Assembly: GCA_963576785.1 (NCBI GenBank)
Contig: OY756149.1
Span: 868,001-932,000 of the forward strand
Reading direction: 5' to 3'
DNA length: 64,000 nt
From: Chlorophyllum brunneum
Lineage: Eukaryota > Basidiomycota > Agaricomycetes > Agaricales > Agaricaceae
Shown: positions 1-64,000 of the stretch, piece by piece
How positions within the stretch are numbered: the first letter of the stretch is position 1
Layout: every line of letters starts with the position of its first letter
Notes under the pieces: generated by a model
Told to the model about the DNA's origin: nothing
What the model saw: the letters and a program-made list of their open reading frames with translations, nothing else
Databases searched by the model: none
Program-made: the position numbers and the translations under genes

Positions 1-1684
1 TAATTGACCGCACCATTTGTGTGGCTATCGGCATCTTCACCACACCTAGTCGCTGTAGGGTCCAGGTCCATTCATCGGTCATCGAAACGGTCACCAAGTC
101 TTCGCCAGGGGCCACTGGTGCCGGACAATAACCCACCCACCCTGAGCCAGTTATCCAATTCCCTGGGGAATGGATGGGAAAGCGAACGCCTGGGGGTTCG
201 CTTTCAAGAACTTGACAAGGGCACCTGGCGTAGCAGGGTACCCCGGAGAGGTGTCAAACCGACTGCAGTTGGTAAGAATATGCACACGAGACTCGAAAGG
301 AGCCCTGCATGGACACCAGAATGGTTCATCCTGGAAGAACCAAGACCTGTAGGCCCCGATAGGCACATGGTTGAGTATAACCCTACACATGTGGGCGGAC
401 AGTGAGTTGGACTCTGCTGCGGTGGAGGGCAGCCACAAACCTCCATGGAGGTAGGTGGGCTGGAGGGGCTTACTGTTACGCCCTTCGAGAGCCATGAACT
501 GGCTACCCGAGTAAGTAGAATCCTGGAATCGAGTGATCCAGGCATCCTGGCAGGATTTGACAACCCTCTGACGAAGGGAGTCAAGGGAGGTCTGCGGACG
601 GGAACCTGCAGTGACCTGAAGTTCGGTGCAGTATTGGTGTACGGTACAGTGAATGGCCCACTTCTCCGAAGAGAAGGTGTGCCAGATGTGAATGGAGCAT
701 TCGGGGCGGCCCTCGAACCACTCCATGAGAGCGTTGCACACGGCAAGTGAATGAGCCTGACCTGAGTGAACGGAAGGGTCCACCGCTCTCTTGGCCAAGC
801 CAAGGGAGTCAGTGAACAAGACAATGGAGTCACAATCAGGAAAGCTGGTGGCCTTTCCAATTGCAATCCGGATAGCGTACAGCTCAGCATCAGGAGCCGT
901 CACTCGACCTGCCGCATGCCTTGTCTGAAAGACACGCCAGCCCGACTGGTAGATATGGGCAGCAGAGACTGCCTGGAATTCCCCACAGCGGTAGACTAGC
1001 GTCTGTGGCCACAGTGAGAACCCGAGGGTTGGCATTGGCACGGTCCAGGGTGCTATTCAGATGCCTTATATGCACAGCTCTCTCGTTACATGAGCGAGGA
1101 GAGTCGTGGAAGGAGACCTGGGCCGCAAAGCAGTCCAGGAGACGGTGACCAGGCTGAGCCACTGCAGAGCAGGGGTCAAACTGTTCAGTAAGGGATGGGA
1201 GCACGGAAACAGCTTCCATAAGGGAACCCTTGACCCGTCCGACAAGACGGTCAGGCAGGAGGGAGATGGAGAGAGGGTGCGGGGGGGCACCCTTGGCATT
1301 CGGACGATCGAGGAGGGATCGAAGAGGGTGAGTATCGGAGAGGGTGGAGAGATGGTAGTTCGCTCTTGAGGCCAACTTCTTCAGATGGAGGTGGATGGGG
1401 ATGAGGCCAGCGAGGGCCTCAGTGCTGCCAGATGGGGAGGTGCGGAATGCACCAGTGATCCACAATGCAGCCTTGTGTTGCATAGTGTTTAGGGATTTGA
1501 TGAGGCCCTTACACCGAGCCTTATCAAAATACCACAGATGGAAGCCATATGTCGCGATAGGCACAACACATGACCTGAAGAGGAGCCGCTTCTGCCTGGG
1601 GGTCAGACCGCGGGAGGAGTTACCCAGCATCCCCATTGCTTTCATGGTGGAGAGGGCTTTGGTAGAATAATGTCGAACATGTTC
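1..1684 (-). mobile_element. LINE-A copy A1, 5'-truncated 3' part
   Basis: This is the 3' portion of a minus-strand LINE-A non-LTR element: the end of the RT, the RNase H, and about 150 bp of 3' UTR cut by the window edge. It is nearly identical in layout to 2084-3765 of copy A2. The 5' end stops at 1684 inside the RT coding region and abuts, without any spacer, the poly(T) that is the 3' tail of A2. Such head-to-tail abutment recurs in this window. The element lacks its endonuclease and most of its RT, so it is dead. Confidence 0.9.
151..1645 (-). pseudogene. LINE-A ORF2 C-terminal remnant (RT end, RNase H, Cys/His tail)
   Basis: Two overlapping minus-strand frames (1645 to 890, then 1041 to 151) form one coding region broken by a small deletion near 997, where the run of G seen in A2 is shortened. 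The first frame carries the end of the RT and the RNase H start (VATDASLPL, first catalytic Asp). The second carries the DAELYAIRIA and FTDSLGLAKR motifs and the terminal Cys/His cluster WCPCRAPFESRVHILTNC. The stop near 151 matches A2. Non-functional by truncation and frameshift. Confidence 0.88.
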
Positions 1685-1685
1685 C

Positions 1686-2230
1686 TTTTTTTTTTTTTTG
1701 GATCATGGCCTAGGGCCAATTTATTACGCGGCGCTCGAACACAGCCCGCGGCCGGGATACAAAAGAGTAAACTAGCGGGTATCTACGGAGAAAATGGTAA
1801 CTACGCCCTACCAAGCAGACGTACCGTTGCCCGAGACCAACGGTAGGAGGAACTGCGACCTACTCCCGAGCTCGAAGGGCGAGGGGGTGGATGCTAGAGG
1901 AGGCGAATGGGCAGGAAGGTCCCCCAACCAGCGACCCAGTCCAAAGACCAGGCCCGGTCAGTAGGTGTTGATTCACTGTAAATGCCCGGCGGTGGAGACG
2001 CACCCAGTTACTAGCCCAGCTGAGCCCCAACCCCCTTTTACTAAGACCCAGTCCCCCAGCCACGGTCACCCTTGCCAGAGTAATTGACCGCACCATTTGT
2101 GTGGCTATCGGCATCTTCACCACACCTAGTCGCTGTGGGGTCCAGGTCCGTTCATCGGTCATCGGAACTGTCGCCAGGTCTTCGCCAGGGGTCACCGGTG
2201 CCGGACAATAACCCACCTACCCTAAGCCAG
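1686..2230 (-). other. LINE-A 3' UTR with poly(A) tail
   Basis: Non-coding 3' UTR of A2. Read on the minus strand it ends with AATAAAT about 25 nt before the tail, followed by a short palindrome (GGCC, three to four bases, GGCC) that is also present next to the tails at 27841-27860, 39530-39550, 44680-44700 and 47850-47870. The poly(A) is 14 nt. The hairpin-like 3' terminus is a plausible recognition site for the LINE-A reverse transcriptase; that role is inferred. Confidence 0.8.
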
Positions 2231-3763
2231 TTATCCAATTCCCTGGGGAACGGATGGGAAAGCGAACGCCTGGGGGTTCGCTTTCAAGAACTTGACAAGG
2301 GCACCCGGCGTAGCAGGGTACCCCCGAGAGGAATCAAACCGACTGCAGTTGGTAAGAATGTGCACACGGGACTCAAAAGGAGCCCCGCATGGACACCAAA
2401 ATGGTTCGTCCTGGAAGAATCGAGACCTATAGGCCCCGATAGGCGCATGGTTGAGTATAACCCTACACATGCGAGCAGACAACGAGTTGGACTCTGCTGC
2501 GGCAGAAGGCAGCCACGAACCTCCATGGAGGTAAGTGGGCTGGAGGGGCTTACCGTTACGCCCATCGAGAGCCATAAACTGGCTACCCGAGTAAGTAGGA
2601 TCCTGGAATCGAGTGACCCAGGCATCCTGGCAGGATCTGACGGCCTTCTGACGAAGGTAGTCGAGGGAGGTCTGCGGACGGGAACCCGCAGCGACCTGAA
2701 GTTCGGTGCAGTACTGGTGTACAACACCATGAATGGCCCACTTCTCTGAAGAATAGGTGTGCCAGATGTGAACGGAGCGTTCGGGGTGACCCTCGAACCA
2801 CTCCATAAGAGCGGTACACACGGCAAGCGAATGAGCCTGGCCTGAGTGAACGGAAGGGTCCACCGCCCTCCTGGCCGAACCAAGTGAGTCAGTGAACACG
2901 ACAATGGAGTCGCAGTCGGGGAGGCTGACGGCCTTCCCAATTGCGATCCGGATAGCGTACAGCTCAGCATCAGGAGCTGTCACTCGACCTGCCGCATGTC
3001 TCGTCTGAAAGACACGCCGGCCCGACCGGTAGATATGGGCAGCAGAGACTGCCTGGAACTCCCCCCGCAGCGGCAGACTAGCGTCCGTGGCCACAGCGAG
3101 AACCCGAGGGTTGGCATTGGCACGGTCCAGGGTGCCATTCAGATGCCTTATATGCACAGCCTTCTCGTCACGAGAACGAGGAGAGTCGTGGAAAAGGACC
3201 TGGGCCGCAAAGCGGTCCAGGAGACGGTGACCAGGTCGAGCCGCTGCAGAGCAGGGGTCAAACTGTTCAGTGAGGGATGGGAGCACAGAAACAGCTTCCA
3301 TAAGAGATCCTTTAACCTGCCTACCAAGCCGGTCAGACAGGAGGGAGATGGAGAGAGGGTGTGGGGGGGCACCCTTGGCATTCGGACGATCGAGAAGGGA
3401 TCGAAGAGGGTGGGTATCGGAGAGGGTGGAGAGACGGTAGTTCGCTCTTGAGGCCAGCTTCTTCAGATGGAGGTGGACGGGGATGAGGCCAGAGAGGGCC
3501 TCGACGCCGCCGGACGGGGAGGTGCGGAACGCACCGGTGATCCACAACGCAGCCTTGCGTTGCATAGTGTTAAGGGATTTGATGAGGCCCTTGCACCGAG
3601 CCTTATCAAAATACCAAAGACGGAAGCCATATGTCGCGATAGGTACGACACATGACCTGAAGAGGAGCCACTTCTGCTTGGGGGTCAGACCGCGGGAGGA
3701 GTTACCCAGCATCCCCATCGCTTTCACGGTGGAGAGGGCCTTGGTAGAATAGTGCCGAACATG

Positions 3764-4773
3764 TTCCTGAAAATTCAGGGCACGATCGAAGTAAAAGCCC
3801 AGGTACCTCCAATAGGTCTTAGGGCGAAGTGGAGTGTCCCCTGTGAATGGGCCGAAGCCAAGATCAAGGGGGGGATTGACGTCTCCAGGCTTCCTAGAGA
3901 AGTGGAAGAGCTCGGACTTATCATGCTCCATGACAAGCGCGAACGCTACAAAAAGATTAAAGAGAACGATGTACGCCCCTTTGAGGGTGTCCAAGTTCTC
4001 GTCCCAGGTCTTAGCCTGGGCAACGACGGTCCCGTCGTCGACATACGACAGCAGAGTACACCCAGGGGAGGTGATCCGCAAGTCGAAAACCTTCATGAGG
4101 GGTGCGATATAGAGGCCAGAGAGGACGGGGGACATGGCAGAGCCCTGCCCGACGCCCACATCTGCACCTCGGGGGTCAGAGGAGAAGCCGTTCCATGTGT
4201 AGACAGTAGAACGGCCCACCATATACGAAGCAAAGAAGGTTTGCACGTTAAGTGGGAACCTTCTTTGCTTCGTATATTCCTGAAAATTCAGAGCACGATC
4301 GAAGTAGAAGCCCAGGTACCTCCAATAGGTCTTAGGGCGAAGAGGAGTGTCCCCTGTGAATGGACCGAAGCCCAAGTCCAGGGGGGGATTGACATCTCCA
4401 GACTTCCTGGAGAAGTGGAAGAGCTCGGACTTGTCATGCTCCATGACAAGTGCGAACGCTACAAAAAGATTGAAGAGAACGATGTATGCCCCCTTAAGGG
4501 TATCCAAGTTCTCATCCCAGGTCTTAGCCTGGGCAACGACGGTACCGTCATTGACATACGACAGCAGAGTACTCCCAGGGGAAGTGATCCGCAAGTCGAA
4601 AACCCTCATGAGAGGCGCGATATAGAGGCCAGAGAGGACCGGGGACATGGCAGAGCCCTGTCCGATGCCCACATCTGCACTCCGGGGATCAGAGGAGAAG
4701 CCGTTCCATGTGTAAACAGTGGAACGGCCCACCAAGTATGAAGCAAAAAAGGTTCGCACGTTAAGTGGGAACC
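3764..4773 (-). repeat. 513-bp tandem duplication inside the RT palm
   Basis: Bases 3764-4260 and 4277-4773 are direct repeats with a constant offset of 513 bp (171 codons), so the reading frame is kept. The units have diverged by several percent, so the duplication is old or joins two different LINE-A copies. The 16 bases between them are not duplicated but match the reverse complement of nearby sequence (see the inverted repeat at 4221-4277). Confidence 0.9.
4221..4277. repeat. Perfect 21-bp inverted repeat at the duplication junction
   Basis: Bases 4221-4241 and 4257-4277 are exact reverse complements with a 15-base loop (4242-4256). The left arm is normal RT coding sequence (FASYMVGRS region). 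The right arm replaces the sequence expected there and lies exactly at the seam of the tandem duplication. It looks like a copied-back tract made when polymerase or reverse transcriptase switched strands. Confidence 0.92.
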
Positions 4774-4870
4774 CCTGCTTGGCAAGAATAGCCATGAGCA
4801 TCTCATGGTTAAGAGAGGGAAAGAACTGAGCGATGTCGAAAGCAACCACGCTCGTCTTGAGACCTTTAGC

Positions 4871-6655
4871 CTACCCAGTGTGAACTAGGTATGTAAGGAA
4901 CAACCCGGCGTCCTCAGTGGAACGTTGGCGAATGCCTCCAAGTTGGTGGGGATGAAAGATGTCATGTTTAATGGCATCAAACTGGATACGGTTGGAAATC
5001 ATTTTCTCAACCAGTTTACCAAGCATGTTCAGGAGGACAATCGGCCTGAATGCCTTGGGGGTAGAGTAGGAGGGCTTCCCCGGCTTCGGAATGATAACCG
5101 AGAGTGACTCCTTAAAACTGCGTGGCCAATGCCCCACCGAAAGGCAGGCGTTGGCCAAGCACAGGAACACCGTCAAGCAATCTTCATCGATGATGATGTA
5201 CTTCAGGTGGGACCACGTAACATGGTCCGGACCTGGAGAGGACGTATTAGAACAAGAGGACAGAGCCTCCTTAAGTTCCAACGTCAAGAAGGGGGCCCAC
5301 TCCCGGACTGGAAGGTCTGGGAGGGGGTCGAGGACAGACATATCACACCGCCGATCAGCAGCGGAGTTGTATGTCGAGTGGAGGGCATCCCAGAGGGAGT
5401 CCATAGTATCACAAGGCCGTCCATTAAACTGGATAGCCTCGCAGGGAGGTAATTTGCACACCTTGACCCATTCCATAAGGTCCCATGGCCGCTTGTTAGT
5501 GGAAGCGATCTCCTCAATCTTAGAATCGAAGAATCGGCACTTGGCAGCTGTACGAGCTCGCCTGAAGTCCCCCCAGTCACCCCAACTACGAGAGTCCTGG
5601 TACCTGGAGAAGGAGGTAGCACACGCCTTGTCCCACCAGGGACGAGTGCGGCGCGTAATCCAGATCTCCTTCGAGTGGTGGGTCCACGTGTCGGAGAAGG
5701 CTTCAGCCATGGCCAAAGCCAAGGCATCTACTTGATCCGGGGATTCTGGAGAGGGATGACCAGAAAGATCAGTCACCTCATCAATGACGTGTTCCAAAAA
5801 GGCCTCCTCTTCGTTGGAGCCCCTTGGTAGGACAGATTTGACAACCCCAACGTCAACGGGGGTGATGGGAAGGGTGATGGTCAGTGGAATATGATCCGAA
5901 GTACCCTGCAGAGATATGTCCCGATAAGGAAAGGTCCTTGATGCATCGGGAGATGAGACAAACACCAGATCGATCACCGATGGGTGGAGATCTGGGTTGT
6001 GGGAAATAAACGTCGGACCCGGGTTGGTTGGCATAACCAAATCGAGGCCAAGATCGCAGCTCATTTCCATGAGCCTATGAGCTGTCGTTCGATGATGCAG
6101 AACCTCAGGGTCCCACTCCGAAGAATGACAGTTAAAGTCCCCACTCATAAAATCAAATAGGGGAAAGACATCAACCTTCCCATGAAAGAAGTCGATGGCG
6201 GTATGTTGATCGTCCGAGTAGATGTTCAACAGGTTCAGGGCCTTTGCATCAGTGAAGAGCGTCAGCGCCAAGACATCGGGGTGGTCAACGAGGTCCTTCC
6301 TCATTGATGGCCTTAGACATTGCAGCCGAGTGTGCACATATGCCATCACTCGGGGCAGGGACCCCTGGGTAGGGGGACGCACCACCATAAGCCAATCAGG
6401 GTGCTTAGGTGTGCCAGTAACATCTTCCCCCTCCACGTTAGTGGTCGAGGGAGCAGAGCAGATGAACCTCCATGGAGGTTCCTGGAAAAAGAGAATATCG
6501 AAGTCGTTCTTCAATTTCTCGAGCAATACATCAACGTAAATAAAAGATTTGGCAACGTTAAATGAGAAAACCCTAATGCCCTCCAGATGGCCCAGGTTGT
6601 TCCTAGACATAAGGGGGGTTATGAGAGGGGATGGGAGAGCGACGACGTCTGTCAC
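4871..6655 (-). pseudogene. LINE-A2 ORF2 first half: APE endonuclease and RT N-terminus
   Basis: A frame of 594 codons. APE-type endonuclease motifs in order: FQEPPW (catalytic Glu), SGDFNCHSSEW, SVIDLVF and SDHIPLT (catalytic Asp-His). The linker and RT start (PGPDHVTWSHL, AFRPIVLLNM) follow. The frame ends at an amber codon (4871-4873) where LINE-B1 has Trp (AGWAKGLKTS); the frame continues beyond it. The first true ATG in frame is near 6610, so the start is uncertain. ORF1's stop is also lost (CGA where A3 has TGA). Confidence 0.9.
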
Positions 6656-6726
6656 GCACCTCTCGATAACGGGCTGTCAGCCAGGCCCGGTCATGTTTGT
6701 GGTTCCAGAAAGTGCACTTCCTGGAT
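6656..6726 (-). pseudogene. 3' end of LINE-A ORF1
   Basis: The last 20 or so codons of ORF1, matching the A3 copy that ends WLTACY before TGA at 24030-24032. The homology breaks at about 6726, where module R1 begins on the other strand. Confidence 0.75.
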
Positions 6727-7470
6727 GGTTTTGGGGTGGCGGCGTGCACAGTCAAGCGGTGAGATCCCATCCGTGCACTATATAGGAAGAATGCCTCAAG
6801 CGAACGGTGGGCTGGTCCTCAGGGATACCGTGCTCTCTCAGTAGCGGGGTGTTCACCCAAGCTAAAGGCTTTACCTCTTAGGAGGGAGGGGCAAAGTCCC
6901 CACAACATGGCCGGATGTGACACCAATATGGGAGCCTGGGAACATGTTTTTTTTTTTTTTTTTTTTTTTTAATCAACAATTTATATAACGGTGCTCGAAC
7001 GCAGTCCGCATGTACATACATACAAAGGCAGAATGTACAGAATGTTCGGAGAAGGGAAAGCAAACTACAAGTAAACTAACCCCACGAGACTCGTTGACAT
7101 CTAGCGCGTACACTAGAGAGATGTTTGGTACCTACGATGTTCAGTGGAAAGAGGAAAGAAAGGAATTCGGAAAGAGTGAGAGTGAGAGAGAGAAATCAAT
7201 AGAAGAGAAACTATCTACTCGCAATCACAAGGGGGAACATCAAATGGTACATAGCGTGTGGGCGGGTATTTACCTGGGCACCACGGGAGAGATGGAAATT
7301 GAATGAAAACTATATAAAATAGTAGACGAGTGAGGGAAGGGGAGATAGAGAAATGAATTGGAAATCCATCCTGGGAACATGCTGGGCATTCTACGGGCAC
7401 ATGACGTCTCAAGACCCCCATCTCTGGGCCTCTAGGAGCTTTATTCCCTCAAGGGGCTCTGTATGCAGGC
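6727..7470 (+). mobile_element. Module R1, 5'-truncated, fused to LINE-B2
   Basis: Bases 6727-6946 and 7382-7470 match the 3' third of module R2 (20070-20334) and, in reverse, R3 and R4. It holds no ORF of note. Local hairpin potential includes GGGGCAAAGTCCCC near 6890. It ends with the shared 3' terminus CTCAAGGGGCTCTGTATGC and passes within a few bases into a LINE-B RT fragment on the same strand. A 423-bp retroelement interrupts it. Confidence 0.8.
6947..7369 (-). mobile_element. Short retroposon inside R1, with 12-bp TSD
   Basis: A 423-bp insertion begins with T24 (poly(A) tail on the minus strand) and is flanked by a perfect 12-bp duplication CCTGGGAACATG at 6935-6946 and 7370-7381. Its 3' end resembles both local LINEs: GTGCTCGAACGCAGTCCGC recalls the LINE-A 3' UTR and TGTTGATT before the tail recalls LINE-B. 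No protein domain and no tRNA B-box was seen, so it is probably a 5'-truncated copy of a third LINE family or a SINE sharing its tail. Confidence 0.85.
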
Positions 7471-8929
7471 ACGGGGCCTTCTTCCTTCTCAGAAGAGGAC
7501 CCTTTATTGCTCATGCATAGTGCCTATTGCTACGTATGGGTTCCGACTCTGGTTTTATGAAGGGGCCTGTAACAAGGCCCTTCTGAAACAACTCAACACT
7601 ATGCAGCGTAAAGCTGCATTGTGGATCACTGGTGCTTTCTGCACCAGCCCTACCAGAGGGGCTGAAGCCTTGGCTGGCCTCATTCCTGTCCATCTTCATC
7701 TCAAGAAGCTGGCTACCTGTGCTGTCCACAGGGTTGCCACTCTACCTGAGAATCACCCTGTTCACTCTGTTATGGGGCGTCAGTACATAGGGGGATGTGT
7801 TCCACACCCCAGATTGATTGCTCTCATGACTCCTGCTCAGGCAGTCAAGGTCAAGGGGCCGGTCATGGAGGCAAACTCTCGTTTTCCAGACTTAACGGAG
7901 ATGTTCGAGCCGTTTGCACTCGAAGCGTCGCCAGGTTCTCATCTCCTGGACTGCTATGCAGCCCAGGTGACTTATAAAACATATGATGCCTCACTCGGTG
8001 GAAACCCTGCGAGTTGTCAGGTGGATTTGCTTAACAATACCCTTTGTGGGTATCGTGGGGATAGACAGGTTGTCTACACAGCAACAGACGCGAGTCTGCC
8101 ACTGGTTGGGGACTTCCAGGCAGTTTCGGCTGCCCACGTTTATAGGGGGACACGTTTGCTTTAGGCAACACGTCACCCAGCTGGCAAGGTTACAGCCCCA
8201 GATGCTGAACTTTTTGCCATTCGTATGGCTTTGGGAACTGCTGTGGCAGTTTCTGAGGCTGTACACATTGCGGTCTTTATGGACTCGATTGGTTCTGCCA
8301 AGCGAGCTCTTGACCTGTCTGTACACTCTGGCCAGGGACACTCCCTGGCTGTGTGTCGTCTCTTGTTGGAGTGGTTCAGGGGCCGTCCTGACCGCTCCCT
8401 CACTTTCTGGTCCATTCCGTCTTCGGCAAAATGGTCCATTCATCAGGAGGTGCATTTATTTGCCACCGACCTGCAGGTCGCCGCTGGATGTCGTCCTCTC
8501 TTGTACAAAGGACAAGAGCACAAGACATGAGTGTGGGTCTCGAAGGGAGCCCCACACTCGCAGCCAATAGGCTTTAGAGGATGGAACTGGGAGCGGTACT
8601 CACCGGTCGGAGCGTGCCCGAGAATGGCACGATTCGCTCTCATCGCAATGGACTGAGGGGGAAAGGAAGGGAGCCAAGAACCTCCATGGAGGTACGTCGG
8701 CTGTAAGAGTTTGTTCTTACTATCCTTGAGAGCAAGGAAGTTCGAACCGCGATAAGAGGAGTCCTGGAAAGTGACTTTCCAGGCCTTCTGAACGGCGGCC
8801 ACGTTGAGTTTATGCAGCGAATCAATAGACGTCCTGCCGGTCTCTCTCGGCCAGCTGGTTAATTTTCTTAAATGCAATCCTTCTGCATTCACATTTAAGG
8901 CCAACACACTGCTTGTGGGAGTTGGATAA
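7471..8929 (+). pseudogene. LINE-B2 ORF2 3' part, broken
   Basis: Coding from the RT thumb (RTLYCSCIVPIATYGFRLW-like) through RNase H (TATDASLPLVGDF; DAELFAIRMAL; VFMDSIGSAKRAL) to the C-terminus ending near 8929. It has a stop at 8162-8164 and an inversion at 8497-8834 that removes the end of RNase H and the Cys/His tail from the coding strand. Non-functional. Confidence 0.85.
8497..8834 (-). other. In-place 338-bp inversion within LINE-B2
   Basis: This block is the reverse complement of the expected LINE-B sequence, while both flanks read in the plus direction without loss. The breakpoints lie in GTCGTCC on the left and GACGTCC on the right; normal copies carry GACGTC-like hexamers at both ends, so short inverted homology may have mediated it. 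Confidence 0.87.
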
Positions 8930-9017
8930 TGCAGCGCAACCCCTGCTAGCTCCCCGTGTCTCTGGCATGTGTAGGAGTTAATTGCGAATTGACACATACT
9001 CTCCCTAGGGAGGGGAG

Positions 9018-9033
9018 GCAAGGGGTTGCTTGC
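9018..9033 (+). repeat. Left target-site duplication of LINE-B1
   Basis: GCAAGGGGTTGCTTGC, repeated exactly at 15297-15312. The flanks of the two copies join into a continuous LINE-B2 3' UTR, which confirms the insertion. Confidence 0.95.
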
Positions 9034-9339
9034 TTTTTTTTTTTTTTTTTTTTTTTAATCATCATGTTTAAGGTGGTGCGCGATCGCAGTCCACCTGTAT
9101 CTACTGTGACATGTAGCTACAATATAGAGATGTACGAAGATAGGCTCTCCCCTGGCCGAACTAGACCGCCGACAGGCGGTCTGGGTGAACGGTCGCGGGA
9201 ACACGCACGGACGCGTGAATCCTAGACCAGATACGTAGAGCGACCCCTTGCCTCCCCTCCCTAAGGAGAGTATGCGTCAATTCGCAATTAACTTCTACAC
9301 ACGTCAAAGACATGGGAAGCTAGCAGGGGCCGCGCCACG
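9034..9339 (-). other. LINE-B1 3' UTR and poly(A) tail
   Basis: About 280 bp of non-coding sequence followed on the minus strand by A23. The terminal ACCACCTTAAACATGATGATT is shared, with small changes, by the other LINE-B tails (21300-21325, 29345-29366, 38135-38155). No AATAAA hexamer was noted close to this tail, unlike LINE-A. Confidence 0.85.
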
Positions 9340-12300
9340 TTATCCAACTCCCGCAAGCGGTGCGTTGGACTTAAACGCAAACGCAGAAGGATTGCGTTTA
9401 AGAAAACTAACAAGCTGGTCAATAGAGACCGGCAAGCCACGACGTCTCTTGTACAGAGGACAAGAGCACAAGATATGAGTGCAAGTCTCCAAAGGAGCCC
9501 CACACTCGCAGCCAATAGGCTCTAGAGGATGAAACCGGGAGCGGTACTCGCCGGTTGGAGCGTGCCCGAGGATGGCACGGTTCGCTCTCGTCGCGACGGA
9601 CTGAGAGGGAAAAGAAGGAAGCCACGAACCCCCGTGGAGGTACGTTGGCTGTAACACCCTGTCCTTACTATCCTTGAGAGCAAGGAAGTTCGAACCGCGA
9701 TACGCGGAGTCCTGGAAAGTGACTTTCCAGGCCTTCTGTATAGTTGCCACGTTGATTTTACGCAGCGAGTCAATAGATGTCGCCGGACGACGTCCGGCGG
9801 CAACCTGAAGATCGGTGGCAAATACATGCACACCATGATGAATGGACCATTCCGCTGATGACGGAACGGACCAGAAGGTGAGGGAGCGGTCAGGGCGATC
9901 CCTGAACCAATCCACCAAAAGACGACACACTGCCAGGGAATGGCCCTGGCCTGAGTGTACGGATGGGTCGAGAGCTCGCTTGGCAGAACCAATCGAGTCC
10001 GTAAAGACCGCAATGTGCACAGCCTCAGAGACTGCCGCGGCAGTTCCCAAAGCCATACGGATGGCAAACAGTTCAGCATCTGGGGCTGTAACCTTGCCGG
10101 CTGGGTGACGCGTCGCGCGAAGCAAGCGTGTCCCCCTATAAACGTGGGCAGCAGAAACTGCCTGGAAGTCCCCCACCAGTGGCAGACTTGCGTCCGTCGC
10201 TGCGTAGACAACCTGTCTGTCCTCACGATACCCACGAAGGGTATCGTTGAGCAAATCCACCTGGCGACCCGCAGGGTTTCCCCCAAGCGAGGCGTCATAC
10301 GTCTTGTAAGTCACTTGGGCCGAGAACCAGTCCAAGAGACGGGAACCTGGGGACGCCTCGAGCGCAAACGGCTCGAACGTCTCCGTTAGGTCTGGCAAAC
10401 GAGAGTTTGCCTCCGTGACCGGCCCCTTGACCTTACCCGCCTGGGCGGGGGTCATAAGAGCGATCGATCTGGGGTGTGGAACACAACCCCCTATATACTG
10501 ACGCCCCATAACGGAACGAACAGGGTGATTGTCGGAAAGCGTAGCCACCCTGTGGACAGCACGGGCAGCTAACTTCCTGAGATGAAGATGGATGGGGATG
10601 AGGCCAGCTAAGGCCTCAGCTCCTCCGGTAGGACTAGTGCGAAATGCACCAGTGATCCACAATGCAGCCTTACGTTGCATAGTGTTGAGTTGTTTCAGAA
10701 GGGCCTTGTTACGGGCCCCTTCATAAAACCAGAGTCGAAACCCATACGTAGCGATAGGCACTACGCATGAGCGGTACAGAGTCCTCTTCTGAGTAGGAAG
10801 AAGGCCTCGCGAAGAGTTACCAAGCATGCCCATGGCCTTGACCGTGGACAGAGACTTAGTAGCGTAATGCCGAACGTGCTCCTTAAACGTAAGAGCGCGA
10901 TCGAAGAAAAAACCCAAGTACCTCCAGTGGGTCTTGGGGCGAAGCGGAGTATCGCCGGTATGGGGAGCATACCCCAAATCTAGCGGAGGGTTGTCATCTC
11001 CCCGTTTACGGGAGAAATGAAAAACTTCAGACTTGTCGTGCTCGACGGCAAGCCCAAACGCAGTAGTCAGGCGATAAATAATCTGGTATGCCTGCTTGAG
11101 GCATACCAAATTAGGTTCCCAAGTTTTAGCTTGGGCGATGACAAGGCCATCGTCGACGTATGAGAGCAGAGTGCTCCCAAGAGCGATCGCCTCCCTGTCA
11201 TAAAGCTTCATGAAGGGGGCAAGATAGAGACCGGAGAGGACAGGAGAGAGCGAAGAGCCCTGACCGACCCCAACGTCCGCCTGTCTGAGATCAGACTTGT
11301 GGTCCCCCCACGCATACTGCGTAGAGCGGCCAACCAAGTAAGAGGCAAAGAATCTACCCACACAGGGGTCGAATCCTTGCTTCCGTAGAATCGCCAACAA
11401 CATAGAGTGGTTGAGCGAAGGAAAGAACTGAGCGATGTCAAAAGCAACAACACTAGTCTTGAGGCCCTTGGCCCACCCCGCGCGAACGATGTGGGTTAGG
11501 AGCATCCCAGCATCATCAGTGGACCTCTGACGGATACCACCGAGCTGATTTGGATGAAAAACTCCATGTTTGACAGAGTCAAACTGGAGGCGATTCGAGA
11601 TCATCTTCTCGATGAGCTTACCGAAGGTGTTCAAGAGCACAATGGGTCTGAACGCCTTGGGCGTTGAATAGGATGGCTTGCCCGGCTTCGGTATGATAAC
11701 CGACAAGCTTTCCTTGAAATGGGACGGCCAATAACCTACACTCATGCAGGCATTGGCTATCCCGATGAATAGCCGAAGGACATCAGGGTCCTCGGTGATC
11801 TCCTTGAGGTGGGTCCACGTTACGTGGTCCGGCCCCGGGGCGGACACACCCGAGCATGCGCTAAGGGCATCCATCAGCTCTAAGGCTGAGAAGTGGACCC
11901 ACTCCCGAGCCGTAAGGCTGGGCAGCGGATCAAGAACGGAAACATCCACAGCTCGGCCAGAAGCCGAATTGTAGGTATTGTGGAGTGCATCCCAGAGATC
12001 CGGGAGTGCGTGACATGGCTCTCCATTGTACTGGATAGCCTCGCAGGGTGGAAGCTTCCGCTTTTGGACCCATTCCATAAGGTCCCACGGTCGCTTGTTC
12101 GTAGAAGCAATCTCCTCGATGCGAGCATCAAAGAAGTTGCGCTTAGCGCGCTTCTTAGCACGTCTAAAGTTAGAGTAGTCATCGTGAGAGCGAGTTTCAC
12201 GATATCTCCCGAAAGTTTCGCGGCATTCCTGGTTCCACCAGGGTTTAGAGCGGCGAGTGATCATGATGTCCACTGCATGGGCTTCCCACGCGGTGGAAAA

Positions 12301-13212
12301 GGCCTCTGCCACGGCGTGAACCGCAGCCTCAACCTCATCAGTAGTGGTAGGTTCCGGAAGTCTAGCTACTTCACGGAGGTCCCGAATAATATCAGTGAGG
12401 AAGAGCGCTACCTCTTCGCCACCATCATGCGGCAGGGTTTTCCTGTGAGTCTCCACTATCGTGGGAGTGACCGGCAACGTCAGAACCAGTGGAACGTGGT
12501 CTGACGGACCCCTAAGGGAGTAATCCAACCTGGGTCTATGGGAGATAGACAGGTCTGATTGAACAAATGCAAGATCGATGACCGACGGACGAAGATCTTC
12601 ATTGTGTGGAATGTGAGTAGGCCCAGGCTCGACCGGAAGGGCGAGGTCTAGACCGATGTCTGTCCCGATGGAGATCAGAGACTGCGCGGTACCTGAGTGG
12701 GAGCCATAATTCGGGTCCCATCGCTCAGAATGGCAATTGAAATCGCCGCCCATATAGACATGTCTGGGCAATGTAGCAGCCCGGTCCACAAGGAACCGTA
12801 TTGCTGTGTGCTCTGAATCAGAGTAAACGTTCATGAGATTCAGGGTCTCGCCCCCCAAAAAGAGGGAGAGAACCATGATGTCACGGTGGTTGATGAGATC
12901 CGTCCGGTAGGACGGCCTCAAAGAAGACAACCGGTTATGGACAAATGTCATAACCCGTGGGTCAGAGCCAGGCTCCGGGGCCCGAACCATGCACAGCCAC
13001 TCGGGATGCTTGGGGGCGCCAATAACGTCGTCCCCCTCAACAGAAGTCGTGGAGGGAGCGGATCTAATGAACCGCCAGGGAGGTTCTTGAATAAAGAGAA
13101 TATCAAAGAGATCTTTGAGGTCCTCAAGTAAAGTGTCCAATAAATCATAATTTTTATTTAAGTTCTGTTGGTACACACGGAGACTTCGTAATTCTAGAGG
13201 TCGCCTATTCAT
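9340..13212 (-). CDS. LINE-B ORF2: APE endonuclease, reverse transcriptase, RNase H
   Basis: An intact protein of about 1,290 residues for target-primed reverse transcription. Positions are counted from an in-frame TTG two codons before the ATG at 13210-13212. APE endonuclease 12-255: IQEPPW (Glu45), GGDFNCHSERWD, VIDLAF, SDHVPL. RT about 505-790: AFRPIVLLNTFGKLIEKMI, FDIAQFFPSLNH, GQGSSLSPVLSGLY and the catalytic YVDD at 687-690. RNase H about 1003-1138: ATDASLPL, DAELFAIRMAL, FTDSIGSAKRAL. A terminal Cys/His motif (CECGAPLETCTHILCSC) precedes the stop. All catalytic residues I can recognise are present. The start overlaps the ORF1 stop by 8 nt. Confidence 0.95.
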   Translation of the reverse strand: MNRRPLELRSLRVYQQNLNKNYDLLDTLLEDLKDLFDILFIQEPPWRFIRSAPSTTSVEGDDVIGAPKHPEWLCMVRAPEPGSDPRVMTFVHNRLSSLRPSYRTDLINHRDIMVLSLFLGGETLNLMNVYSDSEHTAIRFLVDRAATLPRHVYMGGDFNCHSERWDPNYGSHSGTAQSLISIGTDIGLDLALPVEPGPTHIPHNEDLRPSVIDLAFVQSDLSISHRPRLDYSLRGPSDHVPLVLTLPVTPTIVETHRKTLPHDGGEEVALFLTDIIRDLREVARLPEPTTTDEVEAAVHAVAEAFSTAWEAHAVDIMITRRSKPWWNQECRETFGRYRETRSHDDYSNFRRAKKRAKRNFFDARIEEIASTNKRPWDLMEWVQKRKLPPCEAIQYNGEPCHALPDLWDALHNTYNSASGRAVDVSVLDPLPSLTAREWVHFSALELMDALSACSGVSAPGPDHVTWTHLKEITEDPDVLRLFIGIANACMSVGYWPSHFKESLSVIIPKPGKPSYSTPKAFRPIVLLNTFGKLIEKMISNRLQFDSVKHGVFHPNQLGGIRQRSTDDAGMLLTHIVRAGWAKGLKTSVVAFDIAQFFPSLNHSMLLAILRKQGFDPCVGRFFASYLVGRSTQYAWGDHKSDLRQADVGVGQGSSLSPVLSGLYLAPFMKLYDREAIALGSTLLSYVDDGLVIAQAKTWEPNLVCLKQAYQIIYRLTTAFGLAVEHDKSEVFHFSRKRGDDNPPLDLGYAPHTGDTPLRPKTHWRYLGFFFDRALTFKEHVRHYATKSLSTVKAMGMLGNSSRGLLPTQKRTLYRSCVVPIATYGFRLWFYEGARNKALLKQLNTMQRKAALWITGAFRTSPTGGAEALAGLIPIHLHLRKLAARAVHRVATLSDNHPVRSVMGRQYIGGCVPHPRSIALMTPAQAGKVKGPVTEANSRLPDLTETFEPFALEASPGSRLLDWFSAQVTYKTYDASLGGNPAGRQVDLLNDTLRGYREDRQVVYAATDASLPLVGDFQAVSAAHVYRGTRLLRATRHPAGKVTAPDAELFAIRMALGTAAAVSEAVHIAVFTDSIGSAKRALDPSVHSGQGHSLAVCRLLVDWFRDRPDRSLTFWSVPSSAEWSIHHGVHVFATDLQVAAGRRPATSIDSLRKINVATIQKAWKVTFQDSAYRGSNFLALKDSKDRVLQPTYLHGGSWLPSFPSQSVATRANRAILGHAPTGEYRSRFHPLEPIGCECGAPLETCTHILCSCPLYKRRRGLPVSIDQLVSFLKRNPSAFAFKSNAPLAGVG

Positions 13213-15169
13213 TGGCAAGCTGTAGAGTACGAGGGTTGGTGAGGGGAGATCGCCGTCGAAGACGGTTGTTACTCACCTCGCGATAAAACTTCTTAATCTT
13301 CTCGGGTTCAAACCGAGCGTCAAAGAACTTGCACTTCTTCGAGGTCGTATGGTGGGGACCCCGACAGTTGAGACAACGCGGCGTATGAGGACAAGGCTCA
13401 TCCGCCGGTGTGGGAGGAATGGGGGGCTGCACATTGGAGTTACCCTTGCAGCGCCCACAAAGAGTTCGGTGATGCTCCTCGCGATGAGGACCACCACAGG
13501 TCGGGCATTTCAAGGCCTGCGCCTTGCAGAATTGCATGGGATGGCCCCAATGAAAGCATCGCTTACACTGAGACACCCCCGGGGAGGCTGCGGATGGCCT
13601 GATAGAGCAGGCATATCCACCGATATGGAGCGACTTCTTGAGAAGGAGATTCGCCCGCTGACCCTTCTGAGAGTCATGGATATTGAAGTACACCGTGGCG
13701 GTATCAGACGCCTCGGAGTTCCTCGAAATACGGGGGGGCCCCGTTAACGTGAACAGGTCAGAAAACGCAGTGCGCTTCATGATCTGTTCGATTTCGAATG
13801 AGGACCAGCGAGTCTCGCCTATCCTGAAGAAAGGGACGTCGATGACCTTGAGGTAGGACTTCGACTGAGGAAGGCCCACTGTAAACACAGTTCCCTGAGG
13901 GACGGCCTTCGAGATCCACGTCCTGGCGACCTCGAGGTCAGCAGGGGTGGGGACAGCGTTGGTACGCAGAGCAAAGCCCCCATACTCGGCAGAGGTAGAC
14001 TCTACTCGAATGTGGAGGCGTGAGTCCACGAAGCCACGGTTAACCATGGTTTCGAGGTGGAACGAGGAGACTTCGGGAGCAGCCTCGAAGTCAACGATTA
14101 ACTGGCGCCGTGAGGGGCCAGCGGTGGTCATCCTGGGCCTCTTACTAGAAGCTTTGGACTTAGGAGGAGAGGCTTGCTCGCCCATGGCGAGAATCCTGTC
14201 CGGAGGAAGCGAGGGGAACATTTGTGCAAGCTGCACAACGGTCCCCGACGCCGTAGTGGCCTTCCCCTTCCCTTTCGGTTTGGGGACAGGCTCCTTAGCT
14301 ACCGCAGAGAACGTTCTCTTGTTCCCTGGCTTGGCGGCTGGAGTAGACGGAGCGGGAGGAGCCACCGGCTTGCGCTGGTAGGCCCCTCTGCCCGCAAGAG
14401 GAGACGGTCCCACCCCTCCGGGGCGGGACCCGCTGGGAGCACCCTCTGGACCCGGCATCGGAACGTCAGGGTCCTGGGGGGGGGGTCCAGCCCGGGGAGG
14501 CTGGGGAGTAACTCGAGCTCTCGGTACTGGAGGAGTACGGGGAGCAGGAGGTGGAGGGGCGGGAGCGGCGGGGGCCAGACCCATAGATGCGCTCAGGACG
14601 GTGCCAACAGTAGGCATCCCGAAGCCAAGTTCGACAGTGGACCATCCACTGTCGTCGATAGCCTTACACAACCGAATGATCGATCGTGCAAGGGGGTAGA
14701 CCGACTTTCCCGGGAGGGTAGTCCAGTCGATATTCTCCACCGTCTTGTTAAGAAAGGTGGAGATGATGTCCAGCGAGTCCGAGGCCGCTTCGAGGTCCCC
14801 TGCAACACTTTCGACAGTGTTCAGAAGATGGCAGGAGTACGGGGACGAAGAGCTGGAGGAGGAGGGCGCAGGGCTAGGTGCGCTGGGGGTAGGGCCCCTA
14901 GGGGGAGTCATGGGATCTTCGTCGAACCCTCCTAACTCGCCAAAATCCTCCACAGCGGGCCCAGGCGATGGCGAGGTTGCGCGTGAGGGGTTGCGTGAAC
15001 CCCTCCTACCGGTGGGAGTTCGGAGAATGTCAGGCGGCCCTCTAGAGCGACTAGATTCGCGCTGACGACGGATAGGTCCTGTTGAGGACCCACGGATGGT
15101 ATCGAGAGTGTCGGGGGACTCAGGGACTTGGCGCCCGGTCCCCCCGCCGAATGGGTGTTGCGATGACAT
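13205..15169 (-). CDS. LINE-B ORF1: nucleic-acid-binding, zinc-knuckle protein
   Basis: About 654 residues from the ATG at 15167-15169; an upstream TTG-started extension of 16 codons exists but has no ATG. The N-terminal third is Ser/Pro/Gly-rich and looks disordered, with a long Pro-rich stretch. The C-terminus has Cys/His clusters: CKRCFHWGHPMQFC (CX2CX4HX4C), CPTCGGPHREEHHRTLC and CLNCRGPHHTTSKKC. Such proteins package LINE RNA into ribonucleoprotein. The stop TAG overlaps ORF2's ATG as ATGAATAG, which suggests translation by termination-reinitiation; that is inferred. Confidence 0.92.
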   Translation of the reverse strand: MSSQHPFGGGTGRQVPESPDTLDTIRGSSTGPIRRQRESSRSRGPPDILRTPTGRRGSRNPSRATSPSPGPAVEDFGELGGFDEDPMTPPRGPTPSAPSPAPSSSSSSSPYSCHLLNTVESVAGDLEAASDSLDIISTFLNKTVENIDWTTLPGKSVYPLARSIIRLCKAIDDSGWSTVELGFGMPTVGTVLSASMGLAPAAPAPPPPAPRTPPVPRARVTPQPPRAGPPPQDPDVPMPGPEGAPSGSRPGGVGPSPLAGRGAYQRKPVAPPAPSTPAAKPGNKRTFSAVAKEPVPKPKGKGKATTASGTVVQLAQMFPSLPPDRILAMGEQASPPKSKASSKRPRMTTAGPSRRQLIVDFEAAPEVSSFHLETMVNRGFVDSRLHIRVESTSAEYGGFALRTNAVPTPADLEVARTWISKAVPQGTVFTVGLPQSKSYLKVIDVPFFRIGETRWSSFEIEQIMKRTAFSDLFTLTGPPRISRNSEASDTATVYFNIHDSQKGQRANLLLKKSLHIGGYACSIRPSAASPGVSQCKRCFHWGHPMQFCKAQALKCPTCGGPHREEHHRTLCGRCKGNSNVQPPIPPTPADEPCPHTPRCLNCRGPHHTTSKKCKFFDARFEPEKIKKFYREVSNNRLRRRSPLTNPRTLQLANE

Positions 15170-15296
15170 GCGGAAGAGCCGCGGGTGTATTCCTAGAAGA
15201 CTAGGACACCGAAACAAGCGAGTACAACGGTTAGGACGATGAGGACGATTTGTTTACGCTTGTTTACTGGTGGGAGTACCAAATCAAGAAGCGTAC
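15170..15296 (-). promoter_or_regulatory. LINE-B 5' UTR with presumed internal promoter
   Basis: About 127 bp between the 5' end of the element and ORF1. The same 5' terminus (reading CTTCTTGATTTGGTAC on the minus strand) recurs in B5 at 38915-38932, marking the true element start. Full-length LINEs need an internal promoter here; no motif was identified. Confidence 0.6.
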
Positions 15297-15312
15297 GCAA
15301 GGGGTTGCTTGC
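15297..15312 (+). repeat. Right target-site duplication of LINE-B1
   Basis: Exact copy of 9018-9033, followed by the rest of the LINE-B2 3' UTR and its A34 tail at 15495-15528. Confidence 0.95.
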
Positions 15313-15489
15313 ATATCTAGTCTAAGATTCATGCACCTGTGCATGTTTCTGCGACTGTTCACCCAGACTGCCCGTCAGCAGTCTAGTTTGGCCAGGGAAG
15401 AGCCCATCTTTGTATACTACCCTCTTTGTAGCCTACATGTCATAGTAGATACAGGTGGACTGTGATTGCGCACCACCTTAAACATGATG

Positions 15490-15528
<39 letters not shown>
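15313..15528 (+). other. Rest of LINE-B2 3' UTR and poly(A)
   Basis: Matches 21155-21341 and 37985-38176. It is the downstream half of the 3' UTR split by B1. It ends in A34, which abuts minus-strand LINE-B3 at 15529. Confidence 0.88.
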
Positions 15529-15533
<5 letters not shown>

Positions 15534-16503
15534 TTCCTGGTTCTACCAGGGCTTAGAGTGGCGAGTGATCATGATGTCCACTGCATGGGCTTCCCACGCA
15601 GTGGAAAAGGCCTCCACCACAGCGTGAACCATGGCTTCGACCTCATCAGTGGTAGTGGGTTCCAGAAGTCTAGCTACTTCACAAAGGTCCCGGATAACAT
15701 CAGTAAGGAAGAGTGCTACCTCTTTGCCACCATCATGCGGCAGGGTTTTCCTGTGAGTCTCCACTATCGTGGGAATGACTGGAAGCATCAGAACCAGTGG
15801 AACGTGGTCTGACGGACCTCTAAGGGAGTAATCCAACCTAGGCCTATGGGAAATAGACAGGTCTGATGGAACAAATGCCAGATCAATGACTGAAGGTCGA
15901 AGATCCTCATTGTGTGGAATATGAGTAGGCCCAGGCTCAACCGAAAGGGCGAGGTCTAGACCAATGTCTGTCCCAATGGAGATCAGAGACTGCGAGGTAC
16001 CTGAGTAGGAGCCATAATTAGGGTCCCACAACCCAGAATGGCAATTAAAATCGCCACCCATGTAGATATGCTTGGGCAATGTAGCAGCACGGTCCGCAAG
16101 GAACCAAATCACTGTGTGCTCCGAATCAGAGTAAACATTCATGAGATTCAGGGTCTTGTCCCCCAGAAAGAGGGAGAGAACCATGATGTCACGGTGATTG
16201 ATGAGATCCGTCCGATAGGATGGTCTCAGAGAAGCCAACCAGTTATGGACAAATGTCATAACCCATGGGTCAGAGCCAGGCTCTGGGGCCCAAACCATGC
16301 ACAGCCACTCGGGGTACTTGGGGGCACCAATAACGTCATCCCCCTCAACAGAAGTCATGGAGGGAGCGGATCTGATGAACTGCCAGGGAGGTTCTTGAAT
16401 AAAGAGAACATCAAAGTGATCCTTGAGATCCTCCAGTAGAGTATTGACTAAATCATAATTTTTATTACAATTCTGCTGATATACATGGATACTTCGTAGT
16501 TCT
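15529..16503 (-). pseudogene. LINE-B3 endonuclease fragment
   Basis: Covers the APE domain up to the SKPWWNQ linker: MGGDFNCHSGLWDPN, SVIDLAFVPSDLS and SDHVPLVLML are readable. The ORF2 start MNR is followed by TGA (CGA in B1), a CpG transition. Confidence 0.87.
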
Positions 16504-16512
16504 AAAGGTCAC

Positions 16513-17624
16513 CTATTCATTGGCAAGCTGTAGAGTATGAGGGCTGGTGAGGGGAGATCGCCGTCGAAGACAGTTATTACTCACCTCGTAATAGAATTTC
16601 TTGATTTTCTCGGGTTCAAACTGAGCATCAAAGAATTTACACTTCTTCGAGGTTATATGGTGCGGACCTTGGCAGTTGAGACAATGCGGTGTATGAGGAC
16701 AGGGCTCATCCGCCGGTGTGGGAGGAATGGGAGGCTGCACACTGGAGTTACCCTTGCAGTGCCCACAGAGAGTTCGGTGATGCTCCTCACGATGAGGACC
16801 ACCACAGGTCGGGCATTTCAAGGCCTGCGCCTTGCAGAATTGAATGGGGTGGCCCCAGTGGAAGCAACACTTGCACAGAGACACCCCTGGAGAGGCTGCA
16901 GATGGCCTGATAGGACAGGCATATCCACCGATATGGAGCAACTTCCTGAGGAGGAGGTTTGCCCGTTGACCCTTCTGAGAGTCATGAATGTTGAAGTACA
17001 CTGTGGTGGTATCAGATGCCTCAGAGTTCCTCGAAATACGGGGGGGTCCCGTTAACATGAACAGATCAGAAAACACTGTGCGCTTTATGATCTGTTTGAT
17101 CTTAAAAGAGGACCAGCAAGTCTCGCCGATCCTGAAGTAGGGGACATTGATGACCTTGAGATAGGACTTTGACTGAGGGAGGCCAACTGTAAAAACAGTT
17201 CCCTGAGGGACAGCCTTCAAGATCCATGTCCTGGCAACCTCCAGGTCGGCAAGAGTGGGGACAGCGTTGGTATGCAGAGCAAAACCCCCGTACTTGGCAG
17301 AGGTAGAGTCTACTCAAATATGAAGGCGTGAGTCCATGAAACCACACTTAACCATGGTCTCGAGGTGGAAAGAGGAGACTTCGGGGATAGCCTCGAAGTC
17401 AACGATTATCTGGCACCGAGAGGGGCCAGCAGTGGTCATCCTAGGCCTCTTCTTAGAAGCTTTAGACTTGGGAGAAGAGGCTTGCTTGCCCATAGTGAGA
17501 ATCCTGTCTGGAGGAAGCAAAAGGAACATTTGTGCAAGCTGCACAACAGTCCCTGACACTGTAGTTGCCTTCCCCTTCCCTTTTGGTTTGAGGACAGGCT
17601 CCTTAGCCAGAGAACATTCTCTTG
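16513..17624 (-). pseudogene. LINE-B3 ORF1, C-terminal part
   Basis: Reads through the Cys/His clusters (CKCCFHWGHPIQFC, CPTCGGPHREEHHRTLC, CLNCQGPHHITSKKC). Frame breaks and a stop near 17314 separate it from the upstream part. Interrupted at 17624 by the compound insertion and continued at 21341. Confidence 0.87.
17609..17624 (+). repeat. Left TSD of the compound retroposon
   Basis: AGAGAACATTCTCTTG, paired with AGAGAATGTTCTCTTG at 21341-21356. Intact B1 has AGAGAACGTTCTCTTG at the same ORF1 site, so each copy has lost the central CpG by a transition on a different strand. The core of the target is a perfect palindrome. Confidence 0.92.
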
Positions 17625-17712
17625 TCGGCCTAATGGTTGAGTGGTTTGGGTGTAGGCTTAATTCCTACCAGGCTGCTTGGCTAGAAGGTCCTGGGTTCGA
17701 AACCTGTGGGAG
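17625..17712 (+). promoter_or_regulatory. tRNA-Leu-like head with pol III A and B boxes
   Basis: TGGTTGAGTGGTTTGG fits a type II tRNA D-arm and A box; GGGTTCGAAACC is a near-perfect B box. Between them GTAGG-CTTAATT-CCTAC forms a perfect five-pair anticodon arm with anticodon TAA (Leu), followed by a long variable arm. Acceptor pairing is poor, so this is a promoter-bearing relic rather than a working tRNA gene. Confidence 0.75.
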
Positions 17713-18500
17713 GGTATTTATTCTCAACCATGGGAAATACCAGTGCGTGAAGCATAGTTGCTTAGCAATATTCCCGGGTGATACCGGATTAGGTTGTGTG
17801 GTCCTGTTTGGCATTGTTTGGTGCTGTCACAGGCTAGCGTGGGAGTTGTCACACCCAGCCATATAGCAAGTCACACTGTCACGGTGTGACCCAGCTGTGT
17901 GCATCGCCCAAGTCCAATATTGGCCAAAGGTGGTGGTACTCTAATGCTGGGGCCTAACTTGGGAGGATTACCTAAGCCACTGCTGGAGATAGGGCATTAT
18001 AAGAAGGGGAATGTCGTGATAACAGTCCAACTCGGGGCGTGCTGAAAAAAGCCGCCGAGATAGGATACCCCTCCCGGTCCGCTTTGGCATAGTTCCGGTA
18101 GTTAGTAGACATAACCCAATCTCCAGATTGAGGATGCTGACTAAGTTGGCTTAAAATAACCTCAGGACCAATCTGGTAGCAGTGTTTGCAAGGTGTAGAT
18201 CTCAGACAGTTAAGCACAGGGATCCGGGCCGTAAGGCATACCGAACCGGCTGCTGAGGAACGGGAAGCAACTCTGGGGTAGCGCCTGGGTGAAGTTATGG
18301 GCCATAGCAGGTGATGTACCGGGGCATGCTGAAAAAAGCTGCCAGTTATCAGAGAATGCTCACCTGGCTCGAGAGGACTAAATCCTACATCAGTTGGCCT
18401 GGTACAGGAAAAATAGCCAGGTTCCAGCTCAAGTTGATTCCACATTGCCATTGGCTAAGGCTGGTGGTAAGAGACCCCTCAAGGGGCTCCGTAGACGGGT
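17625..18500 (+). mobile_element. Module T1: long tRNA-headed SINE-like element
   Basis: About 876 bp, matching T2 (41235-42124) over its length. The head resembles a type II tRNA; the body is non-coding. No run of four T occurs on the sense strand anywhere in the module, as expected of an RNA polymerase III transcript. It has two copies of the motif GCTGAAAAAAGCCGCC (18041, and a variant at 18328). It ends with CTCAAGGGGCTCCGTAGACG, similar to the 3' end of module R, and passes directly into LINE-B. Confidence 0.82.
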
Positions 18501-18943
18501 CTACAGGTTGCCGCTGGATGTTGTCCAGCGACATCTATTGATTCGCTGCGTAAAATCAATGTAGCAACCATTCAGAAGGCCTGGAAAGTCACTTTCCAGG
18601 ACTTCTCTTATCGCGGTTCTAACTTCCTTGCTCTCAAGGATAGTAAGAACAAAGTTTTACAGCCAACGTACCTCCATGGGGGTTCTTGGCTTCCTTCTTT
18701 TCCCTCTCAGTCTATTGCGATGAGAGCGAACCGTGCCATCCTCGGGCACGCTCCAACCGGCGAGTATCGCTCCCGGTTCCATCCTCTAGAGCCTGTTGGC
18801 TGCAAGTGTGGGGCTCCTCTGGAGCCCCACACCCATATCTTGTGCTCTTGTCCATTGTACAAGAGACATCGTGGCCTGCCGGTCTCTCTTGGCCAGCTGG
18901 TTAATTTTCTTAAATGCAATCCTTACGGCCAACATACTGCTTC
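18501..18943 (+). pseudogene. LINE-B ORF2 C-terminal fragment (first in chimera)
   Basis: Begins within RNase H (CTACAGGTTGCCGCTGG) and runs through the Cys/His tail to the last codons, with a small deletion before GGCCAACATACTGCTT. It stops before the LINE-B stop codon and has no 3' UTR or poly(A); module R2 follows at once. Confidence 0.85.
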
Positions 18944-20334
18944 ATCGCTCCTTGACTTGTTACCACCACCATCACTTTTCCACTTCCCTTTCCTCATCGC
19001 ACCATTCATTTCTCGGGCTCTCTCTCATGGGCTCGTGTCTTTTCTGAGCCTTTGCTGGCTGTAGGGGAGTGGTCCGGGTGGCAACGTTAGTTGGTCAATG
19101 GGCGGTGTGCCCTTGGTGAAGGCGATTAAAGGTGGGCATATCCCCACCGTTCATCTGACTGATGCCTATACGCACAGATCGACGAGGCGGCCCCTTGGTA
19201 AAGGGTCTTAAAGGCTGGGATACTGGCCACCTCGCTCGCTTGTGCTCGCTGGGTCGTCAGTGGTGGCGGCCCTTCTACCAATTAGATGGGCTTGCAGTCC
19301 CGTATAGGGTTTGCATGTGGGTTTTTACCCCTACTGCAGGTCAAGTCTGGCTAGTATCTCGAGGCTGGACTATACTGGCTGACAACGGACATCCAGGCCC
19401 ACCCCCAATCGTGCTTGCATGTCGGTGGGGAGCATGCTGAAAAAAGCCGCCCTGTCGCACCCGAAAGGGACCGAAAGGATAGGGGACGATAATAGGGGGA
19501 ACGGAGTGATAACAAGCCAACCGAAAGGACAGGCCACCCCCCACCAGTGTCGCCATGCCTTCGGGAACCCCTCTAGGGGTAGCGCCTGGTTGTTAGTAGG
19601 GATACGCCAAACTCCAGGGCATGGGCGGGTTCGGGTTGACTTGGGAAAACTCGGGTTGATTGGCGCCCGTTCCACGGAATGCTTAAGTAATCCGTTCCGC
19701 GGGTTGCTTAGGTAATCCAATGTGAACACCACCCTGGTAGCGCCCCCTGCGAGACGGAGATCCCTGCCAGTATTAGCATGCGGATCCATGCCCAAAGACA
19801 AGTCACCTCCTCTGGGGGTAGGGCATAGCGAAAGTGGCTGCAGGGGAACGGGAAGCTAGTCCAGGGGTCGCGCCTTGGAGGTACGCCTTTGTGGCCTCTG
19901 CCTGCCCAACTAGTGGACCGTAGCGGGCCGTTTACTGGGAGTGCACTGAAAAAAGCCGCCTAGTTACCGAGAAGGAGCGGCCCGGCTCGAAAGGTCAAAA
20001 TCCTCTGTCGGTGGGTCCCCGTGAAGATCGGGGTGTACCCATTTGAGTTGTTACCATGCGAGAGGTCTGGTTTTGGGGTGGCGGCGTGCGCAGTCAAGCG
20101 GTGAGATCCCGTCCGTGCACCATATAGGAAGGATGCCTCAAGCGAACGGCGGGCCGGTCCTCAGGGATACCGCACTCTCTCAGTAGCGGGGTGTTCGCCC
20201 AAGCTAAAGGCTTTACCTCTTAGGAGGGAGGGGCAAAGTCCCCACAACATGGCTGGATGCGACACCAATATGGGAGCCTGGGAATATGCTGGGCATTCTA
20301 TGGGCACACGACGTCTCAAGACCCCCATTTCTGG
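18944..20334 (+). mobile_element. Module R2, near full-length
   Basis: About 1.39 kb of non-coding sequence shared with R3 and R4 (both minus strand) and partly R1. It starts at CTCCTTGACTTGTTACCACC, as the others do. It contains two GCTGAAAAAAGCCGCC-like motifs (about 19437 and 19945) and several strong local hairpins (GGTGGGCATATCCCCACC, CCCCGTGAAGATCGGGG, ACCCCTCTAGGGGT). Its 3' end is slightly shorter than R1, stopping after CCCCCATTTCTGGG. No protein domain was found in any frame. Confidence 0.82.
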
Positions 20335-21340
20335 GAACTGCTGCGGCAGTCTCTGAGGCTGTACACATTGTGGTCTTCACGGACTCGATTGGTTCTGCCA
20401 AGTGAGCTCTTGACCCGTCCGTGCACTCTGGCCAGGGACACTCCCTGGCTGTGTGTCGTCTCTTATTGGAGTGGTTCAGAAATCGTCCTGACCGCTCCCT
20501 CACTTTCTGGTCCATTCCGTCATCAGCGAAATGGTCCATTCATCAGGATGTGCATGTATTTGCCACCAATCTACAGGTTGCCGCTGGACGTCATCCAGTG
20601 ACATCTATTGATTCACTGCGTAAGATCAACGTAGCAACCATTCAGAAGGCCTGGAAAGTCACTTTCCAGGACTCCTCTTATCGCGGTTCAAACTTCCTTG
20701 TTCTCAAGCACAGTAAGAACAAAGTTTTACAGCCAACGTACCTCCATGGGGGTTTTTGGCTTCCTTCTTTTCCCTCTCAGTCTATTGCGATGAGGGTGAA
20801 CCATGCCATCCTCGGGCACGCTCCAACCGGCAAGTATTGCTCCCGGTTCCATTCTCTAGAGCCTATTGGCTGTGAGTGTGGGGCTCCTTTGGAGACTTGC
20901 ACTCATATCTTGTGCTCTTGTCCTTTGTACAAGAGACGTCGGGGCCTGCCGGTCTCTATTGACCAGTTGGTAGGTTTCCTTAAGCGCAATCCTTCTGCGT
21001 TTGCATTTAAGTCCAACACACTGCTTGCGGGAGTTGGATAACGTGACACGGCCCCTGCTAGCTCCCCACATCTCTGATGTGTGTAGGAGTTAATTGCGAA
21101 CTGACACATACTCTCCCTAAGGAGGGGAGGCTGGGGGTCACTCATTTTTCTGGTCTAGGATTCACGCGTCCATGCGTGTTTCCGCGGCCATTCACCCAGA
21201 CCGCCTGTCGGTGGTCTAGTTCGGCCAGGGGAGAGCCTATCTTTGTATATCTTTACATTGTACCCTACATGTCACAGTAGATACAGGTGGACTGCGAGCG
21301 CGCACTACCTTAAACATGTTGATATAAAAAAAAAAAAAAA
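20335..21340 (+). pseudogene. LINE-B RNase H fragment with 3' UTR and poly(A) (second in chimera)
   Basis: Begins at the RNase H helix (GTAAAVSEAVHIVVFTDSIG-like) and runs to the LINE-B stop at 21039-21041 with the Cys/His tail CECGAPLETCTHILCSC. The 3' UTR (21042-21325) and A-tail follow. TGA at 20403-20405 interrupts the frame (CGA to TGA). It supplies the 3' end that would have been recognised at integration. Confidence 0.86.
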
Positions 21341-21882
21341 AGAGAATGTTCTCTTGTTCCCTGGTTTGGTGGCCAGAGTAGAAGGAGCAGGAGGAGCCAC
21401 TGGCTTGCACTGGTAGGTCCCCTTGCCTGCAAGAGGAGAAGGTCCAACCCCAATGGGGCGAGGACCACTTAGAGCACCCTCTGGACCAGGCATCGGAACA
21501 TCTGGGTCCTGGGGGGGAAGCCCAGCCAGAGGAGGCTGGGGGACAGCTCAAGCCCTTGGTACTGGAGGAGTATGAGGAGCAGGAGGAGCGGGAGTGGGAG
21601 CAGTGGGGGCCAGTCCCATAGATGCTGACAGAACGGTACCAATGGTAGGCATCCCGAAGCCAAGTTTGACAGTGGACCACCCACTGTCATCGATAGCCTT
21701 GCACAATCAAATGATCGATTGCGCAAGGGGGTATACTGACTTACCCGGGAGGGTAGTCCAGTCGATGTTCTCCACCATCTTGTTAAGGAAGGCAGAGATG
21801 AGATCCAGTGAGTCCAAGGCTGCTTCAAGGTCCCCTGCAACACTTTTGACAGTGTTCAGAAGGTAACAGGAGTACGGGGATG
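21341..21882 (-). pseudogene. LINE-B3 ORF1, N-terminal part, and right TSD
   Basis: Opens with the right TSD (21341-21356) and continues the ORF1 sequence broken at 17624. It carries the Pro-rich segment and the upstream helix region (LTRWWRTSTGLPSR shadow in another frame). It stops at about 21882, short of the ORF1 start. Confidence 0.83.
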
Positions 21883-21883
21883 A

Positions 21884-21982
21884 GGCAGGTGGATTTGCTC
21901 AATGATACTCTTCGTGAGTATTGTAAGGACAGACAGGTGGTCTACACAGTGACGGACACAAGTCTGCCACTGGTTGGAGACT
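21884..21982 (+). pseudogene. 99-bp LINE-B fragment immediately 5' of LINE-A3
   Basis: Matches LINE-B from QVDLLNDTLR to SLPLVGD in the plus direction. It is joined without spacer to the 5' end of LINE-A3 and on the left to minus-strand LINE-B3. A LINE-B to LINE-A 5' joint also exists at 45263. Confidence 0.8.
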
Positions 21983-22112
21983 CATTGCTGCTTTTCCCGG
22001 AACTCCCACCTGTCGATCACGTGATCACCCCTTTGTCGACACTCTTAACATCCTACATGTCCAAGACAGTGAGCGCTCTTAATGCAGATTTCCATACAGG
22101 CCCCTAGCCCCC
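21983..22112 (+). promoter_or_regulatory. LINE-A 5' UTR
   Basis: About 130 bp before ORF1. The segment GATCACGTGATCACC and the surrounding bases recur in reverse at 45220-45262, so this marks the family's 5' end. CACGTG is a palindromic E-box-like site; a promoter role is inferred only. Confidence 0.55.
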
Positions 22113-24032
22113 ATGCCTCCTTGCAGTTCGAGGAGGAGGTCGAGCGCTCATTGTGAGGCCTCCTCAGACGACAACAACATGGCCACCGCCTTCGAGGCAG
22201 CAGCCAGTCCCCCCCCCAGGTCTACTCCAGGCCCTTACTCTCTGGGTATCCCCCCCTATGGCAGCAGTGCCAGGGATACCTATGCCCCCACAGTACCCCG
22301 TCAGCAGAGGGGATGCACTCCATTGCGACACGGGTCCCCAACCCCCTCTCGACCTATCCCAGCTCCTGGCATGGAAGCCAGAGCCTCATCCCTCCCCTTG
22401 TCTTCCCCTCCCCCTTCCACCCCGGAGGCTATGGAACAGGACAACCAGGAGGAGCCTACCATCGCCCCCCTCTCTATTCTGGGCATTAATATTAGTGCCA
22501 GAGAGGATGCCAATGTGATCCAACGGTCGCTCGAGATTGTTGCCAACTTTATGAAGATGGCACATCTCATTCCTCAGGAGGATACTCCATCCTTCCATCC
22601 TATTGCCTCTTGACTATCTGAGATAGTCCAAATGGTTGCATCCTCCCCCATGTGGCATGAAACCTACACAGGGGCGAGTGACTCTCTCTCTCTGAGGGAC
22701 TTGATTGCTTCAGCGTTTCCTATTCTCCCAGTAGTGACTTATAGGCCCCCGGCTACCCCCCCCAGGGTACCAGGGCCTTCTACTCTTGGCCCCCCCCAGC
22801 GCAGAGCCTCTGTGCAGGAGGAGGAGGATCTTATAGACCCGGAGAAGACTCTGGTCAAACGCCTGTGCATGGACCCTAAGGAAAAGGCACCCGTCCGACC
22901 TGTTAAGGCTCCTACAAAGCCTCAGGTCCCCTATGAGAGGCCCTCTGGGCCTCCTCCCTCCACGGTTGCTTCGAAGCCCAAGCCAGGACAGAAGGCTTAT
23001 TCGGCTGCAGTGAAACAACCGGCCTCGGCCAAACCTGGGATAGACCCGCTCTCTTCGTTGAAAGTGGCCTTCTCCCACCTCTCTGCAGAGCAGCTCCTCA
23101 GTCTTCATTCACAAGCCGAGGCTGCAAAGCAATCTCCCTCATCTAACGCTCACCCTAAGAAGCCAGCGTTCATGATTCCTGGACTATCACAAAAGTAGGT
23201 CCTAGTTTCCTATAAAGACAAGTTGAATGCCTCGGCTGGTCTCCATACTCTTACCCAGCAGGCCTGTAAGGCATTGAAGGCTGGGAGAAGCTCTCTGATC
23301 ATGGAAGGTGCCACGCTTGCATATTATGGCTATTCCATGGGCACCAATAAACTCACCACAACCAAGGATATTGAGATCCTTAGGGTGTTGGTCGAACATC
23401 TGTCCCCCCCAGGAGCTCTCTTCTGGATTGGACTTCCATCTTCGGTGTCGTACCTCTGTGTGGTCAACATCCCATATCTCAAGAACTCCACCACTTGAGT
23501 TCAGTGTACCCCAGCAGACGTCGAGGAGGTTCTTACCTCGTCAGTGCATGCTCCTCTTATCAGCCTCAAAGGTCCCCCTAGGCTGGTGCGTAACTCCAGG
23601 ACGTCCGACTCATGTATGGCGTTCTTTGACATCTGGGACTCCATGAGGGGTACCTGAGCTCTTGGTCTTCTGAACAAGAAGATTATGTCTGGGAACAAGC
23701 AGTGTGTTATGCTCTCTGCTAACCCTTGCCGCAACGAGTCATTGTGTACCCACTGTTACAAGTGGGGCCACGCCTCCTCCTGGTACAAGGCCAATGGCCC
23801 TGCATGTCCCGACTGTGGTGGTGTGCACTCTCGTGCCAATCACTGCACTTTTGCTCTGTGTTGTAAGGGGCAACCGAAGGCTATACCTTCGGTTCCTGCT
23901 ACTCCTACTGGTCAACCATGCCCCCATCCTCCTCATTGTCGTAACTGCAAGAAGAAGCATCCCGCTGATTCCAGGAAGTGCACTTTCTGGAACCACAAAC
24001 ACGACCGGGCCTGGCTGACAGCCTGTTATTGA
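22113..24032 (+). pseudogene. LINE-A ORF1: zinc-knuckle protein, decayed
   Basis: About 640 codons from ATG 22113 to TGA 24030-24032. The N-terminus is Pro/Ser-rich. The C-terminus has Cys/His clusters: CTHCYKWGHASSWY (last Cys lost), CPDCGGVHSRANHC and CRNCKKKHPADSRKC. In-frame stops near 22611, 23196 and 23496 and a frame break near 23660 inactivate it. The product would bind LINE-A RNA. Confidence 0.87.
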
Positions 24033-24060
24033 GAGGTGCGTAACAGATATCATTGCTCTC

Positions 24061-25577
24061 CCATCCCCCCTCATAACCCCCCTTATGTCTAGGATCAACC
24101 TGGACCGTCTAGAGGGTGTTAGGGTTTTTAGTTTTAACGTCACGAAATTGTACATTTACATTGATACACTGCTCAAGAAATTAAAGAATGACTTTGATGT
24201 TCTCTTCTTCCAAGAACCTCCATGGAGGTTCATCCACTCCACTCCCTCGACCACTGACATGGAGGGGGAGGATGTTACTGGCACACCTAAGCACTCTGAC
24301 TGGCTCATGGTAGTGTGCCCCCCTACCCAGGGGTCCCTGCCCCGAGTGATGGCTTATGTTCACACTTGGCTGCAACATCTAAGGCCATCAATGAAGAAGG
24401 ACCTCATTGGTCACCCTGATATCCTTGCACTAATGCTCTTCACTGATGCAAAGGCGTATAACTTCCTGAACGTCTATTTTGACGATCAACATACCACCAT
24501 CAACTTCTTTCATGGGAAGGTTGATGTCCTCTCCCCATTTGATTTTATGAGTGGGGACTTTAACTGTCATTCTTTGGAGTGGGACCCTGAGGTTCTGCAT
24601 CATCGAACAATGGCTCATAGACTCATGGAAATGAGTTGTGATCTTGGTCTTGACTTGGTTATGCCAACCAACCCGGGTCCAACGTTTATCTTACACAACC
24701 CAGATCTTTGCCTATCGGTGATTGATCTAGTGTTTGTCTCTTCTCCTGATGTATCTAGGACCTTTCCTTATCGGGACATATCTCTTCAGGGTACCTCAGA
24801 TCATGTTCCAGTGACCATTACCCTTCCCATCACTCCCATTGACATTGGGGTTGTCAAATATATTGCCACCTAATTTATTAATTACTAGTGGTAATAAAAA
24901 AGATGATCTATATTTATATACATTGTTAAAGTATAATTTATTTAATGTGTTATTTAGTTTAGCACTTTTAGTAAATATATTATTTATTGTTACCTGTATT
25001 ATTTGTATTTGCGCTAGGCTTTTTATTATTCTGATCATTATTATTATTTTTTATTTTTATCTTCATTTTTATTATTACTGTTAGATCCACTGTTCGATCC
25101 GCTGTCCTACCAAAGGGCTCTGATGAAGAGGAGGCCTTCTTGGGACACGTCATTGACGAGGTGACTGATCTTTCTGATCGTCCCTCTCTGGAATCCCTGG
25201 AACAAGTGGATGCCTTGGCTTTGGCCATGGCTGAAGCCTTCTCTGATGCATGGACCCACCACTTGAAGGAGATCCGGATTACTTGCTGCACTCGTCCCTG
25301 GTGGGATGAGGTGTGCTCTACCTCCTTCTCCAGGTACCAGGGCTCTCATAGTCATGGTGACTGGAGGGACTTTAGGCGAGCTTGTACAGCTGCCAAATGA
25401 CAGTTCTTCGATTCTAAGATTGAGGAGATTGCTTCCACTAACAAGCAGCCATGGGACCTTATGGAATGGGTCAAGGCGCACAAGTTACCTCCCTGTGAGG
25501 CTATCTAGTTTAATGGGCAGCCTTGTCATGGTATGGACTCCCTCTGGGATGCCCTTCACTCAACGTACAACTCTGCT
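24061..25577 (+). pseudogene. LINE-A3 endonuclease and linker, split by AT-rich insert
   Basis: APE motifs FQEPPW, SGDFNCHSLEW, SVIDLVF and SDHVPVT are readable between 24085 and 24858. The frame resumes after the AT-rich insert at about 25105 and runs to the DALHSTYNS linker, with stops near 25400 and 25508. The RT N-terminus never follows because an inverted segment begins at 25578. Confidence 0.86.
24859..25104. other. AT-rich insertion of about 245 bp
   Basis: Strikingly A+T-rich (tracts of TTATTATTATT and TTTATTTTTAT) in a GC-balanced LINE. It interrupts GTTGTCAAA/GTCCTACC of the endonuclease. A plus-strand frame across it encodes a very hydrophobic peptide (about 50 residues of Leu/Ile/Phe/Tyr). 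Organellar DNA is one possible source; a low-complexity expansion is another. I cannot decide between them. Confidence 0.6.
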
Positions 25578-26195
25578 ACTGTCACTTGACCCACCACATG
25601 TCTTGTCTGGAAGACACACTGTCCTGACTGGTATATATGGGCAGCAGAAACTGCCTGAAATTCCCCCTGCAGCGGTAGACTGGTGTCCGTGGCCACAGCA
25701 AGAACCCGAGGATTGGCATTAGCATGTTCCAAGGTACTATTCAGATGCCTTATATGCACAGCCCTCTCGTCACGCAAACGAGGAAAGTTGTGGAAGGAGA
25801 CCTAGACCACAAAGCAGTCCAGGAGACGGTGACCAGGTTAAGCCACTGTAGAGCAGGGGTCAAACTGTTCAGTAAGGGATGGGAGCATGGAAATGGCTTC
25901 CATAAGGGAACCTTTGACCTGCCTAATGAGACGGTCAGACAGGAGGGAGATGGAAAGGGGGTGTGGGGGGGCACCCTTGGTGTTCAGACGATCGAGAAGG
26001 GATCGAAGAGGGTGAGTATTGGAGAGGGTGGAGAGACAGTAGTTTGCTCTTGAAGCCAACTTCTTCAGATGGAAGTGGATGGGGATGAGACCAGCGAGGG
26101 CTTTGGTGCCGCCAGAGGGGGAGGTGCAGAACACACCGGTGATCCACAACACAGCCTTGCATTGCATAGTATTGAGGAATTTGATGAGGCCCCTC
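25578..26195 (-). pseudogene. Inverted LINE-A segment inside A3
   Basis: Minus-strand LINE-A from the RT thumb (KFLNTMQCKAVLWITG) to the start of RNase H (AVATDTSLPLQGEFQAVSAA). Part of the same content appears again on the plus strand at 26200-26600, giving a foldback of about 400 bp per arm. Both joints are abrupt. Confidence 0.87.
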
Positions 26196-26199
26196 CACA

Positions 26200-27327
26200 C
26201 CCTCTCTCCATCTCCCTCTTGTCTGACTGCCTCATCAGGCAGGTCAAGGGTTCCCTTATGAAAGCCATCTTGGTACTCCCATCACTCACTGAACAGTTTG
26301 ATCCCTGCTCTGCAGTGGCTCAACCTGGTCACCGTCTCCTGGACCACTTTGTGGCCCAGTCTCCTTCCATGACTCTCCTTGTTCTTGTGATGAGAGAGCT
26401 GTACATATAAGGCATCTGGATAGCACTTTGGAACATGCTGATGCTGATCCTTGGGTTCTCGCTGTGGCCACAGATGCCAGTCTACCACTGCGGAGAGAAT
26501 TCCAGGCAGTGTCTGCTGCCCATATCTACCAGTCAGGCCGGCATGTCTTCCAGACAAGACATGTGGCTGGTCGAGTGACAGCTCCTGATATGGAGTTGTA
26601 CACTATCCGGATCGCAATTGGGAAGGCTACCAGCCTTCCTGATTGTGACTCCATTGTCCTGTTCACTGACTCCCTTGGCTTAGCTAGGAGAGCAGTGGAC
26701 CCCTCCATTCACTCTGGTCAGGCTCATTCGCTTGCCATGTGCAACACTCTTATGGAGTGGTTTGAGGGTCACCCCAAATGCTCCCTCCACATCTGGCACA
26801 CTTACTCGTCCGAGAGGTGGGCCATTCATGGTACCATACAACAGTACTGTACCAAACTTCAGGTCGCTGCAGGTTCCCATCCACAAACCTCCCTTGACTC
26901 CCTTTGTCAGAAGATTGTCAAATCTTGCCAGGATACCTGGATCACTCGATTCCAGGATCCTACTTACTTGGGAAGCCAGTTTATGGCTTTCGAAGGACAC
27001 AACGGTAAGTCCCTCTGGCCCACTTACCTCAATGGAGGTTTGTGGCTGCCCTCTGCTGCAGCAGAGTCCAACTTGCTGTCTGCCTGCATGTGTAGGGTTA
27101 TACTCAACCATGCACCTATCGGGGCCTATAGGTCTCAATTCTTCCAGGATGAACCATTCTGGTGTCCATGCAGGGCTCCCTTCAAGTCTTGTGTGCATAT
27201 TCTTACCAACTGTAGTTGGTTTGACTCCTCTAGGGAGTACCCTGCCATGCTGGGTGCCCTCATCAAGTTACTGAAAGCAAACCCTCAGGCGTTTGCTTTC
27301 CCATCCATTCCTCAGGGAGTTGGATAA
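26200..27327 (+). pseudogene. LINE-A3 RT thumb end, RNase H and Cys/His tail
   Basis: From PHPLSISLLSDCL on the plus strand, with a stop at 26408-26410. It then runs in an open 299-codon frame to 27327 that carries VATDASLPL, TIRIAIGKAT (active-site Glu region altered to DMELYTIRIA), LFTDSLGLARRAV and WCPCRAPFKSCVHILTNC. Truncated, so not functional alone. Confidence 0.87.
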
Positions 27328-27886
27328 CTGGCTCAGGGTAGGTGGGTTATTGTCCAGTACCAGAGAACTCCAGTGAAAGTCCAGTGAAGACCTTCGGAGT
27401 TTTATGAATGGAGTTGTCCCCTCTGGCAACTAGGTGTGGTGAAGATGCCAATAGCCACACAAATGGTGCAGCCTATTGCTCTAGCAAGGGTGACTGTGGC
27501 TGAGGGGGATGGCGCCTAGTAAGAAGAACTCTGGGGGCTAGTAGCAGGACCGGTAACTGGGGGTTTCTGGCACTGGGCATTTACAGTGAACTAACACTTA
27601 CTGACTGGGCCTGGTCTCCAGACTAGGCTGCTGGTTGGGGGACCTCCCTACCCACTTGCCTCCTCTGGCATCCACTCTCCTTACCCTTCAGGCTCAGGAG
27701 TAGGACACAATTCCATCTACTGTTGGTTTTGGGCAATGGTACATCTGCTTGGTGGGACTTGTCCACCACTTCTCCGTAGATACCTGCTAGTTTACTCTTT
27801 TGTATTCCAGCCGCAGGCTGTGTTCGAGCACTGCATAATAAATTGGCCTTAGGCCATGATTCAAAAAAAAAAAAAAAAAAAAAAAA
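27328..27886 (+). other. LINE-A3 3' UTR and A24 tail
   Basis: About 535 bp with AATAAAT near 27837 and the GGCCTTAGGCC palindrome just before A24. Its end is joined directly to LINE-B4. Confidence 0.85.
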
Positions 27887-29081
27887 TACTGGCAATACTC
27901 CGCTATGTCCAAAGACCCATTGGAGGTACTTGGGATTCTTCTTTGATTGTGCTCTTACTTTCAAAGAGCATGTTCATCATTATGCTACTAAGTCTCTGTC
28001 CATGGTCAAGGCCATGGGCATGCTTGGTAACTCTTTGCGAGGTCTTCTTCCTGTTCAGAAGAGGACTCTGTACCGCTCATGTGTAGTGCCTATTGCTACG
28101 TATGGGTTTCGACTCTGGTTTTATGAAGGTGCCCGTAACAAGGCCCTTCTGAAACAACTCAACACTATACAGTGTAAGGCTGTATTGTGGATTACTGGTG
28201 TGTTTTGTACCAGCCCTACCGGAGGAGCGGAGGCCTTGGCTGGCCTCATCCCCATCCATCTCCATCTCAAGAAACTGGCTACCCATGCTATCCACAGGGT
28301 AGCCACCCTTTCTGAGAACCACCCTGTTCACTCTGTTATGGGGCATCAGTATATAGGGGTTTGTATGGCTTTGGGGACTGCTGCGGCAGTTTCTGAGGCT
28401 GTACACATTGCAATCTTTACGGACTCAATTGGTTCTGCCAAGCGAGCTCTTGACCCATCTGTACATTCTGGTCAGGGACATTCCCTGGCTGTTTGTCGCC
28501 TTTTGCTGGAATGGTTCAGGGATTGTCCTGACCATTCCCTCACTTTCTGGTCCGTTCTGTCTTCGGCGAAATGGTCCATTCATCAGGAGGTGCATTTATT
28601 TGCCACTGACCTACAGGTCACTGCTGGATGCCGTCCAGTGATGTCTATTGATTTGCTACGTAAGATCAACGTAGCAATGGTTGAGAAGGCCTGGAAGGCT
28701 ACCTTCCAGGACTCCTCTTATTGCAGTTCAAACTTCCTTGCCCTCAAGGATAGTAAGAACAAAGTATTACAGCTGACATACCTCCATGGAGGTTTTTGGC
28801 TTCCTTCTTTTCCCTCTCAGTCCATTGCAAGGAGAGCAAACCATGCCATCCTCGGGCATGCACCAACTGGCAAGTATTGCTCCCAGTTCCATCCCTTAGA
28901 GCCTATTGGCTGCAAGTGTGGGGCTCCATTGGAGACCCACACTCATATCTTGTGCTCTTGTCCTTTGTACAAGAGACATCATGGCCTGCCAGTCTTTATT
29001 GACCAGCTGGTAGGTTTTCTTAGACGCAATCCCTCAGTGTTTGTGTTTAAGTCCAACAGACTGCTTGCAGGAGTTGGATAA
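27887..29081 (+). pseudogene. LINE-B4 ORF2 remnant, open but internally deleted
   Basis: An uninterrupted frame of about 397 codons: RT thumb, truncated RNase H (IFTDSIGSAKRALD) and the Cys/His tail CKCGAPLETHTHILCSC. It lacks the endonuclease, the catalytic RT boxes and the RNase H first Asp, so it cannot work alone even though it has no stop. Confidence 0.85.
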
Positions 29082-29383
29082 TGCGGCACAGCCCCTGCTA
29101 GCTCCCCATGTCTCTGGCATGTGTAGGAGTTAATTGCAAATTGACGCATACTCTCCCTAGGGAGGGGAGGCTAGGGGTCGCTCATCATTCTGGTCTAGGA
29201 TTTGAGTGTCCATGCACATTTCCACAACCGTTCACCCAGACTGCCTGTTGGTGGTCTGGTTCGGCCAGGGGAGAGCCAATCTTTGATTACCATCACTAGT
29301 GTAGCCTACATGTCATAGTAGATACAGGTGGACTATGATCACGTACCACCTTAAACATGTTGATTTAAAAAAAAAAAAAAAAG
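27887..29383 (+). mobile_element. LINE-B copy B4, 5'-truncated, internally deleted
   Basis: Starts in the RT (LCPKTHWRYLGFFF) directly after the A3 tail, with 3' UTR 29082-29366 and A17 (29367-29383). A deletion at about 28363 joins HQYIG to MALGTAAAVSEAVH in frame, removing the RNase H N-terminus with its first catalytic Asp. Confidence 0.87.
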
Positions 29384-30257
29384 AGACTGCTGCAGCAGTC
29401 CCCAAGGCCATATGAATGGCAAAAAGTTCAGCATCTGGGGCTGTAACTTTGCCAGCTGGGTGACATAATGCATGAAGCAAATGCATCCCCCTGTAAATGT
29501 GGGCAGCCAAAACTGCCTGGTAATTCCCAATCAGTGGCAGACTTGCATCTGTTGCTGCATAGACCACCTGTCTGTCCTCACGATACTCATGAAGAGTATT
29601 ATTGAGCAAGTCTACTTGACGACCCACAGGGTTTCCACCAAGTGAGGTATCAAACATTTTGTAAGTCATCTGGGCTGCATAGCAGTCCAGGAGACACAAA
29701 CCTGGTGATGCTTCGAGCACAAACAGCCCAAATGCCTCTGTCAAGTCTGGCAAACAAGTGTTTGCCTCTGTGACTGGCCCCTTGACCTTGACCGCCTGGG
29801 CGGGGATCATGAGAGCGATTGATCTGGGGTATGGAACACAACCCCCTATGTACTGATGCCCTATGATGGAGCAGACAGGGTGGTTCTCAGAAAGAGTGGC
29901 TACCCTGTGGATGGCATGGGTAGCCAGTTTCTTGAGATAGAGATAGATAGGGATGAGGCCAGGTAGGGCCTCAGCTCCTCCGGTAGAGCTGGTGCGGAAT
30001 GTACCAGTGATCCACAATGCAGCTTTATGCTGCATGGTGTTAAGCTGCTTCAGAAGGGCCTTGTTACGGGCACCTTCATAAAACCAGAGTCAGAACCCGT
30101 ACGTAGCAATAGGTACTACACACAAGTGATAGAAAGTCCTCTTCTGTGAAGGAAGAAGACCTCGTGATAAGTTACCAAGCATGCCCATGGCCTTGACCAT
30201 GGACAGAGACTTGGTAGTGTAATGTCAAACATGCTCTTTGAAGGTAAGAGCGCAATT
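29384..30257 (-). pseudogene. LINE-B fragment downstream of R3 (RT thumb to RNase H)
   Basis: Minus-strand LINE-B from TFKEHV (about 30247) to GTAAAVS (29384), broken by stops near 30220 and 30036. It is the 3' partner of module R3, on the same strand. Its own 3' end is missing; the B4 poly(A) abuts it. Confidence 0.85.
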
Positions 30258-31686
30258 GACCCATACACGGAGTCCCTTGCAGGCAAACTCCTAGCAGCCC
30301 AGAGATGGGGGTCTTGAGACAATATGTGCCCATAGAATGCCCAGTATGTTCCCAGGCTCCCATATTGGTGTTACATCTGGCCATGTTGCGGGGACTTTTG
30401 CCCCTCCCTCCTAAGAGGTAAAGCCTTTAGCTTGGGTGGACACCCCACTACTGAGAGAGCATGGTATCCCTGAGGACTGGCCCACCGTTTGCTTGAGGCA
30501 TCCTTCCTATACAGTGCACGGACGGAATCTCACTGCATGACTGCACACATCGCCACCCCAAATCCAGACTACTTACATGGTATCAACTTAAACGGGTACA
30601 CTCCGTTGTTGATGGAGACCCATCAACGGAGGATCTAGACCTCTCAAGCTGGGCCACTCCTTCTCGGTAACCAGGTGGCTTTTTTCAGTGCACTCCCAGT
30701 AAATGGCCTGCTATGGTCCACTAGTTGGGCAGGCAGAGGCCACAAAGGCGTACCTCCAAGGCATGACCCCTGGACTAGCTTCCCATTCCCTTGCAGCTGC
30801 TTTCGCTATGCCCTACCCCTAGAGAAGGCAACTTGTCTTTGGGTATGGATCTGTATGCTAATACTGGCGGGGATCTCCATCTCGCAAGGGGCGCTACCAG
30901 GGTGGTGTTCACATTGGATCACATAAGCAACCCACGGAACGGGTTACTAAGCAATCCATGGAATGAGCGCCAATTAACCTGAGTTTCCCCATGTCAACCC
31001 ACACCTACCCGGTGTCCTGGAGTTTGGCATATCCCTACTAACAACCAGGCACTACCCTCAGAGGGGTTCCCGAAGGCATGGCGACACTGGTGGGGGGTGG
31101 CCTGTCCTTTTGGTCGGCTTGTTTTCACCTCCATACCCCCTATTACCGTCCCTTATCGTTTTGGTCCCTTTCAGATATGACAGGGTGGCTTTTTTCAGCA
31201 CACTTCCCACCAATGTGCAAGCACAATTAGGGGTAGGCCTGGATGTCCGTTGTCAGCCAGAATAACCCAGCCTCGAGATGCTAGCCAGACTTGAGCTGTA
31301 ACAAGGGTTAAAACCACTATGCAAACCCTATATGGGACTACAACTCCATTGGATTAATAGAAGGGCTGCCACCACTGGCAACCCAGCAAGCAAGGTGGCC
31401 AGTACTCTAGCCTTTAAGACCCTTTACCAAGGGGCCACCCCGTTGATCTGTGTGTATAGGCATCAGTCAGATGAATGGTGGGGATATATCCACCTTTAAT
31501 CACCTTTACCAAGGGCATGCCACTCATTGACCAAGTAATGTTGCCACACGGACTGCCCTCCTACAGCCAGCAAAGGCTCAGAAAAGACCCAGGCCCATGA
31601 GAGAGAGCCCAGGAGATGAAAGGTGCAAAGGGGAAAGGAAGTGGAAAAAGTGGTGGTGGTGGTAACAAGTCAAGGAGCAATGTGTG
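30258..31686 (-). mobile_element. Module R3, full-length
   Basis: About 1.43 kb, the reverse-orientation counterpart of R2. Its 5' end (minus strand) reads TTGCTCCTTGACTTG at 31672-31686 and its 3' end GGGACTCCGTGTATGGGTC at about 30258. It has two copies of the motif seen here as GGCTTTTTTCAG (30678 and 31188). No ORF of note. It lies between LINE-B endonuclease sequence (5') and LINE-B RT sequence (3') on one strand. Confidence 0.83.
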
Positions 31687-32895
31687 TCCCATAGGTCTGG
31701 GAGCACATGACATGGCTTTCCATTGTACTGGATAGCCTTGCAGGGTGGAAGCTTCCGCTTTTGGACCCATTCCATAAGGTCCCACGGTCACTTGTTAGAA
31801 GAAGCAATCTCCTTGATGCAAGCATCAAAGAAGTTGCATTTAGTGTGCTTCTTAGCACATCTAAAAATAGAGTAGTTATCGTGAGAATGAGTCTCATGAT
31901 ATCTCCTGAAGGTTTCGCAGCATTCCTGGTTCCACCAGGGCTTAGAGCGGCGAGTGATCATGATGTCCACTGTATGGGCTTCCCATGCAGTAGAAAAGGC
32001 CTCTGCCACAGCATGAACCACGGCTTCAACCTCATCAGTAGTAGAGAGTTCCGGAAGTCTAGCTACTTCACAAAGGTCCCAGATAACATTAGTGAGGAAG
32101 AGTGCTACCTCTTTACCACCATCATATGGCAGGGTTTTCCTGTGAGTCTCCACAACTGTGGGAGTGACTGGAAGCACCAGAACCAGTGGAACATGGTCTG
32201 ATGGACCCCTAAGGGAGTAATCTAACCTGGGTCTATGGGAAATAGCTAGGTCTAATGGAACAAATGCAAGATCAATGACTGACGGTCAAATATTCTTGTT
32301 GTGTGGAATGTGAGTAGGCCCAGGCTCGACCGATGTCTATCCCGATGGAGATCAGAGACTGCAAGGTGCCCAAGTGGGAGCCATAATTAGGGTCCCACAA
32401 CTCAGAATGGTAATTAAAATTACCACCCATATAGATGTGTTTGGGCAAAGTAGCAGACTGGTCCAAAAGAAACCAAATCACTGTGTGCTCTGAATCAGAG
32501 TAAACATTCATGAGATTCAGGGTCTTGCCCCCCAAAAAGAGAGAGAGAACCATGATGTCATGGTGATTGATGAGATCTGTCCGATAGGATGGTCTCAGAG
32601 AAGCCAACCGGTTATGGACAAATGTCATAACCTGTGGGTAAGAGCCAGGCTCCAGGGCCCGAACCATGCACAGCCACTCGGGGTGCTTGGGGGCACCAAT
32701 AACATCATCCCCCTCGACAGAAGTTGTGGAGGGAGTGGATCTGATGAACCGCCAGGGAGGTTCTTGAAAGAAGAGGATGTCAAAGTGATCTTTGAGATCC
32801 TCCAGTAAAGTATCCACTAAATCATAATTTTTATTACAATTCTGTTGAAATACACGGATTGTTCGTAGTTCTAAAGGTCGCCTATTCATTGGCAA
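31687..32895 (-). pseudogene. LINE-B5 endonuclease, decayed
   Basis: APE motifs FFQEPPW and MGGNFNYHSELW (catalytic region altered: Asp to Asn, Cys to Tyr), a deletion near 32330, and SKPWWNQE. Joined to R3 in the linker at PYGMGP. Several stops and a frame break. Confidence 0.85.
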
Positions 32896-34214
32896 GCTGT
32901 AGAGTATGAGGGTTGGTAAGGGGAGATTGCCATCGAAGATGGTTATTACTCACCTCGCAATAGAACTTCTTGATTTTCTCAGGTTCACACTGAGCATCAA
33001 AAAATTTACACTTCTTCGAGGTTGTATGGTGTGGACCTCGGCAGTTGAGACAATGTGGCATATGAGGACAGGGCTCATCCGCCAGTGTGGGGGGAATGGG
33101 TAGCTGTATGCTGGAGTTACCCTTGCAGCAATCACAGAGAGTTCGGTAGTGTTTCTCACAATGAGGACCACCACAGGTCAGGCATTTCAAGGCCTGTGCC
33201 TTGCAGAATTGGATGGGGTGACCCCAGCGGAAGCATCACGTACACAGAGACACCCCTGGAGAGGCTGCAGATGGCCTGATAGGATAGGCATATCTACTGA
33301 TATGAAGCAACTTCTGGAGGAGGAGGTTCACCTGTTGACCCTTCTAAGAGTCATGAATATTGAAGTACACCGTGGCAGTATCAGATGCCTCAGAGTTCCT
33401 CGAAATATGGGGGGATCCCGTTAACGTGAACAGATCAGAAAATGCTGTGCGCTTTATGATCTGCTTGATCTCGAAAGAGGACCAGCGAGTCTCACTGATC
33501 CTGAAGAAAGAGACATTGATGACCTTGAGATAGGACTTTGACTGGGGGAGGCCAACTGTAAACACAGTTCCCTGAGGGACGGCCTTCGAAATCCACATCT
33601 TGGCAACCTCAAGGTTGGCAGGAGTGGGGACAGCGTTAGTATGCAGAGCAAAACCCCTGTACTTGGCAGAGATAGACTCTACTCAAATGTGGAGGCATGA
33701 GTCTACGAAACCATGGTTAACCATGGTTTTGAGGTGGAACAAGGAGACTTCGGGGGTAGATTTGAAGTCAACAATAATCTGGTAATGTGAGGGGCCAGTG
33801 GTGGTCATCCTAGGCCTCTTCTTAGAGGCTTTGGACTTGGGAGGAGAGGCTTGCTTGCCCATGGCAAGAATCCTGTCAGGAGGAAGTAAAGGGAACATCT
33901 GTGCAAGTTGCACAACAGTCCCTGACACTGTAGTTGCCTTCCCCTTACCTTTCAGTTAGGGGACAGGCTCTTTGGCCACCACAGATCTTGTTCCCTGCCT
34001 TGGTGGCTGGAGTAGAAGGGGCAGGAGGAGCCACCAGCCTGCACTGGTAGGTTCCCTTGCCCACAAGAGGAGATGGTCCAACCCTAATGGGGCAAGGACC
34101 ACTCAGAGCACCTTCTGGACCAGGCATTGGAACGTCTGGATCCTGGGGGGAGGCCCAGCTGGGGGAGGCTGGGGGACAGCTCGAGCCCTTGGTACTGGAG
34201 GGGTACAAGGGGCA
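32882..34214 (-). pseudogene. LINE-B5 ORF1, C-terminal part
   Basis: Cys/His clusters CLTCGGPHCEKHYRTLC and CLNCRGPHHTTSKKC are kept; the first knuckle is disrupted (the codons around 33235-33245 include a stop). Several CpG transitions create stops. Interrupted at 34214 by B6. Confidence 0.84.
34200..34214 (+). repeat. Left TSD of LINE-B6
   Basis: GGGGTACAAGGGGCA, identical to 38177-38191. Confidence 0.95.
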
Positions 34215-37200
34215 TGTGCATGGTTTGGGCCCCGGAGCCTGGCTCTGACCCATGGGTTATGACATTTGTCCATAACCAGTTGGCTTCTCTGAGACTGTCC
34301 TATCGGATGGATCTCATCAATCACCATGACATCATGGTTCTCTCCCTCTTTTTGGGGGGTGAGACCCTGAATCTCATGAACGTTTACTCTGATTCGGAGC
34401 ACACAGCGATTTGGTTCCTTGTAGACTGTGCTGCTACATTGCCCAAGCATATCTACATGGGCGGCGATTTCAATTGCCATTCTGAGTTGTGGGACCCTAA
34501 TTATGGCTCCCACTCAGGTACCTCGCAGTCTCTGATCTCCATCGGGACAGACATCGGTCTAGACCTCGCCCTTCCGGTCAAGCCTGGGCCTACTCATATT
34601 CCGCACAATGAAGATCTTTGACCTTCGGTCATTGATCTGGCATTTGTTCCATCAGACCTGTCTATTTCCCATAGGCCTAGGTTGGATTACTCCCTTAGGG
34701 GTCCATCAGACCACGTTCCACTGGTTCTGACACTTCCAGTCATTCCCACTATAGTGGAGACTCACAGGAAAACCCTGCCGCATGATGGTGGCAAAGAGGT
34801 AGCACTCTTCCTCACTGAAGTTATCCGGGACCTCCGAGAAGTAGCTAGACTTCCGGAACCTACTACTACTGATGAGGTCAAAGCTGCGGTTCATGCCATG
34901 GCGGAGGCCTTTTCTACTGTGTGGGAAGCCCATGCAGTGGACATCATGATCACTCGTCGCTCTAAGCCCTGGTGGAACCAGGAATACTGCAAAACCTTTG
35001 GGAGATATCATGAGACCCGTTCTCACGATGACTACTCTACTTTTAGACGTGCTAAGAAGTGTGCTAAATGCAACTTCTTTGATGCTCGCATTGAGGAAAT
35101 TGCTTCTACTAACAAGCGACCGTAGGACCTTATGGAATGGGTCCAAAAGCGGAAGCTTCTACCCTGCGAGGCTATCCAGTACAATGGAGAGCCATATCAC
35201 ACGCTCCTGGATCTCTGGGATGCACTCCACAATACCTACAACTCAGCTTCTGGCCGAGCTGTGGATATTTCTGTCCTTGATCCACTACCAAGCCTTCTGG
35301 CTAGGGAGTAGGTCCATTTTTCAGCCTTAGAGCTGATGGACGCCCTGAGTGCATGCTCGGGGGTGTCTGCCCCGGGGCCAGACCATGTAACGTGGACCCA
35401 CCTCAAAGAGATCACCGAGGACCCCGATGTCCTCTGGTTATTCATTAGGATAGCTAATGCCTGCATGCATGTGGGTCATTGGCCATCCCATTTTAAGGAG
35501 AGTTTGTCGGTCATCATACTGAAGCCGGGCAAGCGGTCCTATTCATCACCCAAGGTGTTCAGGCCCATTGTGCTCCTGAACACCTTCAGTAAGCTCATCG
35601 AAAAGATGATCTCGAATCACCTCCAGTTTGACTCTGTCAAGCATGGAGTTTTTCATTCAAATCAGCTCAGTGGCATCCATCAGAGGTCCACTGATGATAC
35701 TGGGATGCTCCTAACCCACATTGTTTGTGCGGGGTAGGCCAAGGGCCTCAAGACTAGTGTTGTTGCTTTTGACATCACTCAGTTCTTTCCTTCGCTCAAC
35801 CACAATATGTTGTTGGCTATTCTGTGGAAGCAAGGATTCGACCCCTGTGTGGGGAGATTCTTTGCCTCTTACTTAGTTGGCTGCTCTACACAGTATGCAT
35901 GGGGAGACCATGAGTCTGATCTCAGACAGATGGACGTTGGGGTAGGTTAGGGCTCTTCGCTCTCTCCTGTCCTCTCCGGCCTCTATCTTGCCCCCTTCAT
36001 GAAGCTTTATGATAGGGAGGTGATTGCCCTTGGGAGTACCTTGCTCTCATATGTCGATGATGGCCTTGCCATTGCCCAAGCTAAAACTTGGGAACCTAAT
36101 TTGGTGTGCCTTAAGTAGGCATACCAAATTATATATCGCTTGACTACTTTGTTTGGGCTTGCCATCGAGCATGACAAGTCCGAAGTGTTTCACTTCTCCC
36201 GTAAACAGGGAGATGGCAACCCACTGCTGGATTTGGGGTATGCTCCCTATACCGGCGATACTCCGTTATGCCCTAAGACCCACTGGAAGTACTTGGGTTT
36301 CTTCTTTGATCAAGCTCTTACGTTTAAAGAATATGTTTGACATTATGCTACCAAGTCTCTGTCCACAGTTAAGGCCATGGGCATGCTTGGTAACTTTTCG
36401 TGAGGCCTTCTTCCTGTTCAGAAGAGGACTCTTTATTGCTCGTGTGTAGTTCCTATTGCTACGTATGGGTTTCGACTCTGGTTTTATGAAGGTGCCTGCA
36501 ACAAGGCCCTTCTGAAACAACTTAACACTATGCAGCGAAAGGCTGCATTGTAGATCACTGGTGCATTCCGCACTAGCCCTACTGGAGGAGCTGAGGCCTT
36601 GGCTGGCCTCATCCCCATCCATCTTCATCTCAAGAAGCTGGCTACCCATGCCATCCACAGGGTTGCCACACTTTCTGAGGATCACCTTGTTTGCTCTGTT
36701 ATAGGGCATCAGTACATTGGGGGATGTGCTCCACACCCCAGATCAATCGCTCTCATGACCTCCGCCCAGGCGGTCAAGGTCAAGGGGCCAGTCACAGAGG
36801 CAAACTCTCGTTTGCCAGACTTAACGGAGACATTCGAGCCGTTTGTGCTCGAAGCGTCGCCAGGTTCTCATCTCCTGGACTGCTACACGGCCCAGGTGAC
36901 TTACAAGACGTATGATGTCTCGCTCAGTGGAAACCCTGCAAGTCGTCAGGTAGATTTGCTCGATGATACTCTTCGTGAGTATCGTGAGAACAGACAGGTT
37001 ATCTATGCAGCAATGGACATGAGTCTGCCGCTGATTGGGGACTTCCAGGCAGTTTCTGCTGCCCATGTTTATAGGGGGACACGCTTGCTTCGTGCAATGC
37101 ATCACCCAGCTGGCAAAGTTACGGCCCCAGATGCTGAACTTTTTGTCATTTGTATGGCTTTGGGAACTGCTGTGGCAGTTTCTGAGGCTGTACACATCGC

Positions 37201-37870
37201 GGTCTTCATGGACTCAATTGGTTCTGCCAAGCGAGCTCTTGACCCATCCGTACACTCTGGCCAGGGACATTCCCTGGCTGTGTGTCATCTTCTGTTGGAG
37301 TGGTTCAGGGATTGTCCTGACCGCTCCCTCACTTTCTGGTCTGTTCCGTCATCAGTGAGATGGTCCATTCATCAGGATGTGCATGTATTTGCCACTGACC
37401 TACAGGTTGCCGCTGGATGCTGTCTAGCGACATCTATTGATTTGCTGCATAAAATCAACGTAGCAACTGTTCAGAAAGCCTGGAAAGTCACTTTCCAGGA
37501 CTCCTCCTATTGCAGTTCGAACTTCCTTGCTCTTAGGGATAGTAAGAACAAGCTTTTACAGCCGACGTACCTCCATAGGGGTTCTTGGCTTCCTTCCTTT
37601 CCCTCTCAGTCCATTGCAACGAGAGCAAACCATGCCATTCTCGGACATGCTCCAACCGGTGAGTATCGCTCCCAGTTTCATCCTCTAGAGCCTATTTGCT
37701 GCGAGTGTGGGGCTCCTTTGGAGACCCGCACTCATATCTTGTGCTCTTGTCCTTTGTACAAGAGATGTCGTGGCCTGCCAGTCTCTATCAACCAGCTGGT
37801 ATCTTTTCTTAAGTGCAATCCTTCAGTGTTTGCATTTAAGTCCAACACACCGCTTGTGGGAGTTGGATAA
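34215..37870 (+). pseudogene. LINE-B6 ORF2, decayed
   Basis: Endonuclease (MGGDFNCHSELWD, SDHVPLVLTL), linker, RT and RNase H are all present. Stops include 34618-34620, 35123-35125, 35735-35737 (amber at the AGWAKG Trp), 35947-35949, 36116-36118, 36337-36339 and 36550-36552. The catalytic RT box still reads YVDD (about 36050). The last 423 codons (36599-37870) are open through the Cys/His tail. Confidence 0.88.
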
Positions 37871-38176
37871 CACAGTGCAACCCCTGCTAGCTTCCCACAT
37901 CTCTGACGTGTGTAGAAGTTAATTGCAAATTGACGCATACTCTTCCTAGGGAGGGGAGGCTAGGGGTTGCTTGCATGTCTGGTCTAGGATTTGCGCGTTC
38001 GTGCGTGTTTCCGCAACTATTCACCCAGACCGCCGACAGGCAGTCTAGTTCGGCCAGGGGAGAGCCCATCTTCGAATACCATTACCTTTGTAGCCTACAT
38101 GTCACAGTAGATACAGGTGGACTGCAATCGCACACTACCTTAAACATATTGATTTAAAAAAAAAAAAAAAAAAAAA
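37871..38176 (+). other. LINE-B6 3' UTR and A21 tail
   Basis: Matches the LINE-B 3' UTR elsewhere; ends TTAAACATATTGATTT before A21. Confidence 0.87.
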
Positions 38177-38859
38177 GGGGTACAAGGGGCAGGGGGAGCA
38201 GTGGGAGCAGTGGGGGCCAGTCCCATAGATGCGCTCAGGATGGTACCAATGGTAGGCATTCCGAAGCCAAGTTTGACAGTGGACCATCCACTGTCATTGA
38301 TAGCCTTGCACAATCGAATAATCAATTGAGCAAGGGGGTAGACTGAATTACCTGGCAGGGTAGTCCAGTCGATGTTCTCCACCATCTTGTTGAGGAAGGT
38401 GGAGATAAGGTCCAGCAAATCTAAGGCCACTTCAAGATCTGCTACAACACTATTAGCAGTGTTAAGAAGACAGCAGCAGTACGGGGACAAGGAGCTGGTG
38501 GAAGAGGGTGCAGGGCTAGGTGCGCTGGGGGTAGGGCCCTGAGAGAGAGTCATGGGATCTTTGTCAAACCCACCTAACTCGCCAAAATCCTTCACAGTGG
38601 GCCTAGGCCATGGCAAGGTTGCATGTGAAGGGGTACATGAACCCCTCCTACTGGTGGGAGTTTGAAGAATGTCTGGTGGTCCTCTAGTATGACTAGATTT
38701 GTGTGAACAGTGGATGGGTCCTGAAGAGGAAGCCCGGATGGTGTCGAGAGTATCGGGGGACTCGGGGACATGGCGCCTAGTCCCCCTGCCAAATGGGGGT
38801 TGTAATGGCATGCAGAAAGGCCGTGGATGTGTTCCTAGGGGGCTAGGACACTGAAACAA
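38177..38859 (-). pseudogene. LINE-B5 ORF1, N-terminal part, with right TSD
   Basis: Starts with the right TSD (38177-38191). On the minus strand it encodes the Ser/Pro-rich N-terminus (RGPPDILQTPT, SYCCCLLNT) and is open to the insertion point. Sequence 38860-38932 is the LINE-B 5' UTR. Confidence 0.87.
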
Positions 38860-38937
38860 GCAAGAACAATGACTTAGATGATGAGAACGAGTGTTTATGC
38901 TTGTTTACTGGTGGAAGTACCAAATCAAGAAGTGATG

Positions 38938-39501
38938 TCAGAAAGGGTGGCTACTCTGTGGATGGCATGGATAGCCAGTTTCTTGAGATGGAGGTGGATG
39001 GGGATGAGGCCAGCCAAGGCCTCCGCTCCTCCGGTAGGGCTAGTACAAAACACACCAGTAATCCACAATGCAGCCTTACACTACATGGTGTTGAGTTGCT
39101 TCAGAAGGGCCTTATTACGGGCACCTTCATAAAACTAGAGTCAAAACCCATATGTAGCGATAGGCACTACACATGAGCGGTAAAGAGTCCTCTTCTGGGC
39201 TGGAAGAAGGCCTCGCAATAAGTTACCAAGCATGCCCATGGCCTTGACCATGGACAGAGACTTAGTAGCATAATGATGAACATACTCTTTGAAAGTAAGA
39301 GCACAATCAAAGAAGAATCCCAAGTACCTCCAATGGGTCTTAGGGCATAGTGGAGTATCGCTGGTATAGGGAGCATATCCCAGATCCAGCAGTGGGTTGT
39401 TGTCTCCCCGTTTACAGGAGAAGTGAAAAACTTCGGACTTGTTGTGCTCGATGGCAAGCCCAAACAAGGTTGTCAGACAATAAATAATCTGGTACACTTG
39501 C
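38938..39501 (-). pseudogene. LINE-B RT fragment joined to the 5' end of B5
   Basis: Minus-strand LINE-B from YQIIYCLTTLFGLAIEHNK to VATLSD, ending exactly at the 5' end of B5 (38932-38937). On the right it abuts the poly(T) of the next chain. Confidence 0.84.
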
Positions 39502-39967
39502 TTTTTTTTTTTTTTTTTTCTTTTTTTAAATCATGGCCTAAGGCCAATTTATTATGCAGTGCTTGAACACAGCCCACAGCCGGAATACAAAGGAGTAATC
39601 TAGTGGGTATCTATGGAGAAGTAGTGGATATGCCCCACCAAGCAGACATACTGTTGTCCGAAACCAACAGTAGACAGAATTGCATCCTACTCCTGAGCCC
39701 AAAGGGCAAGGAGAGTGGATGCCAGAGGAGGCAAGTGGGTAGGGAGGTCCCCCAACCAGTCGCCCAGTCCGAAGACCAGGTCTGGTCAGTAGGTGTTAAT
39801 TCACTGTAAATGCCCAGCGGTGGTGATGGACCCAGGTACTAGCCTAGCTACTAAGCACCCAACAACCTTTTACTTAAACCCAATCCCCCGGCCATGGTCA
39901 CCCTTGCCAGAGCAATTGGCCACACCATTTGAGTGGTTATTGGTGTCTTCACTACTCCTAGTTACTG
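39502..39967 (-). other. LINE-A 3' UTR with poly(A), 3' partner of R4
   Basis: The tail is T18-C-T7 (39502-39527), followed by the LINE-A palindrome and about 440 bp of LINE-A 3' UTR. No coding sequence remains; module R4 follows immediately on the same strand. Confidence 0.86.
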
Positions 39968-41222
39968 CCTGCATATGGAGCTCCTTGAGGGAATAAAGCT
40001 TCTAGAAGCCCAGAAATGGGGGTCTTGAGATGCCATGTGCCTGTAGAATGCCCAGCATGTTCCCAGGCTCCCATATTGGTGTTGCATCCGGCTATGTTGT
40101 GGGAACTTTGCCCCTCCCTCCTAAGAGGTAAAGCCTTTAGCTTGGGCGAACATCCCGCTACTGAGAGAGCGCGGTATCCCTGAGGACCAGCCCACTGTTC
40201 GCTTGAGACACTCTTCCTATATGGTGCATGGACAGGATCTCACTACTTGACTGCACATGCTGCCACCCCAAAACTAGACCTTTTGCATAGTAACAACTCA
40301 AATGGGTACACCCCGATCTTCACAGGGACCCACCAACAGAGGATTTTGACCTCTCGAGCTGGGCTGCTCCTTCTCGGTAACTGGGTGGCTTTTTTCAGTG
40401 TGCTCCCAGTAAATGGCCTGCTATAGTCCACTAGTTGGGCAGGCAGAGGCCACAAAGGTGTACCTCCAAGGTGCGACCCCTGGACTAGCTTCCCATTCCC
40501 CCATAGCCACTTTCACTATGTCCTACCCCCAGAGAAGGTGACTTATCTTTGGGCATAGATCCATGTGCTAATACTGGCAGGGATCTCTGTCTTGCAGGGG
40601 GCACTACCAGGGTGGTGTTCACATTGGATTACCTAAGCAACCCGTGGAATGGATTACTTAAGCATTCCATGGAATGGGTGCCAATCAACCTGAGTTTCCC
40701 TAAGTCAACCTGAACCTACCCGGTATCCTGGAGTTTGGTGTATCCCTACTAACAACCAGGTGCTACCCCTGGAGGGGTTTCTGAAGGCATGGCAGTACTG
40801 GTGGGGGATGGCCTGTCCTTTTGGTTGGCTTGTTATCACTCCGTTCCCCCTATTATTGTCCCCTATCCTTTTGGGTGCAACAGGATGGCTTTTTCCAGCA
40901 TGCTCCCTACCGACGTGCAAGCATGATTGGGGGTGGGCCTGGATGTCCGTCATCAGCCAGTATAGCCCAGCCTCGAGATCCTAGCCAGACTTGACCTGCA
41001 GCAGGGGTAATAACCCACATGCAAATCTTATATGGGACTGTAAGCCCATCTAATTGGTAGAAGGGCTGCTACCACTGATGACCCAGCAAGCACAAGTGAG
41101 CAAGGTGGCCAGTAGCCCAGCCTTTAAAACCCTTTACCAAGGGGCCACCTCATTGATCTGTGTGTATAGGCATCAGTCAGATGAACAGTAGGGATATGCC
41201 CACCTTTAATCACCTTCACCAA

Positions 41223-41234
41223 GGGCATGCTGCC
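41223..41234 (+). repeat. Left TSD of the T2/LINE-A5 retroposon
   Basis: GGGCATGCTGCC, paired with GGGCGCGCTGCC at 44718-44729; both differences are transitions. R2 has a matching site in reverse near 19105-19120, confirming an insertion into R. Confidence 0.8.
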
Positions 41235-42124
41235 TGTTAGCCTAATAGTCGAGTGGTTTGGGTGTAGGCTTAATTCCTACTAGGCTGCTTGGCTAGAAGG
41301 TCCTGGGTTCGAAACCTGTGGGAAGGGATTTATTCTCAACCATGGGAAGTACCAGTGCGCGAGGCGTAGTTGCTTAGCAATATTCCCAGGTAACACTGGA
41401 TTAGGTTATGTGGTCCTGTTTGGCATTGTTTGGTGCTGTCACAGGCTAGCGTGGGAGTTGTCACACCCAGCCACATAGCAAGTCACATAGTGACATCACA
41501 CTGTCATGGTGTGACCCAGTTGTGTGCATCGCCCAAGTCCAATATTGGCCAAAGGCGGTGGTGCCCTAATGCCGGGGCCTAACTTGGGAGGATTACCTAA
41601 GCCACTACTGGAGATAGGGCATTATAAGAAGGGGAATGTCGTAATAACAGTCCGACTCAGGACGTACTGAAAAAAGCCACCGAGATAGGATACCCCTCCT
41701 GGTCCGCTTCGGCATAGTTCTGGTAGTTAGTAGACATAATCCAATCTCCAGATTGAGGATGCTGACTAAGTTAGCTTAAAATAACCTCAGGACCAATCTG
41801 GTAGCAGTGTCTGTAAGGTGTAGATCTCAGACAGTTAAGCACAGGGATCCGGGCCATAAGGCATACCAAACCAGCTGCTGAGGAACAGAAAGCAACTCTG
41901 GGGTAGCGCCTGGGTGAAGTTGTGGGCCATAGCAGGTGATGTACTGGGGCATGCTGAAAAAAGCTGCCAGTTATCAAAGAATGCTCACCTAGCTCGAGAG
42001 GACTAAATCCTACATTGGTTGGCCTGGTACAGGAAAAATAGCCAGGTTCCAGCTCAAGTTGATTCCATGTCGCCATTGGCTAAGGCTGGTGGTGAGAGAC
42101 CCCTCAAGGGGCTCCGTAGATGGG
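41235..42124 (+). mobile_element. Module T2: tRNA-headed SINE-like element
   Basis: Same head as T1: anticodon arm GTAGG-CTTAATT-CCTAC and B box GGGTTCGAAACC (about 41307). It shares the whole body with T1, including both motif copies (about 41657 and 41952). A short insertion relative to T1 lies near 41490 (ACATAGTGAC). It ends CTCAAGGGGCTCCGTAGATG and continues straight into LINE-A. Confidence 0.84.
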
Positions 42125-44162
42125 CAAGCAGGGGTTCCCACTTAACGTGTGAACCTTTTTCGCTTTGTACCTGGTGGGCCGTTCCACTGTTTATACATGG
42201 AACAGCTTCTCCTCTGATCCCCGGGGTGCAGACATGGGCATCGGACAGGGCTCGGCCATGTCCCCCGTCCTCTCTGGCCTCTATATTGCACCTCTTATGA
42301 AGGTTTTTGACTTGCGGATTGCTTTCCCTGGGAGTACTCTGCTGTTGTATGTCGATGACGGTACCATCGTCGCCCAGGCTGAGACCTGGGACAAGAACTT
42401 GGATACCCTCAAGGGGGCATACATTGTTCTCTTTAATCTTTTTATAGCATTCGTGCTTGTCATGGAGTATGACAAGTCTGAGCTTTTCTACTTCTCCAGG
42501 AAGTCTGGAGACATCAATCCCCCCCTTAACCTGGGCTTTGGTCCATTCACAGGGGACACCCCACTCTGCCCTAAGACCTATTGGAGGTACCTGGGCTTTT
42601 ACTTCGATTGTGCCCTGAATTTTCAGGAACACATTCAACACTATTCTACCAAGGCTCTCTCCACCATGAAAGTGATGGGGATGCTGGGTAACTCCTCCCG
42701 AGGTCTGACCCCCAAGCAGAAGCAGCTCCTCTTCAGGTCATGTGTCATGCCTATTGCGACGTATGGCTTCCGTCTGTAGTACTTTGATAAGGCTCGGTGT
42801 AAGGGCCTCATCAAATCCCTCAATACTATGCAATACAAGGCTGCATTGTGGATCACCAGTGCGTTCCGCACCTCCCCCTCTGGCGGTGCCGAAGCCCTTG
42901 CTGGTCTCATCCCCGTCCACTTCCATCTGAAGAAGTTGGCTTCAAGAGCGAACTACCATCTCTCCACCCTCTCCAATACTCACCCTCTTCGATCCCTTCT
43001 CGATCGTCCGAACACCAAGGGTGCCCCCCCACACCCCCTTTCCATTTCCCTCCTGTCTGACCGTCTTGTTAGGCAGGTCAAAGGTTCCCTTATAGAAGCC
43101 ATTTCCGTGCTCCCATCCCTCACTGAACAGTTTGACCCCTGCTCTGCAGTGGCTCAACCTGGTCACTGTCTCCTGGACTGCTTTGTGGCCCAGGTCTCCT
43201 TCCACAACTTTCCTCGTTTGCGTGACGAGAGGGCTGTGCATATAAGGCATCTGAATAGCACCTTGGAACATGCTAATGCCAATCCTCGGGTTCTCGCTGT
43301 GGCCACAGACACCAGTCTACTGCTGCAGGGGGAATTTCAGGCAGTTTCCGCTGCCCATATATACTGGTTAGGCCAGCATGTCTTCCAGACAAGACATGCG
43401 GCAGGTCAAGTGACAGCTCCTGATGTGGAGCTGTATGCTATCCAGATCACGATTGGGAGGGCTACCAGCCTCCCTGATTGTGATTCCATTATCTTGTTCA
43501 CTGACTCCCTTGGCTCTGCTAAGAGAGCAGTGGACCCCTCCATTCACTCTAGTCAGGCTCATTCGCTTGCCATGTGTAATGCCCTTATGGAGTGGTTTGG
43601 GGGTCACCCTGAATACTCCCTTTATATCTGGCACACCTACTCTTCGGAGAAGTGGGCCATTCATGGTACCGTACATCAGTACTGTACTGAGCTACAGGTT
43701 GCTGCGGGTTCCCGTCTGCAGACCTCCCTTGACTCCCTTCATCAGAAGGTAGTCAAATCTTGCCAGGATGCTTGGATCACTTGATTCCAGGATCCTACTT
43801 ACTTGGGTAGCCAGTTCATGGCTCTCGAAGGGCACAACGGTAAGCCCCTCCAGCCCACTTACCTCCATGGAGGTTCGTGGCTACCCTCCGCCACAGCAGA
43901 GTCCAACTCGCTGTCCACCTGCATGTGTAGAGTTATACTCAACCATGCACCTATCGGGGCCTATAGGTCTCGATTCTTCCAGGACAAACCATTCTGGTGT
44001 CCATGCAGGGCTCCTTTCGAGTCTTGCGTGCATATTCTTACCAACTTTAGTCGGTTTGACACCTCTAGGGGGTACCCTGCTACGCTGGGTGCCCTTGTCA
44101 AGTTCTTGAAGGCAAACCCTCAGGCATTCACCTTCCCATCCATTCCTCAGGGAATTGGATAA
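42125..44162 (+). pseudogene. LINE-A5 ORF2 3' part: RT palm, RNase H, Cys/His tail
   Basis: Begins in the RT at the GFPLNVRTF region. GQGSAMSPVLSGLY and an intact YVDD box (about 42350) are present. Stops at 42777-42779 and 43782-43784 (CGA to TGA) break an otherwise continuous frame. RNase H (VATDTSLLL, DVELYAIQIT, LFTDSLGSAKRAV) and WCPCRAPFESCVHILTNF (last Cys lost) follow. No endonuclease. Confidence 0.88.
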
Positions 44163-44717
44163 CTGGCCTAGGGTAGGTGGGTTATTGTCTGGCGATTTGG
44201 AGAATTCCGGTGGAAGTCCAGTGAAGACCCTTAGAGTTTTATGAATGGAGCTGTCCCTTTTGGCGACTAGGTGTGGTGAAGATGCCGACAGCCACACAAA
44301 TGGTGTGGCCTATTACTCTGGCAAGGGTGACCATGGCCGGGGGAATGACTCTCAGTAAGAAGAACTTTAGGGGCTAGTAGCTAGACCAGTAACTAGGGGT
44401 TTCCATTGCTGGGCATTTGCAGTGAATTAACACTTACTGACTGGGCCTGGTCTTCAGACTGGGTTGCTGGTTGGGGGACCTCCCTGCCCACTTGCCTCTT
44501 CTGGCATCCACTCCCCTTGCCCTTCGGGCTTGGAAGTAGGACACAATTCCTCCTACCATTGGCTTTGGGCAATGGTACTTATGCTTGGTAGGGTGTAGTT
44601 ACCACTTTCTCCATAGATACCCACTAGTGTACTTGTTTGTATGCCGGCCATGGGCTGTGTTCAAGCACCATGTAATAAATCGGCCTTAGGCCATGATTCA
44701 AAAAAAAAAAAAAAAAA
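44163..44717 (+). other. LINE-A5 3' UTR and A18 tail
   Basis: LINE-A 3' UTR with AATAAAT near 44675 and the GGCCTTAGGCC palindrome. The right TSD follows at 44718. Confidence 0.86.
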
Positions 44718-44887
44718 GGGCGCGCTGCCCATTGACCGACTGACATTGCCACCTGGACTGCCCCCCTACAGCCAGCAAAGGCTCAGAAAAGACACGGGCC
44801 CATGAGAGAGAGCCTAGGAGATGAAAGGTGCGAAGGGGAAAAGAAGTGGAAAAAGTGGTGGTGGTGGTAACAAGTCAAGGAGAAATA

Positions 44888-45262
44888 GAGCTGGGATAGG
44901 TCAAAAGAGGATTGGGGACCCATGTTGTGATGGAGTGCATTCCCTCTGTTGAAGGGAAACTGTAGGGGCATAGGTATCCCTAGCACTGCTGCCATAGGGG
45001 GGGATACCCAGAGAGTAAGGGCCTGGGGTGGACCTGGGGGGAGGACTGACCACTGCCTCAAAGGCATTGGCCATATCGTCATCATCTGAGGAGGCCATGT
45101 GATGAGCACTGGTCCTCCTCCTCAAACTGCAGGGAGGCATGGGGGCTACAAGCCCGTACAGTAATCCGCACTTGAAGCACTTACTGTCTGGGACATGAAG
45201 GATGTTAGGAGTGTTGACAAGGGGGTGATCACGTGATTGACAGATGGGAGTACTGGGAAAAG
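44888..45262 (-). pseudogene. LINE-A 5' UTR and ORF1 start, 5' partner of R4
   Basis: Minus-strand LINE-A 5' end (about 45262) with ATG at 45140 and the first 80 codons of ORF1 (MPPCSLRRRTSAHH), cut at 44888. A few untemplated bases (44883-44887) separate it from R4. Together with 39502-39967, this chain has LINE-A's two ends with module R in place of nearly all coding sequence. Confidence 0.83.
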
Positions 45263-47834
45263 AAGTGATGTACCTCCTGATGAATAGACCATTTTGCCGA
45301 AGATGGAATGGACCAAAAAGTGAGGGAGCAGTCAGGGTGATCCCTGAACCACTCTAACAAGAGATGGCAAACAGCCAGGGAATGTCCTTGACCAGAATGT
45401 ATGGATAGGTCAAGAGCTTGCTTGGCAGAACCAATTGAGTCCATAAAGACCACAATGTGTACAGCTTCAGAAACTGCTGCAGCAGTTCCCAAAGCCATAC
45501 AAATGGCAAAAAGCTCAGCATCCGGGGCTGTAACTTTGCCAGCTGGGTGATGCAATACATGAAGCAAATGTGTTCCCCTGTAAATGTGGGCAGCTGAAAC
45601 TGCCTGGTAGTCTCCAATCAGCAGCAGACTTGCATCCATCGCTGCATAGACCACCTATCTGTCCTTATCATACTCACGAAGAGTATCATTGAGCAAGTCC
45701 ACTTGACAACCCACAGGGTTTCCACCGAGCAAGGCATTGTACGTTTTGTAAGTCACCTGGGCTGCGTAGCAGTCCAGGAGACAAGAACCTGGGGACACTT
45801 CAAGTGCAAATGGCTCGAATGTCTCTGTTAAGTCTGGCAAATGAGAGTTTGCCTCCATGACTGGCCCCTTGACCTTGAGTGCCTGAGCAGGGGTCATGAG
45901 AGCAATCAATCTGGGGTGTGGAACACAGCCCCCTATATACTGATATCCCATAACAGAATGCACAGGATGGTTCTCAGAAAGGGTGGCTACCCTGTGGATG
46001 GCACGGGTAGCCAGTTTCTTGAGATGGAGGTGGATGGGGATGAGGCCAGCTAAGGCTTCAGCTCCTCCAGTACAGCTGGTGTAGAATGTACCAGTAATCC
46101 ACAATGCAGCTTTACACTGCATAGTGTTAAGTTGTTTTAGAAGGGCCTTATTACAGGCACCCTCATAAAACCAAAGTTGAAACCCATATGTAGCAATAGG
46201 TACTACACACAAGCAGTAGAGAGTCCTTTTCTGAGCAGGAAGAAGGCCTCGCAATGAGTTACCAAGCATGCCCATGGCCTTGACCATGGACAGAGACTTA
46301 GTAGCATAATGTCGAACGTGCTCTTTAAAAGTAAGAGCACAATTGAAGAAAAAACCCAAGTATCTCCAATGGGTCTTAGGGCATAGTGGAGTATTGCTGG
46401 TATGGGGAGCATACCCCAAGTCCAGCAGTGGGTTGTCATCTCCCTGTTTACAGGAGAAATGAAAGACTTCAGACTTGTCATACTCGATAGCAAGCCCAAA
46501 CAAGGTAGTCAGGCAATAAATAATCTGGTATCCCTGCTTGAGGCATACCAAATTAGGCTCCCAGGTTTTAGCCTGGGCAATGGCAAGGCCATCATTGACA
46601 TATGAGAGCAGAGTACTCCCAAGCACAATTGCCTTCCTGTCATAAAGTTTCATGAAGGGGGCAAGATAAAGGCCAGAGAGAACAGGAGAGAGTGATGAGC
46701 CCTGACCTACCCCTATGTCTGCCTGTCTGAGATCAGACTTGTGGTCCCCCCATGCATAGTGCATAGAATGGCCAACCAAATAAGAAGCAAAGAATCTGCC
46801 CACACAGGGGTCGAATCCTTGCTTCTGTAAAATTGCCAACAACATATTGTGGTTGAGTGAAGGAAAAAACTGAGCAATGTCAAAAGCAACAACACTAGTC
46901 TTGAGGTCCTTGGCCCACCCCATGCAAATGATGTGGGTTAGGAGCATCCCAGCATCATCAGTGGACCTCTGACGGATACCACTGAGCTGATTTGGATGAA
47001 AGACACCATGTTTGACAGAGTCAAACTGGAGGCAATTCAAGATCATCTTCTCAATGAGCTTGCCAAAGGTGTTCAGGCGCACAATGGGCCTAAATGCCTT
47101 AGGCGTTGAGTAGGATGGCTTGCCCAGCTTTGGTATGATAACCAACAAGCTTTCCTTGAAATGGGATGGCCAATGACCCACACATATGCAGGCATTAGCT
47201 ACCCTAATGAATACCCAAAGAACATCGGGGTCCTCGGTGATTTCTTTGAGGTGGGTCTACATAACATGGTCCAGCCCCAGGGCGGACACACCCGAGCATG
47301 TGCTCAGGGCATCCATCAGCTCTAAGGCTGAAAAATGGACCCACTCCCTAGCTGGAAGACTTGGTAGCAGATCAAGAACGGAAATATCCACAACTCAGCT
47401 TCTGGCTGAGTTGTAGGTATTGTGGAGTGCATCCCAGAGATCTGGGAGTGCATGACATAGCTGCCCATTGTACTGGATAGCCTCACAGAGTAGAAGCTTC
47501 CATTTTTGGACCCATTCCATAAGGTCTCACAGTTGCTTGTTAGAAGAAGCAATCTCCTTGATGTGGGCATCAAAGAAGTTGTGTTTAGCACGCTTCTTAG
47601 CATGTCTAAAGTTAGAGTAGTCATTGTGAGAATGAGTCTCACAATATCTCCTGAAGGGTTTGTAGCATTCCTGGTTCCACCAGGGCTTAGAGCAGTGAGT
47701 AATCATGATGTCCACTGCTTGGGAAGCCCATGCAGTGGACATGGCCTCCGCCACAGCATGAACTGCAGCCTCAACCTCATCAGTAGTAGAGGGTTCCAGA
47801 AGTTTAGCTACTTTACAGAGGTCCTGGATAACAT
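45263..47834 (-). pseudogene. LINE-B fragment: endonuclease end, RT, RNase H start
   Basis: Minus-strand LINE-B from the endonuclease linker (47834) to RNase H (WSIHQEVH, 45263). The 508-codon frame 47181-45655 is open across RT and carries YVND where B1 has YVDD; Trp is kept at the AGWAKG site. It is joined at its 3' side to the LINE-A 5' end and its 5' side abuts the A4 poly(T). Confidence 0.87.
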
Positions 47835-48388
47835 TTTTTTTTTATTTATTAAAAACCATGGCCTAAGGCCAATTTATTATGCGGTGCTCAAACACAGCCC
47901 GCAGCTGGAATACAAACAAGTACTCTAGCGGGTATCTATGGAGACAGTGGTAACTATGCCCTACTAAGCAAAAGTACCGTTGCCCAAAACCAATGGTAGG
48001 AGGAGTTGCATCCTACTCCCAAGCCCGGAGGGCAAGGGGAGTGGATGCCAGAAGAGGCAAGTGGGCAGGGAGGTCCCCCAACCAGCACCCCGTCTAGAGA
48101 CCAGGCCCGGTCAGTAAGTGTTAATTCACTACAAATGCCCGGCAAAGTGGAAACCCCCAGTTACTGGTCCAACTACTAGCCCCCAGAGTTCTTCTTACTG
48201 AGAGTCATCCCCCCAGCTACAGTCACCCTTGCCAGAGTAATTGGCCACACCATTTGTGTGGCTATTGGCATCTTCACCACACCTAGTTGCCAAAGGGGAC
48301 AACTCTGTTCATAAAACTCCAACGGACTTCACCGGACTTTCACCAGAGTTCTCTGGCGCGAGACAATAACCCACCTATCCTAAGCCAG
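47835..48388 (-). other. LINE-A4 3' UTR and tail
   Basis: Non-coding 3' UTR matching the other LINE-A copies, with the GGCC palindrome near 47855-47870. The tail is impure, in keeping with an older insertion. Confidence 0.85.
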
Positions 48389-51300
48389 TTATCCAATTCC
48401 CTGAGGAATGGATGGGAAGGCGAATGCCTGAGGGTTCACCTTCAAGAACTTGACAAGGGCACTCGGTATGGCAGGATACCCCCTAGAGGAGTCAAACTGA
48501 CTACAGTTGGTAAGAATATGCATACGAGACTTGAAGGGAGCCCTACATGAACACCAGAATGGTTCATCCTGGAAGAATTGAGACCTGTAGGCCCCAATAG
48601 GCACATGGTTGAGAATAACTCTACACATGCGGGTGGACAGCGAGTTTGACTCTGCTGTAGTGGAGGGCAGCCATGAACCTCCAATGAGGTAGGTAGGCTG
48701 GAGGGGCTTACTGTTGTGCCCTTCGAGAGCCATAAACTGGCTACCTGAGTAAGTAGGATCCTGGAATTGAGTGATCCAAGCATCCTGGCAAGATTTGACC
48801 ACCTTCTGACAAAGGGAGTCAAGGGAGGTTTGTGGACGGGAACCCACAGAGACCTGAAGTTTGGTGCAGTACTGGTGTACCATACCATAAATGGCCCACT
48901 TCTCCAAAGAGTAGGTGTGCCAGATGTGAAGGAAGTGTTCAGGGTGACCCCCAAACCACTCCATAAGGGTGTTGCACATGGCAAGCGAATGAGCCTGACC
49001 GGAGTGAACAAAAGGGTCCACCACTCTCCTAGCTGAGCCAAGGGAATCAGTGAACAGGATAATGGAGTCGCAATCAAGAAGGCTGGCAGCCTTTCCAATT
49101 GCGATCCAGATAGCATACAGCTCTACATCAGGAGCCATCACTTGGCCAGCCGTATGCCTTGTCTGGAAGACACACCAGCCTGACCAGTATATATGGGCAG
49201 CAGACACTGCCTGGAACTCTTCCCACAGTGGTAGACTAGCGTCTGTGGCTATAGTGAGAACCTGAGGGTCAGCATTAGTACATTCCAAAGTGCTGTTCAG
49301 ATGCCTAATATGCACAGCACTCTTGTCACGAGAATGAGGAGAGTCATAGAAGGATACCTGGGCCACAAAGTGGTCCAGGAGATGGTGACCAGGTTGAGCC
49401 ACTGTGGAGCAGGGGTCAAACTGTTCAGTCAGGGATGGGAGCATGGATACTGCTTCCATAAGGGAACCCCTGACCTGCCCGGCAAGGCAGCCAGACAGGA
49501 GGGAGATGGTGAGAGGGTGCGGGGAAGCACCCTTGGCATTTGGATGATTGAGGAGAGATCAAAGAGGATGGGTATCGGAGAGAGTGGAGAGACGGTAGTT
49601 CGCTCTTGAGGCCAACTTCTTCAGATGGAGGTGGATGGGGATGAGACCAGCAAGGGCTTTGGTGCCACCAGAGGGGGAGGTGTGAAACACACCAGTGATC
49701 CACAACACAGCCTTGTGTTGCATGGTATTGAGGGATTTGAGAAGACCCTTATACCGAGCCTTGTCAAAAAACCACAGACAGAAGCCATATGTTGCAATAG
49801 ACATGACACACGACCTGAAGAGGAGCCACTTCTACTTAGGGGTCAGACCACGGGAGGAGTTACCCACCATCCCCATCACTTTAACAGTGGAGAGAGCCTT
49901 GGTAGAGTAGTGTCGAACATACTCCTGAAAGTTCAGGGCACAATCGAAGTAGAAGCCCAGATACCTCCAATAGATCTTAGGGCAAAAAGGAGTGTCCCTG
50001 GTGAATGGACCAAAGCCCAAATCAAGGAGGGGATTAATTTCTCCAGGCTTCCTGGAGAAGTGGAAAAGCTCGGACTTATCATGCTCAATGACAAGTGCAA
50101 ACACTACAAAGAGGTTGAAGAGAACAATGTATGCTCCTTTGAGGGTGTCCAAGTTCTTGTCCCAGGTCCTAGCCTGGGCGATGATGGTCCCGTCATCAAC
50201 ATATGACAGCAGAGTACTCCTAGGGGAGGTAATCCATAAGTCGAACACCTTCATAAGAGGCGCGATATAGAGGCCAGAGAGGACAGGGGATATGGCAGAG
50301 CCCTGCCCAATGCCCACATCTGCACCTCAGGCATTAGAGGAAAAGCCATTCCACATATAAACAGTAGAACGGCCCACCAGATATGAAGCAAAAAAGGTCC
50401 TCATGTTAAGTGGGAACCCCTGCTTGGCGAGAATGGCCATGAGCATCTCATGGTTCAAGGAGGGAAAGAACTGAGTAATGTCAAAGGCGACTACGCTAGT
50501 CTTGAGACCTTTAGCCTACCCAGCACAAACCAGGTGAGTAAGAAACAACCCGGCATCCTCAGTGGAATGCTGGCAGATGCCTCCGAGTTGATAGGGATGA
50601 AAGATGTCATGTTTAATGGCATCAAACTGAATGCGGTTGGAAAGCATCTTCTCAACCAGTTTGCTAAGCATGTTCAGGAGGACGATGGGCCTGAATGCCT
50701 TGGGAGTAGAGTAGGAGGGCTTGCCCGGCTTTGGAATGATAACCGAAAGTGACTCCTTGAAACTGCGGGGCCAGTGGCCCACCGTGAGGCAGGCATTGGC
50801 CAGACACAGGAATACTGCCAAGCAATCTTCATCGATGACAATGTACTTGAGGTGGGACCATGTAACATGGTCCGGCCCCGGAGAGGACATATTAGAGCAG
50901 GAGGACAAAGCCTCCGTAAGCTCCAGTGCCGAGAAAGGGGCCCACTCCCTGATTGGAAGATCAGGGAGGGGGTCAAGAACAGATGTGTTGCACCGCCAGT
51001 TAGCAGCAGAGTTGTACGTCGAGTGAAGGGCATCCCAGAGGGAGGCCATACCATGACAGGGCTGTCCGTTAAATTGGATAGCCTTGCAGGGGGGTAACTT
51101 GCGCGCCTTGACCTACTCCATAAGGTCCCAAGGCCATTTGTTTGTAGAAGCGATCTCTTCAGCCATAGTGTCGAAGAATCATTGTTTGGCAGCTGTACAA
51201 GCATGCTTGAAGTCCCCCCAGTCACCACGACTACGAGAGCCCTGATACCAGGAGAAGGAGGTAGAGCACGCCTTGTCCCACCAGGGACAGGTGTGGCGAG

Positions 51301-51972
51301 TGATCTGGATCTCCTTCAAGTGGTGGGTCCATGCATTGGAGAAGGCTTCAGCTATGGCAAACGCCAAGGCATCCACTTGTTCCGGGGATTCTGGAGGGGG
51401 ACGATCACAAAGATTGGTTACCTCATCAATAACATGTCCCAAGAAGGCCTCCTCTTCCTTGGAGCCCTTTGGTAGGACAGATTTGGTAACCCCGATGTCA
51501 ACGGGAGTGATGGGAAGGGTAACAGTCAATGGAACATGATCCAAAGTACCCTGAAGAGATATGTCCCAATAAGGAAAAGTCCTCAATACATCGGACGAAG
51601 ATGCAAACACCAGATCGATCACCAATGGGCGAAAATCTGGGTTGTGGGAGATAAGCGTCGGACCTGAGTTGGTTGGCATAACCAGATCGAGACCAAGATC
51701 ACAACTCATTTCCATGAGTCTATGAGCTGTTGTTCAATGATGCAGAACCTCAGGGCCCCACTCCAAAGAATGACAGTTGAAATTCCCACTCATAAAATCG
51801 AAAGGGGGAAGAACATCAACCTTCCCATAAAGGAAGTTGATGGCCGTGTGTGTTGATCATCTAAGTAGACGTTCAAGAAGTTGTAGGCCTTCGTATCGGT
51901 GAAGAGCATCAGTGCCAGAATATCAGGGTAATCAACGAGATCCCTCCTTATTGATGGCCATAGACATTGCAG
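48389..51972 (-). pseudogene. LINE-A4 ORF2, most of it, decayed
   Basis: RNase H and Cys/His tail (49459-48389, WCSCRAPFKSRMHILTNC), RT (50317-49832, YVDD kept), RT N-terminus and linker (51049-50516) and endonuclease (51715-51179). The amber codon at 50516-50518 sits at the same AGWAKG Trp as in A2. Further stops and frame breaks occur at about 49500, 49830, 50330 and 51110-51180. Confidence 0.88.
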
Positions 51973-51977
51973 CTGAG
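51973..51977 (+). repeat. Left TSD (CTGAG) of the gypsy element
   Basis: CTGAG occurs at 51973-51977 and 58421-58425, directly outside the LTRs. Confidence 0.93.
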
Positions 51978-52271
51978 TGTTACGACCTTAGTCTGGGACT
52001 CAGGTTGCAAGCCTTTGGATAAAGACAAGGAAGTAGAGAAGAGAATAAGGGATGATACAATTGGTAAAGTGTAAGGAATACATCAAGTATTACTACACTT
52101 TATATACTAGTAGCGGAGGCTAATAATAAGGGGGACGAGTAGATGAGTCAGATAAGAGGCATAGCCTCTAGAGATGAAACAGGAGATGGAACGAGGGTTG
52201 AAACAGGTGTGAGGGTACACAAGGTAATGGGCGCGAGATAGGAATGAATGGTCTATCTATAGTTCGTAACA
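51978..52271 (-). repeat. 3' LTR of the gypsy element
   Basis: 294 bp, with ends TGTTACGA...TCGTAACA (8-bp inverted termini). Confidence 0.95.
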
Positions 52272-52274
52272 ATA

Positions 52275-52284
52275 CCTCCCTTTC
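52275..52284 (-). other. Polypurine tract
   Basis: On the minus strand GAAAGGGAGG lies three bases before the 3' LTR, the expected place for plus-strand DNA priming. Confidence 0.8.
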
Positions 52285-52378
52285 AAGCTTCATGTCCTCA
52301 TGATGCGTATTACTGTAAAGGTCCTTTGTAAAGTAAAACATACGGAGTTTGGAAAAGGTAGGAAGGCGCGATGAGAAT

Positions 52379-53215
52379 TTACTCGTTCATAGGTATGGCA
52401 GCTCCCAGAGCTCTGGCTAAGTCCTTCTTGTTTCCTCCGATGAGAGGTGTCTTGTCAACACGTCGTAACCCGATCCAGAGGGGCGCATGGGGTGGACCTT
52501 CTTTGAACAGGAAGTGGGTGTGATTATTGTACGTGGTGTTGTCGTTGGTGTGATTGCTTAGGAGTTTATGCACTATGCCCCTCCAATATTCGTTGTCCTT
52601 TTCGCCTTCCGATTTCAACGTGTTGTATCCCTGCGGCGGGTGGAAGGTCATGGGTGTGATGGGGGGTACTACCGTGGTGAGGATGGTTTGGAGGTGGGCT
52701 ACTTCCTCTTCGATGTCGGGGTGAAGCAGTTGATCGGTGGCTGTTGCTTCTTGTGTCTTTTGTTCACATTTATGACAGATGTGATGTTGGATGGGGAATG
52801 GGTCGTTGCTAACAAGTAGTCAGTTGACAATGTGGTGGGAGAGGTTTTCTGTGCTCCTTGACTCGTATGTATTGAGTCGTTCGGCTAGGGCTACGAGGAT
52901 GCTATGCATCCGAGCTCGCATATTGGAGATGACAATAAGTTGTAGGTCGTCGTTGATTTCATATAGGTGTCTCTCTAACTGGTCTCTCCTTCCTTTGTCG
53001 ATGATAAACTGATTGAGTCTTGGAGTGGCTTCGGATAGGGTATCCATTATTTTAGATACCCCTTCTTGGGTTGCCTTCATTGCTGCTCCCAATAGTATCA
53101 TGGTGTCGACTAGGGTTTCTCCTTCCACGAGCTCTTCATGGCTGGTTCTCTCTGGGACGAGTTCATCGAATTCTTTGAGGTAGGGGTATGGGGTAAGTTG
53201 GCGTTCGGCGGGCAT
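52379..53215 (-). pseudogene. Extra ORF downstream of pol, unknown function
   Basis: One frame of about 279 codons from ATG 53213-53215 to the stop at 52379, with a single TGA at 52820-52822 (CGA would restore it). The N-terminal part looks helical (KATQEGVSKIMDTLSEATPR; LERHLYEINDDLQL). A small Cys/His group (HHICHKC) follows the stop. It begins about 100 bp after the end of pol, in the place where some LTR elements carry an accessory gene. I do not recognise a family and see no signal peptide or membrane span. Confidence 0.65.
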
Positions 53216-53312
53216 GGTGTGTTGTGAAGATAGTTGGCAAAGTCGAGGGTAAAGTGGATACCACGAGTGATGCGTTGAGTGTAGTGGTTGCTTGGAATGC
53301 GAGGTCTGTTGT

Positions 53313-56300
53313 TCATAATTGCTGCTTTTTACCTCCCCTTTTTATAGGTTTCGTCCTCGAAATCTTGCTCATGAACTCTTGTACTGCCCCCTTGGCATTT
53401 TCCAAATTTGCCTCATCTTCCCATGTGTCTTCTTCGGACGTATATCCTTTCTAGTGTACTAGGTACTGTTTTCGTTTTCCCCTTGTGCGGTGTCCTCGGA
53501 CTTCATCTACCTCGTAGTGTTCCTCATCATTGATTATCTCGGGAATCGGTGGTGGTGGAGTGCGCTGGCTGTCGTACTCGGGTTTGTGATAGGGGGAGAG
53601 GAGTCTGCTGTTAAACATGTCATGTATCGCCCATGTTTTAGGTAGCTCCAGTCGGTAGCTTGTTTCACCTATTTTTTCTTTTACCCGGAATGGTCCGTAT
53701 CTCCTATGATCAAGTTTTTTTGTCGGCCTTGTTGTCCTAATGTTGTCCGCTTCGAGCCAAACTTGGCTTCCTGCCCCATATTCGTGTTCTGGTTTTGTGC
53801 CATTCCGTTTCTCCATTTGCATCTGGCTCTGTTGTAGCATCTCAATCGTTTTTTGGTGCATGTCTTGTAACTCTTGTATTCGTTCCGTGATCGCAGGTGC
53901 CTTGGATATGTTTGAGATATCCCCTTTCCATGGATGTCGTCCATATACTATCTGGAACGGTGAATGTCCTGTGGCGCTATGTGTTTTGTCGTTATACTGG
54001 AATTCCGCTGTGCTGAGCCATTTTTTCCAGTTGTCCTGCGCATGGTTGATTACGTTTCTGAGGTATGCTTCGACCTCCTGGTTGACGCGCTCTGTCTGAC
54101 CGTCTGTTTGTGGATGGTATGCCGTGGATAGGTTACATTGGGTGCCGGTTGCTCTACAAAGTTCTGCCATGAATTTTGACGCGAACTGTGGTCCTCTGTC
54201 ACTGATGATCCTGCGGGGTATCCCGTGTTGTCTCCATATATCATCACGATAAATATCTCCTAACTCTTCGGATGATAGGGTGGTGTTAACTGCACGTAAT
54301 CTGATCATTTTGCTGAAACGATCGACAATGACAAGTATCGCATCATATCCTTCTGATTCTGGTAGTGGTCCTATCATGTCGATTGATATTTCTTCCCATG
54401 GTCCGATGGGTATCGGTAGTGGATGGAGATGTGTGGTAGGTCGTATCCGGAGTATCTTATTTCGCTGACATGTGTCGCACCCTTTGATGTATCGTTTAAC
54501 ATCATTGTGCATTTGTGGCCACCAATATGTCCTTTTGAGGAGTTCGATCATTCTATGCTGTCCCGGGTGTCCTACGTCCGTTTTGTCATGGTGTTGTTGG
54601 AGTATTTCTTGGCGTAACTCAGCGTTCGGTGGTACGTATATTCTTCCTTCAAACATGGGTAATCCATCAGTTTCCCATATCTCCTCTGGTCGTTTCTCCT
54701 TTTCTCTTAGCCACTGTGTTTCTCTTCTTTGCTCCTTTCGTAATCGGTGTTTTAGGTCTTCTTCTCCCGATATTTCCCAAATTTGTCTGACTTCGGCGGT
54801 GGTGTTATCGAATAAGTGGTCGGGTAATAGTGTGATATCTGTGTTATCTCTGGTGGTGTCCGTTTTTGCTAGTCTTGATAGTACATCTGCTTTTGTGTTT
54901 GTCTTTCCGGGTATGTGTTTTAGCGTGTAGCGATATTCTTGTAGTTCCAGTTGCCATCTTGCTTGTCGTCCTGTGAGTTGTTGTGGTTTCCTGAAGTATT
55001 CTAAGTTCTTGTGGTCCGTCCATATCTCAAATGGTTCATTGGCATCGAGTAGATACTGTCTCCATGTTTTGACTGCTTCCCGGATTGCTAGTAGTTCTTT
55101 GTCGTAGATTTGGTAGTTTTGTTCTGCCGGTGTCATTGTTCTTGAGTGAAAGGCGATTGGGTGCCACTGATCACTCTGGTTTTGTGACAACACCGCTCCT
55201 ACTCCGTATCCCGATGCGTCTACTTCTACCCTGTATTGTCCTCTGTCTTGAGGCATTGCTAGTACTGGTTCGCTCGTGATTTTCTCCTTGATTTTTTCAA
55301 ACGCTTGCTGTTGTCGTCCTGACCATGACCATTGCGCATCCTTCTTCTTTAGTTCGTGTAGTGGTGTTGCTATGTTACTGAAGTCTTGTATGAATCGTCG
55401 GTAGAAGTTTGCAAAGCCCAGGAACTTTTCGACGTCTTTTACGGATTTGGGTGTCGGCCATTCTCTTACTGCTTTCACCTTCTCCTCCTCCATTTTAACG
55501 CTGCCTTGTCCAACTATAAAGCCCAGTATGGGTATTTCTTTTGCGTCGAACACGCATTTTGACCGCTTGAAGTAAAGCTGGTGCTTGGCTGCAATGTCTA
55601 AGAACCGCGTTGTTCTTTCCTCGAGTTCTTCCTGTGTGGTTCCTGGAATGACAAAATCATCCATGTAGTTGACAAGCGTTCCTTCGTGTAACATTTCCCG
55701 AAATACCGTGTTCATCATCCTTTGAAAGGTCGCTGGCGAATTGCTCATTCCGAAGAACATGACCGTTGGCTCGAATAATCCGTTATTTGTTACAAACGCT
55801 GCCTTCCATTCATCCCCTTCTCTAATCCTGACGTTGTTGTATCCCCAAATGATATCGAGCTTGTTGAACACCTTTGCATCCTTTAGGCGGTCTAGGACTT
55901 CGCTTATGAGTGGTAGTGGTGTTTTATCCTTGATAGTGTGTTCGTTCAGCTTTTTGTAATCCTGTACCAGGCGTTTGGTTCCGTCCTTTTTTGGTATAAA
56001 GAAACATGGGGTGGCGTAGGGGGATTGTGATGGTCTGATTCGTCCTGAGGCAAGGTTCTCGTCGAGGAACTTCTGTAGTTCTTGTTTCTCTGTTATTGTC
56101 ATTGGGTAGACCTTGGACTGTAGTACTGGGGGGGCGTCTTCAGACAGGTTTATTTCATGGTCCCATACCGTGTGCTCGGGTAGTTTATCGAAGTTGCTTT
56201 TGTTGAATAGGTGGGTATATCGTCGGAGGTATGGTGGTAGGTCTTCATCATTCGTCCGGTCCGCCTTTTTCTCTTCAATGTGTTCCTTGACTGCTCGTAT

Positions 56301-56798
56301 TCTTTCGTTGAACCATATGTCGCTATGTGATATTTTGCAATCATCCGGGCATCTGGTGAATCGTATGACGTGATTGTTCCAGTCGATTTCCGGGTTGTGC
56401 TTGACCAGCCAGTCGTGTCCAAGATATAAGTCCACACTTTCCAGTTGGGTTACTAGCGCGTCGATTTGTTCCGTATGGTTGCCGTTGTTTAATACCAGTT
56501 GTGCCTTGTCCGTTATTTCTCCCTTTTTATTTTCTGTGCCGTCGGCATTGATCACTCTGATCGGGGTCTCCAAAGGTTTAGTCGGGATCTGTTCTTCGTC
56601 TATCGTTCATTGTGCTATGCACGTGTGGGTGCATCCGGAGTCTACGAGGGTTGTGATTTGTCTGCGTCCTTTTTTTGTCTGGATTGTTGAGTCGAGAAGA
56701 AGTTCGCGCGTAGAGTTTCGTTTTTGGGGAATCACATATCGTCTATTGTGGGATAAAATAGAAACTCTAGGTTTATTGGCTCGCGGGTTTGCGCCTAC
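53313..56798 (-). pseudogene. pol: gypsy pro-pol: protease, RT, RNase H, integrase, chromodomain
   Basis: In the -1 frame relative to gag. Protease motif LVDSGCTH near 56640, then TGA at 56607-56609. The following 1,040 codons (to 53451) hold RT (YMDD at 303-306), RNase H (VEVDASGYGVGAVL, 449-462) and integrase with an HHCC zinc finger (660-702) and catalytic D732, D792, E828. A chromodomain starts at about 1018 and is cut by TAG at 53451-53453 in place of a conserved Trp before KGYTSEEDTWE. The frame then runs to a stop at 53313-53315. The chromodomain would steer integration to modified chromatin. Confidence 0.93.
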
Positions 56799-58033
56799 TC
56801 GGAGCCTTCGACAAAATCCTCTTTCTCCTCCATTTCTTGTTCATTGTCCTCGTTGATCTCTCTGATATGCGCTTTCTTGGGTGCCCGGCAGTTCTTCGAG
56901 ATGTGGCCCTGTTTGCCACAGTTGTAGCACGTTATCTTGGTGTATGTGACTTTCGTCTTCTTCCTGCAGTATTTTGCAATGTGTCCATAGAGGTTGCAGT
57001 TGTAGCACCTCGGTTTTCCATTTTGATCGGTGTCCGCCCTTTGTCTTCCTATCTCCATGGGTTGGCCTCTGCCTCCATAAGTAACTCCGGTTGTGGTTCT
57101 GATATCCCCTCGGGTGATGTCTGTTGCTTCATACCCCTGTCCTACTGCGAGGATTGTAGTTTTCCATTTGGTGTATGTCATTGGGACGGAGGTTGTCGGG
57201 TAGCCTACTATTGTTCGAATGATGTCTGCTCTGGTGTGGCGTTTGAGAAGGAATATTGCGTGGGTGTCATCTGTCCCCGCTTGGGCTTTCAGTGCCTCAA
57301 ACTCGATCAAGAAATCTGCCATGTTCCTCTTTCCTTGTTTGAACATCTCGATTTCTCCTTCTGCTATGGCTTTCCTATTTCCCAAGGAAAATGTGGCTTC
57401 TATTTCCTTCGTAAAGTCGTCCCAGTCTGGTGTCTTCTTGTTTTGGATGGCTTGTAGCTGCGTGTTGGCATATGGACCTGCTAGTCCTCCTTTCATTCTT
57501 GCTAAAATTGCCACTATCTTCTGTTCTTCTTCGTCTATCTTGTTGAACATTAACCATAAGGATATTGCTCTCCACCAATCGTCAAATTGGGTTCTGTCTC
57601 CATTAAAATATCCTGGCTCTGGAGCTAGGTTCTTTGGGATGTTGACTTCTTCTGTCATTTCTGGTTCTGTTTCTGGTTCGCTGTGTTCGTGGGTCTCGGC
57701 AATTTCTATATCGGCTGTGGCGTCGGCGACTTCTGTGTCGATTTCTTCTTCAAATGGAGCTGGTTCTTCATCTGTGCTGTGCTCGGATTCTTTCTTGTAG
57801 GTCTCGGCGATATCTATATTGGATGTGTTTTCGGCGACTTCTATGTCGAATTCGGTTTCAAATAGAGCTGTACTTTCGTCTACGCTGTGTTCGGATTTCT
57901 GCCGTTTAAGGCCTTCAGGGATTTCTGATTCTGTTGATTGTTTAGATCCTGTTGCTATAGGTGAACCCTGGATGTCTGTTGGTCTCGGAGCTCTGTGTCT
58001 TTTCGGTGTTCTCGATGAGCTACTGTTGCTCAT
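56795..58033 (-). CDS. gag: gypsy Gag with two zinc knuckles
   Basis: 412 residues, ATG at 58031-58033. The N-terminus is acidic and contains a tandem repeat of about 34 residues (both units start with SEHS and end with IAET). The capsid-like retrotransposon gag region follows (FDDWWRAISLWLMFNK, MADFLIEFEALKAQAG). Two CCHC knuckles: CYNCNLYGHIAKYC and CYNCGKQGHISKNC. Intact. It forms the particle that packages element RNA. Confidence 0.93.
   Translation of the reverse strand: MSNSSSSRTPKRHRAPRPTDIQGSPIATGSKQSTESEIPEGLKRQKSEHSVDESTALFETEFDIEVAENTSNIDIAETYKKESEHSTDEEPAPFEEEIDTEVADATADIEIAETHEHSEPETEPEMTEEVNIPKNLAPEPGYFNGDRTQFDDWWRAISLWLMFNKIDEEEQKIVAILARMKGGLAGPYANTQLQAIQNKKTPDWDDFTKEIEATFSLGNRKAIAEGEIEMFKQGKRNMADFLIEFEALKAQAGTDDTHAIFLLKRHTRADIIRTIVGYPTTSVPMTYTKWKTTILAVGQGYEATDITRGDIRTTTGVTYGGRGQPMEIGRQRADTDQNGKPRCYNCNLYGHIAKYCRKKTKVTYTKITCYNCGKQGHISKNCRAPKKAHIREINEDNEQEMEEKEDFVEGSE
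56813..56819 (-). other. Candidate -1 frameshift heptamer GGATTTT
   Basis: In gag phase G-GAT-TTT, 16 nt before the gag stop; pol is in the -1 frame and stays open across the overlap. GGAUUUU is a known slippery heptamer in some plant RNA viruses. Its use here is inferred. Confidence 0.45.
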
Positions 58034-58113
58034 ATACTGTCGTTCTGGTCGGAGGCTATTATTCCAAGCCTAGCTACGAATAACGGCACCTCTCTTGCAA
58101 GGTGAGTCGAATG

Positions 58114-58126
58114 ACACTTTACCAAA
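58114..58126 (-). other. Self-priming primer-binding site
   Basis: Directly inside the 5' LTR the minus strand reads TTTGGTAAAGTGT. Twelve of these bases (TTGGTAAAGTGT) are the exact reverse complement of ACACTTTACCAA within the same LTR (58221 to 58210), about 30 bases after a TATA box. This is the arrangement of Tf1-type self-primed elements rather than a tRNA-primed one. Confidence 0.75.
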
Positions 58127-58420
58127 TGTTATGACCTTAGTCTGGGACTCAGGTTGCAAGCCTTTGGATAAAGACAAGGAAGTAGAGAAGAGAATAAGGG
58201 ATGATACAATTGGTAAAGTGTAAGGAATACATCAAGTATTACTACACTTTATATACTAGTAGCAGAGGCTAATAATAAGGGGGACGAGTAAATGAGTCAG
58301 ATAAGAGGCATAGCCTCTAGAGATGAAACAGGAGATGGAACGAGGGTTGAAACAGGTGTGAGGGTACACGAGGTAATGGGTGCGAGATAGGAATGAACGG
58401 TCTATCTATAGTTCGTAACA
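58127..58420 (-). repeat. 5' LTR of the gypsy element with TATA box
   Basis: 294 bp, about 98% like the other LTR. On the minus strand TATATAAA (58255-58248) would place transcription start near ACACTTTACCAA at 58221. The right TSD CTGAG follows at 58421-58425. Confidence 0.93.
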
Positions 58421-58425
58421 CTGAG

Positions 58426-58755
58426 TGTGAACATAAGCCATCACTCAGGGCAGGGACCCCTGGGTAGGGGGACGCACCACCATGAGCCAGTCAGGGTGCT
58501 TAGGTGCACCAATAACATCATCCCCTTTCACATCAGTGGTCGAGGGAGCAGAGTGGATAAACCTCCAAGGAGGTTCCTGGAAAAAGAGAATATTAAAAGA
58601 ATCTTTCAATTTCTTGAGCAGCGTATCAACATATACATAGGATTTTGTGACATTGAAGCTAAGTACCCTAACGCCCTCCAGACAGTCCAGGTTGTTCCTA
58701 GACATAAGGGGGGTTATGAGGGGAGATAGGAGAGCAATGACATCTGTCACGCACC
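58426..58755 (-). pseudogene. LINE-A4 endonuclease N-terminus
   Basis: Carries LSFNVTKSYVYVDTLLKKL and FFQEPPWRF, continuing the endonuclease broken by the gypsy insertion at 51973. Confidence 0.86.
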
Positions 58756-58757
58756 TC

Positions 58758-59978
58758 TCAATAGCAGGCTGTCAGCCAGGCCCGGTTGTGTTTGTGATTC
58801 CAGAAAGCACACTTCCTGGAATCAGCAGGGTGCTCCTTCCTGCAGTTACAACAGTGAGGAGGATGAGAGCATGGTTGACCGGCAGGGGTAGCAGGAACTG
58901 GAGGCATAGCCTTCGGTTGCCCCTTACAACACAGTGCAAAAGTGCAGTAGTTGGCACGAGAGTGCACCCCACCACAGTCGGGACATGCAGGGCCATCAGC
59001 CTTGCACCAGGAAGAGGCATGGCCCCACTTGTAACAGCGGGTACACAATGACTCATTGCGGCAAGGATTAGCAGAGAGTATAATGCACTGCTTGTTCCCA
59101 AACATGATCTTCTTGTTCAGAAGACCGAGAGCTCGGGTACCCCTCATGGAGTCCCAGATGTCAAAGAATGTCCTAGAGTTATGCACCAGTCTCAGAGGAC
59201 CCTTAAGACTGATGAGAGGAGCATGTACTGACAAGGTAAGAACCTCCTCGACATCTGCTGAGGTACATGGAACTCCAGCAGTGGAGTTCTTGAGATAGGG
59301 GACGTTGACCACACAGAGGTACGACACCAAGGAGGGGAGTCCAATCCAGAAGGGGGCTCCTGGAAGGGATAGACATTCGACCAAAGCCCTAAGGATCCCA
59401 ATATCCTTAGTCGTGGCAAGCTTATTGGTGGCCATGGAATAGCCATCATATGCGAGCATGGCACCTTCCACAATCAGAGAGCTTCTCCCAGCTTTCAATA
59501 CCTTACAGGCCTGCTAGGTAAGGGTATGGAGACTGGCCGACATGTTCGACTTGTCCTCATAGGAGACTAGGACCTGCTTACACAAAGGTCCAGGAATCAT
59601 GAATGCTGGCTTCTTAGGGCACGCATTAGAGAAGGGGGTTGCTTCACAGCCTCGGCTTGTGAGTGAAGACTGGGTATCTGCTCTGCAGAAAGGTGGGGGA
59701 AGGCCACTTTCAACAAAGAGAGCAGGTCTGTCCCAGATTTGGCCAAGGCCAGTTGTTTTGCTGCAGCTGAATAAGCCTTCTGACCTGGCTTGGGCTTCGA
59801 AGCAAGCGTAGAGGGAGGAGGTCCAGAGGGCCTCTCATAGGGGACCTAAGGCTTAGTAGGAGCCTTAACAGGTCAGACAGACGCCTTCCCCTTAGGGTCC
59901 ATGCATGGGCGTTTGACTAGAGTCTTCTCCGGGTCCATAAGGTCATCCTCCTCCTGCACAGGGGGTCTGCGCTGGGGG
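58758..59978 (-). pseudogene. LINE-A4 ORF1, C-terminal two thirds
   Basis: Open from about 59498 to 58758 with intact Cys/His clusters CTRCYKWGHASSWC, CPDCGGVHSRANYC and CCNCRKEHPADSRKC. Upstream (59515-59978) stops and frame breaks occur. The 5' end is cut by the copia LTR at 59979. Confidence 0.86.
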
Positions 59979-60549
59979 TGTTGAAGTTTCGGACATATTC
60001 TAGAAATAGACTATGAAGTCATTATGATAATAATAGACTGATCCATTACTTTCCAGTAAATTCATTCCATAGTAACTTCCTATGAGTTGCTCTGCATATG
60101 ATGAGAGTCATAAGTACTTGATAGATTATTCTACATAGTACCAATGACTAGATACTACATTCCACAGTGCTCCACAGGCACTACACTGCAGTTAAAGGGA
60201 GTCATAAGGAACAATCTATGCATTACTAGTATTTTATGTAGTATGACTCGCCTATGTTACAATATGTATATAAACCCTATGTAGCAGACCTAGTTCTGCA
60301 TCTTGTTCAATCGAACAACCTCTTCATAATTGCCTATCTCTTTGAGTACAACACTAGCATCGATTTAATCGACTTTGACCTCTATGCCTCTGACACCGAC
60401 TGCTTTATCAATAATATCTGTCTATCCAAATTATCTTTCTACAGGTATCAGATAGAAGCTTATTATCTCAGTGAGTAGACCCTACGTTCTCTCCCACTGC
60501 ATTTACTGCTGCCCCCAGCAAACAACTCATTACGGTTGTTTCCTCAACA
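59979..60549 (+). repeat. copia 5' LTR with TATA box
   Basis: Begins TGTTGAAG and ends CTCAACA (TGTTG...CAACA termini), about 571 bp, AT-rich. TATATAAA at 60267-60274 is a likely TATA box. The other LTR is outside the window, so the boundaries rest on termini and the adjacent PBS. Confidence 0.82.
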
Positions 60550-60564
60550 GGTTATGGGCCCCAG
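60550..60564 (+). other. Primer-binding site, half-tRNA(iMet) type
   Basis: GGTTATGGGCCCCAG directly after the LTR. Its complement holds CCCATAACC, which fits the anticodon arm of initiator tRNA-Met (anticodon CAT), as in copia elements primed by a cut tRNA half. Confidence 0.75.
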
Positions 60565-60709
60565 TAGCCTTACCAATGGTTAAACCATTATTATCCCCTC
60601 TAACTAAGACAGGATGATAGGGCTTTACCTGACAGAGTTATCCTTGCATTTTGATCATTGCTGATATGAGAATTTTCTTCTAGAAAGAAATACACTCGAT
60701 GAAGATATT

Positions 60710-61495
60710 ATGTCTACTAATAATATCATCACTGGTTTACCTAAGCTCAATGGGCCTAAGAACTATGCGTTCTGGTCTAGAAGGCTTCAGGATGCCCTAA
60801 CCCTCATTTCTGTCACTGGTTCTGACCAGTCCGGATGGACTGTGACAAACCAGGATCTCTCCCCTAAAAATCCTGCCACTTTAATGGAGGAGGATAGAAG
60901 GAGAGAACAATTGAGAGGTCAGGCATTGGCTGTTATAAATGGCACTTTACCTGATTCCCTGTTACTCCATGGACATGACGCTCCTGGATTCCTTTGGAAT
61001 GATTTGAAAACCCGCTTTGGGACACCTTCTCCCGCTGCAGTATATTCAATCCTCCAAAGAATGCTGCAAAAGCGCATCTCTGGGAATTAAGATCCAGCAA
61101 TGGATCTAGCTGAATTGAGAACATTGGCTTCTCAATTAGAAACAGCTAAGGTAAAATTGCCAGAAGTTCTTGGCACGATAATCACTTTGAATGCATTACC
61201 ACCCCATTGGAATGCAGTGGCACAAACAACATTGGCAAATAATAACGATGTTGTAGATATGACCTGGGAGGTAGTTCAGCAGGCTATAAATGCTGAGTGG
61301 TCAAGACATGAAGGAACAAAATCCAACATGTCTAACCAACAAGCATCTTTCGCTGCCACTACTAATACCAAGCTCGCCCTGGACCACCCTGGAACCGCTT
61401 CCACCCTGGAGGCAATACCAGAGTCCAGCCTGCGAGAGGACCTTGCCACCCTGCCAATCCCCTCAGCCTTCTCCTCCTACTCCTACCTAGATTAA
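60710..61495 (+). pseudogene. copia Gag N-terminal part
   Basis: From ATG 60710: LPKLNGPKNYAFWSRRLQDA is typical of copia gag polyproteins (UBN2-type). A single TAA at 61088-61090 (CAA would fit) interrupts a frame that continues through LAELRTLASQLETAKVKLPE to 61495. The last 40 or so codons diverge from the usual gag pattern where the foreign segment begins. Confidence 0.8.
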
Positions 61496-61550
61496 CATCC
61501 AGAAGAAGAAGAAGAAGCCCAAGAAGTGCCAGAGTAAACCTCAAGCCCAC

Positions 61551-62715
61551 ATGGCGGAAGCTATGGCGGGCTTCACCACTGCCACGGAACCAGCAGTCCA
61601 TCACTTTACTGGTCTGGGAATGACCCCCTTTGACCTGATGAGGTGCATGGATGCACCTCGACCTGCTCCCACTCCCACTCCTCCAACCACTCATGTATTA
61701 GTGAGTGAGAGACCAAAGTCTCTTACTTGGGTTAATCCCAAGAAGGTCCAGCAGGCACGAGAAAATGCTCATGCTGAGCTCGAAAAGAAGGTGCGTGCTG
61801 AAGCACAAAACTTATGTTTCACCACCCTCCTTGAGAACTCACTGCGGATTCAACAGGTTATCACCTGGCGCAACCACGTCACTGGTCCTTTGCCAATGCA
61901 AATGGTGAAGAAACGTGCCCTCGATTGTTATAATCAATGGATGCACAAGGTCTCTCATCCCCACACCCAACAAGGACAATCGGTGACACCTCCCCATGCA
62001 CCTTCAGTTCCTTCTGGTCACCCCCCAGGTTGTACCTGTGAGGGACACACGAGGGTGAGTAAATAGTTCCTAAAGCATAGTAACCCTGATATTAATGTGA
62101 CTCGCATTCACTTTTCTTTCCTCTTACCTCTTGGTTTGCCATACACCTTATTGGTTTCTCCCAAATTTGGAACAAAAATTAATTTGGCTATGCACCATGT
62201 GGTAAAGATCCTAAGCATGGACTGTGTCACCCGGGGCGACTCGCTTGAACCCAGAAAGGTTCAGCCATTCTACCTTTCTCCTTGGGAGGAAATAGTAGCT
62301 CCAGCTGTGAGGACCTATGATGAGGAATTCCCTCCTCTTCCTCGGACCTCCCCTCCAACAGAGCAATTCCAGAGTAAGAAATACTCTCTTACTCAGAAGG
62401 TCAAGACCACTTACAGGTGACCTGCGACACTTACAGTGTTGGTAGACAAAGCCTTCAAATGGCTTAAGAGTGAGAAGGAGGTTGACAACCTCATGGCACT
62501 GGCTCAGGATGTCACCTATAACATCCGCAACCCCAGGAACCCTGCGAACATCGCAGGACCCTCTTCCAGGCCTCTTCCGAAGTCCCCAAAGTCCAAACCA
62601 TTTGCTTCGGCACCTCAATCTGAGGTATCGCTTGGACTTTTGTCGACGGACTACGGAAGCGACTTCAAGAAGAAGGGAGGAGCTAGGTACGTGATCAATT
62701 CGATCTCAGATACTC
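61551..62715 (+). pseudogene. Unrecognised coding-like segment inside copia gag
   Basis: One frame with only two stops (62064-62066 and 62418-62420) reads coherently for about 390 codons: a Pro/Thr-rich stretch, VNPKKVQQARENAHAELEKK, then ITWRNHVTGPLPMQMVKKRA, PFYLSPWEEIVAPA and FDEEFPPLPR-like text. I recognise no domain. Copia gag-like sequence resumes after it (GRLHKKKGKGKGKGHQGPGY, 62758-62817), so it looks like foreign sequence captured within gag. Exact borders are not visible. Confidence 0.5.
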
Positions 62716-62748
62716 TTACTAACCCTGATACACAGTCCTGTCACCAAC

Positions 62749-64000
62749 ATGCCGACTGGCCGTCTTCACAAGAAGAAGGGCAAGGGCAAGGGGAAAGGAC
62801 ATCAGGGGCCGGGCTATTAGATATGCAATTGGGATCTTTAGGATCCCATAATTATGTTGTTACGAGTGAAATGAATGAGAAGTGTTTTAACACTTCTCAA
62901 TTTTCTTGCTTCTCAACACGCATGCCTGATCAGTTTTTAAGAGTACCAGATCAAATTAGATCTCGATTGCTAAGCAATGATCAAATCATAATGCCACTAG
63001 AAGAATATAGTGATGTATGGTTATTAGACTCAGGGGCATCATGTCATTATACCCCTTATGCAGAAGACTTCATCAACTTTGAAGAACTTGAAGTTTCGAT
63101 CCCAATTAAGACTGTAGGAGCACAAGGCCCCTACCTTAATGCGGTTGGTCTTGGCGCAGTTATGCTTAAGCATAGAGTCTATAATGGGAAGACTGACAGC
63201 ATTCAACCAATGCAGATATTAATATATCTGGTCTTCCTTCTAAAAGGAACCTCTGAATGACTAATGTCAGTGGGACAGTTATGCCAGGATGGCAAAACTG
63301 TTAGAACAGATGCCAACGAATCAGTAGTTGTTGATAGCGAAGGAAATACTATTCTTCAAGCATATCCTTCAGCAAGTCGTAACACTACTTTACATTTTGT
63401 TAATACCAAAATTGTACATTCAGAACAAGCAGCTATGACTGTGGATCCAATCGTTGGCTACAAAGTTGTACATGCAAGATTAGGACATCCCTCTAATCAT
63501 ATCCTCAATCATTTTGAGAAAAATACGATTGGGTTTACTCCAGTGCAGATTCCTGAGCAAAAACCAGTCTGTGACGGTTGTGCCAAGGGAAAGATGCACC
63601 AGAAACCCTTTAGAGAGAACCCTACATGTGCAAAGCATCCATTTGAAAGAATTCACTCGGATTTAGTTGAACTTCTGATTCTTTCTTACCATAAATTTAA
63701 ATGGGTCATGACCATAATGGACGACTTTTCCTCTCATGGATGGATTTGCTTCCTCCATAAGAAATCAGAAGCAGCAGAAGAAATGAGAAATTTCATTACA
63801 CTAATTCAGACTCAATATGAGACTAAATTAAAATATCTCTGCACTGATAGAGGAGGAGAGTATGCAACTGACGAGTTGCAATCTCATTTGTGCTCATTAG
63901 GGATTATACATGAGACCAGCACACCGCACATACACCAACAAAATGGTCGAGCGGAACACTTGAACCGAACTCTAATGGATAAAGCAGAGCTATGTGGCAT
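62749..64000 (+). pseudogene. copia gag end, protease and integrase
   Basis: The gag tail (62749-62817) is followed by protease VWLLDSGASCHYTP (about 63016-63057) and, after a disruption with TGA at 63258-63260, an open frame from 63263 to the window end. It contains GAG-pre-integrase (VHARLGHPSNHIL, CDGCAKGKMHQKPF) and the integrase core with all three acidic residues (HSDLVEL, CTDRGGEYATDEL, QNGRAEHLNRTL). The join before LMSVGQL has a small insertion, so the pol frame is broken at least once. Confidence 0.87.

Follow-up and report, generated by a model that had tools for sequence, protein, structure and literature searches.

Structure and Insertion Site of the Four-part Element

The window analyzed here, a 64,000-nucleotide stretch of Chlorophyllum brunneum contig OY756149.1, carries a compound retroposon at positions 17625–21340. 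Its four segments, all on the forward strand, were confirmed in the order given by the initial annotation: T1, a LINE-B piece, R2, and a further LINE-B piece. T1 (17625–18499, with a start at either 17624 or 17625) derives from a noncoding RNA, stands as the 5′ partner, and ends in GACGGG; ARAGORN recognized a tRNA-Leu(TAA)-like head at 17625–17715, and a candidate guide, GUCG, lies at 18013–18016. LINE-B piece 1 (18500–18942) starts after native CCGA and ends after native CGCTT; 425 bp of it align, as far as 18924, near which there is a private deletion of ∼15 bp. R2 (18943–20335), which is of the Ra type, has a complete 5′ end, lacks the final 41 nt present in other R copies, and contains a candidate guide, GGAG, at 19503–19506. 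LINE-B piece 2 (20332–21325) starts after native GGCTT, has four bases in common with R2 (TGGG, 20332–20335), and is closed by a poly(A) tail at 21326–21340. In a mosaic analysis, the nearest relative of piece 2 switched near 20780; other LINE-B copies switch neighbors too.

A single target site duplication (TSD; 17609–17624 and 21341–21356, forward strand) and a single poly(A) flank the whole element, which supports the earlier reading of one outer insertion. The TSD measures 15–16 bp, given that G directly precedes T in 22 of 23 T copies and T may therefore begin with the final G of the left copy. Today the two copies show 2 mismatches in 16 bases, CA against TG. An empty target site is present at 14306–14321 (forward strand) in a paralogous LINE, with flanking LINE sequence that aligns across it (15530–17625 with 12222–14322, and 21341–21893 with 14306–14857). 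Because this uninterrupted paralog reads AGAGAACGTTCTCTTG, both differences are single CpG transitions, which shows that the TSD was perfect at the outset and has since undergone CpG decay. A second paralog (33956–34010) is shorter at the target place, where the 16 target bases are not seen.

T and R Are Homologous Partners of LINE Fragments

The two noncoding segments had been described as different RNAs; T and R are, however, homologous to each other. Both occur repeatedly in the genome as 5′ partners of LINE fragments, and R falls into two types, Ra and Rb. Elsewhere in the window, a second T copy (41236–42124, forward strand) is followed by a piece of LINE-A that was joined on after native TCGC, an R copy (40009–41227, reverse strand, with its 5′ part at 44716–44882) is interrupted by this T-LINE-A insertion, and an Rb copy (30267–31682, reverse strand) is joined to LINE-B after native TCT. 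A TSD with poly(A) was found for 8 of 23 T entries (window included) and 7 of 17 R entries, many of the others lying on stretches that are too short. The repeat downstream of the joint has intact copies for 73 of the 75 T/R joints read, and, counted by distinct site, LINE-A and LINE-B together account for 24/32 in T, 17/18 in Ra, and 5/6 in Rb.

Only T has a tRNA-related 5′ end (tRNA-Leu by ARAGORN); no tRNA was called at R in the window scan. The T consensus contains an open reading frame of 159 amino acids, those of Ra and Rb are at most 71, and the T copy at locus L029 has none of 90 amino acids or more. The T tree is star-like and unresolved.

Recurrence and Origin of the Joints

The joint between T1 and LINE-B is not private, the same joint being present at four loci with different flanks. 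By contrast, a search that allowed up to three mismatches found the LINE-B/R2 and R2/LINE-B joints at this locus only. Three equivalent template jumps, as first proposed, are not supported, given that the T/LINE-B joint recurs and that the LINE cuts match the partners: CGA, the usual motif of T, beside T1, and CTT, the usual motif of R, ahead of LINE-B piece 2.

Among the four T/LINE-B loci, the LINE-B parts differ by 1–6 transversions in ∼421 bp and the T parts by 0–1 in ∼870 bp. As the LINE-B parts diverge more than the T parts, this joint was probably formed more than once. The identity of the joint at four loci with different flanks, together with the closeness of the LINE-B parts at loci L030 and L031 (one transversion), might instead indicate a mobile T-LINE-B family copied as a unit, but five of the six pairs have 4–6 transversions in LINE-B against 0–1 in the twice longer T, the sister of LINE-B piece 1 is a LINE-B copy without T (support 99/90), and the LINE-B tree does not unite the four copies. 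Although the T tree lacks resolution and gene conversion could blur such relationships, we regard copying as a unit as very unlikely.

The R2/LINE-B joint looks odd, probably as the result of a later deletion; it is likely to be an ordinary R-site joint minus ∼45 bp lost between TGGG repeats. A search for an intact R joint at this LINE-B site elsewhere found none.

The initial annotation had argued against nesting on the ground that the outer element would have left its own 3′ end. Neither an inner TSD nor such a remainder is present, in line with that argument, which nevertheless has less force than it first suggests: piece 2 and any lost rest of piece 1 would form direct repeats, between which recombination could occur. 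An R-LINE-B compound could thus have inserted into the LINE-B of an older T-LINE-B, with recombination between the LINE-B 3′ ends eliminating the inner TSD as well as what was left of the outer element. Both halves do resemble ordinary two-part compounds, R often adjoins LINE DNA (LINE-A or LINE-B in 11 of the 16 R entries with a 5′ flank, the one under study excluded; four in the same orientation), and the unique LINE-B1/R2 joint fits nesting equally well. Against this stand the missing inner TSD and remainder and the distribution of CpG decay (T1, 18/44; LINE-B1, 13/30; R2, 36/116; LINE-B2, 34/75), which reveals no age difference between the parts (Fisher 0.26 and 0.48) and mildly favors one event, even if R2 may be younger than the rest (0.31 versus 0.41). 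Nesting is possible but doubtful, and a single event more probably brought three or more segments into the one TSD; R2-LINE-B would then have arrived in that event.

Join Sites on the LINE Differ between Partner RNAs

Of the 32 distinct LINE sites used by T, 28 are preceded by CGN and the other four depart from this motif. Ra joins after CTY at 17 of 18 sites (YTY at 18/18), and Rb, for which there are six sites only, joins roughly after YYU. The motifs do not cross over: CGN was seen at none of 24 R sites and CTY at none of 32 T sites (Fisher 9e-12 for CGN, T versus R), against LINE background frequencies of 0.059 and 0.052, respectively. Joints fetched once the motifs were fixed behaved similarly (T, 13/15; Ra, 7/7), as did LINE-B taken alone (T motif, 10/12; Ra motif, 14/15). 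The join site on the LINE thus depends on the partner RNA.

Fungal chimeric LINE retroposons have so far been explained by reverse transcriptase pausing on the LINE, followed by jumping. Plain template switching of this kind, in which a motif or structure in the LINE RNA halts the enzyme and it then jumps to any RNA close by, would read the present element as three jumps within one insertion. Multi-part chimeras with a single TSD are described from Magnaporthe and mouse (PMC2104539), and the 4-nt TGGG overlap at the R2/LINE-B2 joint would suit such a process. However, a pause on the template side should ignore the acceptor, yet on one and the same LINE-B the motif differs between T and R, which argues against pausing as the cause and largely refutes this account of site choice. 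Moreover, LINE starts that lack T or R showed neither CGN nor CTY (0/17 each); among 34 TSD candidates, these 17 were the entries that do not begin with T or R and have native context, and several of their TSDs look false. They disfavor site choice by general LINE reverse transcription, and template switching as a whole appears quite unlikely. With two acceptors and different motifs on one template, template and acceptor effects can be separated, and the site follows the acceptor. The partner RNA would accordingly have a share in choosing the join site, in place of random slippage by the enzyme.

Spliceosomal trans-splicing was rejected because the LINE sites lack a terminal AG, and microhomology-driven jumping was rejected for ordinary joints because the upstream LINE bases are missing from the product.

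A Candidate Internal Guide

At homologous positions, T, Ra, and Rb carry UCG, GAG, and GAGG, respectively, and pairing counts suggest that this internal segment may pair with the LINE from base −3 to base +1. Among 489 aligned T-Ra positions, this one ranked first for both RNAs, with 114/128 paired cells in T, 70/72 in Ra, and 21/24 in Rb; swapped guides paired less (64/128 and 34/72). Ra and Rb differ by three single-base indels before position 1400, one of which is inside the putative guide. Homology of the guide positions alone has an expected coincidence of ∼0.11, 10 of 884 positions in T and 29 of 1431 in Ra pair as well as the guide, and a GTTG elsewhere in T slightly outpairs it (115 versus 114 cells). 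All four pairs form at only 20 of 32 T sites and 3 of 6 Rb sites. A different candidate, at Ra 1400 and T 833 close to the 3′ ends, was dropped because the places are not homologous.

Rfam gave no match to T at E ≤ 10 and three chance-level matches to R (E 4.5–8.6); the ribozyme and intron scans, which included group I and II introns up to E 10, found no known family. When folded locally, the 3′ ends and the guide regions did no better than shuffled sequences (best z, −1.71). By these scans, no ribozyme is demonstrated for T or R.

Proposed Mechanism

We consider it moderately probable that T and R spread by gaining a LINE tail at an acceptor-dependent, probably guided site, that the composite then entered the locus in one LINE insertion, and that the ∼45-bp deletion at R2/LINE-B came after insertion. 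T and R, whose own 3′ ends finish in GGG, would be linked through these ends to the 3′ portion of a LINE RNA. LINE proteins would then integrate this chimera, which carries the LINE's poly(A), and create a target duplication of ∼13–18 bp. The acceptor RNA would set the LINE cut, mostly after CGN for T, after CTY for Ra, and roughly after YYU for Rb, most likely because its guide pairs with the LINE between bases −3 and +1. Those LINE bases upstream of the cut that the guide would read are absent from the product, which may be compared with the first reverse-splicing step of an intron-like RNA; guided hand-over of reverse transcriptase is an alternative chemistry. The element at 17625–21340 would then represent T-LINE-B and R-LINE-B compounds in series within a single TSD, most likely inserted once as one composite RNA or one reverse-transcription chain. 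Speaking against this, LINE-B piece 1 has a G after its cut, which is not what the observed Ra sites show.

A bolder proposal, which we hold to be unlikely, is that T and R are new intron-like, RNA-guided joining RNAs that parasitize LINEs. Such an RNA would cut LINE RNA at the guide pairing and attach its own 3′ end downstream, and the LINE tail so gained would get it reverse transcribed. R2 would have been joined in trans at both ends, its 5′ end taking a LINE-B 5′ piece that ends in the motif of R (CGCTT), with T1 still attached, and its 3′ end taking a LINE-B 3′ piece that starts after this same motif (GGCTT); the four-part RNA, made by RNA joining, would then have been inserted in one LINE event without a template jump.

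Should the guide prove correct, T and R would be sequence-specific joiners with targets predictable from a triplet and testable by a two-base swap. SINE biology would then be linked to intron-like RNA chemistry in a nucleus, and the unexplained motif of MINE would gain a testable mechanism.

Comparison with Known Systems

The comparison with MINE of Magnaporthe made in the initial annotation proved apt, MINE/WEIRD being the closest relative. MINE are WEIRD-MGL chimeras (Gogvadze et al. 2007, PMC2104539), and that report describes one acceptor RNA (WEIRD) and a join motif, GCC|A/U, ascribed to pausing of reverse transcriptase. In both systems, a full-length noncoding RNA (here with a complete 5′ end) lies 5′ to a 5′-truncated LINE in the same orientation, one TSD surrounds the chimera, a motif lies upstream of the join, sites are reused, and three-part cases occur rarely. 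The likeness of T and R to WEIRD is one of layout. Unlike the MINE described there, the present chimeras have two acceptors, homologous to each other, and each of these goes with a motif of its own on a shared LINE. The acceptor therefore matters, and the motif is CGN for T and CTY for Ra rather than GCC|A/U.

According to a study of linear group II intron RNAs, these attach only their 3′ end in reverse splicing (PMC3280974). The joining proposed for T and R would resemble group I and II reverse splicing in that the RNA 3′ end is joined downstream of a site paired with a short guide. In contrast to these introns, T and R have no Rfam intron match, the candidate guide is of 3–4 nt, and any catalysis by them would be putative.

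tRNA-derived SINEs with a LINE-like tail comprise a tRNA-like head, a body, and a LINE-derived 3′ part, and insert in the LINE manner. R, without a tRNA match in the window scan, differs from them. T shares all of these features, but its LINE part is not fixed, with 32 distinct LINE sites.

T and R Are Joined to LINEs at Different Motifs

T and R, the noncoding RNA-derived segments that lie 5′ of LINE fragments, are homologous (68% over ∼200 nt). The motif GCGTGCTGAAAAAAGCCGCC occurs twice in each, and CCCTCAAGGGGCTCCGTA, near the 3′ end, is identical between them; the head of T is a tRNA-Leu(TAA)-like sequence. The genome holds at least 40 nearly complete T copies, and 16 nearly complete R copies were present in the stretches examined. 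At 73 of 75 T/R joints read, the ...GGG end is followed by a repeat of which intact copies are known, and these copies supplied, joint by joint, the native upstream bases missing from the product.

In a first set, 24 T joints represented 19 distinct sites, where the native bases just 5′ of the cut were CGN at 17, CAA (perhaps a decayed CGA) at one, and AATA at one. The 15 joints of R type Ra fell on 12 distinct sites, all YTY (12/12), and type Rb contributed four sites. A second set of 33 more short stretches was retrieved once the motifs had been fixed from the first. For T it yielded 20 joints, native context being available for 19; of the 15 distinct sites, 13 were CGN and the others CCA and TGA. 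It also gave eight Ra joints at seven distinct sites (CTY 7/7), four Rb joints (three with native context), and one R stretch without a recognisable 3′ end. Sites already present in the first set numbered two for T and one each for Ra and Rb.

When distinct sites were pooled, CGN preceded 28/32 T joints, and CTY preceded 17/18 Ra joints (YTY 18/18). CGN was found at 0/24 R sites and CTY at 0/32 T sites (Fisher for CGN, 9e-12), against LINE backgrounds of 0.059 and 0.052, respectively. Most sites were on the LINE-A or LINE-B families of the window (T 24/32, Ra 17/18, Rb 5/6), the others being on unclassified repeats; on LINE-B alone, CGN was present at 10/12 T sites and CTY at 14/15 Ra sites. 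LINE starts lacking T or R gave CGN in 0/17 rows, several of which may be false starts. The stronger result is that each of these two homologous noncoding RNAs has its own motif for joining to LINEs, and the joining site is very probably set by the acceptor RNA.

Several sites recurred: for T, GCGCGA|CCCCTG at five loci, CCGA|TCTACA at four, and ATCGA|T at three (the bar marks the join), and for R, GATACTC| at three loci whose R copies do not form one clade. Other recurrent sites may stem partly from descent or segmental duplication. Comparison of the T/R 5′ flank with the bases after the downstream poly(A) revealed a TSD in 8/23 T rows, including the window, and 7/17 R rows; many of the remaining rows are on stretches of insufficient length for the test.

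MINE of Magnaporthe, proposed in the initial annotation, was the right comparison system. Gogvadze et al. (2007, PMC2104539) describe 28 MGL join sites with the consensus GCC|A/U and six shared pairs, one three-part chimera flanked by a 14-bp TSD, and the suggestion that reverse transcriptase stalls before GCC. As described there, MINE has one acceptor RNA, so that an acceptor effect is not separable; in the present genome, a single LINE is cut at two motifs, one for each of two acceptors. In a search of mainly open-access journal papers, no title or abstract described acceptor-specific join motifs.

A Candidate Guide at Homologous Positions of T and R

One aligned place reads GGGGAAUG-UCG-UGAUAACA in T, GGGGAACG-GAG-UGAUAACA in Ra, and GGGGUAUG-GAGG-UGAAAACA in Rb. 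When the 4-mer ending there was scored against joint positions +1, −1, −2, and −3, paired cells numbered 114/128 for T, 70/72 for Ra, and 21/24 for Rb with their own sequence; exchanged 4-mers paired in 64/128 cells (that of Ra on T sites) and 34/72 (that of T on Ra sites). Among 489 aligned T-Ra positions this was the best for T and Ra taken together, with full pairing at 10/19 T and 10/12 Ra sites of the first set (runner-up, 4/19 and 10/12). Positions pairing at least equally well numbered 10/884 in T and 29/1431 in Ra, with an expected coincidence of ∼0.11; position homology alone therefore lends modest support. Before position 1400, just three single-base indels separate Ra from Rb, and one of them falls within the candidate guide. 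At the six sites of Rb (ACT|C, TCT|T, CCA|T, TTT|T, CCC|C, and CCT|C), pairing is better with the inserted G (21/24 cells) than without it (17/24). It is reasonably likely that this place acts as the guide. Joining at the RNA level and a guided hand-over of reverse transcriptase appear about equally plausible; neither folding nor Rfam matches supported a known intron class for T or R.

Structure and Origin of the Window Compound

The window corresponds to C11:868001-932000 in a genome totalling 38.9 Mb in 14 contigs. The four-part structure initially described at 17625-21340 was borne out: T1, a LINE-B piece, R2 (Ra type), and a second LINE-B piece ending in poly(A), each on the + strand. The host is a LINE in the opposite orientation, and an uninterrupted paralog ∼3 kb off reads AGAGAACGTTCTCTTG, where the TSD copies have ...CA... 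and ...TG...; a second paralog, shorter at the target place, was uninformative on the TSD. Both mismatches are single CpG transitions relative to the empty-site paralog, so the TSD was originally perfect and the outer insertion a single event.

Shared joints had been expected of a mobile compound and unique ones of a single multi-jump event. The search found T1/LINE-B at four loci and, with ≤3 mismatches allowed, the other two joints only in the window. The other three T1/LINE-B loci consist of T followed by LINE-B through to its 3′ end, one (L029) with a 14-bp TSD with 1 mismatch. The four T parts differ by 0-1 transversions in ∼870 bp, and the LINE-B parts pairwise by 6, 5, 4, 5, 6, and 1 in ∼421 bp. 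The T tree did not resolve the T copies; in the LINE-B tree, piece 1 was sister to a T-less copy (99/90), and the four T-joined copies formed no common group. Because the LINE-B parts differ more than the T parts and do not group, the joint probably arose more than once, although two of the four loci may share an origin.

At the start of piece 2, native LINE-B reads GGCTT|TGGGAACTGC, an R-type site. Other R copies end in ...TTCTGGGCCTCTAGG...CGCGGG, and the window joint reads ...TTCTGGGAACTGC; an ordinary R2/LINE-B joint minus ∼45 bp between two TGGG repeats would give the observed sequence. The native sequence at the end of piece 1, CGCTT|GCGGG, is also CTY, for which the background chance is 0.05 at each of the two cuts. 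If R could also capture LINE 5′ pieces that had been cut at the R motif, as happens when reverse splicing in trans goes to completion, CTY would be expected here. It may be chance: CTY lies 5′ of R in 1/13 other copies with a readable 5′ flank (C1c_139221, with a TSD), and the base after the cut is G, unlike Ra sites. A second LINE-B/R/LINE-B array without LINE-B remainder, at C1:1996800-2000821 (stretch L019 and its neighbours), has a LINE-B/R joint with the 6-nt overlap CGCTCC; no TSD was found for it.

CpG Decay of the Parts

Differences among T and LINE copies of the window were mostly CpG-site transitions. In the T alignment, 85/88 CpG columns were variable versus 153/821 others, with 34 transitions per transversion between pairs; CpG decay accounts for the TSD mismatches and offers a rough clock. 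Decay was 18/44 in T1, 13/30 in LINE-B piece 1, 36/116 in R2, and 34/75 in piece 2, with no age difference between T1 and R2 (Fisher, 0.26) or between the T1 and R2 halves with their LINE-B pieces (Fisher, 0.48). In seven control compounds, the two parts had roughly similar decay, with clearly stronger decay of the LINE part in most. Formation in one event is mildly favoured; nesting, in which R-LINE-B was put into an existing T-LINE-B compound, is a less likely alternative.

Genomic Distribution and Neighbouring Elements

Most of the copies of T, R, and LINE-B listed on contigs C1-C13 fall within one ∼100-250-kb interval per contig (e.g. C1:1.90-2.04 Mb, C3:2.24-2.33 Mb, and C11:0.76-0.93 Mb), as expected of centromeres; copies beyond the main intervals occur at C1:4575443, C6:42387, and C9:1953773. 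T heads of ∼100 nt at C1:1975502 and C1:1991822, on opposite strands, share a 5′ flank and are each followed by a poly(T) stretch, and are probably duplicates of one interrupted copy. Sister R copies L005 (C11:808569-809961, +) and L006 (C11:805503-806894, −), ∼2 kb apart with a common downstream joint, are probably an inverted duplication.

The LINE-B protein of the window (9340-13218, −) has endonuclease and reverse transcriptase domains. Among 74 proteins listed, its best named relatives come from mushrooms: Cyclocybe aegerita, at 57% with 75% of the query covered, and also Candolleomyces and Psilocybe. Direct repeats of 294 bp (51978-52271 and 58127-58420; 98% identical) enclose two ORFs, one at 53451-56573 (−), with reverse transcriptase, RNase H, and integrase domains, and the other at 56795-58033. 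Region 51978-58420 is a Ty3-type LTR retrotransposon that appears to be young.
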